The notes under the pieces: model-generated
Told to the model about the DNA's origin: nothing
The model's database searches: none
What the model saw: only the letters and a program-made list of their open reading frames with translations
Part shown: positions 1 through 64,000 of the stretch, one piece after another
How the letters are laid out: each line of letters starts with the position of its first letter
Numbering within the stretch: position 1 is the first letter of the stretch
NCBI GenBank assembly: GCA_964019695.1
Contig: OZ026515.1
Span: forward strand, 140,489,549-140,553,548
Direction of reading: 5' to 3'
Length of the DNA: 64,000 bases
DNA from: Loripinus fragilis
Lineage: Eukaryota > Mollusca > Bivalvia > Lucinida > Lucinidae
Position numbers and translations under genes: made by a program

Positions 1-270
1 GCACCATTGTGTTTGATGAGCACATCAGTGCCTTTTGTATTTAGCAAAAAACTTCCTCACTTGCACTAAATTTCATGACTGGCTTGCAGATTTTAATAAA
101 TTTTGCATTAAAATTAGTATAACATTTTGTCTTGATGTAAAGCGTCTTAGATAGTGGAAACATTTGGTATTCTAATTTAATGGTTACAACTTAATGAATG
201 AAATTGATTACATAGATTAACTCAAGAGGCGTGGATCCACTCCTTTTCCCCTAAAACACTACTATTATAC

Positions 271-461
271 AGGCCTCCAGATAAGAGTGCGTAACTGAAA
301 ATTATTTTTCTTATTTCTCAACCAAAACATATGTTGTGGGTACTCAAAAGAACCGTCTCGATGAGACGGTTCTTTTGAGCACCCAAAACACATGTTTAAA
401 CTGATGGATAAGAAAATTAACACAATTTTACGCAAATTATTTGTGCTTATCTGGCCCTATG
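271..461 (+). mobile_element. MITE family A, foldback element
   Basis: About 190 bp, starting AGGCCTCCAGATAAGAGTGC, with a perfect central hairpin GAACCGTCTC/GAGACGGTTC, ending TTATCTGGCCCTATG. Further copies occur throughout the window in both orientations. No coding capacity. Confidence 0.85.
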
Positions 462-512
462 ACTATATCTGTAATACATTCATTTGAATGTTTTATGCTG
501 TCTATATTTCAG

Positions 513-596
513 TATTACTGTTACCAGGAGAAGAATTGTGTTCACATAAAAGAGAAACAGATGCAAGAGTACCTAATGAATCCTCTCAGTCACCGG
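513..596 (+). CDS. htt: htt exon 1 of window
   Basis: It follows an acceptor ending tatatttcag and opens with the last two nt of a split codon. It encodes [16 protein letters not shown] and onward, matching the LLPGEQL region of vertebrate huntingtin. The donor is GGGTAAAT at 597. The last base, G, joins the first two bases of exon 2 to make an Asp codon. The upstream exon is outside the window. Confidence 0.85.
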
Positions 597-3500
597 GTAA
601 ATATTATCTGGTCCCTTTGATGAATTTCATTTGTGTTAGACCTGATGGTAAATTTAGGTCTTAAGTTTTACTCCCAGTCATATATATATTATCATGGAAT
701 GCAAATAATTTCTACATTCATTCTCCTTCCGACCGCTGATTTAAGAGGGTTGTTGTCAGTAACAAATGATCAAATGTGCACGAAATACTGGTTAACCGCT
801 TAGTCATGCTTGCCCAGGAAAATGTGTTGTTAGGTGAACTGACCATCCCGACATGACCATAGCTGTTGACTGGGACGTAAAGAACCAAACCAAACCAAGC
901 AAAATTGATGTGATTATTGGAGTTTTAGCCCCTTTTCAACTTTAGTAAAAATTCAATAATTATTACTGATATTTACAACTACCCACTTATATATGAAATG
1001 TCATATACAGTCTACTCTTGACACTTTAAACTCCAGGGGACTTGACAAAATGTGTCAAGTTATCAGTAGTTCCGCTGTTTGAGGTAACCAAATCATGACG
1101 TAGTAGCTACCGTTTTTTAGGACGATGGAGGTTATTTTTGTTAACATCAATCGATGAAAGATAAAGAGAGAAAGGCGGGGATAGTGTAATGGTGATTTTG
1201 ACTTAGTTTGGAGTTAACCTCCTGATTCCATTATGTATTATTTTACCTGCATGAATAGAGCCTTGTTTGTTTGATGTCTTTTATTTTCCATGCTGAACAA
1301 AAGATCCTTGGTCGTTAAATTGTTTACGTTTGCTGCTAAATATCTTGACCTAGTATATACAACTTAGATAATGAGATTTCACTGTATGTATAGGTAGGGC
1401 AGAGGTGTGGAAATAGCAAAAGTTTATTCTTGCCCAGGGACAAGTAAATTGCCATAAGGGACATGTCCATAGAAAGTTTTACTTGTCACATATTAAAGAA
1501 CAGATAATGCACAAAGATCTGAGCAAAGCCATTACTGTGTATATAAACTCCTTTAGTATGAAACAGTATGAAACCATACATAAACTATAAAAACAGTGTA
1601 GATCCAGAAGCCAGCTGATCAGGATCAACACATTTTCTACACAACATGCGAGTTCATAATAATTACCAAATATGAAATACAGAATTGTAAATTAATTTTA
1701 ACTTGTCGTAATTTTAACTTGTCCCAGGACAAGTAAATAGAAATTTCTAACTTGTCCTGAATGAAATGGGACCAGGTCGGACAAGTCAGCCATGGTATTT
1801 CCACACCCCTAGGTAGGGGCATTAGTGTCATACTGTCACTGTGTCACTCAAAATGGCTTATATTTCAGATTTCTGCGAGTTGAGAGAAGCTTGTGATGAA
1901 GTCTCTGAATTAGTGCAATATTTACATACTCAACAAACCACAGATACTACCACAAGTCTTTCCAAACTGCCAGGATGTATGTCTGGTCTGGTTTCAAATA
2001 TTATACTAGGTAGGTTCTCTTCTAGCTTACAGTGTTGTACTTCACTTTTAAGCCTTTTTGATGAGAAACCTGGTCTTAAGGATATTAGTTTATGCCCAGC
2101 TGAATTGAGGTTGAATTTATCCTGCTAATAAACGTGAAAATTACAATAATTGTTGGCATTTTAACATTTTTTAGCAGGATAAATACAACATCTAAGAGTT
2201 TTAAAGCTACCAAAATCTTTATTTTTTAGCATTTTAGTTTATATGAGCAGTTAAAATTTCATGCTCAGTTGAGTTGAGCATGATTTCTTTTATAACCACA
2301 AGACCTGTTGTAGGGTAGATGCCTCAGATCATGTGCCACATAATGCAGTATCTAATCACAGTCTACACCAAACAAATCATCTACAGTGACATCAATAAAT
2401 ATTAATTAAATTTAGAAACTGAAGACCTTGATCAAGAAATGATATTATTGAAATAATTGAAATAAAATAAAAAGAATCCTAAATCAGTTTTCCATCAAAC
2501 AAAAATTGTTGTGAGCTTGGCTTTTAACTAGACATTTGGAATACATACTCAGGCCTCAAGATAAGAGTGCGTAACTGAAAACTATTTTTCTTATTTCCCA
2601 ATCAAAACATATGTTGCGGGTACTCAAAAGACCCGTCTCAATGAGACGGTCTTTTGAACGCATAAAGCATATGTTTAGATTGTTGGATAAGAAAATGAGC
2701 ACATTTTTACGCTCAAAAATTTTGCTTAACTGGTCCTATGATACTGCAGTAGCTGTAAAATGTATTTTTAAAAAACACAATTAACAGTGCTTGGCATGCT
2801 TTGTGTTCTTTTCCCAGCTTTTATGTTGTCTGTTGATTTTCAAAATTAAGTTTTAAAGAATTACTTCTAAGAATACCATTAGAGTGTCAAATAGTTTGGA
2901 TCCAGATCAGACCTGACGTTAGGCTTGACCCGGGTTTAAACTGTTTACAAAGGTTATTATACGACAAGACTAGCAGGCAAAGAGTTAAGAAGTAGCCTGA
3001 TATACTCAACAAAAAAAGTTAAGGAAATTGTGTTTGAGGGGCTATGACAAAAAATCTAAAACATTTAAAGACTTTTGAATTTCTCAATATTATAGTGTGA
3101 CCATTTTTCGTTATAATGACGATTTATCTGGACCTGAAGCGCCCATAGCAGCTTACTATATCCATTTCAAAAGTGGCTGGTCTTCACTCCATTTTTCGCA
3201 AAAAATCAATTTACGGAGCAAACAAACGTTTTCATACATTAACGTTGGTCAGGTCCCTCTGGAGATGGTGATGTTTAAAACCTAGGACGACAGATCAGGT
3301 GCTTACAGAGGGACACTTGATCAGTCCAGTGTCCATGGATGAGGTGTTGATGTCTGTTGTCCTGCCTTTTTTGTGAAAAAAAAACAGTGACAGTACCAGG
3401 CCTAGGAAGACAATGCCAGAACTCACCTCACTAGAATCAGCAAAAAACAATGTTGTGCGCATTGACTGATCAGTTCGCTCATCAGACATGTCTAAAATTT

Positions 3501-6500
3501 TAACATGTCTATGACAATTTTGGACAGAGGGTCCAACGCATAATAATGACATCAAGAAACCCGCAGCTTTTCGATGCCATGTTGCACGATTCCTCAGCAC
3601 CAATTCACCAGTACTCAAAGTATGCGAAACCTGTGCTAGTCCTAATTTGCCGTTGACTGGGGACACACTCGTTACTGATGAAGACATTCTCATCTTCGAA
3701 ATGTGATGTTTAAGGCTATCAAGTTAATTTCATGTGACATTCAAAAGGAATTGCATTTTAAGTTTTTAAAACGTTTTCATGTGTTTATGAGGGAATACTC
3801 TGTAGTCATTTTTTGCGAAAAATGACTTTGACCCCTGGGTTACTTGACACTGTGCCACAACAAAGGTATTGGTGCCAACAAACTAAAATAAGCATTTTTC
3901 TCAACCGATGAAATGTATCTAAACAAATAAATAAAAATTGCATAAATGTTTGCTTTGGTGTTCTTATGTTGCATTGTTTTCTGAGATTTCCTTAACTTTT
4001 TTTTGTTGAGTATATATTCCACTATTGGCCTTACATAAAGGCACATATGTTCTTGACCATAGTAATATTGCATATTATGCTTTCATTCTAGGTCTTTCAA
4101 GAATTCCTTTGTTGAATAGTTTTGCTAGGACTCCACCAATAGTGTGGAAGATAGGTTGGGTACCAACTCCTACAGGAGAGATGGCTACAAAGTTACCTCC
4201 TCTGCCTATAGACCTGATGCATGATAGAGAGGTGCTGAAAGAATATATATTCAGGATCAACTCAATAGGTAAGTTACCTCCCCTGATCTTTCTTTCATTT
4301 GTCAAGGTCAGCTTGGGTTTCTTTTAATAGAATACATGAGGTATTCAGTGAATAATACTGATAAATACTAACATGTTTAATGATTGGCTATGTATTAATA
4401 GCTTGTCCATACATATTATTATTATAGTAACTTGATCTGGCATACTGTATCCCATCGAGTGGATGAGGTCATACCATTGGATCACCCAAGACGCGAAGCG
4501 TAGAGGGTGATCCAATGGTATGGCCTCATCTAAGAGACGTGATACTGTACGCCAGATCAAGTTACTTTTATAATCATATGTTTATAATATAACTTTTTCT
4601 GACATTATTTTGATTTTATAAATTGTTTCGGTCTTTAATACAGAAAAATTGCGGGAACCTTTGCCATTACGTTTTGTCGTTATATTCACGTCATATAATT
4701 TGACGTTACATCATCAAAACAGAGGCCGTTAAACTATAACTTACGGATACACACAAGAGATTGACACACTGCATTGAAAGTGGTTGCGGGTGAATGAAAA
4801 AAGGTTGCGCGGATTGGGCCTATGGACATTTTTTTTCTGCGTAGAAATTGGAAAAAAATGTGTCAAAGACACAGTCTAGATTGAACACTGCTGAATGACG
4901 GTACATTGCCACATCAAATAGAAATTTCGGCAAACAGTAGGGCAAATCAAATTGACCCAAATGCATTGAATCAAACAAAACTTGATGAATTGTTTCGCCC
5001 CTAGTGATAAGTGTCATTATCTACCTCATAGACTTGCCCATTCATATTCTTCTTTGGTTGCAAGAAGCGTCTTATTGTATCCCAACTTATGAAGAGCATA
5101 GGGCCAGTTAAGCAGAAAAAATTTAGCGTAAAATGGTGATTATTTTCTTATCCATCAGTTTAAACATGTGTTTTGTGTGCTCAAAAAACCCGTCTCATTG
5201 AGATGGTTCTTTTGAGTACCCACAGCATTATGTTTTGGTTGAGAAATAAGGAAAATAATTTTCAGTTACGCATTTTATGGGGCCTGGAAGAGGTATATAG
5301 TTTTTGCTGTTCCACTCATTCATTATAGTTTGTATGTGTGTTCTTTCATTCGTCTCTCCACAATGTCCATGGACACAGTGTTTCATGTGTATTGATGCTA
5401 TTTTCATGCTTTGGGCTAATAAAAAATATAAGAATATATTTGAAAAAAAAATGGTTTGTAACTATGTAATAAAGAGTGTTGATTGCTTCACTATTTGACC
5501 AGGTTGGATATCCCGGCAGCAGTTTGAGGAGACCTGGATGAGTTTACTTGGTGTACTTGTACCTGTCATGCCAGAACATCCATTACCAATAGAGGTACTT
5601 ATATATTGTCCATAGCCAATAGAGGTACTTATATACCGATCATTAACTTGTTGCATGCTGGGTAATTTTTCATGCTTTTGTTGTCGTCTTCTGCCTTTTT
5701 TCAAAATTAAATTTGTTAAAAACTTCTTTCAGGATCACTCTCAGGGTGTCTAACGGTTTGAATCCAGACGAAGGTTTACGATCTGTCTTAATCTGGATCC
5801 AAACAGTTTGCAAAGATTTACAGTGAATGCCAAAAGTCACCACTAGGAAGGAAAGAGCTCTAGCTAATCCTTTGAGTAGTAATTAATTTTTCGATTTGCT
5901 TTAATACATTGTACATATTCTCAGTGGTAAAGTGCTTGACTTAAGACCGAGGGGTCGTGGGTTCAAGCCTCACTGGCATCACTGCGTTGTGGTCCTAGAG
6001 CAAGACACATTTATCCTAGTTTAGTACTGGTTCAACCCAGGAAGACCGGTCCCTGTTTAACTGAAAGATTGTTGATATGACTTAAAGAATCAAATCAAAC
6101 AAACAAACATTGTACATATCAAGGGGTCACAGCTTAGAATTTTCAAATTAAGTTGTATTTCAGTCCCATCTTAGCAAATAGTGCACACCCATTCTGCTGC
6201 ATTTCATCTGGGTATTCACTGTTTGCCAAAATGTGTGTTTCTTGTATAAAACGGGTTTCAATAATCTTCGCAGACAAGAAATGTTCTAAAAAACTTGTGC
6301 ATCGCATTGCGTCTGGGAGTGATTTAAAACCAAGTATAAAAATTGATAAACCGCTTGTGGTTTACATTAATTAATAACACTATGTGGTGACGGTCATAAC
6401 AACATTGCATATATAATGCAAAATCTTGAGCTTTGAATGCCAGAAAATGATTTCAAAGTACTTTAAGCATCATTTTATATATCATATCTACATTCCTGCT

Positions 6501-9500
6501 GCTGCATTATTAAATTATTAAACTTATTGCAAAAAGCTATAAAATGCTCTGCAAAGTCTCACATTTTATCCCCCTTTCCTCACTCATTTAATAAACTCAG
6601 TATTACATGAGCACTCATGTAAGATCCTCTATATATACAACAGTGATTAAATGAAATACCTCAGAAAGCTTGATTATCGCCATAACTTTTCATAACTGAA
6701 TATTATTCCTTGTTGTGATGTTAAAGGGTGCAAGCAAACGCTTACAAGGTCATGTCCCTTGATATCGAACTTTAGGACAAGATTCACTGATTTTAATGCA
6801 ATAACCCTATATGTGTACAGTATATGTTCTAAAATTATGAACACTTTTCTCTTTCTGTTTTCAAATAAAATGTTGGTTACCAGGGCTGGAAGTCACAAAA
6901 TGCTTATCAGAATAGCAAACAGGGAAGACCCTGATCAGACAGCTTCTTCAGATTGACAGAAGCAGTCTGATCTGGGTTTGTCTAGGAATTTTTGGCAAGC
7001 AATTAGTGTTAACAATTTTAGAACATCCAAGATATGAGCCGCGACATGATATTTCCAACACTGTGGTATGCGCAACCAGCAAAGGCTCAGACCAGCCTGC
7101 GCATATGCGCAGTCTGATCAGAGCCTTTGCTAGTGGCTTGAATATTCCATGAGTGTTAAGCTACTGACTGAACATGATTTGGAGTTTCTAAGCTTAAAAG
7201 GATGCTGCACAGGCTCGTCTGAGTCTACACTTGTCAAAATGCCACATTGTTGGAAATCACATGTCACGGCTCATATGTTTGTTTCAGGAGGATATAGAAA
7301 GATCCCACTGTATGGTGCTGACTGTGCGGGCTATCACTGGGATGTTGATACAGACAATACTGGTACCCAGTCCAGGAAACCCTGCTAGAGGAACATTTGA
7401 TGTACAGCCGAGAGACAAACCATTAGGTTTCCTACATACAAGGTTAGCAGTCTTCCCGTCTGGCCAACTTGGATGTGATTTCCTTGTTAAAGACTAGTTA
7501 CTATTATCATCAGATTTTTGCTTAATGTAGAGGTGTAGGGGCCTTATCCACATGGGCACCTCCTACATGTAGCTGACTAGTTGAATGCAAAGAAGTTGTC
7601 ACATCTGAGTGCCATGTTTTCCTTTCTTAGTTGTCGCCTGGCTTGAGCCTCCACTCATGGTAGCCGTTCTCTGTCAATTTCTTTCATATCTAGTGATTCC
7701 CTGGCCTACGCCTTCCATAAACTTATATATCTTATGATGTTTTGACTGCACCAATAGAATGCTTCAGGCAGCTTCTCATTTCCAAACCTTCTCTCTCAAA
7801 ATGAGGTCACCGTCATCGAGGCCAACTTTTGCCAGCTCTCTTGACCTTACTGTGACCACAACCTCAGGCTTGGTATTGCAGCTCTGTCTGATCATGGACA
7901 GGTTTTTTTATGCAAGAACATATATGGGCTGGTGCATGACAAAATTGATAAAATAATCTGTTTGACTAGTGAAGACTCATACCAGCATGTGCAACAATCT
8001 ATTAATACAAAGTCTATGCTTTGTCCTCATTAGAAAGCTAAGAAGTTGCAGATCCTTTTTCCAGAGTTGGCAGATTAGACGAGAATCTGTCATGGGCACA
8101 TTAGGCTATTTTGGACTTCTCATGGAGCCACCTTATAACCCTTCATGCCTCCAGATAAGAGTGCTTAATCTAAAATTATTTTTCTTATTTTTCAACCAAA
8201 ATAGATGTTATGAGTACTCAAAAGAACTGTATCATTGAGACGGTTCTTTTTTAGCACTCACGAGATCCAAAATATGTTTAGAATGATAGGTAAGAAATAA
8301 TTACAATAATATGCTCAGAAAATTTGCTTAACAGGACCTATGCTTCGGATTCCTCATTTCAGATGTGGTAAAAAGCTGTCTGTGATAAGAGGCATTGTGG
8401 AACATGAAGTTCAAAATATGATGTTGCATAGGTATGTACACTTGAGTTTCAGAGAAAGATGTCAATGAATTTAGTTTTTGGAAATTGGTATGAAGGCCCT
8501 GTTATGTCTCATTGATGGAGCGCAGTGGCACAGTTGGTAGAGCGTTAGTCTGGTGATGGAAGGGTATAAGCCTCACAGCCGGAGGAGTCACTGTGTTGTT
8601 TCCTTGAGCAAGACACTTTATCCGCTGCTTAAAACAAGACAGGAAATCAACACGACATAACTGAAAAATTGTTGACTGGGATGTAAAGCATCAAAACAAA
8701 CAAACAAATGACTCATTGGCATCCTTGTTTTGCTCTGAATTTTATATAGGCAAATGTAACCTTTTTGAGATTTTGTAAGTAGTAGATTCATGACAGATGC
8801 ATATCCATAAAATATAATCAAAGCCAATTTCAACTCAGAACAAAATTTCCAAAGTTCATTGCTGAAATACTGTCTAGATATCCTTGTTTTGCTATGAGTT
8901 TTATATAGGCAAATGTAATCTATTTAAGATTTTGTGAGTAGTAGATTCATGACAGATGCATATCCATAAAATATATTCAAAGCCAATTTCAACTCGAACA
9001 AAATTTCCAAAGTTCATTGCTGAAATGGCCTTTACTTCCTCTGATCTAGGGCTCAATCATAAGATTGTGAACAATGAGTCAAATTAAACTGCATCATGGA
9101 TGAAAGCTTTCAGGATTGTTCCTGAATTCAGGCAAAACCTGTTGGCTTCATTATGGAATCTCAGGATGGAGTTATAAGATGATATCCCATATATAATGAA
9201 TCAGCATTTTAAATGGGCCACATCGCAAGTTAACCAGACTGTTGCAGGTAAACACCAAAGTGCAGATCAGCTTGCGCATCTTGGCATTTTGATCAGTGCC
9301 TTTCTTATTCGCTATCTAGACAGTATAATAGCTGAAATTGCTACATTGAAAATTTTTCTAGCTAGTCTCAGTAGCTGAGCCAACTGGTTTTATTCCTGCT
9401 TTGTCAGAGACTCCGAAAATAGGTTTTCTTGCATCGATGCCCAATGTTTGATGGCTTTAATCTCTGACTTCCAGGATTCTTGAAAAGTAGAACATCCTGC

Positions 9501-12500
9501 AATGTGCATGCATGTCTTTAGAATACTTGTCAGCTCTGTCCCTTAAATAGCCAGTCTTCCTATTTTGGGAAACGCTACCTTTATCCCTCCCTATTTTGCA
9601 AAAAAGCCAGTTCTCACTATTTTGAGGTCAGCTACCTATGTTTGTTGCTATTACAGCAGTAAATGATAAGGAAATTTCAAAATCTCTTCCATAGAAATTT
9701 GCATGACTTTGGAGCATACACAGAATTGCTTGAAAAACACCACAAAAATTATCACAAATAGGTACATAATTTCTTACTGTCTCCCCCATGAAATTCTCAA
9801 AATCTTGACAGGTATCAAGTCTCTTAGTTATTTGTGCATATCAAAAACTATTTCTCTTATTTCTTATTCAAAACATACGTTGTTTGCACTCAAAAGAACC
9901 ATCTTAATGAGATAAAACACATGTTAAAACTAATGGATAAGAAAATATTCACAATTTTATGCTTAAAATATGTTTATCTAGACCTTTGAGGTATGTTCTT
10001 TATTTTTGTAGGATTCAGCATTCTGAGCATACTGAGAGTGTGAAATACAAGTTTGATCACAATCTGGAGAGAGAGACTGGTGTAGACTCCTACAGTCTCG
10101 GTCAGATCTGTGTAGAATCAATATGGTCAGTTGTAGGGGTACTGGACACAAATCTCTCAGAGTCAGACACTACTGACTCCTTGGAGAGCCCACCTCCTCA
10201 CCCAGATGCCACACTGCTGCAGAATATGGGCTCGAACTTGGTACCTGAACATGAAGGTGTGATGCGAGAGCAGACCTCAAGTCTGGGTGATCTTGATGTC
10301 CATTCATGTCTTCAGTTCTTGCTTGAGTTATATCGTCAGTGGCTTTTACCAGGGACCAATGGAAAACCACCTCTTATGCTACTCAATGAAGTAATCAAAT
10401 CGGTAAGCACTTGAAGATATTATGCATGTTCCAAAAAGGATATATACATATGTGAAGTTTTTTGGGTTATTCCTGAATTCATTATTTTGAGGCTGACTTT
10501 CCATAGAAAGTCAACATCAAAATACTGAAATAGGCAGATAAGAAAAGCTTCTTTGTATTATATAATACTTTTATTCTAAAGACAATTGACCTTTTGAAAC
10601 TGTTAATATTTTATTGGCATAGATACAGTAAGTTTTAAGGTTTAATTTTCAAAAGTTTCGACCATTTTGGGTCAATATGGAGACCTGTCCTAAGTTGATT
10701 TGGATACAATGTAAATTAGATTTAGATAATAGGACATGTTTGTGAATGGATTTCCTTATTCTCTATACATAGATACTTTGTGGTTACTAATGATAACCAT
10801 CTGATATTGTTTTAATTAACTCTTTGTATGCTGGGAAATTTGTTTTCATTCTTTTGTTGTCTTCAGTTGACTTTTTTTCAAAATTAACTTTTTCAAAACA
10901 TTCTTTCAGGAACACCATCAGAGTGTCAAACAGTTTGAATCCAGATCAGGACTGACATTCTGTCGGTCCTGATCTGGATCCAAACTGTTTGCAAAGGTAA
11001 TCAGTAGACGGCAAAAGTTGCCATTAGCACAGGGTTCATACGCGTCAGGGAAATGTCAGGGAAATTAAAAAAATTTCAAGGTCAGGGAATTGTCAGGGAA
11101 TTTTATGTTGTGTCAATGAAAAATGGATATTTGCTAAAATGTCAGGGAAATGTCAGGGAATTTTATAATTTCCAGTTTGTACTAAATGATGAGAAGCAGA
11201 AAATTGCTAGGGCAGTTTTCTTAACATTTTGGATACAAGCTTTATCATTTTGATAGCTTCGAAATTGCTTTAAACATAAGAAGATGGAAGAATTTGGTGC
11301 TCTTTGCATCCTCAGAGCTCTGCCTTTTTAGCTCACATGAGCCATAGGCTGAGTCAGTGAGGTACATATATTAGTTTGGCAATGGTCTCGGGTCTGGCAT
11401 CACTCATCATCCATTTGCATTTTGAAAGTGTCAGTTAGCCAAATGTGATGAAATTTCATGTAAAGATTCATCAGGTAGGGTCCCATAGACTTATAACTTG
11501 GAAAAAACTTTGAAAATCTTCTTCTGAAACCATTAGGCACACAGCTTATATATTTAATATATAGCAATGTCTAGTAGTCCCCTACATAAATCCTGCCAAT
11601 CAAGCCTCTGTGGTAAAAAATGGCCACACCCCGAGGATCAATGCTACATGTATTATGAAAAAAAAAATCTTTTGAAACCATAAAGTATGTGGCAACGACT
11701 AATGCTCCAGGTGCTCCCCTTGATTGCAAACTGGCCAAGCCTCTGGTGATCAACAGCTCTCATAGACAAAAACTTTACAAAACCTTTTCTAATAATGAGG
11801 CCCATAGTTTATACATTTAGTATATAGCAATGTCTTGTGGTCCCCTGCATAAATCCTGCCAACCCTGCCCTTGGGGTCCAACTTGACCATGCCGTGAGGG
11901 TCTGTCATTAGCTTCCTTATAATGGGGAAAAACATTAAAAAATCTTCTGAAACCATGAAGCCAATAGCTTTTATATTTAGTATGTAGCAATGTATAGTGG
12001 TTCACTACGTAAATCCATCCGATCCTTTGGAGTCTATAACCCTGGGGATCAAATTGGCCACCGCCACACCTGTGGGTGATTTGCTCCCATAGACTCATAA
12101 AAAATTGATAAAAAACTTTCTGAAACCATGAAGTCAACAACTCCGGTGAGCAGTTTAGTCTCATTAGGCTTCTTGTTAGCTCACCTAAGCATGTTGTACT
12201 CAAAGTCACTCAATGTTTGTTGTGAGTCATCTGTTGTCAACACTTTGCTATATTCAGAGTTTTAGTATAATTTTATCATGACAAAAGTAAGTAAAAAGGC
12301 AAAGATCAGAATTTGATACAATCAAGTACCACAACTGATCCTGGGCACCAGATCGGAAAGTGCCAAAAACACAAAAAATATCATCACACACAAGAGCACC
12401 AAAAGGTTAGCCCTTTCCCAGCAGGTTACCACAAAGCTGCAATGAACAGACAAGAAAGCATGACAAACACAAAACAAATAACAAAAATGATCCACAAAAG

Positions 12501-15500
12501 AAGCACCACTTGGAACGGTCAGTAAACATTCTTTTTACTGGAGGGCTTAAACTAGTTTTATAGTACCAACCTCACCCTTATTTCAGATGTGGATCAAGAC
12601 AAATAGATGTTTGGTTCACATAAAAGATCCCTAAAACCTTTTCTATCGTAGCTTTTACAATGACATATTCCACATCAGATTAAAAATGCTTTGCTTTCCT
12701 AAAAATCTGTATATACTGGTTGCATTATAGGTGGCTGTAGGGGAGGTTTAGAGGTCAACATCCAAATTTTTGAAAGAAGACAGCAGTTTTAATATAGTAA
12801 TTTGACAATCATGTAAATTTCTATTTGGAAACATAGCTATGTACTAAACTATAGACATGCTTTTAATGTTGAATAAATCTTTCCAAAATTAAAATTTTTC
12901 ACTCTAAATTGAAAACAGAGCTATTTACTGTAGCTATACACATAAGTTAGAATAAAATAAAGTTTCTCGGATGAGTACAGTTATGTCAGGGAAATTTGGA
13001 GTGGCGTCAGTGAAAAGTCAGGGAAATGTCAGGGAATTTTGTTTTGTCCTGCCTGTATGAACCCTGTAATAGCAAGGAAAGAGTTATTGATGTATATTAT
13101 CTAGGTTGTGAGTCTGTCAGATCTGTTTGCTGAGAGGGAACAATATGACTGGATGTTAGATACTCTGTTTGAGGTGTACAAGTCTCATCCCGGTGAAGAC
13201 AAGATAGCCATGCAGTACCTCAATGTTGTGATATGCTATATTATCTAGGTTGTGAGTCTGTCAGACCTGTTTGCTGAGAGGGAACAATATGAATGGATGT
13301 TAGATACTCTGTTTGAGGTGTACAAGTCTCATCCCGGTGAAGACGAGATAGCCATTAACTATCTGATATTGTATTAATTATTGTTATATTATCTAGGTTG
13401 TGAGTCTGTCAGACCTGTTTGCTGAGAGGGAACAATATGACTGGATGTTAGATACTCTGTTTGAGGTGTACAAGTCTCATCCTGGTGAAGACGAGATAGC
13501 TATGCAGTACCTCAATGTTGCTATATGTTATATTATCTAGGTTGTGAGTCTGTCTGATCTGTTTGCTGAGAGAGAACAGTATGACTGGATGTTAGATACT
13601 CTGTTTGAGGTGTACAAGTCTCATCCCGGTGAAGACGAGATAGCCATGAAGTACCTCAATGCTGCTATATGTTATATTATCAAGGTTGTGAGTCTGTCTG
13701 ACCTGTTTGCTGAGAGAGAACAGTATGACTGGATGTTAGATACTCTGTTTGAGGTGTACAAGTCTCATCCCGGTGAAGACGAGATAGCCATGAAGTACCT
13801 CAATGTTGCTATATGTTATATTATCAAGGTTGTGAGTCTGTCAGACCTGTTTGCTGAGAGAGAACAGTATGACGGGATGTGAGATACTCTGTTTGAGGTG
13901 TACAAGTCTCATCCCAGTGAAGATGAGATTGCTATGCAGTACCTCAATGTTGCTATATGTTATATTATCTAGGTTGTGAGTCTGTCAGATCTGTTTGCTG
14001 AGAGAGAACAGTATGACGGGATGTGAGATACTCTGTTTGAGGTGTACAAGTCTCATCCCAGTGAAGATGAGATTGCTATGCAGTACCTCAATGTTGCTAT
14101 ATGTTGTATTATCTAGGTTGTGAGTCTGTCAGACCTGTTTGCTGAGAGAGAACAGTATGACTGGATGTTAGATACTCTGTTTGAGGTGTACAAGTCCCAT
14201 CCCGGTGAAGACGAGATAGCCATGCAGTACCTCAATGTTGCTATATGTTATATTAACTAGGTTGTGAGTCTGTCGGACCTGTTTGCTGAGAGAGAACAAT
14301 ATGACTGGATGTCAGATACTCTGTTTGAGGTGTACAAGACTCATCCCGGTGAAGAAGAGATAGCCATGCAGTATCTCAATGTGGCTATATGTTATATTAT
14401 CTAGGTTGTGAGTCTGTCTGACCTGTTTGCTGAGAGAGACAAGTTTGACTGGATGTTAGATACTCTGTTTGAGGTGTACAAGACTCATCCCGGTGAAGAC
14501 GAGATAGCCATGCAGTACCTCAATGTTGCTATATGTTGTACTATCTAGGTTGTGAGTCTGTCTGACCTGTTTGCTGAGAGAGAACAGTATGATTGGATGT
14601 TAGATACTCTGTTTGAGGTGTACAAGTCTCATCCCGGTGAAGACGAGATAGCCATGCAGTATCTCAATGTTGCTATATGTTATATTATCTAGGTTGTGAG
14701 TCTGTCAGACCTGTTTGCTGAGAGAGAACAGTATGACTGGATGTTAGATACTCTGTTTGAGGTGTACAAGTCTCATCCCGGTGAAGACGAGATAGCCATG
14801 CAGTACCTCAATGTTGCAATATGTTATATTATCTAGGTTGTGAGTCTGTCAGATCTGTTTGCTGAGAGAGAACAGTATGACTGGATGTTAGATACACTGT
14901 TTGAGGTGTACAAGTCTCATCCTGGTGAAGGCGAGATAGCCATGCAGTACCTCAATGTTGCTATATGTTATATTACCTAGGTTGTGAGTCTGTCTGATCT
15001 GTTTGCTGAGAGAGAACAGTATGACTGGATGTTAGATACTCTGTTTGAGGTATACAAGTCTCATCCTGGTTAAGACGAGATAGCCATACAGTATCTCAAT
15101 GTTGCTATATGTTATATTATCTAGGTTGTGAGTCTGTCTGATCTGTTTGCTGAGAGAGAACAGTATGACTGGATGTTAGATACTCTGTTTGAGGTGTATA
15201 AGTCTCATCCCGGTGAAGACGTGATAGCCATGCAGTACCTTTATGTTGCTATATGTTATATTATCTAGGTTGTGAGTCTGTCGGACCTGTTTGCTGAGAG
15301 AGAACAGAATGACTAGATGTTAGATACTCTTTTTGAGGTGTATAAGTCTCATCCAGGTGAAGTCGAGATAGCCATGCAGTACCTCAATGTTGCTATATGT
15401 TATATTATCTAGGTTGTGAGTCTGTCAGACCTGTTTGCTGAGAGAGAACAGTATGACTGGATGTTAGATACTCTGTTTGAGGTGTACAAGTCTCATCCTG

Positions 15501-18500
15501 GTGAAGACGAGATAGCCATGCAGTACCTCAATGTTGCTATATGTTATATTATCTAGGTTGTGAGTCTGTCTGATCTGTTTGCTGAAAGAGAACAGTATGA
15601 CTGGATGTTACATACTCTGTTTGAGGTGTACAAGTCTCATCCCGGTGAACACGAGATAGCCATGCAGTATCTCAATGTTGCTATATGTTATATTATCTAG
15701 GTTGTGAGTCTGTCAGACCTGTTTGCTGAGAGAGAACAGTATGACTGGATGTTAGATACTCTGTTTGAGGTGTACAAGTCTCATCCAGGTGAAGACGAGA
15801 TAGCCATGCAGTATCTCAATGTGGCAATATGTTATATTATCTAGGTTGTGAGTCTGTCAGACCTGTTTGCTGAGAGAGAACAGTATGACTGGATGTTAGA
15901 TACTCTGTTTGAGGTGTACAAGTCTCATCCCGGTGAAGACGAGATAGCCATGCAGTATCCTAATGTGGCAATATGTTATATTATCTAGGTTGTGAGTCTG
16001 TCTGATCTGTTTGCTGAGAGAGAACAGTATGACTGGATGTTAGATACTCTGTTTGAGGTGTACAAGTCTCATCCTGGTGAAGACGAGATTGCTATGCAGT
16101 ACCTTAATGTTGCTATATGTTATATTATCTAGGTTGTGAGTCTGTCAGACCTGTTTGCTGAGAGAGAACAGTATGACTGGATGTTAGATACTCTGTTTGA
16201 GGTGTACAAGTCTCATCCTGGTGAAGACGAGATTGCTATGCAGTACCTTAATGTTGCTATATGTTATATTATCTAGGTTGTGAGTCTGTCTGACCTGTTT
16301 GCTGAGAGAGAACAGTATGACTGGATGTTAGATACTCTGTTTGAGGTGTACAAGTCTCATCCAGGTGAAGACGAGATAGCCATGCAGTATCTCAATGTGG
16401 CAATATGTTATATTATCTAGGTTGTGAGTCTGTCAGACCTGTTTGCTGAGAGAGAACAGTATGACTGGATGTTAGATACTCTTTTTGAGGTGTACAAGTC
16501 TCATCCTGGTGAAGGCGAGATAGCCATGCAGTATCTCAATGTTGCTATATGTTGTATTATCTAGGTTGTGAGTCTGTCAGACCTGTTTGCTGAGAGAGAA
16601 CAGTATGACTGGATGTTAGATACTCTGTTTGAGGTGTACAAGTCTCATCCTGGTTAAGACGAGATAGCCATGCAGTATCTCAATGTTGCTATATGTTATA
16701 TTATCTAGGTTGTGAGTCTGTCAGACCTGTTTGCTGAGAGAGAACAGTATGACTGGATGTTAGATACTCTGTTTGAGGTGTACAAGTCTCATCCTGGTGA
16801 AGACGAGATAGCCATGCAGTACCTCAATGTTGCTATATGTTGTATTATCTAGGTTGTGAGTCTGTCTGACCTGTTTGCTGAGAGAGAACAGTATGATTGG
16901 ATGTTAGATACTCTGTTTGAGGTGTACAAGTCTCATCCTGGTGAAGACGAGATAGCCATGCAGTGCCTCAATGTTGCAATATGTTATATTATCTAGGTTG
17001 TGAGTCTGTCTGACCTGTTTGCTGAGAGAGAACAGTATGACTGGATGTTAGATACTCTGTTTGAGGTGTACAAGTCTCATCCCAGTGAAGATGAGATTGC
17101 TATGCAGTACCTCAATGTTGCTATATGTTATATTATCTAGGTTGTGAGTCTGTCAGACCTGTTTGCTGAGAGGGAACAGTATGACTGGATGTTAGATACT
17201 CTGTTTGAGGTGTACAAGACTCATCCTGGTGAAGACGAGATAGCCATGCAGTACCTCAATGTTGCAATATGTTATATTATCTAGGTTGTGAGTCTGTCTG
17301 ACCTGTTTGCTGAGAGAGAACAGTATGACTGGATGTTAGATACTCTATTTGAGGTGTACAAGTCTCATCCTGGTGAAGACGAGATAGCCATGCAGTATCT
17401 CAATGTTGCTATATGTTATATTATCTAGGTTGTGAGTCTGACTGACCTGTTTGCTGAGAGAGAACAGTATGACTGGATGTTAGATACGCTATTTGAGGTG
17501 TACAAGTCTCATCCTGGTGAAGACGAGATAGCCATGCAGTATCTCAATGTTGCTATATGTTATATTATCTAGGTTGTGAGTCTGACTGACCTGTTTGCTG
17601 AGAGAGAACAGTATGACTGGATGTTAGATACGCTATTTGAGGTGTACAAGTCTCATCCTGGTGAAGACGAGATAGCCATGCAGTATCTCAATGTTGCTAT
17701 ATGTTATATTATCTAGGTTGTGAGTCTGTCAGATCTGTTTGCTGAGAGAGAACAGTATGACGGGATGTGAGATACTCTGTTTGAGGTGTACAAGTCTCAT
17801 CCCGGTGAACACGAGATAGCCATGCAGTATCTCAATGTTGCTATATGTTATATTATCTAGGTTGTGAGTCTGTCTGATCTGTTTGCTGAGAGAGAACAGT
17901 ATGACTGGATGTTAGATACTCTGTTTGAGGTGTACAAGTCTCATCCTGGTGAAGACGAGATAGCCATGCAGTATCTCATTGTTGCTATATGTTATATTAT
18001 CTAGGTTGTGAGTCTGTCAGACTTGTTTGCTGAGAGAGAACAGTATGACTGGATGTTAGATACTCTGTTTGAGGTGTACAAGTCTCATCCCGGTGAACAC
18101 GAGATAGCCATGCAGTATCTCAATGTTGCTATATGTTATATTATCTAGGTTGTGAGTCTGTCTGACTTGTTTGCTGAGAGAGAACAGTATGACTGGATGT
18201 TAGATACTCTGTTTGAGGTGTACAAGTCTCATCCTGGTGAAGACGAGATAGCCATGCAGTATCTCAATGTTGCTATATGCTATATTATCTAGGTTGTGAG
18301 CCTGTCAGACCTGTTTGCTGAGAGAGAACAGTATGACTGGATGTTAGATACTCTGTTTGAGGTGTACAAGTCTCATCCCCGTGAAGACGAGATAGCCATG
18401 CAGTACCTTAATGTTGCTATATGTTATATTATCTAGGTTGTGAGTCTGTCTGATCTGTTTGCTGAGAGAGAACAGTATGACTGGATGTTAGATACTCTGT

Positions 18501-21500
18501 TTGAGGTGTACAAGTCTCATCCTGGTGAAGACGAGATAGCTATGCAGTACCTCAATGTTGCTATATGTTATATTATCTAGGTTGTGAGTCTGTCTGTCCT
18601 GTTTGCTGAGAGAGAACAGTATGACTGGATGTTAGATACTCTGTTTGAGGTGTACAAGTCTCATCCTGGTTAAGACGAGATAGCCATGCAGTACCTCAAT
18701 GTTGCAATATGTTATATTATCTAGGTTGTGAGTCTGTCAGACCTGTTTGCTGAGAGAGAACAGTATGACTGGATGTTAGATACTCTGTTTGAGGTATACA
18801 AGTCTCATCCTGGTGAAGACGAGATAGCCATGCAGTATCTCAATGTTACTATATGTTATATTATCTAGGTTGTGAGACTGTCTGATCTGTTTGCTGAGAG
18901 AGAACAGTATGACTGGATGTTAGATACTCTGTTTGAGGTGTACAAGTCTCATCCCCATGAAGACGAGATAGCCATGCAGTGCCTCAATATTGCTATATCT
19001 TATATTATCTAGGTTGTGAGTCTGTCAGACCTGTTTGCTGAGAGAGAACAGTATGACTGGATGTTAGATACTCTGTTTGAGGTGTACAAGTCTCATCCCA
19101 GTGAAGATGAGATTGCTATGCAGTACCTCAATGTTGCTATATGTTATATTATCTAGGTTGTGAGACTGTCTGATCTGTTTGCTGAGAGAGAACAGTATGA
19201 CTGGATGTTAGATACTCTGTTTGAGGTGTACAAGTCTCATCCTGGTGAAGACGAGATAGCCATGCAGTATCTCAATGTTGCTATATGTTATATTATCTAG
19301 GTTGTGAGTCTGTCAGACCTGTTTGCTGAGAGAGAACAGTATGACTGGATGTTAGATACTCTGTTTGAGGTGTACAAGTCTCATCCTGGTGAAGACGAGA
19401 TAGCCATGCAGTATCTCATTGTTGCTATATGTTATATTATCTAGGTTGTGAGTCTGTCTGACTTGTTTGCTGAGAGAGAACAGTATGACTGGATGTTAGA
19501 TACTCTGTTTGAGGTGTACAAGTCTCATCCCGGTGAACACGAGATAGCCATGCAGTATCTCAATGTTGCTATATGTTATATTATCTAGGTTGTGAGTCTG
19601 TCTGATCTGTTTGCTGAGAGAGAACAGTATGACTGGATGTTAGATACTCTGTTTGAGGTGTACAAGTCTCATCCCAGTGAAGACGAGATAGCCATGCAGT
19701 ATCTCATTGTTGCTATATGTTATATTATCTAGGTTGTGAGTCTGTCTGACTTGTTTGCTGAGAGAGAACAGTATGACTGGATGTTAGATACTCTGTTTGA
19801 GGTGTACAAGTCTCATCCTGGTGAAGACGAGATAGCCATGCAGTATCTCAATGTTGCTATATGCTATATTATCTAGGTTGTGAGCCTGTCAGACCTGTTT
19901 GCTGAGAGAGAACAGTATGACTGGATGTTAGATACTCTGTTTGAGGTGTACAAGTCTCATCCCGGTGAAGACGAGATAGCCATGCAGTACCTTAATGTTG
20001 CTATATGTTATATTATCTAGGTTGTGAGTCTGTCTGATCTGTTTGCTGAGAGAGAACAGTATGACTGGATGTTAGATACTCTGTTTGAGGTGTACAAGTC
20101 TCATCCTGGTGAAGACGAGATAGCTATGCAGTACCTTAATGTTGCTATATGTTATATTATCTAGGTTGTGAGTCTGTCTGATCTGTTTGCTGAGAGAGAA
20201 CAGTATGACTGGATGTTAGATACTCTGTTTGAGGTGTACAAGTCTCATCCCGGTGAAGACGAGATAGCCATGCAGTACCTTAATGTTGCTATATGTTATA
20301 TTATCTAGGTTATGAGTCTGTCTGATCTGTTTGCTGAGAGAGAACAGTATGACTGGATGTTAGATACTCTGTTTGAGGTGTACAAGTCTCATCCTGGTGA
20401 AGACGAGATAGCCATGCAGTGCCTCAATGTTGCAATATGTTATATTATCTAGGTTGTGAGTCTGTCTGACCTGTTTGCTGAGAGAGAACAGTATGACTGG
20501 ATGTTAGATACTCTGTTTGAGGTGTACAAGTCTCATCCCGGTGAACACGAGATAGCCATGCAGTATCTCAATGTTGCTATATGTTATATTATCTAGGTTG
20601 TGAGTCTGTCTGATCTGTTTGCTGAGAGAGAACAGTATGACTGGATGTTAGATACTCTGTTTGAGGTGTACAAGTCTCATCCTGGTGAAGACGAGATAGC
20701 CATGCAGTATCTCAATGTTGCTATATGTTATATTATCTAGGTTGTGAGTCTGTCTGACCTGTTTGCTGAGAGAGAACAGTATGACTGGATGTTAGATACT
20801 CTGTTTGAGGTGTACAAGTCTCATCCCGGTGAAGACGAGATAGCCATGCAGTACCTTAATGTTGCTATATGTTATATTATCTAGGTTGTGAGTCTGTCTG
20901 ATCTGTTTGCTGAGAGAGAACAGTATGACTGGATGTTAGATACTCTATTTGAGGTGTACAAGTCTCATCCTGGTGAAGACGAGATAGCCATGCAGTATCT
21001 CAATGTTACTATATGTTATATTATCTAGGTTGTGAGACTGTCTGACCTGTTTGCTGAGAGGGAACAGTATGACTGGATGTTAGATACTCTGTTTGAGGTG
21101 TACAAGTCTCATCCCGTTGAAGACGAGATAGCTATGCAGTATCTCAATGTTGCTATATGTTATATTATCTAGGTTGTGAGTCTGTCAGACCTGTTTGCTG
21201 AGAGAGAACAGTATGACTGGATGTTAGATACTCTGTTTGAGGTGTACAAGTCTCATCCCGGTGAAGACGAGATAGCCATGCAGTATCTCAATGTTACTAT
21301 ATGTTATATTATCTAGGTTGTGAGTCTGTCAGACCTGTTTGCTGAGAGAGAACAGTATGACTGGATGTTAGATACTCTGTTTGAGGTGTACAAGTCTCAT
21401 CCCGGTGAACATGAGATAGCCATGCAGTATCTCAATGTTGCTATATGCTATATTATCTAGGTTGTGAGCCTGTCAGACCTGTTTGCTGAGAGAGAACAGT

Positions 21501-24037
21501 ATGACTGGATGTTAGATACTCTGTTTGAGGTGTACAAGTCTCATCCCAGTGAAGACGAGATAGCCATGCAGTACCTTAATGTTGCTATATGTTATATTAT
21601 CTAGGTTGTGAGTCTGTCTGATCTGTTTGCTGAGAGAGAACAGTATGACTGGATGTTAGATACTCTGTTTGAGGTGTACAAGTCTCATCCCGGTGAAGAC
21701 GAGATAGCCATGCAGTATCTCAATGTTACTATATGTTATATTATCTAGGTTGTGAGTCTGTCTGACCTGTTTGCTGAGAGAGAACTGTATGACTGGATGT
21801 TAGATACTCTGTTTGAAGTGTACAAGTCTCATCCCAGTGAAGATGAGATAGCCATGCAGTACCTCAATGTTACTATATGTTATATTATCTAGGTTGTGAG
21901 TCTGTCTGACCTGTTTGCTGAGAGAGAACAGTATGACTGGATGTTAGATACTCTGTTTGAGGTGTACAAGTCTCATCCCAGTGAAGATGAGATTGCTATG
22001 CAGTACCTTAATGTTGCTATATGTTATATTATCTAGGTTGTGAGTCTGTCGGACCTGTTTGCTGAGAGAGAACAGTATGACTGGATGTTAGATACTCTGT
22101 TTGAGGTGTACAAGTCTCATTCTGGTGAAGGCTAGATAGCCATGCAGTATCTCAATGTTGCTATATGTTATATTATCTAGGTTGTGAGTCTGTCAGACCT
22201 GTTTGCTGAGAGAGAACAGTATGACTGGATGTTAGATACTCTGTTTGAGGTGTACAAGTCTCATCCCGGTGAAGACGAGATAGCTATGCAGTATCTCAAT
22301 GTTGCTATATGTTATATTATCTAGGTTGTGAGTCTGTCTGACCTGTTTGCTGAGAGAGAACAGTATGACTGGATGTTAGATACTCTGTTTGAGGTGTACA
22401 AGTCTCATCCCGGTGAAGACGAGATAGCTATGCAGTACCTCAATGTTGCTATATGTTATATTATCTAGGTTGTGAGTCTGTCAGACCTGTTTGCTGAGAG
22501 AGAACAGTATGACTGGATGTTAGATACTCTGTTTGAGGTGTACAAGTCTCATCCCGGTGAAGACGAGATAGCCATGCAGTATCTCAATGTTGCTATATGT
22601 AAGGCTGCAGCTGTTGTTGGAGTGGTGAGTAGGGCTGATTTTAACCAAACATAGTTAGAGGGATATAACTTTAGCATCGTCCGTCCGTCCTTTCGGAACC
22701 ATATCTCAATGCCCATAAGTCAGATTTGATGCATTCTTTGTATTAATTATTTGTACCATAGACTGTCAATATCCTTAAAGTTTCCTTGAAATCAACTCAT
22801 TAACACATGAGTTACTAACCTTAACATCGACTGGGGATTTGTTGTACAAAATCTATATTGGCTTTTGTTTAATGAATTTCGACTTCCCATTACCCCAAAA
22901 CTATAGTATATCTAGCAACTTCTCATTACGGGCTTTTTATGGGCATTGATTGCCCAGTGCCTGTAGATAAGCACAAGGTTTTTAAAAAGTTAAATCCATG
23001 CCCGGGTCCAGAGGGTGTACACAGGGGGTCCGGACCCCCCCCCCCTTCCCCCACTGAAATCCCAAATTCTATAGGTTCCTATAGAAATAATCAATTGGAC
23101 GCACCCTGGACAACAACAAAAAATGTCAGAGCTTTTTTCTGTCAGTTGGAGCCCGTACCTCCACCCCCTACCCCTGACGAAAATTCCTGGTTCTGCACAT
23201 GTACTCCATCCCCTTACCCCATAGGTAGATCAAAAGTCAAATATATAAATTTACCAGTAACTAAGTCATTTGGCAATATTTTCAACCCAAAATTTGCATA
23301 CAGACAGATGAACAATGGATATGAACATCTAAAATCAGATTCAATGACATACACCCTTGACTCCTGGTGTGGGGTCAAAAGTTTAGATCATTTTTTTCTA
23401 AAGGTGGTTATGTTGCTTATCAAATTAAAGGGAATAAAGGTTAGAACAAAATGCAAGCAAAAAGTTTGATGTTACACACACCTTGTTGGGTTACAAGGTC
23501 AAATATAGAAATTGTGTAGTTTAGTATTTTGGTGCTTATTGCATACAGTAAAACCTGTCTTAACCGGCCACTCAAAAAGATCAAGTATAATTATCAAGAC
23601 CTAGTATACCTTAAGTCAGGGCAAACTTATTGCAGAATGCTTTGACCTTCATTAAGCTAACATTTGTCATAAAGATCTTTGTTTTGTCTATTTTTGAGTG
23701 GCCGCTTAAGACAGGTTTTACTGTATGATTTGTGAGCAGCCAAGTCACAAGACAATCCTGCATATACCCTCAGTCTTACTAGAGCCTTCAATGTTATATG
23801 AAGACTTAGGCCTCTAGCTCCACTATATTGCTGCATATACATGATTTTACACAGTGGCTCAGTAGTAGAGTGCTTGACCTGAGATGGAGGGGATGCAGGT
23901 TTGAGCCTGACTGGTGTCACTGCATTGTGTCCTTGAGCAAGACACATTGGTCTTTGTTTAGGACTGATTCAACCCAGGAAGGCCTATCCAAACATAACCG
24001 AAAAATTGTTGACTGGGATGTAAAGAATCAAATTAAA

Positions 24038-24071
<34 letters not shown>

Positions 24072-27000
24072 ATTATGTGACAAATGAAATATGTCTTAGA
24101 TATATAAAAATTTTGGAAGTAAAAATTTTGACTATTTTCTTATCCATTAGTTAAACATTTGTTTTGAATGCTCAAAAGAACTGTCTCACTGAGACGGGTC
24201 TTTTGAGTACCCACAATATATGTTTTGGCTCATAAATAAGAAAATTAAGTTTTAATTACGCACTTTGATCGCAAGGCCTGAGTAACACAATCTCATGGAC
24301 TGGCTCAAATATATATTGCAGACAAGCAGGTGGGGGCATGGTCTTTATATTCCTCACTGTAAAGAGATGATTGCAACCATATATATAATATATAGCATGT
24401 AATATTCTAAATGACTATTTCAGCTTCGGAATAATCAAGCTCCAGTATGTAATAAGCATGCTTATCCCTTCTACCTAATACCCTTATAGCATCAATTGTA
24501 GATAGTTCAGATCTAGGTTGCATACAACAGAATGTCATGTCTCATCAGCAGGGTCCTCTCTGTTCACAGCAATAATAGTTTAAGCTCCCCTGTAAGAAGT
24601 ACAAACCGTCAGCATTAGTGTTTGCTTAGTAACTCAAAATTTGTTTCAGATATTTTCATGAAACCTGACATGATTGTAAAGTAGCATGAAACAACATGCA
24701 GAGCGTAAGATCTGTAACTCTCTTTATCACACAACGTCGCATCTGGGAGTGATGTAACGCCATGCAATAAAATCGATAAACCACTAGTGGTTTACAGATT
24801 TTCGGGAAACGTGATGACGTCCATTATAACGTTATTTAAAATAAGGGAAAATCTTGAAGTTTTCAGACCAAAAATGCAATTTTTAAGTATTTTTAATGTC
24901 ATTTGATAAATAGAATCTAACATTCGTGCTCCTGTATTATTGAACTCTTTAAACTCGTTGTGAAAAAGAGATAAATGCTTTGCAAGCCTCACATTTGATC
25001 TCTTTTCCACATCTTGTTTAATAAAAACAATAAAACATGATTACTCATGTAAGATCCTATATACATTTGACTCCAAACGCTTACAGGTATTTTCATGACA
25101 AATGTAAAAAAAACATGAGAAACACAAGGACCATACATTTGGATTGCATATTTTTGGAGTTAAAGTATTTTGGAGTTGAAAAAAGTATATTTCGTGACAT
25201 GATTATATCAGCTTTGCATCAGTAGAAAATGGCATATGAATAAATGTAGAAATACATTTCATTATTGTGTAGTTCATGAGCACATGAATGGAGCAGGTTT
25301 ATGAATAAGCTTTAATATAGAGACCTTCGTGTCTGATTATGGGCAGACTTTCTTTGCTTTGACACAGGGGTATATTGCTTTGCTTGTGAGGCTTGTTAGT
25401 GTTACTGAGAATGAAATGAGGCATATTACTTTGTTAAGCCTTTCTGTGTTTATGTTTAATATCCTACCCACAAGTTCCTACTTCCACTTCCCTGCAACTG
25501 CTTTTGAGTTATAAATATTATTCCCCATGTATTGCAACATTTATTACTCTGAGGTTTAGTTTGGTGTTTTGCTGTAAAAAGGTTTGTGGAATGTGGTCTG
25601 AGCTGCAAAGGCCTGTGCAGACTCCTCAGAGTCTTTTCGGCTCTGAACATAAAGTTGGGTGTAGTTGAATACTCAGACTGAAATTTAGACCTCTAAGCCC
25701 CCTACTGGACACGTCAGCATGGCTTTTGTGCAAGTACCAAAAGCTCTTGTGTCAGCACATATATTATTTATTTGTGACCCGTCACGCGAAAAGAGGCGAG
25801 TTGGGTGTCATATAGTGAAATTCACTTTTTCCGCTTTTTGAATAGAGAATTTATAACGAATCAAGAAATATTAACATGTTGGTGGGTTCTTGATCATTTT
25901 GGGTCTCAAAATGTCCAAAGAAGATGGGTACCGCCCGGAAGCGTCACAAATTTTCTATTGACCTTATTGTAACGTTACATGTACATAATAAAATCTAACA
26001 GATTAACACGCGTTATAAAATATTGAAAAAGGACATTACAATGAAATTGTTGTAATCAATTTTCTTTTCTCTTTTTCTATTTATATTCCTCTCATTCTTC
26101 CTCCTCTATTTCTTCTTCAAATTTCGCGCCAGATATTTTTTCTAGCCTTCAACTACACTATAGTGTCAAAACTTAGTCAACTTTTGAAAAAAAATCACTC
26201 TGAAATATTTTATGTGTTGTTTAAAAAATATTTTCCTCGTTTTTAATGCATCAAACTTGATAAAAAGGATACCGTTGGAAAGGAAATTGAAAAACGCAAT
26301 AAACAAAATTTATTCATTCGCCAAGGTCTCTTACTTCCTGAAAAAATGATAATTATAGTAAAACTGCAAAATACTGAAATACTGATTTTTCGTTGACGTA
26401 AACGGGAACGTCGCAGAGCCATGACGTAAAAGAAAATTGTGTTTTCTCAAAGATTTGTACATTTACTACATCATCAGTTGAATTTAGCAAATATTAGAAT
26501 GTGTGTATACATTGTTATGCTATTTCCACCAGCTTTCTGCTAGTATATTGTTTATTGTCGTCCGCCTTTCAGAGAAAATGATGAGCGTAGTATTAGTGGT
26601 GTGTTGTTTGTGATGCGTGGTTCTGCTCGAGTGCCATGTGTGTGTGCTCCTCGTACAGTTTAAGTGTATAGATAGGTTTGAAACTTGCCATTGCTTACAG
26701 ATCATACAGATGCGCAAGTGGTTTATATACAATATTCAGTCACATTGATTTCAGTCACTTTTTAGTCGTGACCATCGACTGCTACCTATGTCTCATTATA
26801 TTGATTGTGATTTTAATATGATTCTAAAATTTATTTTGTCACTATTTTATGTTTTGCACTTAAACACAAAAATAGTAAGTTTGAACTTGCATACTATAAG
26901 CATGTGATAAGTGTTTATAAAAAAAAACTTCACCTGTACAATTTATACTGATTGTTTGAAACAATTTTACATGTACAGTCACGGGACATAAGTTTTCGCC

Positions 27001-30000
27001 TACGTGTGACGTCGCCGTTTAAATTAGTGTAATTCCAGATTTTTTGCAAAAATTATTGTCGCAAAACTATAGAATCTTCAATCATGAAAAAATACTAAAT
27101 GAAAGCACATTGATTTACGCAATAAACATATTTATTATAGCTTCCTGGTGTCTATTGTTTTTGCATGGTAGTCATTTAAACACAAAGACAAAAGAAAATT
27201 TCATTTTTTCGGTGACGTTTACGTCAGCGTCAATGGGAATCGTGATATTTGAAAATTTACGTCCACTTTAAACGCGTTCACCTTGAGAACCAAAAGCGCA
27301 ATTATCTTAATATTAAATTGTATATTGCTATTTTCTATTTGCTTTTCATCCGTGTAAGTTTTGTAAAAATGCACCCATTAACTTCGTCAAAATATTTTTT
27401 GCAAAAATCTGGAAGTGCACTGTTTTAAACTGCGACGTCACAAGTAGCGAATAATTATGTCCTGTGACTGTACTTTAAATGTTTTTGACGCCCTGGTACA
27501 TTCATGCATTTTGTAATGCTGATTTTGTATTGCGTATATACTCAGTACACAAAGAAACGCAACCATCGTGCAATTTTGAATAGCTTGCACAATTCCTAAG
27601 ATTGGAGGGCACACGCTGAATTCTAAGACATTTTGTCACTACGGCGGCATTTTCTTTTTGCATGTACACTAAGGATATCCTAAAATAAAAAGTCACACGC
27701 TCCAATTTCTTTTGTTAACATATGATAAACAGCAAGAAAAGATGATTTGTTATTAATTTGCATATGCTTTCCGAAAGTGCTTACAATATGCCTAGTAAAT
27801 TTAAACACACACTGGGCATATAAGGATTGTCAATCCCTCTCTTTTTTTATTAACACTTAATTCTCCCCAGGAGAGGACCATCCCTCTGCATTCAAAACAA
27901 ATCATGCTTTATGGACATCGTTTTCGCAACAGTTGTGCACAACCACGTAGCAGCCGTTCAGCTGTTTGGTGTGCAGAAACTTACAAGCATGCGTACCATG
28001 GCAGCCTCTTCCTGCATTTTATTTATTTGAAGGATTGTTGTAGCTTGGCAATATGTTATGGAGTTTCTTTATGATGCTTAAAAATATATAATTAGCGTGT
28101 TCAACCCAACAAGTGCACTGTCATTCAAAACTTAACAGCCGGGAAATAGGACTTGTGGAGATGGTGTATTCCGTTGTACACTAAACTAACAAGAATGAAC
28201 TAAGGCAGCAAACACGCTTGCCCAGAATCGTGTTCCCGCCGATTAGGGCATGGTTACATGCTGGGCATGGTTACATACGATGGGTTGAATGGCGCTTCAG
28301 CACTGAGCTGCAAAACTGACCGGTTATCAGTTTGGAAGGTTCCATGTCTGTCCAGGCTAAGTATTGCGGGTCACATGTATATACATATGCGAAGCTCTTC
28401 GGGACTGTTTCACGTTCATATCAATGCTCGTAAAAGCGTCAATTAATTCCCGGCAGGTAAGCGTAAATTTACTCCGCCTAGTTTTGGGAAGGAATGTAAA
28501 CGGCAATGCCGTGAAGATGCTGCTGTAAAATTATAGCCCCGCTTCCCTTTGTCCCACAGGTGCCGTAGCTCCTAATGAAGGATGCATAGCGGTATTTTTT
28601 CTTATTTATGACGTAGGGGAATTAAACATTTTGTTTAGAAGATGCAGATACTATTGGTCTGACAATATTCTTTTGTCTACAGCAAAGAAAGTAAATAAAA
28701 AAAAAACTAAAAAGAAGCAAAAATTTAATTGGAATACCGACGCTCGGAATCGAACTTTGGGCCGTTCGCGTGAGAGTCAGGTATCATAGCCCCTACACCA
28801 TTGCAGAAATTTTAAAGAATTTGCTTATAATTATTATAAATGACATGGCCTAATCATGATTAATTTTTTCATATGTTTTTTTTTAATTTTCTTTAAGTTC
28901 CCAAAAGCCATTTTGATTTTTTCACAAAAATCTTCTCATGCTTCTGCTGTACTCATAATACACTTGACTATTCGTTAAAGAAAAACTGTAGCAAAAATCC
29001 GTTCTTACCCGATGACATCATTTGTTTGTTTTTGTTGCTTTACGTCCCATGTCAACAGCTATGGTCATTGCGGGACGGTCAGTTCACTTAACCACACTTT
29101 TTCCTGGGCAGGCTTGAGCAAGCGGTTAACCAGTAATTTGTGCACATACTTTCGCTTGTAACTGACAACAACCCTTCTTGAATAAATCAGCGGAAGGAGG
29201 AGAATGACCGTAGAAATTATTTCATGATCAATCTCCACGAAAGTATGGTACCGGGCCGGGATCGAACTCGCGACCCCTGGATCTGCAGTCAGACACGCAT
29301 CTGTTGCCAGACACGTTACCGACTGCGCTATGCGGCCCGGTACCGATGACATCATAACTACGTCATCAGATAAACTTAAATCTTGCCACGGCTTGGGAAA
29401 ACAAATAAATTTTCACTTTTCCTAAAAAAGCTTGATGTTGTGAGTAATAATTGAAATTGAAATGAAGAAGCTGGATGGCGATTACAACTATTTTAATCTA
29501 ATATCAAGGACATCGGGTTTTTTGCAGAAAATTTGTAATATGCTGAAAACTTCCATGTGAGGTTATGAAAAATCAAGAGTGGTGACATATCCTTTTTATT
29601 TCAAAAATTGACAGTCCATACACAAAACAAACTGTATGCAAAGAATTAAAAAGATTTTAATGTGGGAAGTGTTACCCGCATCTGCCCTTAAATTAGTAGG
29701 TCTAAACCATGTAAACCAGATGAGAAATAGATCTAAATCATAAACTGAACTGCGTGGACGATTCTCGACCCAACTTTCACTTACGAACAACATTCAAAAG
29801 GGACATTTAATATCGTACAAAATGTTTGACAGTCTGGCGGCAGAAAAAATCAATATGAAAAACGTGTTTGATCCGGTTTTATAATAAGTTTAACTTCTCT
29901 TTGAAACACGCGTAGTTGTGCTACTTTTGCGCAACCGCGACGTTAACTTTAAGACGTATTTTCTCGAAATGACGTCGTCCACCCAACTCGTACCTTTTTG

Positions 30001-33000
30001 CGTGAGGGGTCACATTTCAATAAAATGAACAGCTCATTTAATTTATTTAAAAGAATTTATTGATAAAAAATTATGATGGTAGCATAGTAGTTGTGAAAAT
30101 TTAATATTTTTACTATTTCTTTTTTAAGCAAATTTTAGCTTATTATGAGCAGAAAGTACATGTACCACAGTAATAGATCATGTGTACCAACAACAACATT
30201 GGGGACATGATGATGAAATGATAAGGCTTTGTTGGTGATCAAAGTATGTTCACTGTAGTGTTAAAATCCCAAATTAAAGCCAAAAGTGCTTCTACTTGTG
30301 CAAAATACAGTATAGTCACCTTAAAATTCTATATTTGGGTACACAAGAATGAACTGTGTCATAAGTAAAGGGACAATTTTACAAAGAAATTATAGGAAAA
30401 TGGCCATTACATGGTCACTTTCCTGTATTTCCATTGTAAAATTCCATGGTAAAAAAATTGGAGCCACAACATTATGTTATATAGGGACTGCGCTGTATCT
30501 CATAAATAAGTACTGAATTTTTATCAGAAGTACACACATTATAATCATGTAGTGTAAATGTTACTATTTTAAGGTACCATTTCCATTTTTCAGAGCCATT
30601 TGTTTTTACCTTTTCTTGACTTGTTGAATTTTTTCTATCCGTTTTGATACAATATAATTAGCCATGTCCATTTTGAGATGTTTCAAGTTATAAATAATTT
30701 CCAGATGAAGTTGTGTTTCTGTTTCTGAATATTGTTTAAACCTGAAATTAACAGGGTAGACTGCAACATTTCTACTGGATTAACACTGTTGGTATGCCAT
30801 GTAATGGGTTTCCAGTGAATTTTTCAGGTTTTTGTGAATGTGGAGCACAGTAGCTCAGTTGGTAGAGTGTCAGATTGGGAATTGAAAGGATGCTAGTTCA
30901 AGTTTCAACGGATTCACTGTCCTTGAGCAGGACACTTTATCCACTACTTAGTACTGGTTCAACCCAGGATGACAAGAATTCCTCCAGACATGACTGGGGA
31001 CGTAAAGCATGAACACAAACAAATTCAGATTTGGGAGCTGCTTTAAGGTTTGATGTTTATGTGAATTGTCTCAGAAATAACAGAAAAAAAAGTTTTCTGC
31101 TGCAAAAGTTGTTTGTTCCCAATATAGTGGTTAACCCTCAAAGCGCCAATCACGACTGCAACCTACGACAAATTTGCCGACACCTTTCTTGATTTTCAAG
31201 AAAAAAATAGGTATGATTTTTCATGAGAATCGTCTGCTGGTCGTCTGCCAGCAGACGATTCTCATGAAATATCATGCCTTATTTGTTATTTTTGAAAAAG
31301 CGAAAAAAATTTGAAATTGTCGTCTGCTGCAAATTATAGGTGGCGCTTTATGTGTTAAGATTATTTGCTGGAGATTGTAGTTCTAGATAAATGAGAGGAA
31401 AATGACTAAAACTTAACCAGCAACATTTGTCGTCTGCTGATAACTTTGCAAACAGTTTGGACCCAGATCAGGGCTGACACAATGTCGGTCCTGATCTGGA
31501 TCCAAACTGTTTGACACTCTGATTGTATTTCTAAAATAATTGTTTGAAAAAGTTAATTTTGAAAACAGTCAGCAGACAGCAACAAAAGCATGAAAGATTA
31601 CCCAGCATGCAAAGAATGAAAAAATAAAAAAAGGCTTGATATTGTATGTGAATCGTCTACTTGCAGACAATTCACATAAAATATGAAGCCTTCTTGTCTT
31701 TGAAAATAAAAAAAAATCACATAATTTACTGTCTGCTAATTTTGTGGTTAAGATTATTAGCTGCAGATTGTATTTTCAGATAAATGAGAGGATCACGATT
31801 TAAACATAACTTGAATGATTGATCTTTTTGTTTCTTGACCTTTAGGATTCCACTACAGCTGATAAACTAGTGAAAATAATAGCTAATGGTTTGAAGAGTA
31901 CCCACCTATCCAGTAAAGTATCCACCTTGTATGGTTCCCTGTACCTACTGGAGGCTGCTATACCTGAGGTCAACAAATTACTGGTTCCTGCATTGACAGA
32001 ATTCCTTGTTAAGCATATAGCTAATGTGAGCAGGTAATGTTGCTGAGAGATGAAATTTAAGTTTTTGAAAAATTATTTATTGTGAAATAAAACTACAGAA
32101 AAACCTGTCTTAAGCAGCCACTCAAAAATAGACAAAACAAAGGTCTTAAAGACAAATGGTAGCTTAATGAAGGTCGAAAGTATTGCAGAATGCTCTCTTG
32201 GAGCATTCTGCAATACTTTTGACCTGCATTAAGCAATAATTAATCTTGAAAACAAATTTAGGGTCTTTTTGAGAGTTGCCTTTTTTCACAGGTTTTAATG
32301 TAGTGAATGATTTCTGTATGTATAGGAGAAAGTCCAAGAAACTGTTCCTTCCAAAAAAAATAACGGACTAAAGGCCTCCGCATGCACACGCAGATCCAGA
32401 AATTTTTACAGAGGGAGTGCAACTTTGACTACGTTTTTTTTTAGTTGATGAGGGGAGAGAGGATCCGAATACCACTATAAGCGGGCCATCATCGGCCCAT
32501 CTGCGAAACGCCATTTAAATGGCATTTCCCTGGCGGGTCAATGGTGGACCAACATTTAATGCTGGCCTGGTAGCTTTGTGATTTTACAGTGGATCTGGAC
32601 CAGTATTGCTAAGAAACCCTATATTTTTGTGATTTTTCAAGGGGAGTCTGGACCCCCTGTCACCCCTGTGGATACACACATACTCAGGAAGGCTGTGTGC
32701 CATTGTTTTTCCTGATCCCCAATGGACAGTTACTAAGGCTTTCTCAAGCAAATTATATCTTACGAAATATCTGTATTTAACTGGATTATGTACCTTTCAC
32801 AAATATATAGGGATAACATAAAACAGCTGTATTGTCTGAAACCACTGACCACTGGTTTCAGAGCCTTAGCATTTGATATGTAACATCACCTAATGGTTGT
32901 TCAAATTATGATTCTGGGGCCAAATACATTCCTGCCCTAGGAGTCCTGGAATCTTGGAATATGTTGTCAGATCTGCATCACTTAACCATATATAGTATTT

Positions 33001-36000
33001 ATGGGCCTCGAAGCCAGAAAACCTGTCTTCGGTGGTTTACTAACAACACAGGCGCAGACCAACCTGCGCATCCCCACAGTCTGATCAGCGCCCTTGTTAT
33101 TCGCTTTTGGGAATTATCATATATAAACTTGCTACAGGTGAAGTTTCAATTTTCTAGCTAGTCACAGTCCCTGAGGATACTGGTTTGAAACTCGCTTTGC
33201 GGGAAACCCTGAAGACAGGTTTTCTCGCTACGAGGCCCTTATGATAATGGGCATTCATAAACATCTCCTGCAGGTACCTTTGCTTGTAATTACATCTTCT
33301 ATTTTGTGTACCAGTCCCAGAGTTCTATATTTTGCCTGTTTTAAACAATATTGTATGATTCTCTTTTATTTTCAGCCAAGGAGTGTGTAGTCAGAAGTAT
33401 ATTTTATCAATGTGGGCCACAGCCTTCTTTATTATTGAGAACTGTAGCACAGATCTGAAAGATGGAGACTTTACAACACAAATACTGCAGGTAGCACAAT
33501 TTCTTTCAAAATACCTTATTCAAACAATAACAACAGGTTTAATCCTAATTTGTCGACGAAAATATTTTTTGTGAGGTCCAGTGACTTGATGTCACCACCA
33601 CTGCAGCACCGGACTACTATGACTTGAAGCACATGCACCATATGCATTCCAGATGCGGACCACATGTCTGTTAGTTGTAAAGTATTCTAACACACCTCGC
33701 CTATAGAGTCAATGCTAAGAAAGTGTAATATATATCACAATAAGTCACAGTTAGGAAAGCGCAAGGAAAGTGCGTGCTAGATAACGTCATTTGTTACTGA
33801 TAAATGACGTCATTGATGGCATTAGACAGTCTAACATTGTTTTTACGCTTAAAAAAGGTTACAAATACACATAAACGAATGAGATGTAGTCTAAGTAGTG
33901 ACGGGAGTTCTTCAACACAATGGCTGAGAGTTTGGAAGAAGCTGAAGACTTCAAATGTGTTTTTGTCGTTTGTGTGTTAGAATCGAAATAGATCAGCCTT
34001 AGTGCGTGAATTGTTGAGTAATAATTCACTGTTTGTCGGTCAGTTGTAGGAAGATAAGTCACTCACGCTGCACGCTTGTGATTTGATCTTCTTTACAACT
34101 GACCTCCAAACAGTTAATTATTATGCAACAATTCACTGCTAGAGCTGATCTATTTCTTAAATATCAGTTCCACATATGTTCATCCTAAGGTGATACCTGC
34201 TAGTTATGTTATGTCATGAGGCCTGATAGCAGCTGCGGGGAAAAATTTACTGACGTATTTCAACTGATAAGAATGATTTTGAATTATTTTATCCATTGCA
34301 TGTCTGTAAGTCCGGTGTGACTGAGGCATACAATTCATCGAATTGCTGCAAAGTGATTTATCTAAGAATACTGATGTTGGTTCCTATCAACAAAGCCAAC
34401 TGTAAAAGTTGTTGGTTATACATTCCCTTTATTCTTCAATCTACTGAATCTACTCAAGATTAACAATTTTAAGACCAATGGTTATAATTAAAAAAAAATA
34501 TTGTTTATCTTTCTCTTAGGATCGATTTGTCTTAGCAAACAGTGCAGACCTTGATCTGGGCTTTCACTGTTTTCCAAAGTTCTCATTTAAGATAGAACAG
34601 GACAGAACAGAAATTTATTATGACGTAGACAAATATAGTCTATCATCATACAATACAAAATTTGCAAATTTGCAAGCTATCACATGAAAAAGGAAGTAAT
34701 GTCGCAGTAAACTACAGAGAATCCACCCACAAGAATTAACCCAATGTTGAGTGTACTATGTCAATACCAGCAAAGTTTGATGTTGCTACATCCCATGGTT
34801 AAGGAGAAGATGCATTTACAAGAAAATACATTATTTGACCTTGACTTTGGGGTCAACGTCACACAAAATGTTGCCCAGTACCCTCAACATCATGTGACCT
34901 ATACACCAGCAAAGTTTGATAGTGCTACATCCCACAGTTAAGGAGAAGATGCATTTACAAGAAAATACATTATTTGACCTTGACCTTGGGGTCAAGGTCA
35001 CACAAAATGTTGCCCAGTACCCTTGACATCATGTGACCTATGCACTAGCAAAGTTTAATATTGCTACATCCCACAGTTAAGGAGAAGATGCATTTACAAG
35101 AAAATACATTATTTGACTTTGACCTTTGGGTGAAGGTCACACGAGCGAAATGTTGCCCAGTGCCCTGTTCATCATGTGACCTATGCACCTACAGAGCTTA
35201 AATTTACTACCTCAAAAGCATTATGAGGTGAAGCATTTACAAGAAAATTCAATATTTGACCTTGACCTTGGAGTCTAGGTCACATGAAATGTTGCCTAGT
35301 ACCCTCTACATCATATGACCTATCCAGCTACAAAGTTGAAGTTGCTACGTCTAATCGTTTAGGAGGAGATACATTTACAAGAAATAACATTATTTGATCT
35401 TTGACCTTGACATTGGGGTCAAGGAAATGTTGCCCAATACCCTCTACATCATGTGACCTATTCAGCTACAAAGTTTGAATTTACTATGTCAAAAGGTTTA
35501 GGTGGGGATGCATTTACAAGAAAATTCAATATTTGACCTTTTATCTTGGGTCAAGGTCACACGAAATGTTGCCCAGTACCCTCTACATCATGTGACCTAT
35601 TCCGCTACAAAGTTTGAAGTTGCTATGTCTAACCAGTTAGGAGGAGATACATTTACAAGAAAATACATTATTTGACCTTTGACCTTGACATTGAGTTCAA
35701 GGTCACACAAATGTTGCCCAGTACCCTTTACATCATGTGACCTATTCAAATACAAAGTTTGAAGTTGCTACCTCTAATGGTTTAGGAGGAGATACATTTA
35801 CAAGAAACGTGACGGATGCAGGAACGGACCGACTGACACAATATTAATATACCCTTTTTTTCTAAAGAAAAAAGTGGGTATAAAAACAAACAAACAGGGC
35901 AATATTCTCATATTTCAGCTAGCAGTTGCTATGGCCTCAAGTAGTGAGGACAGTGTATCTTCAGTTGTATACGTTACAGTACTTAAAGGTCTAGAGAGAT

Positions 36001-39000
36001 TGTTGCTCACTGATGTTCTCACAGCTCAGGATGCTGACATCATTGTCAAACTCAGTGTAGATAGGTGGGTACAACAAAATACAGACGATCTGAAGCCATG
36101 CTTCCTAATATTGTAGCAGTATCAACTATGCATGCTGGGTCATTTTTTGTGCTATTTGTTGATGTTTGCTGAGTTTTTTTCAAAATCAACTTTTTCAAAA
36201 AAATCTTTCAGGAATACTATCAGAGTGTCTAATGGTTTGGATCCAAAGTCCTGGCCTCGAGGTTATAAAACTTGAGTACAGTCTCAACCTCAAAATAAAG
36301 CACAATGATAGGCTGCTTGCCGACATGTGTCCGCAAGCAGCCAATTATAGCGCTTTATTTTGAGTTTGAGAATGAACTCAAGTTTTATAACCTTGAGGCC
36401 TGATCTGGTTCCAAATTGTTTGCAAAGGGAAGAGTAAGAAAATACTAACAATTTATCCAATCAAACTATTTGCTTAACTTGACCTATGCATATGGTTGGT
36501 ACCGTCACACAGGGTAGTTGTCTTCATATTGATGGACAAATAACCATGATCAGCTTTACTTTGATTCACAGTCTGGATGAAGTCTTTATTGTGTGTCTAC
36601 TAGATTAGAGAATGGTAATGTGGATTTAAACCTTTTCCTTGTCGTCTGCCCATAAGCTTTGCAAGCAGTTTGAACCCAGATCAGAACCGACTGAATGTAG
36701 AATATCGGTCCTGATCTGGGTCCAAACTGTTTGACACTCTGATAATTTTTGGAAGAAGTTAATTACAAAAAAGTCGGCAGACTTCAAAAACATGAAAAAT
36801 TACCCAGTATGCAAAAGTTAAGGGATGTTTTCTGATTTTTTGATTTTATGATACATATTAAAATCATGCTAAATTGTCTCCCTGTCTAATGCATTCTAAA
36901 AGTTCATTTTGAAAAAAGACTGCAAACGACACCAAAGTATCATATAATGATAAATTACCCAGCATGCAAAGAGCTATGTTGCAATTGTATGATAGTATGA
37001 TATCGATAGTAAAATCATGCTAAATTGTACCACTGTCTAATGTATTCTAAAAGTTAATTTTGTAAAAAGTCAGCAGATGACGGGTAAAGCATGAAAAATT
37101 AACCATCATGCAATGAGTTAAGGGATGTTTTCCTATGTAGTAATTGTATGATAGTATGATAGATAGTAAAATCATGGTAAATTGTCTCGGTGTCTAATGC
37201 ATTCTTTCTCTTGTGTCTTATTTTGCATGACATGCCATGAAATATTGATATATTATACACAATATGTGAAGAGACACTGTCTGATAACACTTAACCCACC
37301 AGTCACAACTTTAATCGTCAGCTCTCTTTTCTGCTTATGTTCCTAGCCTTTATTGCAAACAAGACAGATCCAGATCAGACTGCTCCCCTATGGGAGCAGT
37401 CTGATCAGGGTCAATATTGTTTGTTCCATGGGAGCAGTCTGATCTGGGTCCATAGTGTTTGCTTTCACGAAAAATATACTTGAAAATATGCAGTAGATGC
37501 TAAAAGCAGGCAATGTTTTCAGGACAAAAAAAATAGTGGCGAGATAAGAGTAAGGATTTTGGTACTTATTGATAGACCCAGTTACACAAACATTTTTAGC
37601 CTAAAATTGTGAATATTTCTCGACCATCATTTAAAACATGTTTTAGAACCATCTCAATGAGACCCATAACCTGTTTTGGTTCAGAAATAAGAAAATTAGT
37701 TGTTCATATACAGGACTTTAGTTAAGAGAGCGTAACAAAAATTTAATTTTTTTATTTCTCAACCAAGACATATGTTGTAGGTACTCATTTGAGACGGTTC
37801 TTTTGAGCACCCAAAACATATGATAAAATTGATGGGTAAGAAAATATTTACAATTTTACGCTGAAATTTTTTGTTTATCTAAACCTGTGTTCATGTATAT
37901 GGTAAGTGCCAAAATCTTCATGATCTGGCTCAAATAAAGTTACTCGGGTCACGTAGCCAAGTCAGTAACATGTCTGACGGCAGATCCAGGGGTCACAAGT
38001 TTGATCCCGGCCCCATACTTTCGTGGAGATTAATCCTGAAATAATATCTATGGCCATTCTTCTCCCGATGATTCAAGAAGGGTTGTTATCAGTTACAAGG
38101 GAAACTATTTGCATTAAGTACTGATTAAATGCTTAGTCAAACTTGCCCAGGAAAAAAAGTGTGGTAAGGTGAACTGACCTTCCCGACATGACCATAGCTG
38201 TTGACTGGGATGTAAAGAAACAAACCCAAACCAAAAAGATCAAATAGAGTTACCCATTGGCAGACTACTACCTGAACTGGGTTGATGCTTTTGATCAGAT
38301 CTATCTGTCTGAATACGTTAAGCCTTTTTTTGTTATCCACTGCATTCTTATAGTTTTTGTTTTGTTTATTTTGCAGGCTGTGTCTACCCAGTCCACAGAG
38401 AGCTTTAGCAGGCCTAGGTCTATTGTTCACCTGTATGTATTCTGGTTTTGTTTTGTTTATTTTGCAGGCTGTGTTTACCCAGTCCACAGAGAGCTTTAGC
38501 AGGCCTAGGTCTACTGTTTAACTGTATGTATTCTGGTTTTGTGTTGTTTATTTTGCAGGCTGTGTTTACCGAGTTCACAGAGAGCTTTAGCAGGCCTAGG
38601 TCTACAGTTTAACTGTATGTATTCTGGTTTTGTGTTGTTTATTTTGCAGGCTGTGTTTACCGAGTTCACAGAGAGCTTTAGCAGGCCTAGGTCTACAGTT
38701 TACCTGTATGTATTTTGGTTTTGTGTTGTTTATTTTTCAGGCTGTGTTTACCCAGTCCACAGAGAGCTTTAGCAGGCCTAGGTCTACTGTTTACCTGTAT
38801 GTATTCTGGTGAGTTCAATTATTGTCTGTATATATCTTCAACCACAGAGTGAGGTGACATTTTGATATACAGTAAAACCTGTCTTAAGCAGCCACTCAAA
38901 AAGAAGACCAAAAATTGGTTTTTGAGACCGTTTATTGCTTAATGAAGGTCAAAAGTATTGCAGAATGCTCCAAGGGGAGCATTCTGCAATACTTTCGACC

Positions 39001-42000
39001 TTCAATAAGCTACCATTTGTCTTTAACACCTTTGTTTTGTCTATTTTTGTGAGACCACTTAAGACAGGTTTTACTGTAGTCTTGTCCATCCGAGATAAAC
39101 TCTTGTCTGATTTCCACCAAACTGTACAGATGTGATCAGTGTCCGGTCCAGTTGTGAATATTGTCAGACTTTTTCTCGTCACTGATTTTGTAGGAGTAAC
39201 AACCCTTGATGTTAATAACCCTTAGCCAACTAGTCACTCCTCATCTGCTTATGTTAATAGGTAGCCTATATTGCAAACACAATAGGGACCCAGATTAGAC
39301 TGCTCCCAAGAGAACAGTCTTATCTGGGTCCTTAGTGTTTTGTATGATCCATGATAAAATCAAGTCTGAAGTGCTCTCGAATATATTCAGCAGATGTAAA
39401 AACCAGACATTTTCAGGACAAAAAATATGACCTGGAAGAAAACCTTGGCAATGAGCTGGGGTTAGGGTTGGAAAGGTTCATGTTTTTCTGACCATAATTG
39501 GGGGAAAATAATGGTCAAAACTGACTTATTTGCTAGGCATTATTAGTACATTGATGTTTTGTTTTCTATTTAGGTAAGCAGTATGACCAGTATAGCCCCA
39601 GACCCAGAGATCATCAGACTTTCAACATGGATGAACCTTCTAGTCTCTATCAGGACCCAGAATCCCTGATTGTTGCTATGGAGCGGGTTACAGTACTCTT
39701 TGATAGGTAGGAATCATTCATTTTAGGATAAGTTTCATTTCGGTTTTAACTCTTTACATGCTGATTTGACCTGCTGTCAATCTTTGCAAACAGTTTGAAT
39801 CCAGATCGGGCCGGACAAAATGTCGGGCATGATATGGATCCAAACTGTTTGGTACTCTGATTGTAGCGTTAATTTTGAAAAAAAATCACATGACTGCAAA
39901 GAGGTAATCAAAATTATTCAGCATGGAAAGAGTTAGTTGGATGTTTAAGTAGTGCTTTGTACATTCAGCAGTTTGATATGTCATATATCCAAGATGAAAA
40001 AGAGATTGAAGATGACTTTCTGTGAATTAATCTTAGTCTTCAATTTATTAATCTTGATTTTACCTCATATTTATAGACAATGCAAAACAGCAGATGTTTT
40101 TTTGATATGTATAAATTGAAAGTACTTGAATAGCCTTAAATTAAGAATGCTGTAATTTATCAAAAGCTTTTTTTTTTACCAATGAACTTCTTCATGCTCT
40201 TTTTTGATGGATATTTTTTGGCACAAAGATGTGTTTTAAAAATTTAACCAACACAATGAAAAAGTAGGAAATGTGCAAATGAAAATCTGGTTCATGTATT
40301 TCTGGATGTAAAAATGAGATTTTATGTGTTTGTAGAATCAAGAAAGGTTATCCATATGAAGCCAGAGTTATAGCTCGAGTACTGCCAGCCTTCTTAGCGG
40401 ACTTCTTCCCACCCCAGGATATCATGAATAAAGTTATAGGAGAGTTCTTGTCTAGTCAACAACCCTACCCCCAGCTCATAGCCAAGGTTGTCTTCCAGGT
40501 AAGCCTGAGGTTCGTTTGACCCTTTTCTGTCTTGATACAGGGAAACAGCTACTTTGGAAAACAGTGAATATCCAGATGAAATGCCGCATAATGTGGCATT
40601 TCATCAGGGTCTGCACTGTTTGCCCAGATAAGAAAGGGACAAAAATACATCATTTTATAGAAATTTTGACCAGCAATTAACCTCTAAAAATACAAAATGG
40701 ACAATTCCATACTTAAACTATCAAATTGTATGGGATAATCCATCTAAATGATAAAGATAAAGCTTACTTGAAGTTTACTAGTCTTAATCTCTCATTTTAA
40801 GTCATAATACGGGCCATCTCATTAGATTTGGGTACTTATCACAGACTCCAAACTCCCATGCTGGCATATCAAGCTTACTAGAGGTCTAGTATTTCGTCTA
40901 TGTCTTCATCTACCTCTAACTTTATGTAGGCGAGCAGCAAAGGCTCTGGCGAGACTATGCACCTGCACAGTCAAGTCTGAGCCTTTGCTGCTCGCTTATG
41001 CAATAATTGCCAAAATTCATCTGGCTCATTTATTTTATCAATTTCACTCATCATATCATAATCGGATTTTTAATTAATGTGCAGGTGCAGGGGCATCATC
41101 CACATCAGTGGGCCCCTTTCCAGGTAACTGGCTAGCTGCACGCACAGCAGATCTCACACCTGATCTCCAGGTGCTCCTTTCTAGAGGGTCAACTGTGGTG
41201 AGCTTCCACTCACGGCAGTCTTTCTCTGTCAGTTTCTTTCATGTTTGCTTGGGCCTCCCTGCCCCCTGCTTGCCGTCAATCTGCATATCATATGCTGTTC
41301 TGATTGCACCACTCGAACGCGCCACATGCCCAAACCAGCGAAGCCTTCTCTCTCTCAAAATGAGGTCGAGGTCCTCAAGCTGAAGCTTTGCCAGTAGCTC
41401 GCTTGACCTTACCCTGGCCACATCCTCTGGCTTGATACTGCAGATCTGTCTGATCATGGCCCTATCATTGCGTTGCAAGCGCTGCAGGTTCGTCTTGGTA
41501 AGTGGCCAAGTTTCACTGGCATGGAGCATGGCGCTCCGCACGCAAGAGCTGTACACATGGCCACGGGTCTTGTAAGAGAGGTGGCGGGATGTGAGAACTG
41601 GTAGTAGCCCCCTGAACTTCTTCCAGGCGGTTTTCACATGAGTAGTGACCGCCATTTCACAGCCTCCACCAGCAGAAAGCATGTCACCTAGGTAGCAGAA
41701 GGAAGCTACCACCTCAAGCTTATCAGGTTCGACCTGGACTTCACTCTGTGGTCTGCCGTCAATAGGGCGAGCATTTCCCATGCACCGTGCACGCCTATAA
41801 TCAGGATTTGGTGTCAGTCTTTGTAGCCCTGCATTTCTTGTGCACCCAAAGCTTGCAGCCATTGCAGTAGATGCTGTTGTTGCCTACTCCTGTACGACAG
41901 ACAGCGCATGGGTATTCGCCTGAACTCTGCAAGAGGTCCAGGCCTGTACCACAGATCATGACTTTTGTCTTTCCTGCATTCACCCTCAATCCCTTCTTCT

Positions 42001-44409
42001 CCATGGCTTCTTTCCATATCAAGAGCCTCCTGACACATTCCTCTAGGGAGTCAGCAATGATGACAAGATCATCTGCATATAGGTCCTCCCAGGGAACACC
42101 AGCCCGAAACTCACGTGACAAGGCCTCCAGCACAATGATGAAGAGCAAGGGACTGATACGGATCCCTGATGGACCCCGACCTTCACCTCAAACACTTTGC
42201 TGAAACCCTCGCCAACACGAACCCGACTTCGTGCATTAGCGTACATTCCCTGGACTAACCGCACAATCCATTCCTCAACGCCTAGCTTTCTCAGGGCCCA
42301 CCAGATAACCTTCTGAGGGACACGGTCAAATGCTTTCTCTAGGTCCACAAAGGCCATTTAAAGCCTCTTGTTCACTGCTAGGTATTTCTCCTGCAGCTGC
42401 CGGACCACAAAGATTGCATCTGTAGTGCCTCTTCCTGGGACAAAGCTAAGAAACATATGTTGTGGGCATAGTCTGAGAAAGGCATGTGAAAGATCTTTAT
42501 TTTCGGTTACATCTTAACCTCCAAAGAACATGTCAGATATAAAATTTAGACTATTCAAAGATGTTAAGTATTAACTCTATGCTTACTTGTGCCTTCTGCT
42601 GATAACCTTTACAAACAGTTTGGACCCAGATCAGGCCAGACAAAACACTGGGCCTGATCTGGATCCAAACTGTTTGACACTCTGATGGTAAATCAGAAAG
42701 AAGTTTTCAAAAAAGTTGATTCTGAAAAAAAAAAAACAGACGGCAAAAATGCATGCAAAATTATCCAGTATGAAGAGTTAAACCTACACATTCTATGATA
42801 ATGTATATTTGTTGTTTGACAGGTATTTAGTAATCTACATGACCAGAGACAGCAAGGACTATTGAAAGACTGGGTAATGTTATCCTTGTCTAACTTCACT
42901 CAGAGGACCCCTGTTTCCATGGCAATGTGGAGTCTTACCTGTTTCTTCATCAGTGCATCCACCAACACCTGGTTACGTCACCTGTATCCTTTAAACTGAT
43001 ACTGTATCATTGAGGATTTGTATTAACCCCTAAAGCAAAAAAAATGGGAACGCAGTGGCTCTGTGGTAGTTTAGAGTGCTTTACTCGAGCCCGAGGGATT
43101 GCTGGTTCAAGCCTCACCGGGGTCACTGGATTGTGTTGGTGAGCAAGACACGCTAATCCTTGCTAAGTTCTGGTTCAACCCAGGACAAACAGTCCCAACA
43201 TAACTGAAAAATTGTTGACGGGAACTTAAAGATCAAATCAAACTAATAAAACAAAAGCATAAAAAAATGTTGTCTGCTTAAAATACCTGCTGCAATCAGT
43301 TGCTTACATTATTGACTAATGTGAGTCAAAAAGTTTGGACCTAGATCAGATTGCTCCCAGTCTGATCTGGGTCTACACTGTTTGACCAAGGGGATTTTAA
43401 AACTTTTCAGCAGATGACAAAAGCAGACTTTTGTTGCGATTCACTTTCTAAGGGTTAACAGATATATAGTGTGAATATATAATGCTTCTCACAGAATAAG
43501 TGGGGTGCCGTAACCAAATTAAGAGTTTGTACAATTATGGAGATCTGTCTTGGTAAATTTGAACTATAAGGTTGAAATAATTCAATTCGCAGGACGCTCT
43601 CCCAGCCAAAATTGCATTTTTAGCTCACCTGAGCATTTGAGCTTTTGTGATCGGTCTGCATCCAGTGTGCAATGTTTGCTGTGTGTAAACGTTTTCTTTA
43701 ATCATCTCCATCTGAACCACTGGCCCAAATTCAAAATAATTTCACACAAATGTTCTTCATAAGGACCCTTTTCCCATATTGCATGAACAGTTTTGTTCAG
43801 CTGAACAAAATGGTTTCCAGAGCTAAAAATAGATATAGAGACTATCTTGAATCTCTTCAAAGGACGTCTTCTCGGGAACTACATGTTTGATTGAAACAAA
43901 GCTTGTTCAATGTTGGAAGACATCAGATTAACACGGAGATTCAGAATTGCTAAAATTGATCCGTTCCAATGTCCAAGATGGCTGCCTTATACATGGCAGC
44001 CATCTTGAAACTCTTCAAACAACAGAACTATAATTATGGCGTTTCATCTGGGTTTTCACTGTTTTTCAAAGTACCCATTTAGGGGTTTCTGGTCCACAAA
44101 GGGTTAAACTAATTTCACACAGATAAGAGTGTGTCATTCTTAGTACAATAGCTTGAAAAACGAAAAACAAACTATTCTCCTTAACATAATGTCAGATTTT
44201 CCTATGTTTTGAGCCGTATGGGTAAGATAGAGGCAATAGACAAGAGATTATTCTGCCTAGCAGCGATGGACTTCTACCAGCAAATCAACGATGAAGGAAA
44301 GAAGAGGGCCTTTACCTCCACCTTTCAGATGGTTGCTACAGCCGTACCAGATTCTCCTTACAGACAGTTACTAGACTGTGTACATAAACAGGAAGCTAAA
44401 CACACTTAA
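513..44409 (+). CDS. htt: huntingtin, C-terminal 816 residues in 16 exons (5'-partial gene)
   Basis: Huntingtin is a large HEAT-repeat scaffold protein of the cytoplasm, involved in vesicle transport and autophagy. Sixteen segments were joined by hand: 513-596, 1869-2009, 4092-4268, 5503-5594, 7288-7442, 8363-8431, 10012-10402, 22469-22624, 31846-32033, 33376-33490, 35919-36064, 38741-38808, 39574-39706, 40336-40498, 42823-42983 and 44196-44409. All use AG acceptors and GT donors. They total 2,453 nt, that is two nt of a split codon plus 817 codons including TAA, with no internal stop. The order of conserved blocks matches the C-HEAT part of animal huntingtins, including [32 protein letters not shown] and LSRMGKIE. 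Human huntingtin is 3,144 residues, so about three quarters of the gene is upstream of the window. Introns run from about 0.4 to 12 kb and are full of transposable elements. The acidic loop of the vertebrate protein is replaced here by a Ser/Asp/Pro-rich stretch in exon 7. Confidence 0.96.
698..903 (+). mobile_element. SINE family 2, 5'-truncated
   Basis: Matches the 3' two thirds of the tRNA-derived SINE seen complete at 37944-38240 and inverted at 29022-29342. Shared landmarks are GGGTTGTTGTCAGT, CTTGCCCAGGAAAA and TGACCATAGCTGTTGACTGG. The tRNA-like head is missing. Confidence 0.75.
1400..1810. mobile_element. hAT-like MITE with 8-bp target duplication
   Basis: Imperfect terminal inverted repeats CAGAGGTGTGGAAATA and TATTTCCACACCCCT bound about 410 bp. 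The direct repeat AGGTAGGG occurs at 1392-1399 and 1811-1818. TIRs starting CAG with an 8-bp target duplication are typical of hAT elements. Internal tracts ACAAGTAA/TTACTTGT are also inverted. No transposase. Confidence 0.7.
1869..2009 (+). CDS. htt: htt exon 2 of window
   Basis: The acceptor is tatatttcag at 1859-1868 and the donor is GTAGGT at 2010. It encodes a helical segment with [14 protein letters not shown] and ends in SNIILG with a split Gly codon. It corresponds to the vertebrate segment just before LARLPLVNSY. A hAT-like MITE ends only about 58 bp upstream of this acceptor. Confidence 0.9.
2551..2740 (+). mobile_element. MITE family A, foldback element
   Basis: Same family as 271-461, in the same orientation. 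Central hairpin ACCCGTCTCA/TGAGACGGT, ending TTAACTGGTCCTATG. Confidence 0.8.
2780..2992 (+). mobile_element. MITE family B, foldback element
   Basis: Contains the family hallmark AGAGTGTCAAA plus GTTTGGATCCAGATCAG and its inverted partner ending AAACTGTTTACAAAGG, closing AAAGAGTTAA. This copy is diverged in the left end. Confidence 0.7.
3001..4016. mobile_element. 1.0-kb TIR element, Tc1/mariner-like ends, no recognisable transposase
   Basis: Inverted ends of about 28 bp: TATACTCAACAAAAAAAGTT at the left and, on the other strand, the same motif at 3985-4016. Both ends abut TA-rich sequence, which would fit a TA target duplication. A 132-codon open frame lies at 3295-3693 on the minus strand. 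It has one hydrophobic stretch and no DDE-type motif that I can recognise, so it is not called as a gene. Confidence 0.6.
4092..4268 (+). CDS. htt: htt exon 3 of window
   Basis: The acceptor is cattctag and the donor is GTAAGT. It encodes [20 protein letters not shown] and onward to [10 protein letters not shown]. The PPxVWKxGW and FIYRINTLG landmarks of vertebrate huntingtin are clear. It begins and ends inside Gly codons. Confidence 0.96.
4429..4568. mobile_element. Long foldback hairpin MITE
   Basis: Arms AACTTGATCTGGCATACTGT and ACGCCAGATCAAGTT, with inner arms CATACCATTGGATCACC/GGTGATCCAATGGTATGG around a short loop. The element is almost wholly palindromic and non-coding. Confidence 0.75.
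5097..5284 (-). mobile_element. MITE family A, inverted copy
   Basis: Reverse orientation of the family at 271-461. It begins CATAGGGCCAGTTAAGCAG and ends near GGGGCCTGGA, with the central GACGG-type hairpin partly decayed. Confidence 0.8.
5503..5594 (+). CDS. htt: htt exon 4 of window
   Basis: The acceptor is tttgaccag and the donor is GTACTT. It encodes [20 protein letters not shown] and ends PEHPLPIE in phase 0. It aligns with the vertebrate QFEETWATLLGVLV block. The GTACTTATAT donor motif recurs about 30 bp downstream within a short duplication. Confidence 0.95.
5642..5865 (+). mobile_element. MITE family B, foldback element
   Basis: Starts TTAACTTGTTGCATGCTGGG and carries GGTTTGAATCCAGACGA and AATCTGGATCCAAACAG as inverted arms. 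It lies just downstream of htt exon 4. Confidence 0.78.
5919..6106 (+). mobile_element. tRNA-derived SINE family 1 with 13-bp target duplication
   Basis: The tRNA-like head has an A-box region CTCAGTGGTAAAGTGC and B-box GGGTTCAAGCC. The body has the conserved AGCAAGACACATTTATCC domain and the tail is AATCAAATCAAACAAACAAA. Direct repeats ACATTGTACATAT at 5906-5918 and 6107-6119 mark retroposition. The body domain resembles the Nin-DC type, which is my recollection and was not checked. Confidence 0.88.
6290..7020. repeat. Unclassified dispersed repeat J, with a hairpin module
   Basis: The first part, from GCGTCTGGGAGTGAT to about 6740, recurs at 24725-25090 and 46605-46950. It is followed by a palindromic module about GACCCTGATCAGAC/GTCTGATCTGGGT that also follows copy J at 46995-47200. 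No terminal repeats or coding region recognised. Confidence 0.6.
7028..7150. mobile_element. MITE family F hairpin
   Basis: Palindrome AAAGGCTCAGACCAGCCTGC / GATCAGAGCCTTTGCT in which GCGCATATGCGC forms the loop stem. Related copies occur at 40921-41005, 51985-52230 and 62126-62215. It ends about 140 bp before htt exon 5. Confidence 0.65.
7288..7442 (+). CDS. htt: htt exon 5 of window
   Basis: The acceptor is gtttcag and the donor is GTTAGC. It starts in phase 0 with [20 protein letters not shown] and ends [11 protein letters not shown]. This matches vertebrate EDTERTQINVLAVQAIT followed by PRNKPLKALDTR. The final Arg codon is split. Confidence 0.94.
7512..7905 (-). pseudogene. Decayed 3' fragment of a LINE (same family as 41062-42466)
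   Basis: DNA-level similarity to the 3' end of the retrotransposon at 41062-42466 in the same order and orientation. Shared blocks include TCTCTCAAAATGAGGTC, GCTCTCTTGACCTTAC-like and CTGTCTGATCATGG. No open frame is left. Confidence 0.7.
8147..8342 (+). mobile_element. MITE family A, foldback element
   Basis: Starts TGCCTCCAGATAAGAGTGC and ends ACAGGACCTATG. The central hairpin is decayed. The right end lies only about 20 bp upstream of the htt exon 6 acceptor. Confidence 0.75.
8363..8431 (+). CDS. htt: htt exon 6 of window
   Basis: A small exon of 69 nt between acceptor cctcatttcag and donor GTATGT. It encodes [20 protein letters not shown] and ends in LHR. It matches vertebrate FGRKLSIIRGIVEQEIQAM. 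The flanking codons are split Arg codons. Confidence 0.93.
8515..8711 (+). mobile_element. SINE family 1
   Basis: Starts ATGGAGCGCAGTGGCACAG, with TTGAGCAAGACACTTTATCC in the body and a CAAACAAACAAA tail. Direct repeat CTCATTG at 8508-8514 and 8712-8718. Confidence 0.8.
8722..9028 (+). repeat. Tandem duplication, 159-bp unit, two copies
   Basis: TCCTTGTTTTGCT starts at 8722 and again at 8881. The two units share GCAAATGTAA, GTAGTAGATTCATGACAGAT and CCAAAGTTCATTGCTGAAAT with few differences. No gene inside. Confidence 0.85.
9208..9445. mobile_element. MITE family E, diverged copy
   Basis: Carries GCAGATCAGCTTGCGCATCT and TTCTAGCTAGTCTCAGTAGC as in the better copy at 33003-33238. Termini are degraded (ATGGGCCAC and GATGCCC). 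Confidence 0.6.
9835..9987 (+). mobile_element. MITE family A, degraded copy
   Basis: Retains ACATACGTTGTTTGCACTC, AAAAGAACCATCTTAATGAG and TTTATCTAGACCTTTGAGG. The second hairpin arm is deleted. It ends just before the htt exon 7 acceptor. Confidence 0.65.
10012..10402 (+). CDS. htt: htt exon 7 of window
   Basis: The acceptor is tttttgtag and the donor is GTAAGC. This is the longest exon in the window (391 nt). It begins [15 protein letters not shown], has [15 protein letters not shown] early and [19 protein letters not shown] near the end, and closes EVIKS in phase 0. Between these blocks lies a Ser/Asp/Pro-rich loop, where vertebrates carry a Glu-rich loop. Confidence 0.95.
11320..12195. 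repeat. Diverged tandem repeat with TAGCTCAC ends
   Basis: Three unequal units share TATAGCAATGT, GGTCCCCTGCATAAATCCTG and CTTCTGAAACCATGAAG, at about 11563, 11823 and 11985. It is bounded by TTTTAGCTCACATGAGCC and TTAGCTCACCTAAGCATG. Short frames within it are not conserved between units. Confidence 0.6.
12295..12645 (-). mobile_element. 3'-end fragment of the Penelope-like element
   Basis: Matches the 3' non-coding part of the element at 53279-54120 and 63270-63800 in order and orientation. Shared blocks include TACAATCAAGTACCACA, AGCCCTTTCCCAGCAGG, TTTTACTGGAGGGCTTAAAC and AGATGTGGATCAAGACA. Confidence 0.75.
13105..22600 (+). repeat. 66-copy tandem array of htt exon 8 with its splice acceptor (144-bp unit)
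   Basis: Copies start at 13105, 13249 and 13397, then every 144 bp exactly from 13541 to 22469 (63 copies). Each unit is about 132 nt of exon body (VVSLSDLF to NVAIC) followed by a short intron end, tatattatctag. The TAG is in frame, so a transcript spliced into a non-terminal copy reads YII-stop at the next unit. Exceptions are the junctions before 13685 and 13829, where the motif is atcaag and the frame stays open. At least eight copies carry internal nonsense codons: units at 13829, 13973 and 17717 (TGA), 14981, 16565 and 18581 (TAA), 15269 and 22037 (TAG). Most other bodies look open. Only the terminal copy has the exon 3' end and a donor. Copy 2 has a divergent tail at 13355-13396. Confidence 0.98.
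22469..22624 (+). CDS. htt: htt exon 8: terminal, only complete copy of the 66-copy exon array
   Basis: The acceptor is tatattatctag, the same as in nearly every array copy. It encodes 52 residues starting [20 protein letters not shown] and ending [13 protein letters not shown] in phase 0, with donor GTGAGT at 22625. It matches the vertebrate VSDLFTERNQF block through CKAAAVLGM. Residues 1-44 are shared with the 65 upstream copies. The last 24 nt of the exon and the donor occur only here, so this is the copy expected in the mature mRNA. The joined frame from exon 7 (EVIKS) into VVSLSDLF and out to exon 9 is open. Confidence 0.93.
22940..23440. repeat. Dispersed repeat M, interrupted by a GC-rich hairpin
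   Basis: Starts GATTGCCCAGTGCCTGTAGA, also present at 52390 with the same downstream order. At about 22996-23215 it is interrupted by a hairpin with GGGGGTCCGGACCCCCC, absent from the copy at 52390-52560. The 176-codon frame across the region has no recognisable domain and is rejected as a gene. Confidence 0.55.
23544..23725. mobile_element. MITE family D, TA-flanked TIR element
   Basis: Ends TACAGTAAAACCTGTCTTAA and TAAGACAGGTTTTACTGTA are inverted repeats, followed inward by GGCCACTCAAAAA/TTTTTGAGTGGCC. CAG termini flanked by TA suggest a Tc1/mariner-derived MITE. Further copies at 32094-32301 and 38868-39078. Confidence 0.85.
23853..24040 (+). mobile_element. SINE family 1 ending in a CA microsatellite
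   Basis: Has CAGTGGCTCAGTAGTAGAG, TTGAGCAAGACACATT and GACTGGGATGTAAAGAATCA. Its A-rich CAAACA tail passes directly into a (CA)n run at 24040-24069, a common way such microsatellites arise. Confidence 0.82.
24040..24069. repeat. (CA)n microsatellite
   Basis: Fifteen uninterrupted AC dinucleotides at the end of a SINE tail. Confidence 0.95.
24110..24284 (-). mobile_element. MITE family A, inverted copy
   Basis: Contains TATTTTCTTATCCATTAGTT, the hairpin CTGTCTCACTGAGACGGGTC and AATTACGCACTTTGATCGC as in the reverse-oriented family A copy at 5097. Confidence 0.78.
24725..25090. repeat. Dispersed repeat J, copy 2
   Basis: Shares GCATCTGGGAGTGATGTAA, GATAAACCACTAGTGGTTTA and ACTCATGTAAGATCCT with the copies at 6290 and 46605. 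Unclassified. Confidence 0.6.
26976..27470. mobile_element. Tc1/mariner-type MITE nested in the 4.2-kb element
   Basis: About 50-bp inverted ends, CAGTCACGGGACATAAGTTT and, on the other strand, CAGTCACAGGACATAATTAT, continuing through GTGACGTCGC-GTTTAAA on both arms. TA flanks it at 26974-26975 and 27471-27472. An internal 75-codon frame is not recognisable. Confidence 0.82.
28730..28808 (-). pseudogene. tRNA-Glu(CTC)-like relic
   Basis: On the minus strand TGGTGTAGGGGC resembles an A box, CTCTCAC an anticodon loop with CTC, and GTTCGATTCC a B box, spaced as in tRNA-Glu. The T and acceptor stems do not pair well, so it is a decayed tRNA or a SINE head, not a working tRNA. Confidence 0.4.
29022..29342 (-). 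mobile_element. SINE family 2, complete, with 13-bp target duplication
   Basis: On the minus strand the tRNA-like head reads CGCATAGCGCAGTCGGTAAC for the A-box region and GCGAGTTCGATCCCGGCC for the B-box region. The body ends TAGCTGTTGACATGGGACGT and an AACAAAAACA tail. CCGATGACATCAT occurs at 29009-29021 and 29343-29355. Confidence 0.88.
30120..30840. other. Intron stretch without recognisable feature
   Basis: AT-rich intron 8 sequence between the 4.2-kb TIR element and a SINE. I see no gene and no clear repeat. Confidence 0.5.
30842..31020 (+). mobile_element. SINE family 1, diverged
   Basis: GGAGCACAGTAGCTCAGTTG head, TTGAGCAGGACACTTTATCC body and CATGAACACAAACAAA tail. The B-box region TAGTTCAAGTTTC is decayed. 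Confidence 0.72.
31125..31360. mobile_element. Foldback hairpin element
   Basis: Almost perfect hairpin TGAGAATCGTCTGCTGG / CCAGCAGACGATTCTCA near 31222-31266, inside wider inverted ends TAACCCTCAAAGCGCCA and TGGCGCTTTATGTGTTA. Related in sequence to the TTAACCCTTAAAGTGCC family I. Confidence 0.72.
31418..31620. mobile_element. MITE family B, foldback element
   Basis: Arms AACAGTTTGGACCCAGATCA and CTGATCTGGATCCAAACTGT around ACACAATGTCG, then AATTACCCAGCATGCAAAGA at the right. The sequence just left (31358-31417) is repeated right at 31747-31807, suggesting a local duplication around it. Confidence 0.82.
31846..32033 (+). CDS. htt: htt exon 9 of window
   Basis: The acceptor is gacctttag and the donor is GTAATG. 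It encodes [18 protein letters not shown], then [18 protein letters not shown] and ends HIANVS with a split Ser codon. It matches the vertebrate [21 protein letters not shown] block. It lies 9.2 kb downstream of exon 8. Confidence 0.95.
32094..32301. mobile_element. MITE family D
   Basis: Ends TACAGAAAAACCTGTCTTAA and ACAGGTTTTAATGTA, with a strong internal hairpin TATTGCAGAATGCTC/GAGCATTCTGCAATA. Confidence 0.8.
32380..32690 (-). mobile_element. MITE family H, GC-rich foldback
   Basis: Inverse of the copy at 56328-56620. Shared blocks are CGGGCCATCATCGGCC, GCGAAACGCCATTTAAATGG and CCAGTATTGCTAAG. The centre CCATTTAAATGG is a palindrome. Confidence 0.72.
33003..33238. mobile_element. MITE family E with clear TIRs
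   Basis: Ends GGGCCTCGAAGCCAGAAAAC and GTTTTCTCGCTACGAGGCCC are inverted. Just inside, CTGTCTTC/GAAGACAG pair. TTAT flanks the element. The interior has GCAGACCAACCTGCGCATCC. Diverged copies at 9208, 45600 and 52988. Confidence 0.8.
33376..33490 (+). CDS. htt: htt exon 10 of window
   Basis: The acceptor is ttattttcag and the donor is GTAGCA. It encodes [20 protein letters not shown] and onward to TTQILQ in phase 0. The [10 protein letters not shown] core matches vertebrate MCATAFYLIEN. Confidence 0.95.
33491..34754. other. Intron stretch without recognisable feature
   Basis: AT-rich intron sequence after exon 10. I see no gene and no clear repeat family beyond a weak inverted relation around AATTATTACTC near 34010-34130. 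Short open frames here are not supported. Confidence 0.5.
34755..35815 (+). repeat. 140-bp minisatellite, about 7.5 units, rich in AGGTCA half-sites
   Basis: GTTGCCCAGTACCC or a variant starts at 34870, 35009, 35152, 35291, 35429, 35568 and 35713 (spacing 138-145). Most units carry TGACCTTGACCTT followed by TCAAGGTCACAC, an inverted pair of AGGTCA motifs. The array ends about 100 bp before the exon 11 acceptor. Confidence 0.9.
35919..36064 (+). CDS. htt: htt exon 11 of window
   Basis: The acceptor is catatttcag and the donor is GTGGGT. It encodes [19 protein letters not shown], then [20 protein letters not shown] and VKLSVDR with a split Arg. It matches the vertebrate [20 protein letters not shown] and VKLSVDR blocks. 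A 140-bp minisatellite ends about 100 bp upstream of the acceptor. Confidence 0.96.
36119..36430. mobile_element. MITE family B interrupted by another foldback element
   Basis: Left part CATGCTGGGTCATTTTTT through AATGGTTTGGATCCAAAGTC and right part CTGATCTGGTTCCAAATTG-TTTGCAAAGG belong to family B. Between them, 36254-36408 is a separate hairpin with arms GGCCTCGAGGTTATAAAACT and AGTTTTATAACCTTGAGGCC. Confidence 0.8.
36635..37215. repeat. MITE family B with a threefold tandem of its right part
   Basis: A family B hairpin (36635-36830) is followed by three units of about 151-156 bp. AAATCATGCTAAATTGT starts at 36861 and 37012, and AAATCATGG at 37168. Units contain the B right end AATTACCCAGCATGCAAAGA. 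Confidence 0.75.
37590..37885. mobile_element. Two family A MITE copies, head to head
   Basis: A degraded inverted copy (37590-37706) precedes a + copy (37722-37885) with TATGTTGTAGGTACTC, GAGACGGTTCTTTTGAGCAC and TTTATCTAAACCTGTG. Confidence 0.7.
37944..38240 (+). mobile_element. SINE family 2 with target duplication
   Basis: Head CACGTAGCCAAGTCAGTAAC and B-box region ACAAGTTTGATCCCGGCC, body TTGCCCAGGAAAAAAAGTGT and GACCATAGCTGTTGACTGGG, and an AAACAAACCC tail. Direct repeats CAAATAAAGTTAC (37931-37943) and CAAATAGAGTTAC (38241-38253). It ends about 130 bp before the exon-12 array. Confidence 0.88.
38377..38808 (+). repeat. Five-copy tandem array of htt exon 12 with its acceptor (91-bp unit)
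   Basis: Copies start at 38377, 38468, 38559, 38650 and 38741, exactly 91 bp apart. Each holds the 68-nt exon plus a 23-nt pyrimidine-rich spacer ending ttttgcag or tttttcag. Copies 1-4 continue from TATTCTG (TTTTG in copy 4) into gttttg instead of the GTGAGT donor. Since 91 is not a multiple of three, inclusion of extra copies shifts frame. Read in the third frame, a copy stops at CTTTAG. Two copies joined to exon 13 give an immediate TAA. Confidence 0.97.
38741..38808 (+). CDS. htt: htt exon 12: terminal copy of a five-copy exon array
   Basis: A 68-nt exon with acceptor tatttttcag and donor GTGAGT. It encodes [20 protein letters not shown] then YSG with split flanking codons, matching the vertebrate SPHRAMAALGLMLTCMYTG block. 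Four near-identical donorless copies lie immediately upstream. The frame joins correctly to exons 11 and 13 only if the exon starts at this copy. Confidence 0.92.
38868..39078. mobile_element. MITE family D
   Basis: Perfect-looking ends TACAGTAAAACCTGTCTTAA and TTAAGACAGGTTTTACTGTA, internal hairpin GCAGAATGCTCC/GGAGCATTCTGC. It lies about 60 bp after the exon 12 donor. Confidence 0.88.
39574..39706 (+). CDS. htt: htt exon 13 of window
   Basis: The acceptor is ttctatttag and the donor is GTAGGA. It encodes [20 protein letters not shown], then [16 protein letters not shown] with a split Arg. It matches vertebrate SESVIVAMERVSVLFDR. The first half is a variable linker. Confidence 0.95.
39746..39935. 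mobile_element. MITE family B
   Basis: TTAACTCTTTACATGCTG at the left, arms AACAGTTTGAATCCAGATCG and GATATGGATCCAAACTGTTT, and CAGCATGGAAAGAGTTA at the right. Confidence 0.85.
40336..40498 (+). CDS. htt: htt exon 14 of window
   Basis: The acceptor is tgtttgtag and the donor is GTAAGC. It encodes [20 protein letters not shown], then [20 protein letters not shown] and ends AKVVFQ in phase 0. This is the best-conserved block of the window against vertebrate huntingtin and anchors the identification. Confidence 0.97.
40512..40760. mobile_element. Hairpin repeat family N
   Basis: Stem GAAATGCCGCATAATGTGGCATTTC, described here as arms GAAATGCC/GGCATTTC, then ATACATCATTTTATAGAAAT and GGATAATCCATCTA. 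The same order recurs at 47888-48122, and in part at 49655-49800. Confidence 0.65.
41062..42466 (-). pseudogene. Non-LTR retrotransposon (LINE) reverse transcriptase, 5'-truncated and frameshifted
   Basis: On the minus strand, in order: [37 protein letters not shown], a VHQGS motif, [11 protein letters not shown] (the catalytic Asp pair of the polymerase palm), a Cys/His cluster [20 protein letters not shown], then [18 protein letters not shown] and [10 protein letters not shown] typical of LINE C-termini. Frameshifts lie near 42160 and 41825 and a stop precedes MAFVDLEK. The endonuclease part is missing. It would have copied LINE RNA into the genome. This copy, inside the htt intron between exons 14 and 15, is dead. 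The clade cannot be fixed by eye. Confidence 0.88.
42571..42780. mobile_element. MITE family B
   Basis: TTAACTCTATGC at the left, arms AACAGTTTGGACCCAGATCA and TGATCTGGATCCAAACTGTT, and AGTATGAAGAGTTAA at the right. It ends about 40 bp before the exon 15 acceptor. Confidence 0.85.
42823..42983 (+). CDS. htt: htt exon 15 of window
   Basis: The acceptor is gtttgacag. It encodes [20 protein letters not shown], then [20 protein letters not shown] and ends WLRHL. The donor is placed at CT|GTATCC because this keeps the frame into exon 16. It is a weaker donor than the others, so the exact boundary is slightly uncertain. Confidence 0.92.
43024..43459. mobile_element. MITE family I split by a SINE family 1 insertion
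   Basis: Outer ends TTAACCCCTAAAGC and CTTTCTAAGGGTTAA, with hairpin CCTAGATCAGATTGCTCCC/AGTCTGATCTGGGTC. A SINE occupies about 43047-43256 with CAGTGGCTCTGTGGTAG, ATTGCTGGTTCAAGCCTC and AGCAAGACACGCTAATCC. Near-identical GCAAAAAAAATG and GCATAAAAAAATG flank it. Confidence 0.78.
43618..44010. repeat. TAGCTCACCTGAGC-type dispersed repeat
   Basis: Begins TTTTTAGCTCACCTGAGCAT and continues with CACTGGCCCAAATTCAAAAT, GGACGTCTTCTCGGGAAC and ATGTCCAAGATGGCTGCC. It resembles the repeat at 11320-12195 in its opening motif only. Confidence 0.5.
44196..44409 (+). CDS. htt: htt terminal coding exon
   Basis: The acceptor is aatgtcag. It encodes [20 protein letters not shown] and ends [10 protein letters not shown] before TAA at 44407-44409. 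It matches the vertebrate [20 protein letters not shown] and SPYHRLLTC blocks up to the last few residues. The stop codon coincides with the terminal TTAACTC motif of a family-B MITE, so the last codons and the 3' UTR start may have been reset by the insertion. A possible AATAAA at 44873-44878 and ATTAAA at 45425-45430 lie downstream; neither can be confirmed. Confidence 0.94.
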
Positions 44410-44600
44410 CTCCTTGCATGCTGGGTAATTTTTCACGATGTTGATGTCATCTGCTGCCTTTTATTTAAAAAAACTCTTTCAAAAAGATCTTTCAGGAACA
44501 CTAGCAGTCTGAGTGTCAAAGGTTTGGATCCAGATTAGGGCCAACATTGTGTTGGTCCTGATCTGGATCCAAACTGTTTGCAAAATTCTTCAGCAGATGA
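44406..44600. mobile_element. MITE family B at the htt stop codon and 3' UTR start
   Basis: Starts TTAACTCCTTGCATGCTGGG, the family's terminal motif, and has arms AAGGTTTGGATCCAGATTAG and GATCTGGATCCAAACTGTTT. The htt TAA (44407-44409) lies within its first bases. The right end appears truncated. Confidence 0.85.
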
Positions 44601-44840
44601 CAAAATCCATACGAGGTGCGCATAAAATAGTTTAATAACCTTGGGACCTGGTAAATAAGGAAGAAGTGTATTATGCAGTGATGATAAAACAAATGGTGTA
44701 AACCCTGATCAGACTGCTACTGAAGAAATGGCTTGATCTGGGTTTACACTGTTTGCTCAGGCTTTTCTCTGCTACTAGATAGAGTAATTATGGTGGTATT
44801 GTCTAATCATAGTGACTGTTATATGTAGAATCCTAAGCTA

Positions 44841-45037
44841 TGAGGCCTCCAGATAAAAATGTGTAATTCGAAAATAAATTTCTTATTCCTCAAACAAAAC
44901 ATATGTTGAGGGTGCTCAAAAGAACCATCTCATAAAAGAACTTTCTCAATGAGAAGGTTCTTTTGAGCACCCAAAACTTATGTTAAAACTGATAGATAAG
45001 AAAATATCTACAATTGTATGCCGGAATGGACCTATGC
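44841..45037 (+). mobile_element. MITE family A
   Basis: AGGCCTCCAGATAAAAATGT start, hairpin AAAGAACCATCTC.../AGAAGGTTCTTTTGAGC, and GGACCTATG end. It contains an AATAAA at 44873-44878 that could serve as a poly(A) signal for htt; untested. Confidence 0.8.
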
Positions 45038-45136
45038 ATGCTACTGTTATAAGGATGGATTTCTTTTACTGAGATTGTAAAACATTTTGGGCAGAGACTC
45101 ATACAAACTATTAGTATGAGTCTCTAAAAACTATTA

Positions 45137-45335
45137 GGGGGAGTGCAGTGACTCAGTGGTAGAGTGCTTGACTCGAGACTGAAGGGCCGCGGGTTCGAGC
45201 CTCACCGGCATCACTGCGTTGTGGTCTTTGAGCAAGACACATTTATCCTAGCTTAGTACTGGTTCAACCCAGGAAGACCTGTCCCTATATAACTGAAATA
45301 TTGTTGATGGGACGTAAAGAATCAAATCAAACAAG
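45137..45335 (+). mobile_element. SINE family 1, well preserved
   Basis: GGGGAGTGCAGTGACTCAGTG head, GCGGGTTCGAGCCTCACC B-box, TTGAGCAAGACACATTTATC body and AATCAAATCAAACA tail. CTATTAG occurs on both sides. Confidence 0.87.
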
Positions 45336-45599
45336 ATACAATCTATTAGTGATACCCTTGTTCTTATGTTGTGCCCCATCATTTTCTTTCTCCTTGTTAT
45401 ATGCCTATGTCTGTAGCTGTATGTATTAAAGTTTTTTATTTGATATGCAAATGTGCTATATGGTGATTTTATTAAAGGGATTCCCAGAAGTAATTATAAA
45501 TTATTGCTGGGAGTCTGCAATTCAGGAATTTTTTATCGGACATATAAACAAGTTTGTGTAGCCACTGGGAGATCAGCTGTTAGATAGACAGTTTAAACT

Positions 45600-46080
45600 T
45601 GGCCTTGTCACGAGAAAATCTGTCTTCAGTGTTTGTGACAAGGTCATGCTCAAACTAGCCTGCTCAGCTACAGAGATTAGCTAGAATATTGAAAGTTTCC
45701 CCTAGCAATTTTAGATGTTATTCTTTCCAGAAGGCAAAAGACAAAGACATTGATGAGCCTGCATGGTTGGCTTGATTAGCACGGTTGTTGTTTGCATGCA
45801 ACAAAAAGGGGTTTCGTGGAGACTGATCATGAGAAAACTTGCTTTATGAGAATGATACAGATGCTGATCAGCCTGCACAGCTTTGCAGTCTTACCACACC
45901 ATTCTTGTTCACAACTTACATAATCAGGCCTCCAGATAAGAGAGCGAAATTGAAAATTATTTCTCATATTTCTCAATTAAAACATAAGTTATGGGTACTC
46001 AAAAGAACCATATCAATGAGACGGTGCTTTTGAGCTAAAAAAACACATATTTTCATTGGTTGGTAAGAAAATAATTACTA
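45600..46080. mobile_element. Degraded family E MITE followed by a family A MITE
   Basis: 45600-45843 keeps GAGAAAATCTGTCTTCAG, TAGCTAGAATATT and ACTGATCATGAGAAAACTTG. 45927-46080 starts AGGCCTCCAGATAAGAGAGC and keeps GTACTCAAAAGAACC and GAGACGGTGCTTTTGAGC. Confidence 0.6.
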
Positions 46081-46208
46081 TATGCACTCTCTGAACACTC
46101 CCATTCTCTGAACACTCCCAATACTAGTCCATTTCTGGAAAGTGCAGTAGCAAAATTTTTAAATAAGCTGTGTATTTTCCGAGAATCATCTTAGTATGCT
46201 CATTTCCC

Positions 46209-46442
46209 TTAACACACTTTTCTCACGAATGTCAACTTTGCCTGCTAGTGTCATCTGTTAATGAGGTTTGCAAACAGTTTAGACCCAGATGAAGCCGGAC
46301 AAAATGTGAGGCCTGATCTGGATCCAAATTTTTTGACTCTCTCATTGTATTCGTGAAAGAATTCTTTGAAAAAGCAAATTTTGACAAAAATCAACAAATG
46401 ACAAAAAAATCATGAAAAAGTTTCTAACGTACAAAGGATTAA
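46209..46442. mobile_element. MITE family B, diverged
   Basis: Arms AACAGTTTAGACCCAGATGA and GCCTGATCTGGATCCAAAT. The ends TTAACACACTTTTC and ACAAAGGATTAA are decayed. Confidence 0.75.
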
Positions 46443-46604
46443 ACTTTAGTCCTTTTATAATACTGTTCATATAGGTCCTTTGAAATGCCTCATCAATTTT
46501 GGTATGATAATTTCTTGGTAAAATTTCAAATTGAATCAAGCCATGTGTTTGTTTCAGCTAGCTTTCTAAACTTCAAAACTAGAATTATTTAATTAATTGA
46601 TCAT

Positions 46605-47200
46605 ATGACATTGCGTCTGGGAGTGTTATAACATTGTGTATTAAATTTGACAATTAATTAGATGGAGTTATGCATTGATGCCATTAACAAAGTCACTAAC
46701 AAAGTCACATTTACTAATGGCAGAATCTTGATTTTTTTCTTGCCCAAAACAGTGATTTCAAAGTGATTTAGTGTAATGATAAATAGAAACCAGCATTCTT
46801 GCTCAATTGTTATTGAATTTATCAAACTCTTTGGAAAAAATGATAAGATCATTAGCAAAGTCTTGCATCTTAACATTTTGTTCCAACTTGTTTAATAATT
46901 TAAAAATATAATGAGCATTCATGTGATCCTCTATATTTGTCTTGTACTTTTTAATCATGTATGTGTTGACTAGAAAGATCACTAAGAAAGATTTTATATA
47001 TGGTAAATGTTCTAAAATTTCGAACAATAGTTGCCTGCCAAAAAGACCGAGACAAACAGTGCAGACCCAGATCAGACTGCTTCTTCAGAAGCAGTCTGAT
47101 CAGGGTCTTCCCTATTTGCTATTCTGGCAAGCATTTTGTGAATTCCTGCCTGGATAACCAACATTTGAGAACAGAAGGAGAAAATTTTCAAAATTTTAGA
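46605..47200. repeat. Dispersed repeat J, copy 3, with hairpin module
   Basis: GCGTCTGGGAGTGTTATAAC to CATTCATGTGATCCTCTATA is repeat J. 46995-47200 holds the hairpin AGACTGCTTCTTCAGAAGCA / TCTGATCAGGGTCTTCC that also follows the copy at 6290-7020, apparently inverted relative to it. Confidence 0.6.
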
Positions 47201-47449
47201 ACAATTACCTTCCTCGTAACGATTCCCATTTCTGTATATATTAGTGAGGAATGATTTACTGATTGTGTTGGCTGGTTGATATAAATTATGTAATGTTGCA
47301 GCTTTGATTATTAACTTGTTATGTACGAGATAAAATCTTGTGAAAAGATATTGTGGCATTCCAGATTTTCTTGTTCTATTAATAGATGTAAAGTTTTAAT
47401 CATAAAGTTTAGTGCTAAATGGTTTGTTGCATAATAAATGTATATATTA

Positions 47450-47697
47450 ACCCTTAAAGTGCCAAGAAAAAGATGTATCTGAAAATGGCGTCTGCTGAAG
47501 TCGTCTGCTGCAAATAATTGCCTAACATTACAGACAAATTAAGTATAGAAGCCAAAAGTGTGGACACAGAACAGACTGCACCTATAGGAGCAGTCTGATC
47601 TGGGTCCACACTGTTTTTCCATGGAGGCTTCTTAAACATTTCAGCAGACGAGAAAAGCATACAACTTTTGGTGCGATTGGCACTTTAAGGGTTTAAT
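47450..47697. mobile_element. MITE family I with TIRs
   Basis: Ends TTAACCCTTAAAGTGCCAA and TTGGCACTTTAAGGGTTTAA are inverted. Centre hairpin AGACTGCACC/GGAGCAGTCT. A diverged copy lies at 48288-48516. Confidence 0.85.
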
Positions 47698-48626
47698 GAT
47701 GTTCACTAATTTCTTAATAAGACTAGATGTAGTTTCAGGGGCAATAGTTTCTGAATATGAAGGTTGTTGCTGTGGATCTTACAGATTTTGTTGCTTGTTT
47801 TAGCTATTATAAGCATCTTCCCTGTAACACAGCCAGTTGAAAATGTAGCTGAAAATTTCTTCTGTCAATGCTACAATTTTTTTTGTTTGCTTAACCTTTT
47901 CATTCTGTAAACAGGCACTTTTACAAACAGTGAAGACCTAGACGATTCAATGTTTTATCAGGCTATGTACTAATTGCTAAAGATAAAACCAATCTTCAGG
48001 GACAGAAATACATCATTTTATAGAAATTTTGACCAGCATCCCCTCAAAATACAAAATGGATATTTCCATATGTATTGTATCAATATGTGTGGGGTAATCC
48101 ATCTACAGAATGAAAAGGGTTAAGCAAAATTTTATTGTTAATTGCATGGAAAAGGTTTGGACCCAGATCATACTGCTTCATAGAGAGTAGATAATCTGGG
48201 TCTACACTTTTTGCTACAGATGCTTCCAAAAATACCACAGTATACTACATGTACATTGTACTTGCATTGTAAAGGGCACCAAATCTGCTTACCCTAAAAG
48301 CACCTGCCAAAAGCATCTAATGATGCCATCTGCTTAAGTCATCTACTGCATATATTTGGTTGCATTATTTACTTATGTAAGTGTAGAGGCAAACGGTGTG
48401 GATCCAGTCCAGGAGCAGTCTTGTCTAGGTTTGCACCGTTTGACCTAAAGGCTTCTAAAACATTTCAGCAGACAACTAAAGCAGACAATTTTTTGTGATT
48501 AGTGCTTTAAGGTTAGGAGTAGCTGTTTAGTTGCTTTTGGGAGATAACCATATTCAAAACTCTCATATGGGCAGGTAAATTGACATTATTTGCGGAGCCA
48601 GAAGATAATAATTTATACCAATACAG

Positions 48627-48843
48627 TGGTGGATCCAGAGGAGGTTCAGGGGGTTGGCTCGAACCCCCTCCCAGCCCAGGGGTTTTTAAATAGCCTATGA
48701 AAATGAAATAATTTGGTCTCAGTGATACCAAATTATTTCAGTTTCATGGGATATTTAAGAAAAATTAGATAAAATCAGCAAAGCGAATCCCCCATACCTT
48801 TATACCTACGAACCCCTTTCTGAAATCCTGGATCTGCCCCTGC
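48627..48843. mobile_element. GC-ended foldback element
   Basis: Ends GTGGATCCAGAGGAGGTTC and GAAATCCTGGATCTGCCC pair loosely. Inner arms ATGAAAATGAAATAATTTGG and CCAAATTATTTCAGTTTCAT pair closely. Confidence 0.7.
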
Positions 48844-49080
48844 AATACAAGCCTTTTTTTGCCTATTGCATGAAAAGCAAGCACTACCAGTCATATAAAA
48901 CCAGACAGACAAAAATAAGTGACTACATAATGCCCTTAGGTTTAGAACGGTAAATCACAGTATTTACTGTCATGAAGTTATGGCATTATCCAATCATAGG
49001 TTGTCTGATATTAGTAAATGCTCACTGTATGAAACACTGGTGGCATCAATGTCTGTGAATTACCTTAGATGCCAGCACTG

Positions 49081-49486
49081 TCTCCTAACACTGCCAAACT
49101 ATCACTGAAACATACTGGTTAACTCTTGGCCGGCAGTAGTGTTGTCTGCTGATCACCTTTACAAACAGTTTGGACCCAGATCAGGCCCGACAAAATGCCT
49201 CCTAACACTGCCAAACCATCACTGAAATAAACTGATTAACTCTTGGCCTGCAGTAGTGCTGTCTGCTGATCACCTTTGCAAGCAGTTTGGATCCAGATCA
49301 GGCCCGACAAAATGTCGGGACTGATCTGGATCCGAACGGTTTGGAGATCAGGCCCAACAAAATATCGGAACTGATCTGGATCCAAACTGTTTGGTATTTC
49401 CGAAATAATTTTTTGACAGCTTCAATTTTGAAAATAATCAGCATACCACATTAAAGCATGCAGAATTACCCAGCATGCATAGAGTA
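49081..49486. repeat. MITE family B with a 117-bp tandem duplication of its left part
   Basis: CTCCTAACACTGCCAAAC starts at 49082 and again about 117 bp on. Each unit runs into GCAGTAGTG-TGTCTGCTGATC and CAGTTTGGAYCCAGATCAGG. The second proceeds to the full hairpin and the right end ACCCAGCATGCATAGAG. Confidence 0.8.
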
Positions 49487-49910
49487 AAAGGCATTTAAGC
49501 CCTAGTTAGAATTGACAAGAATGAAAAAGAATTCTCGATTGTGACTGTTTCTTATGTCTGTGTCAGTTGCAACAGGCTACATCTTCAAAAAAATTTCACT
49601 GCCTTTTACTTGATATATTTAGACTCGGTAGGATTAGAGTTCATACTTAACCCTTTATAGACTGAAACCCTCCGAACAGGTACTTTTGCAAACAGTGAAG
49701 GCCCAGATGAAATGACACAGCAATTTTTCATGAGAGTCTGCACTGTTTGCTAAGACAAAATTGATCTTCAAAAGAACTATGGACTATGCCAATTTATAGG
49801 GAGCTTTGCTTTAGTATGTTCAAAAATTGATTTTTATTGTAGAATTAAGTATGCCTTTACTATTACTGTATTTGACTATAACATGAGTTGTCTAATAGTT
49901 ATGCCTTTTA

Positions 49911-51216
49911 TACTGCTCAAACTTTGTTAAGCATCACTATAAAAAATTCCATAGAGCTCAATGCCCTTTGGCAGTCATTCAACTTTTTTCTTCAAATTCA
50001 ACGAAATTTTCATTGGTAATTGAAAATGCAGTGCGCTACTATACAATTATTGACTTCAATGAGGTAGACATAAGGATTTATCTACCCGAAAAAGTGATAA
50101 TTCACTGAGGCCGCTAGGCCGAGGTGAATATCACTTTTAAGGGTAGATAAATCCTTATGTCTACCGAGATTGAAGTCAATAACTGTTTTGTTATATGACT
50201 TTTCAACTTAGAATGAAAATTTTCTATTTTAACTTAACTTTTGTTGTTGTAGTCAACCTTCAACCTAAGGACTTTCTAAAAAGTTTTATCAACTGTATTA
50301 GAATAGTTTAATGTAGTATTTTGCAATTTGAAATGTTGATTAATTCTCTAAATGTGGAATGTAAAATTTAATCAAAAAACTTTTTTTTAAATTTTGTTTA
50401 TTCAAACAAAGATAAATGAACAAACAAAACAATACAAAACAGTTGTTAAAATTCATGAAAGTCTTTAGTTTACCTGTTGGGATGTGAAACAGCAAATCAT
50501 GTCAATTTCATGCAGCACATGCTAGTTTTATACTCATCATGCTATTTTTAGCTCTCTAGAGGGTGATATTGCAGAAGTGTCAAAAATATTAACTTCTGGA
50601 AACTAGTTTGAGCTGGATTTCATCCTATATCACCTTCTGAGCCAGTTCAGACCAGTTTTCAGGTAGACATAGAGATTTATGAAAACAAATTGGACCAATC
50701 AGGAGACAGGATTCTCTGCAGTCATATAACAAAGCTTTTTATGCAAATCACTCACTAGACGGTGCCATGAGTGCCAATGCAAAATTTTTTTTTTTTTTTG
50801 CAGAAACATGCATAATTTTCAAAATGTGATTATTGTGTCCAGAACTTACCATATCAGTTACAAACGGGTTTCAAACGAATTTTGAAAGGTTGAAAATCCA
50901 TAAATGTGTGTCTCAAACGCATTACATGTTTCTGATCTTTTGAAATAAGGGAGAAATAGACTTGATTTTTTTGGTGAAATTTAGAGGAAGTGACATTTTG
51001 CATTTTTCAATCAACGGGCATCCATGGGACTGTCGAGCGAGTGATTTGCGTAAAAACATGTAGCCCACTTCTTTTTCAATTGCCACTGAAAATTTCGAAT
51101 TTGAAGAAAAAGGTCTGAACGTTATCGAGTGCCAAAGGGGTAGGCTCAGTGTATGAGCCCTATGGAAATCTTTATCGCGATGCTTATCAAAGTTTGAGTA
51201 GTATTTATATATATGA
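49911..51216. mobile_element. 1.3-kb element with about 120-bp inverted repeats and nested hairpins
   Basis: Left arm TACTGCTCAAACTTTG...CCATAG(A)GCTCA...CTTCAAATTC-AACG matches the right arm at 51075-51216 read on the other strand. Inside are a strong hairpin at 50046-50200 (GTAGACATAAGGATTTATCT / AGATAAATCCTTATGTCTAC) and a second inverted pair at about 50730-50772 and 51018-51058 (GCAAATCACTC). No coding frame. Confidence 0.7.
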
Positions 51217-51984
51217 GTGAAGACTTGGCTTGTAGTTGTAATATGTAATGATTACAACTTTTATTCACACGTTGTCAGGCACAAATTTCAAATATTTGAA
51301 ATAATAAGTCAGTCTTCATACATAACAAAGGCAGATATAGGCATCATTATTTTGCATTCCATTAGGTATGATTTGAATAACTAAGTTAACAAATAGATAT
51401 GATAGTTTGTAAGCAGGTTATACAAGTACTTATAATTTAAAGATTAATAAACATGTTGTATCTTTTAATAAACATGTTGTATCTTTGATAGAGTGTTTTG
51501 TTTTGTATTTTGACTAGTTTTAATATTAACTCTTTTCGTATAGGTTATAGATCATATATTTCAATTATAAAGGAATTAAGTGGGAACGAGTGCAGGGAGT
51601 GAACCACTTATTTTTTTATATTTGTAATATGATTATGATCTATGACCTACTTATAGTTTTCTCCTGCCCTCCGATTAAAAATAACAGCATTGACCACATC
51701 ACAAATTTACTTCATGATTTTACTTAATAGATATTACACACTTTGACAAAATATGTGACTAAGTTGGCCAAAAAAACTAAAATCTGTGCGTACCAATTGG
51801 TTGTGAAGCACAGGAAGAGGCAGAATAAACTATAAAGACCCATAACGCTACATATAATAAGTCATAGTCTAGCTCTTAGACCTTGATATTTTTGTCAAGG
51901 TCAAGTTTTACTTTACTTTTCATTCAGTATAATTTGATATTCCAATGACTAGTCTCATCTCTTCTCTTGCACTCAAGTTAATAT

Positions 51985-52560
51985 ATGATCAGTGACATGT
52001 GATTTCCAACAATGTGGTATTTTGACATGAATATACTCCGATGAGCCTGTGCAGCCTCATTTTAGCTTAAAAACTCCAAATGATGTTTAGTCGGTAACTT
52101 AACAGTCATAGAATATTCCAGCGACTAGCAAAGTCTCTTATCAGACTGCGTATGCAATGGCTGGTCTGAGCCTTTGCTTGTCGCACATACCACATTGTTT
52201 AAAATCTCATGTCACGGCTCATATATCTCTAAATGATTAGTATCATGCATGGACAGTATATATGCTATAAGTTTTGTCAAAATCAACTGATTGACACTTG
52301 CGTTATTGCCCTTGACTTAGAATTGGCAATTATAGTGCAAAAGCTATATATTGGCTTTTTGTGTATATATTTGACAACTTATAACTACAGGCCATGATTG
52401 CCCAGTGCCTGTAGATAAGCTTGTTGTGTCAAATTCTTTACCCCACCCCCTGACCCCTTAGGCAGGGTCAAAGGTCAAATATTTCAATTTTACAATAGCT
52501 AAGTAAGTTGTTGATATCTTAAATGAACTGTTGCATGCTAACAAAAGAACACTAGTTTAG
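51985..52560. repeat. Family F hairpin next to dispersed repeat M
   Basis: 51985-52230 contains GACTAGCAAAGTCTCTTATC / GGTCTGAGCCTTTGCTTGTC. 52390-52560 starts GATTGCCCAGTGCCTGTAGA and continues CAGGGTCAAAGGTCAAATAT as in repeat M at 22940. Confidence 0.55.
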
Positions 52561-52987
52561 GGGACACTTACAGGATGCAACTAATATTGTACATTGCTTA
52601 CGTATCTACCGGTGCCTTTCAAGAAATCAAGTATTGATTTTAGAATGTCTAATTAATTGCACAACAGTATGTAATCAATATAAGCATCTAAACTGTTGCA
52701 CAACATGCATCATAATAAACATCACACAGAGGGAAGAGATTTAAGATATATAACAGGTTTTGTCAACAATCCCATGTAAAGAATATTCTTAGAATCTACT
52801 ATGCCATATAACTCAGCATATTATTTTTTTAGTCCACCAGAACGTTTTGAATCCCAGTCAAGCTTTTTAATAAAGGCCTAAGTCCAATCCTAAAATGTTC
52901 AAACAGCTAAAAAAATCAGTCTTGCATAAATGAGTAGTGTCTAAAATACTATCAAAGATAAAAAAACAAGTAAATATGACCAATACA

Positions 52988-53225
52988 ATATGCCTTGACG
53001 CAAGAAAACCTGACATTGTTGCATGCGAACAACAAATGCGCAGACCAGCCTGCGCACTCCGTGCAGTCTGATCAGCACCTATATTGATCACTATCTGGAA
53101 AGTTAAGTATCAAAACTTGCTATGTGTAAAACTTTTAGCTAGTGTAGGTAGCTCGGCAGGCTAGTTTCTGTCTTGATAGGTGGGAAACCTTTAAGACAGT
53201 TTTTGCGTCGTGACCAAGATTATAA
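52988..53225. mobile_element. MITE family E, diverged
   Basis: GACGCAAGAAAACCTGACAT and AGACAGTTTTTGCGTCG are inverted ends. The interior GCGCAGACCAGCCTGCGCAC matches the copy at 33003. Confidence 0.72.
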
Positions 53226-53278
53226 TGCCACAATCACAGATCGCAGACCAACCATGTTACCAAGAGTAAGAGACATAT

Positions 53279-54120
53279 AAAGTAAGAAAGAGGGCAAAGA
53301 TCAGGAATCAATACAATCAAGTACCACAGCTGACCCAGGATACCCATTGCAAAATAACAAATTCACAATTAGACATCACAAACGAGAGCCAAGAGGCCAG
53401 CCCTTTCCCAACAGAAGGCCACAAGGCATCAATAAACAGAAGGGCACGAAGGCATAACAAACACAAGACAGAAATAACAGGAATGATCTACAAAAGAAGT
53501 ACCGCCTTAGAATGGTCAGTAAAAACATTTTACTGGAGGGCTTAAACCGGTCTTACGGTGCCATTCTCACCGTTAGTTTGGATGTGGATCAAGACACATA
53601 GATGTTTGGTTTGCATGAAAGACCCCTATCTTATCAATGCATCATCTCCTAGAACATGAAAATCAAGATATAAAAAAGAGATAAAGCAAAGATAAGTAAA
53701 TAAAACTGAATACCAGAGCAAAAGAAATCCAACAGGTATACCCGATGGGCCTGACAACAGCCAAAACATCAGGCCCCTACCATCTCACCAATAGATAAGT
53801 CTTAAGTCTGAGCCATCATAGAGTCTGAAGTTCGACCCACCGGCGTGCAATTAAAGCGGAAAGCAAAGTTGCCAACAATGATTGGGTTGAGGAGCGCAGT
53901 GGTAGAGTGCTTGACTCGAGACCGAGAGGGTGCGGGTTTGAGCCTCACTGGCGTCACTGCTTGTGGTCCTTGGGCAAGGCACATTTATCCTAGCTTAGTA
54001 CTGGTTCAACCCAGCAAGACCTGTCCCTGTTTAACTGAAAGATTGTTGATGGGACGTAATGAATCAAATCAAACAAAAGTGATTGGGTTGACCACCAAGC
54101 ATGCAGTCTGTTGCAATACA
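53279..54120 (-). mobile_element. 3' non-coding end of a Penelope-like element, interrupted by a SINE
   Basis: Downstream, on the minus strand, of the reverse transcriptase at 54069-55085. It shares more than 500 bp of collinear sequence with 63270-63800, which lacks the SINE. Blocks include GAGAGCCAAGAGG, AAAAGAAGTACCGCCTT, GGCTTAAACCGGT and GAGGAAAGCAAAGTTGCCAA-type. Confidence 0.8.
53891..54079 (+). mobile_element. SINE family 1 with 12-bp target duplication
   Basis: GGAGCGCAGTGGTAGAGTGC head, GCGGGTTTGAGCCTCACTGG B-box and AATCAAATCAAACAAAAG tail. TGATTGGGTTGA at 53879-53890 and 54080-54091. The paralogous site at about 63779-63790 is empty. Confidence 0.93.
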
Positions 54121-55085
54121 TTAATGCTATAGCCAATCTTTTTATAATGGGAAATTATTTTAATGAACTGCGCTGAAAAATTATAAGAGCCAACAATCTT
54201 TTTCAATTTATACACCAAGTCACCATATAATTCAGGTTCCGAAAGTCCTTGGCGCAAGAGAGATTTAAGTCCAACTTGGAATTTAGATATCAAATCATAG
54301 TATTGTCTATAAGATTTAGAAAAGGTTTTGCGAAGTTTATGATACCGATAACCTTGTTTAAGAAGTTTCTGAGTTAACATTTTATTGCGAGTGTTGAAGT
54401 CTGCAACATGGCTTGAAGCTCTAGCAAAAGGAATGAGTTGAGAGATGTAGACTCCATATGATGTGGAGCGAGGAACATCACCTTCTAAAATGGGAAATTG
54501 ACGATTTCAATATCAAAGTCATCACGTTTATCATATATTTTGGTAGAAACAATATCACTAGAAATTGATAAATGCAAGTCTAAAAACGCGGCTTCGGTAT
54601 CAGAGGTATTGGCTTTATTAAGTTGGAGATACTGGGTCCGAGGTTGGAGATATAAAGGATATATTTGACTTACCATATTGTAAAAATAAACATAATTAAT
54701 GTTTAAAATATCATCCAAATATCTGGATGTAGTATTAAAAGCATCAATGATATCAGTCTGCTTGTCATTAGAAAGAGTCATCATAAAGTCCCTCCCATAC
54801 CAAAACAGGATTAAATTAGCAACCATGAGAGCACAATAAGTGCCCGTAGGAATCCCAACTACTTGTCTATACAACTTGGTGCAATATCGGATAAAAATGT
54901 TGTCCAACAAAAAGGTCAGCGCATCACATACATTTTGACAAGACCATGCATGATATTTTTTAGGTTTTTCCAAAGTAAAAGATGCATTTCTGTCGTTACA
55001 TGCTGGGTAAGGAGAGCCTTCTCTATTGAAGGCTCTTTCAATAAGATCAATAAGTTTATCTTTATTCGAATTATGGAAAAAAAAT
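54069..55085 (-). pseudogene. Penelope-like (or related) reverse transcriptase, frameshifted
   Basis: Minus strand. Upstream to downstream: LIDLIERAFNREGSPYPACN, KKYHAW, DALTFLLDNIFIRYCTKLYR, VVGIPTGTYCALMVANLILF (template-grip motif), TSRYLDDILNIN (the catalytic YxDD), LDLHLSISSDIVSTKIYDKR, then after a break MLTQKLLKQGYRYHKLRKTF and LYGDLVYKLKKIVG. A one-base length change in the T run near 54488 breaks the frame after VNFPF, and the N-terminal part is lost upstream of a stop near 55085. The assignment rests on the IPxGT and YLDD layout and on my memory of the family. No GIY-YIG nuclease part is visible. Confidence 0.75.
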
Positions 55086-55411
55086 CATAAATAGAAAAAC
55101 TGGTCGCATTGGACTCTAGCTTTAAGATTATCTAAAATTTCACCTTAATTTTTAAATAGACCAAAATACATTTTTACCGAATCTCATACCTTTTCACAGT
55201 ACTTGATAACATGTTTTTAACAGCTGTAAGACATGAGGTTAACAAGTTAGAAAGTTATGTTGTCGTACAAGAACTAGAATTAGCAATTCATCTTGCTATA
55301 TAGGGATTTTCATGGAGTTTAGGTAAATAAAGCCTCATTAGTTGGCTGTCCACATGATAAAAACACTTGATGGTAAAATGGGCATACGTTATATGCAACA
55401 GAAATTGTTTT

Positions 55412-56823
55412 AGTCTCAACTGTATTGGGAATTATTATATAACTGACAACTTTATACCCTGATTATTATTATTATTATTATCATTGCTTTATTTTTATTT
55501 ATTCGTGCCATCCCATATGAAAACTAAATATATCAATTGTGCGGCGTGCGCACAATAACACAGACATTATATAAAAGAAATTGTTGTTAAACGTTGTGAC
55601 ACAAATGTGTTTATACTGTTACTGTATTAGCATTGGGACTGCAATATTGAAGTTTGGGTCTTCTTAGGAACAGCTAGAGGAATAAATGCTTTCCTGCCCA
55701 TCTTGTTGCTTAACAGCTACTTGACAGTATTGTTCAATATTTAGCCTAACAGGATGAGGTACCACGTCATCATTTTCTGGCATAGGCAAGAGGACATGCT
55801 GGCAAGTGTTCATTAAGTACTCCCATCTTCTCACTGGAGTAGGATCTATTTCAAAAGTTTTACAAACTCGTCTGTAGAAAATCCAATGAAACCGCATCTA
55901 TGTGTGATGATTACGAGCCGATTTTAAATAATCAAATGTTTTAGACAATTTCAAAAAAGAAGGTTTTGCCAAACTTGTATATCATAAACATCATTCGGTT
56001 AACCGAATCGGTGTGAAATTTTAGCAATTTTCATCGTCTAGAAAGAGATTTTTTTCACTATCCCTACCCCCTGTAATGCATAATTTATATTTTGTAAAAA
56101 AATTAACTGTATAACCAGGAATAAATTTTCTTTCTACTGACACAAATTGTTTGTAATTACACTTCGATGTTATCTGTGTGTAAAAAAACTAGTTTTGAAA
56201 AGACGAACGGATGAATGAAAACTTTCCTTGACAAATACATATTGTTACCCCACCATAGTGTCAAACAGGATTGCAGCAGAAAGACCATTGTGTGATATCT
56301 TTCATTTTATTTTCACTGGTAAAAAGGCATGGGCGGATCCAGAGGGGGGGGGGCAGGAGGTCCGCCCCCCTAAAAATCACAAAAATATAGGGATCCTTAG
56401 CAATACTGGTCCGGGTCCCCTGTAATATCACAAGCTACTAAGCCAGCTACATTCAATGTTGACCCACCATCGGCCCGCCAGCGAAACGCCATTTAAATGG
56501 CGTTACGCTGGCTGGCCGATGATGGCCCGCTTATGGTATTTAAATCCTCTCCTCACATCAATTAAAAAACGTAGTCAAAGATAGATCCCCTCTGAAAAAA
56601 CTTTCTGGATCCGCGCATGAAATGGGCTTGTATTTAGCAGTCTATTTGATTTCAGTAAGCAAAGACAAACTCTGAAAATGTCTGTGTTATTGTGCGCACG
56701 CCGCACAATTGATATATTTAGTTTTCATATGGGATGGCACGAATAAATAAAAAATAAAGCAATTTAATAATCAGTATATAGTATAAAGTTGTCAAATGAA
56801 CAATTCCCAATACAGTTGAGACT
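55412..56823. mobile_element. 1.4-kb element with about 150-bp inverted repeats
   Basis: Left arm 55412-55568 (AGTCTCAACTGTATTGGGAA, ATTCGTGCCATCCCATATGA, GTGCGGCGTGCGCACAATAA) matches right arm 56676-56823 on the other strand. A 77-codon minus-strand frame at 55664-55897 is not recognised. A family H MITE (56328-56620) is nested inside. It may be a non-autonomous DNA transposon or two inverted copies of one repeat. Confidence 0.8.
56328..56620 (+). mobile_element. MITE family H, GC-rich foldback
   Basis: Ends GCATGGGCGGATCCAGAGGG and CTTTCTGGATCCGCGCATG are inverted. The centre GCCATTTAAATGGC is palindromic and ATCGGCCCGCCAGCG / GCTGGCTGGCCGATG pair around it. Confidence 0.85.
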
Positions 56824-57695
56824 GATATAAAACTGTCACATGTCACCTGTCACATACCAAGACTGTAGTCTAAATTAAGTTAAAGCTAAATTCTGGTGCC
56901 CAAGGAGTTTCTGTTATTTTCAATTTGATTGTCAATCCGTAAGGCACAAACTATTATTGATTACGATATTTCTGCATGTTTTGCTTTTTCACAACCCACT
57001 ACGTGAATGTCTTTTGGATTCCGTATAATCCCTCTTATAATACTTTAATATGAATGGTTATATAATTAGATAGTTGTATAGTTCGTGGGAAAAGCCAGAA
57101 GTCAACTCATTCCAAACATGCATCTCAGTGCTCGACTGACTTCAAACCTGTAAATGTATAGTATTAATTTGGCTTTTACCGTTACTATGATAACGTTTAG
57201 TTTCAGATCTCAGGCATGAACTTGTATTAAACGATCAAGGTCAAAAATACTTCAACTTGTAACGCAAACGCTTCTCACATTTGTTTATGCTTGTGGCTCA
57301 TATTTTGCACAATGATTAATGACATGTAGAGGACAACGTATGTTTTGGGTCGTTAGAACGACCTTAGAGTTAAAGGTTGTGACGCAAACTTCTAACATTT
57401 TTTAAAGGAAACTGGCACGCTGATTGAAAAAGTTAATAGTGAGTAGATGACAACGAGGTTGTTAGATCCCTAGTATGGGCTTGGAGTCAAAGGTAAAACT
57501 ATTTCCTATTATTTGCCGATTGAGCCTAATACGTAATTGGGACATGAATTAACATAAGTCGAAAGACTTTCTTCTGAATCCTATTTGTAAGTGTGTTCAC
57601 ATCATTGTGCAACTGATGTAACTAGTATATTGCACGACCCGCAGGTGTGCACTATATTCACTGTGCGAGTCCATCTGTCCGTCCGCCCATTAGCA

Positions 57696-58135
57696 GTTAG
57701 TGAAAATGCTCAGAACTCTTGAACCACATGGTGTGTTTTATCAAATTAGGCATACGTATATATGTCAACATTGTCTAACCACTGACATGCGTTGTTTTGT
57801 TGTTGTTGTTTTTTTGGTGGAAGAGGCTATGCTGAGTATCAGTCCAGTCAGTCGTGGTCCGTTAGTGAAAATGATCATAACTTTTGAACCACATGGTATA
57901 TTTGGATCAAACTTTGCAGACTTTTTCATTTTATCATTGTCTATCCACTGGTATGCTAACGGTGACGAGGCTTTGTCGAGCATCATTTTGTCCGGTCAAG
58001 GCCTTTTAGTAAAACTGCTCCTTACTCTTGAACCGTATGGTATATTTCGATCAGATTTTGCAAACTTATACATTATAACATTGTCCTGACACTAGTATGC
58101 AAAACGTTTTCAAATCTGTACAGATTAGCATTATT
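57696..58135 (+). repeat. Diverged tandem repeat, about 150-bp unit, three copies
   Basis: Units start near 57696, 57861 and 58007 with GTTAGTGAAAATG-like sequence followed by CTTTTGAACCACATGGTATA and TTGGATCAAACTTTGCAGAC. The 129-codon frame across it is a by-product of the repeat. Confidence 0.65.
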
Positions 58136-58712
58136 TGGAATGCGCATATTAGCTGAGGCTTTGCAGAGCTTTATCAATGTCCATATTGCAAGCACGCTTG
58201 CAATTCAAACAGCGTTCCGTTAGAGAAATTCGACCATACTGTTTATTTCGATTCAATTATGCATCATTCTGAAGGAAATGACCAATTTGCTTTGAACACA
58301 TTCCTACTGATTAATTTACGTTCACCTCGCTCGTGCCCATTGCGGTTGTTTGATTGGCTATACAAATACATGTATACGTTTTTTAACCCTGGGTCTGGGG
58401 CATCAGGTCTTACGTGCACGTTAAAAGCACATGCGATCCGAACCTTTTTCTAACGACCTGGCCAATGTTATTTATAGCATGTCGTGTGTACGACCTATTC
58501 ATCTTGTCTCACGGCTACGTAGGTCCATTTTCGGGACGTTAGGCATTAATGAGTTAAGTGATTACATTGATTAGAACAGCTCTATTATTGATCAAATCTT
58601 CACATCAAAGTAAGATAATGTTTGGCTGAACAGCTTCCCGATCCATTTGTAGGAAAACATTGCCTATCACTGCCCAATAATATTTCATTGTAGAATAAAA
58701 CATAATGTCTTT

Positions 58713-58903
58713 CCACAGTGGCTCAGTGGTAGAACGTGAGACTGAGTGGCCACGGGTTCCAGTCTAACCGGCGTCACTGCGTTGTGTCCTTGAGCAAGAA
58801 CATTAATCCTAGCTTAGTACTGGTCCAACCCAGGAAGACCCGTCACTTTATAACTGAAAGATTGTTGAAGGGACGTAAAGAATAAAATCAAACAAACAAA
58901 CAA
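58713..58903 (+). mobile_element. SINE family 1
   Basis: CCACAGTGGCTCAGTGGTAG head, GTGTCCTTGAGCAAGA body, and AATCAAACAAACAAACAAAC-type tail. The B-box is altered (CGGGTTCCAGTC). Confidence 0.82.
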
Positions 58904-59814
58904 ACTTTCCGATATAATGGATTAGTGTTTTCATGAGTACGGAGCAAGTTTTCATTATATTTGATGGATATTTTTCCAGCACACAAGGCCAAATGGGTCC
59001 CATATGGACGGAATCTGGGCAAATCGCCCATTCAGACCCACATGGGCCCATATATGACATTTTTGCCAATGCTGGACCCATGTTGGACCTTTATGTAATG
59101 GTTCTGTTGACGAAAAAGTCAAAATGGTATATCTATAGCACAGTAATATTGCATGGGCCCCAAAGGATCATTGACGGTTTGGGCCATATACGCCTATTTT
59201 TCTGTTTCCCAGAACGCTGCTTTTGAGCTTCTAGTGTGGTGCATGTAGTATCAGTGCAATAGGTGAATCTAATGGTAAGAGCCAGCTAGCAAAATATTTT
59301 CAAAATTCCTACGCACTCGAGAGTTATGGCGGGTAGAAAGGGGAGGGGGTCTGAAATTTCATGAAAATAAAAAGTGCTTTAAAAAGTGATTTCTGCACGT
59401 TTTCTTGATTTATTTGGTAGGCATGGTGATATCTATTGAACATACCATATGCAGAGTATTAACGAATCACGATAATTGATGATATTGTTTTAAAAACAAA
59501 ATATGTTTTGTAATAAAATGATTTTGGGGAGATAATTTAGAAGTTACCTGTACTTTTTTGACTACATGTACAGTAAATAATACAAAACTGAAAGCTCAAC
59601 AATAGAAATAAATATTTTTGAAGAAATGAAAGTGTCCCATTTAGCATTGGAAAGTAAAACTGATTCTAACTAGATCCTTTGAATATTACTTTTGCTTTGT
59701 TTAAAGGGCATAGCATGATAAATGTATTTAAAGCGCCCGAATATTTATGCTATACATATGCATGTATATCCCTACATGAGCCAATATATTGAACACTAAG
59801 GTATTAACCTGCTA

Positions 59815-60033
59815 TAACTCTTTGCATGCCAGTGGATAATTTTGTCGTCTGCCAATAGCCTTTTGTAAACATTTTGAACCCAGATGAAGATCAACAGAAT
59901 GTCGGTCTTGATCTGGATCCAATTGTTTGACACTCTGATGGTGGTCCTGGGTAGTTTATTGTTAAAAACTTAATTTTGAAGAAAGTCAGCAGACGAAAAT
60001 AAAAACATGAACAATTCCCTAGCATGCAAATAG
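59815..60033. mobile_element. MITE family B
   Basis: TAACTCTTTGCATGCCAG at the left, arms CATTTTGAACCCAGATGAAG and CTTGATCTGGATCCAATTG, and CTAGCATGCAAATAGAT at the right. Confidence 0.8.
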
Positions 60034-60269
60034 ATAAGTACAGGACGTTAGCAAAATAATGTTTCATTTAATAACAGTGAGATTTTATTCTTATGAAAAA
60101 ATGCATAAAACCTTGCTAATTCTACTTTTAATCTTTAAGTACTTTATATTAAACTAGCATATAATACAAAGCAATTTAGGAGGTTGGTTCTAGAGAACTT
60201 CATTACTGTCATTAATTTCTTATTTGGTAGAAAAGGCATTTTATGGGCTTAGGCCCTGGGTTTTTGGGC

Positions 60270-60385
60270 TGCTGAACATCTTCCCCCCCCTTGTGCCAGC
60301 AAGCCACTTCCATACAATGTGTAAAATATGGTAACACATATACGTACAAAAGCTTTTGCTGGCACACGGGGGGGGGGGGGGGAAT
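60270..60385. repeat. Hairpin with C-tract and G-tract
   Basis: CCCCCCCCTTGTGCCAGCAA at the left pairs with TTTGCTGGCACACGGGGGGG at the right. G-tract length may be unstable in assemblies. Confidence 0.75.
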
Positions 60386-60659
60386 GATATTTTAAAAAAT
60401 GTTTTCGGATTTCTATATATCTAAATGTAAAACTGATTGTTCTACCCCAAATTTTACATCTTTGAAGCATTTAATATCGAAAACGGATTTCACAGCCATA
60501 AAGTACTTAGGTCAGGGTAGCTTCAAGGTGAAGAAAGGGACGATTGACAAACTTTTATTTTTACTGAAAACCATAGGCATTTACCCATAGCAAGTGTCAA
60601 TGATCCTTTGCCCACATCAGATTTCTATGTTTTAAATTCTCCCAGGAGCCTCGTCACCG

Positions 60660-61085
60660 TTTTGTATACCAGTGGCTGGACAATTTTAAAATAAATGAGA
60701 ATGCAATTTTATCCAAGTACACAATGTGGTTCAAGGGTTATGAGCATTTTCACTGATGCTCAGCCCCGTCCATCTAAAAAGGCTGTTACGCAAGCCATTG
60801 GTTAATCAATGTTGACCTCGACCGGCCAAAAAAGATGCATACCAGTGGCTGGACAATGTTAAAATAAATAAGTATGCAAATTTTGATTCAAATTTACCAC
60901 GCGGTTCAAGAGTTATGAGCATTCTTACTAACCGACCATAATCGGCCATCAAAAAAGGCTGTTACACATGCTAGTGGTTAGATAATGTTGACATGTATGC
61001 AAAATTTGATCAAAATATACAGTGTGGTTCAAGAGTTATGAGCATTTTCACTAACTGAGCACGGACGGACGGACTCACATAGTGA
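60660..61085 (+). repeat. Diverged tandem repeat, about 170-bp unit
   Basis: ATACCAGTGGCTGGACAAT starts at about 60666 and 60839. A shorter third unit starts near 60970. Units share GGTTCAAGAGTTATGAGCAT and AAAAAGGCTGTTAC. It ends GGACGGACGGACTCACATAG. Confidence 0.75.
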
Positions 61086-61523
61086 TTATAGTGCAGACCT
61101 AAGGGTCGTGGAATTTGACAATATTTAAGAAATGTCCCAAAGGCTTTGTTTTCTATTCGCTCCAGGCGCTGCCTCTTAAATTGTGGGTCGTACCTGATAC
61201 AAGTATCCGTTGGTTTGAATTACTATCCTCTATTACATATATATACGTGCAATCAGTATGCATTGGAATCAGTCATTATTATCTTAGGTTTGCTATACAA
61301 CAAAGCTCTATTAATATGATCACTTAAAGACAACTATACAGTAATTTCGCAGATTTTCCGACAAACACCATCAAACAGAATGTTATTTTATTTCTCATGC
61401 GAATAATAATTCTACCTACAATACTCCATCTATTTTATCAAGAACAGCGCTTTTGCAAGAATAACCAAGACTATGTTCTTTGTTTCTAAATTCTTCTTGG
61501 CATTCGCATTTAAGAACGTAACA

Positions 61524-61660
61524 ATGGGCGGATCCACATGGAGACAGGGGGGTCCGGACCCCTAACCTGAAACATTACAAATTTCTTTAGAAATACTGGT
61601 GTGGACCCCCTCGAGAAACAATTGGACCTTTCGGGTCCGTGCGACCCTCTGTGAACTACG
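61524..61660. mobile_element. GC-ended repeat related to family H
   Basis: GGGCGGATCCACATGGAG and GGGGGGTCCGGACCCCT resemble the start of the family H copy at 56328. The right end is not clear. Confidence 0.5.
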
Positions 61661-62125
61661 TCGATGACTAAAAAGTTTTCAGTACTCCACCCCCTGGCGG
61701 AAGCATGGTATCAATGCATATCAACGATCAGAGAGGCTTCTCTTTTCGCATGAAAAATATCTTTACAGGAAGGCTTTGACCAATATGATGACCATCTTGG
61801 CCTGCATTGCTGATTTTGCGAGTACAAGGGTTCTTTTCCGATGATTTGTTTAAGTGTATATTAATTCCGAGAGCAGTAAGCATTAAAACCGCGGAAATGA
61901 GAAATTGTAACGCCACAAAACAACTTTCGTTTTATTAACTCGTTCGTCCGTATTACGGAAATTAAATATGAAGAGAAGCATTAACCTTTTATTCTCTTGA
62001 ACTTGGCTTTAACTATAAACTGGTACTTTTGGATGTGGAAGTTTGTCACTAAGAAGAGTAAACCAGACCCTGAGATTTTGGTTCTTATGATCGCACATGC
62101 TTGCGAATATGCACAGTTGTCTTAT

Positions 62126-62215
62126 AGGACTAGAGTGTATGTGCGAGCAGTGAATGCTTTGGCGAGACTGAACTGACGTTCAGGCTCACCAGAGCCTTCG
62201 CTACTCGCCTATGCT
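62126..62215. mobile_element. Family F hairpin
   Basis: GCGAGCAGTGAATGCTTTGG / CAGAGCCTTCGCTACTCGCC form an imperfect stem. A half copy, GCGAGCAGCAAAGGCTC, lies near 62670. Confidence 0.6.
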
Positions 62216-63269
62216 TTTAGTTTGAAAATCTAATGTTTTGACTTTAGAAATGATCAAGACAATACTTACTACCAATGTTGAAGGTTCTTAGCCTTCACCC
62301 CTAGTGACTGTAGCTCGTGCTTTTTCAAAGGAGTTGGTTCTGCTAGTGCTTGTTCTTTGCTACCCTGTATGGGTATGAGTGGGATGGGGGATCGTGGTTT
62401 GTGCAATTATTCTTTGTGTACCTTTTTGTTTTGCAATTACCTAGTCGGGAAAGAGATTACTGGTTGCTTTACTTGTTATACATGTATGTGTTTCGCTGGT
62501 GTAGCAACGTTCCTGTATCTTGTCTTTTTGACACATATGTACGATTATGTCGGTCAGCCCATGGGATGTTGATACGTATCGCACATGCACAAAAACCTCT
62601 TTAAAGGCCCATGCTGTCGTATCTAAGGGTGCTAGAGGTCTTAATTTTAGTCTGAGTTTTCTTTTGTATGCGAGCAGCAAAGGCTCATGTACGTCGAGGC
62701 CCATATAATAACAATAATGAGACCATTTTGATTTTACAAGTGCATCTTTTCTTGCAAAGCTTAATTTCATTCTCACATACATTGGTAAAGAAAATCCATA
62801 TTCCAGCTATAAACTTAAATAGAAACAGAACCTGTGCATAAGTTTTTAGGGAGTTTATAAATTGTATTTTTCTTGCAGATAAAAATCAACAATTTGGAGG
62901 GAAGCTTGGTGCTCTGTCGACAAATTTACATTTTTACGGCTTTAACACCGGCTCCAGCCGTTAATCAGTATTATACGCGGCTTATTTCATTCACTGGATT
63001 GTCTTTGTGATACACTGAAATTGGACAAATCAAATGAATGTGGCTAGGATATTTTACAGACAGATATCACAGCCTATCTATGGTACAAAGATGAAAAAAA
63101 TAGAATAAAACACCGTGAAACAAACCATCAAGTAACAAACTTAAATACATATGCAAAAAACTACAAAATAACACAATTGTGGGAGGAATAGCAGAACAGA
63201 ACATATATCTTATTGACGTAAATTGTACAGCTTCTTGTCATACATACATGAATATAACAACATAGTAAG

Positions 63270-63800
63270 TATGGGTGCAAAGATCAGGAATCGATACAAT
63301 CAAGTACCATACCTGACCCAGGATACCAATGAGAAAGTGACAAACTCACAGCAGACACCACAAACGAGAGCCAAGAGGTCAGCCCTTTCCCAGCAGGTGA
63401 CCACAAAGCACCTATAAACAGACGCGCACAAAGACATAGCAAACACAAGACAGAACAAAAACATAAAAGATCCACAAAAGAAGTACCGCCTTGGAACGGT
63501 CAGTAAAATATTTTACTGGAGGGCTTAAACCGGTTTAACGGCGCCAACCTCACCCTTAATTCAGATGTGGATCAAGACACATAGATATTTGGTTTGCATG
63601 AAAGACCCCTAACTTATCAATGCATCCAACAGGTAAACCCCGGTGGGCCCGACAAACAGCCAAATCATCAGGGCCCTACCATCCCATCAATAGATACGTC
63701 TTTAAGTCGGAACCATCATAGAGTCTGAAGTCCGACCTACCGGCGCGCAATTAAAGAGGAAAGCAAAGTTGCCAACCGTAATTGGGTTGACTACCATGCA
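63270..63800 (-). mobile_element. 3' non-coding end of the Penelope-like element, SINE-free copy
   Basis: Collinear with 53279-54120, including GATACAATCAAGTACCA, AGCCCTTTCCCAGCAGG, AAAAGAAGTACCGCCTTGGA and GAAAGCAAAGTTGCCAACC. It runs without interruption through ATTGGGTTGACTACCATGCA where the other copy holds a SINE. No reverse transcriptase lies upstream within the window end. Confidence 0.82.
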
Positions 63801-64000
63801 TGCAGTCTGTTGCAATACATTAATGTAAATGGTCACAATAGATGTATACATCATTCGACAACAAAGTCTAAAATTGTTTACAACAAAAACTATAGAAACT
63901 ATATATGTGCTCTAATAAAAGTTACATGAACATAAATCAGGATTCTGTTTTAAGAGAAAATACAATCTTAATTGCAATTAATTGTCTATTGAAATATCAC

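Follow-up and report, generated by a model that had tools for sequence, protein, structure and literature searches.

In Dscam-type arrays, every copy is a complete exon that carries both splice sites and is used, and the coding repeats of polyubiquitin and of the LPA kringles are homogenised under selection at the protein level. The copies in polyubiquitin and LPA are translated, whereas in the huntingtin arrays of Loripinus fragilis analysed here all copies but one per array would be expected to stay untranslated. Reports on Dscam and oyster alternative oxidase describe exon sequence arranged head-to-tail within one gene (PMC1397879, PMC5589949); the huntingtin arrays are alike in their head-to-tail exon repeats but have one splice site per unit and one complete copy per array. 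Long tandem arrays also lie in the introns of the working Drosophila genes kl-3 and kl-5 and are reported to be transcribed (PMC6508621); those are simple satellites, whereas the huntingtin unit consists of the gene's own exon edge and splice site. MicroDNA circles of 100-400 bp are described as exon-enriched (PMC9527254), and reinsertion of such circles could in principle produce tandem copies; a link to the huntingtin arrays is speculative. In the open-access literature, searched by titles and the starts of abstracts, no description of exon-edge arrays or of a huntingtin exon array was found among the matches listed.

We analysed a window of 64,000 nucleotides, in which the original prediction had placed one isolated array of 66 copies of 'exon 8' of a single-copy huntingtin gene. 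The assignment to huntingtin held: the exon of this array (A1) scored 47.1 bits with Pfam Htt_C-HEAT, above the cut-off of 25.3, and was also similar to huntingtin chains in PDB, with a best E of 1.6e-10. The exon number did not hold: in an alignment with PDB chain 8yae_A (3,144 residues) the exon corresponds to residues 2709-2756, which makes it a late huntingtin exon, covering human residues ~2706-2756, and the number 8 could have arisen only by counting exons inside the window. In addition to this sequence match, the exons are colinear up to the C-terminus, with 38 colinear matches in the chain obtained with a provisional human huntingtin probe. By themselves, the open reading frame at 33359 and the exon of array A8 gave no huntingtin match. 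A processed or broken gene copy was ruled out by the presence of introns and by exons that are open to the stop codon. The gene is apparently single-copy in the genome, in line with the prediction; the 63 Htt_C-HEAT matches listed, with 45 of 79 candidates scored, all lie within C2:140493630-140532538.

The A1 unit of 144 bp consists of 12 nt of intron end with the acceptor (TATATTATCTAG) followed by 132 nt of the huntingtin exon, an anatomy that bears out the proposed repetition of an acceptor and the 5' 132 nt of an exon. Exon-start anchoring recovered the 66 predicted copy starts at 13105, 13249, 13397 and then each 144 bp to 22469, with 64 of the 65 spacings exactly 144 and one of 148, and Tandem Repeats Finder agreed (period 144, 66.0 copies, 95% matches, 0% indels). 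The true exon, with its donor, stands solely at the 3' end of the array, as had been claimed. The acceptor reads AG in 66/66 copies and TAG in 64/66, and the two of the 65 junctions that lack TAG, 4-5 and 5-6, read CAAG. A whole-genome search (1.99 Gb) with the A1 unit listed 66 matches, all inside A1, and the A2 unit gave five of five listed matches inside A2, the match counts being lower bounds. A1 belongs to the satellite/minisatellite arrays by its head-to-tail copies and concerted evolution; a satellite DNA family, which needs several genomic places, does not apply, since the listed matches of the A1 and A2 units lie at one locus each. Two units folded no better than shuffles (z = +1.85), no known RNA family scored above its gathering score in the 64-kb window, and the exact 24-base junction was absent from prokaryote and viral contigs, in collections that may exclude the window's own records.

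Table. Features of the huntingtin gene and its arrays in the window (a slash marks an exon edge).
Feature	Position	Strand	Details
Huntingtin exon upstream of A1	10012..10402	+	edges TTTTGTAG/GATTC ... AAATCG/GTAAGC
Array A1	13093..22600	+	acceptor-type; 66 copies x 144 bp
A1 copies 4-6	13541..13882	+	113-aa open frame resulting from the two junctions without TAG
Working exon of A1	22469..22624	+	copy 66 and sole exon 3' end; 52-residue translation; junction GGAGTG/GTGAGT
Donor GTGAGT at working exon end	22625..22630	+	A1 copies 1-65 without exon end and without donor
Huntingtin exon downstream of A1	31846..32033	+	edges CCTTTAG/GATTCC ... GAGCAG/GTAATG
Intronic 139-bp array	34771..35807	.	81% matches; counted non-exonic
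Intronic 151-bp array	36787..37205	.	72% matches; counted non-exonic
Array A2	38355..38810	+	acceptor-type; 5 copies x 91 bp
Working exon of A2	38741..38808	+	GTGAGT directly 3'; matched to huntingtin in PDB, best E 0.0038
Final huntingtin exon with stop codon TAA	44196..44409	+	gene end 3' of A1 and A2

Variation among the A1 copies bears a synonymous filter. When their exon parts were compared, 3 of 2,145 copy pairs were identical. The synonymous share of coding variants, counted without copy 2, was 5/30 for singletons, 9/20 for variants in 2-3 copies, 8/11 for those in 4-9 copies and 6/6 for those in at least 10 copies (Fisher P = 2.2e-5, singletons versus variants in four or more copies). 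Relative to a neutral expectation of about 0.24, the singletons were unremarkable (P = 0.52), whereas the common variants were enriched (14/17, P = 6e-7), as would happen if the working exon were part of a circulation of copies. Two observations speak for exchange between copies: neighbouring copies were more similar than under shuffled order (P = 0.0025; 400 shuffles, copies 3-66), and copies 36-38 were almost the same as copies 47-49, with two differences in total (P = 0.005).

A1 is not isolated, contrary to the original prediction. The huntingtin gene bears eight exon arrays on seven exons, with 2 to 66 copies and units of 83-153 bp; A2 shares the window with A1, six more lie further upstream in the gene, and others occur in myosin and kinesin genes. 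Every huntingtin unit spans one splice site, five arrays being acceptor-type and three donor-type, and one exon bears an array of each type. The A2 unit is composed of 22 nt of intron end (..TTTGCAG) and a complete 68-nt huntingtin exon that lacks the native donor, and in A4 a single acceptor lies ahead of 11 donors. A6, A8 and A5 contain 8, 10 and 12 copies (7, 9 and 11 under strict matching). Extra periodicity at the junctions amounted to 0-2 nt in A2, A3, A4 and A6, and in A1 to none beyond the single 148 spacing; the CpG ratio of the units showed no consistent pattern. In the seven smaller arrays, the synonymous share did not rise with frequency (singletons 29/52, shared variants 16/33; P = 0.66), and both classes were above the neutral share. 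We propose, as a post hoc explanation, that copies circulate faster in the small arrays.

Retention of a non-working copy leads to a stop from 65/65 such copies in A1, 11/11 in A5, 9/9 in A8, 10/10 in A4, 7/7 in A6 and 2/2 in A7, and from three of four in A2; only in A3 did none of the four upstream copies give a stop. In A1, translation that enters through any of the 65 upstream acceptors would hit a stop before it reaches the donor of the exon. As retained copies would end translation in six of the eight arrays (all but A2 and A3), splicing would have to pick the exon-proximal site. These properties raise the question of whether the arrays are functional splicing decoys, whose extra acceptors or donors, with a stop after most of them, would reduce or regulate the amount of huntingtin through unproductive splicing. 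Such a role would agree with the regular stops, with the intact dinucleotides of the counted copies (AG 98/98, GT 22/22) and with the donor-like GTGAGT that 59 of the 66 A1 copies have at position 4 of the exon and that could define 144-nt poison exons. However, unvarying dinucleotides are ordinary at such divergence, and because many columns never vary we dropped them as evidence of selection; moreover, the A1 stop is supplied by the acceptor TAG itself, the A1 single-copy variants are neutral-like and the arrays range in size from 2 to 66 copies. We consider decoys unlikely.

A chance landing of ordinary neutral minisatellites on exons, without exon bias, also seems quite improbable. Arrays are indeed found in introns, six of them in huntingtin and several near myosin exons, and in the match table exon arrays were absent from three of four further gene families. 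In huntingtin, however, 8 of 14 arrays overlap exons, which occupy ~5% of the gene; a partly provisional exon map gives P = 3e-6 for this overlap, and with related arrays merged the overlap is 7/12 (P = 1.1e-5 on the same provisional map). Furthermore, the huntingtin arrays with a period of at least 60 and at least 94% matches are exonic without exception. Exon arrays similar to those of huntingtin occur in myosin genes and in kinesin genes, sparsely in both, and the match-table prevalence elsewhere is low, at 4 of 277 places with all four in kinesins.

That the copies are coding, either through a choice among repeated exons as in Dscam or in a protein with repeated segments, is very unlikely. 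A3 is open across all five copies (a 265-aa frame), and the 37 encoded residues are identical in all 11 A4 copies, with 11 variants that are all synonymous and that could mean that the A4 copies are translated. Yet the exon end and donor occur in A1 copy 66 only, TAG stands at 63 of the 65 A1 junctions, the periods of A2, A4, A5 and A7 are not multiples of three, and the stops described above affect every array except A3. Near-identical protein from the copies would also offer little choice. Mutually exclusive exons were ruled out by the missing donors and the stops, A1 having 66 acceptors but a single exon-end donor, and tandem exon duplication with exon choice was set aside as A3 alone is open throughout. 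An assembly artefact is exceedingly improbable, because nearly every copy has private variants, whose classes follow codon structure, and because predicted proteins from a different contig share the A1 junction.

We consider it fairly probable that the exon-edge arrays, for which we use the name exon-edge satellites, are neutral satellites seeded by brief duplications at exon edges, with A1 as the largest case in huntingtin. The founding event that we infer would be a tandem duplication of 80-150 bp, with little or no junction homology, across one splice site and the adjoining part of the exon. It would be tolerated because the copy that adjoins the exon's remainder still makes up a complete exon: under exon definition, the exon's other splice site would pair with its nearest partner, which is the last acceptor in acceptor-type arrays and the first donor in donor-type arrays, and the remaining copies would thereby fall in the intron. 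From two copies on, unequal exchange, block duplication and gene conversion would expand the array and shuffle its copies. As the working copy would join this exchange, copies would pass through the selected position, so that a damaging variant could persist singly and would rarely spread. The copies themselves would presumably be neutral; indels in A1 were fewer than a rough impression from other arrays would suggest for neutral copies, which we counted against neutrality and noted as a possible length constraint. A purely neutral model also leaves the exon bias unexplained, and this is counted against our preferred explanation, as are the flat synonymous share in the smaller arrays, the possible translation of A4, the four A3 copies and the one A2 copy whose retention would bring no stop, and the low match-table prevalence elsewhere.

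This bias brings up a further idea, possible rather than probable in our judgement: a genome process might duplicate preferentially at exon edges, for example where exons carry nucleosomes or methylation and by way of staggered nicks or small circles, with exon definition shielding the products, so that exons would keep seeding satellites whose copies preserve, in shuffled form, the history of the working exon. Copy number is likely to vary between individuals. If the satellite origin is correct, a single exon of a conserved gene can expand into a kilobase array while the gene is left working, and copies that are not translated show the effect of selection on a single working one. The 66 near-identical acceptors of A1 would then put exon definition to a strong natural test, and such arrays would be a source of long introns and of copy-number variation inside conserved genes. 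Exon-edge arrays may point to an unrecognised, exon-biased mode of genome growth; an exon-biased duplication process, if true, would be new, and gene prediction would be misled in such genomes.

The original prediction of a 66-copy array inside the huntingtin gene was borne out by TRF (array A1; see table), and the exon copies start, as had been claimed, at 13105, 13249 and 13397 and then every 144 bp up to 22469. Each A1 unit comprises TATATTATCTAG followed by 132 nt coding 44 residues; copy 66 alone reads on as KAAAVVGV and terminates at a GTGAGT donor, and copy 2 has a diverged end. The copies are not clones: over the exon part, identity was found in 3 of 2,145 pairs, none of the other 65 copies is identical to copy 66, and 21 of the 65 encode the same 44 residues as copy 66. 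A donor-like GTGAGT lies 3 bases into the exon (exon position 4) in 59 of the 66 copies (13105-22600) and could give rise to 144-nt poison exons.

In the PDB the A1 exon matched chains of huntingtin (residues 2709-2756 of 8yae_A; best E 1.6e-10), and in Pfam it matched Htt_C-HEAT; the exons on either side matched huntingtin in colinear order. The ORF at 33359, which had no PDB or Pfam match when searched alone, was placed by order as a huntingtin exon. Two more exons, which we take to be huntingtin, were found by motif, and one of them, near 42820, is backed by a Htt_C-HEAT match at C2:140532356-140532538; the last exon ends with the stop TAA at 44409. When the whole genome was searched (1,987,113,829 bases, 685 contigs), all 66 matches listed for the A1 unit fell within A1, and all 63 matches listed for Htt_C-HEAT (45 of 79 candidates scored) fell within C2:140493630-140532538. 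Because all of these lie at one locus, the gene appears to be single, in agreement with its earlier description as single-copy. Retroelement reverse transcriptase remains were also observed in a huntingtin intron, with RVT_1 above the cut-off in one ORF and below it in the other, together with a PHD-finger match.

Coordinates and composition of the arrays and other features (plain coordinates, window; G000, whole genome; L numbers, DNA stretches fetched from the genome; acceptor-type and donor-type, units spanning the 5' and 3' splice boundary of the exon)
Feature	Position	Unit and copies	Type or content
A1	13093-22600	144 bp x 66.0	
A2	38355-38810	91 bp x 5	22 nt intron end + whole 68-nt huntingtin exon
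A3	L015 3581-4249	129 bp x 5	acceptor-type
A4	L019 5182-6520	121 bp x 11	donor-type (CAACAG|GTAAGTTATT)
A5		83 bp x about 12	acceptor-type
A6		126 bp x 8	donor-type
A7		101 bp x 2 + third, more distant copy	donor-type
A8		153 bp x about 10	acceptor + whole exon
Exon with A5 (5' side) and A6 (3' side)	L019 9427-9630 (G000:C2:140458975-140459178)		
191-bp intronic repeat family	G000:C2:140415618-140416521; 140476032-140476803	short arrays	both in huntingtin gene
Reverse transcriptase remains	41801-42354 (-)		huntingtin intron
Myosin exon array	L037	98 bp x 4	donor-type
Kinesin array		141 bp x 13	donor-type
Kinesin array		145 bp x 7	donor-type
Kinesin array		123 bp x at least 5	donor-type
Kinesin array	G000:C1:55119429-55122532	about 107 bp x at least 32	donor-type; reaches end of stretch examined
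Myosin pair	C19:11382442-11382600; 11383129-11383248		same profile part, 687 bp apart, one strand
UCH matches	G000:C16:24296140; 24660922; 24707786		equal score, 2,242-aa open frame; all inside some 412 kb

Seven smaller arrays were found on huntingtin exons: A2, to which all five matches listed for its unit in the whole genome belong, and six more (A3-A8) in the 100 kb examined upstream, where the Htt_N-HEAT_1 search detected one exon part in five tandem copies. The exons of A3, A4 and A7 matched huntingtin Pfam models above the cut-offs. The A5/A6 exon had no Pfam match and corresponded in the PDB to huntingtin 1668-1704 of 6rmh_A (E 5e-5), and the A8 exon, with no match in Pfam or any other database searched, is presumably huntingtin, given gene order and its likeness to the human protein.

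An approximate human huntingtin probe mapped 38 colinear exon matches (140408161 to 140533936), and addition of the A5/A6 and A8 exons gave 40 exons covering 6,729 of 126,000 bases. Among arrays of period ≥60 in the gene (overlapping rows merged, A5 and A6 separate), 8 of 14 overlap exons, against 0.06-0.095 each for random placement of a unit of the same length (P = 3e-6), on an exon list that is incomplete, derives from an approximate probe and includes two exons added because of their arrays. The proportion was 7 of 12 when A5 with A6 and the two related 191-bp arrays each counted once (P = 1.1e-5). TRF matches were 94-98% in the eight exonic arrays versus 72-93% in the intronic rows of period ≥60.

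Each array holds one working copy, the sole complete one, adjoining the rest of the exon. Reading from the non-working copies, a stop was met in every case in A1 (65/65), A5 (11/11), A8 (9/9), A4 (10/10), A6 (7/7) and A7 (2/2), and in three of four cases in A2, the fourth being out of frame by one base; in A3 the frame is open from 4/4. These stops, together with the intact downstream gene, imply that splicing would usually use the site adjoining the rest of the exon. Exon definition, a well-established principle, predicts pairing with this site. The five A3 copies, in one open frame, could add four extra 43-residue repeats to huntingtin if the first acceptor were spliced.

With copy 2 excluded, the synonymous share of A1 variants was 5/30 for those in one copy, 9/20 in 2-3 copies, 8/11 in 4-9 and 6/6 in at least 10 (singletons versus variants in at least four copies, Fisher P = 2.2e-5), the neutral expectation derived from the A1 spectrum being 0.24. 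A stop lies inside the 132 nt in 9 of 66 copies, and pN/pS among copies is 0.12. Single copies thus look unconstrained, whereas the variants that spread are filtered. The seven smaller arrays had 45 synonymous variants out of 85 (P = 1e-8 versus 0.24), with no frequency-linked rise in their synonymous share (P = 0.66). All 11 copies of A4 encode exactly the same 37 residues (11 synonymous variants, 0 other), and synonymous singletons numbered 29/52 in the small arrays versus 5/30 in A1 (P = 5e-4). Circulation of copies through the working position, more often in small arrays, would account for both patterns, an explanation reached after seeing the data.

One working splice site falls within every huntingtin unit, a pattern expected if selection would eliminate duplications confined to an exon as well as those taking in a whole exon and both of its splice sites. 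At the founding joins of A2, A3, A4 and A6 the periodicity extends by 0-2 nt, and the 4 nt in A1 are its single 148 spacing; such joins would suit end joining or staggered-nick fill-in better than repeat-mediated recombination. The local similarity between A1 copies and their near-identical block support subsequent growth through exchange. Exon-derived microDNA (PMC9527254) and nicking of exons that are methylated or covered by nucleosomes are no more than speculative causes of the exon preference.

The same exon was found on other contigs. A protein search with A1 copies 4-6 returned P0001 (94 aa, 14 member sequences), two copies linked by the same 13-residue junction as in A1, on a 522,393-bp contig distinct from the 1,753,407-bp contig bearing the window's own proteins. 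The single-copy search yielded P0031, on the same 522,393-bp contig and ending NVAICYII (48 members, some of which may come from the window's own genome), and P0033, on a 1,688,275-bp contig and ending NVAICSIYRL, which, when back-translated, is consistent with a copy broken at that same exon position and preceded or followed at the break by 11 nt of intron end. A 24-residue stretch in P0002 (993-bp contig) reads as a separate duplication of this exon with a different break. The other relatives listed have the ordinary exon end; the exception, P0034, represents the window's own sequence. The 522-kb contig may belong to a different species or be the second haplotype of this one.

Beyond huntingtin, myosin gave at least 74 matches (65 of 266 candidates scored), with no tandem series at 60-500 bp among the 74 listed; the C19 pair is possibly an exon duplication with longer spacing. 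TRF on 30 of these loci (about 3.2 kb each) detected one array on a matched exon (L037) and others beside matched exons. In four of the latter the unit resembles a different myosin exon; the arrays at L032, L042, L045 and L046 are apparently non-exonic. Pfam lends support: among eight stretches tested, Myosin_head was above the cut-off in L037, L036 and L052 and below it in L049 (E 2.5e-5) and L041 (E 0.0033), and a single L036 copy and a single L041 copy had no Pfam match. In the 30 kb around the L037 gene, the arrays of period ≥45 were the L037 exon array and one of 47 bp. Kinesin gave at least 125 matches (122 of 327 candidates scored). Four tandem clusters contain 44 of these; counted by eye, the matches make up 85 places, four being arrays, all on the nucleotide-binding-loop exon. 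No exon array was found among the 59 matches listed for UCH or the 59 for SNF2; the three C16 UCH loci are perhaps recent copies of one gene. The match tables for the four families thus count exon arrays at 4 of 277 places, a count that misses short units, as myosin shows. Exon-edge arrays occur in several genes but are sparse, and huntingtin is rich in them.

Satellites within introns and the tandem duplication of exons are already known; no description was found, among the open-access papers listed in searches, of exon-edge arrays that have a single splice site per unit and occur more than once per gene and in several genes. We consider our explanation of these exon-edge satellites as a whole probable, with confidence slightly reduced because copies retained in mRNA would leave the A3 frame, and in part the A2 frame, undisturbed. 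The exon bias could plausibly reflect a new process, and we tentatively propose, at somewhat less than even confidence, that a mutational process favouring tandem duplication at exon edges may operate, shielded by exon definition.
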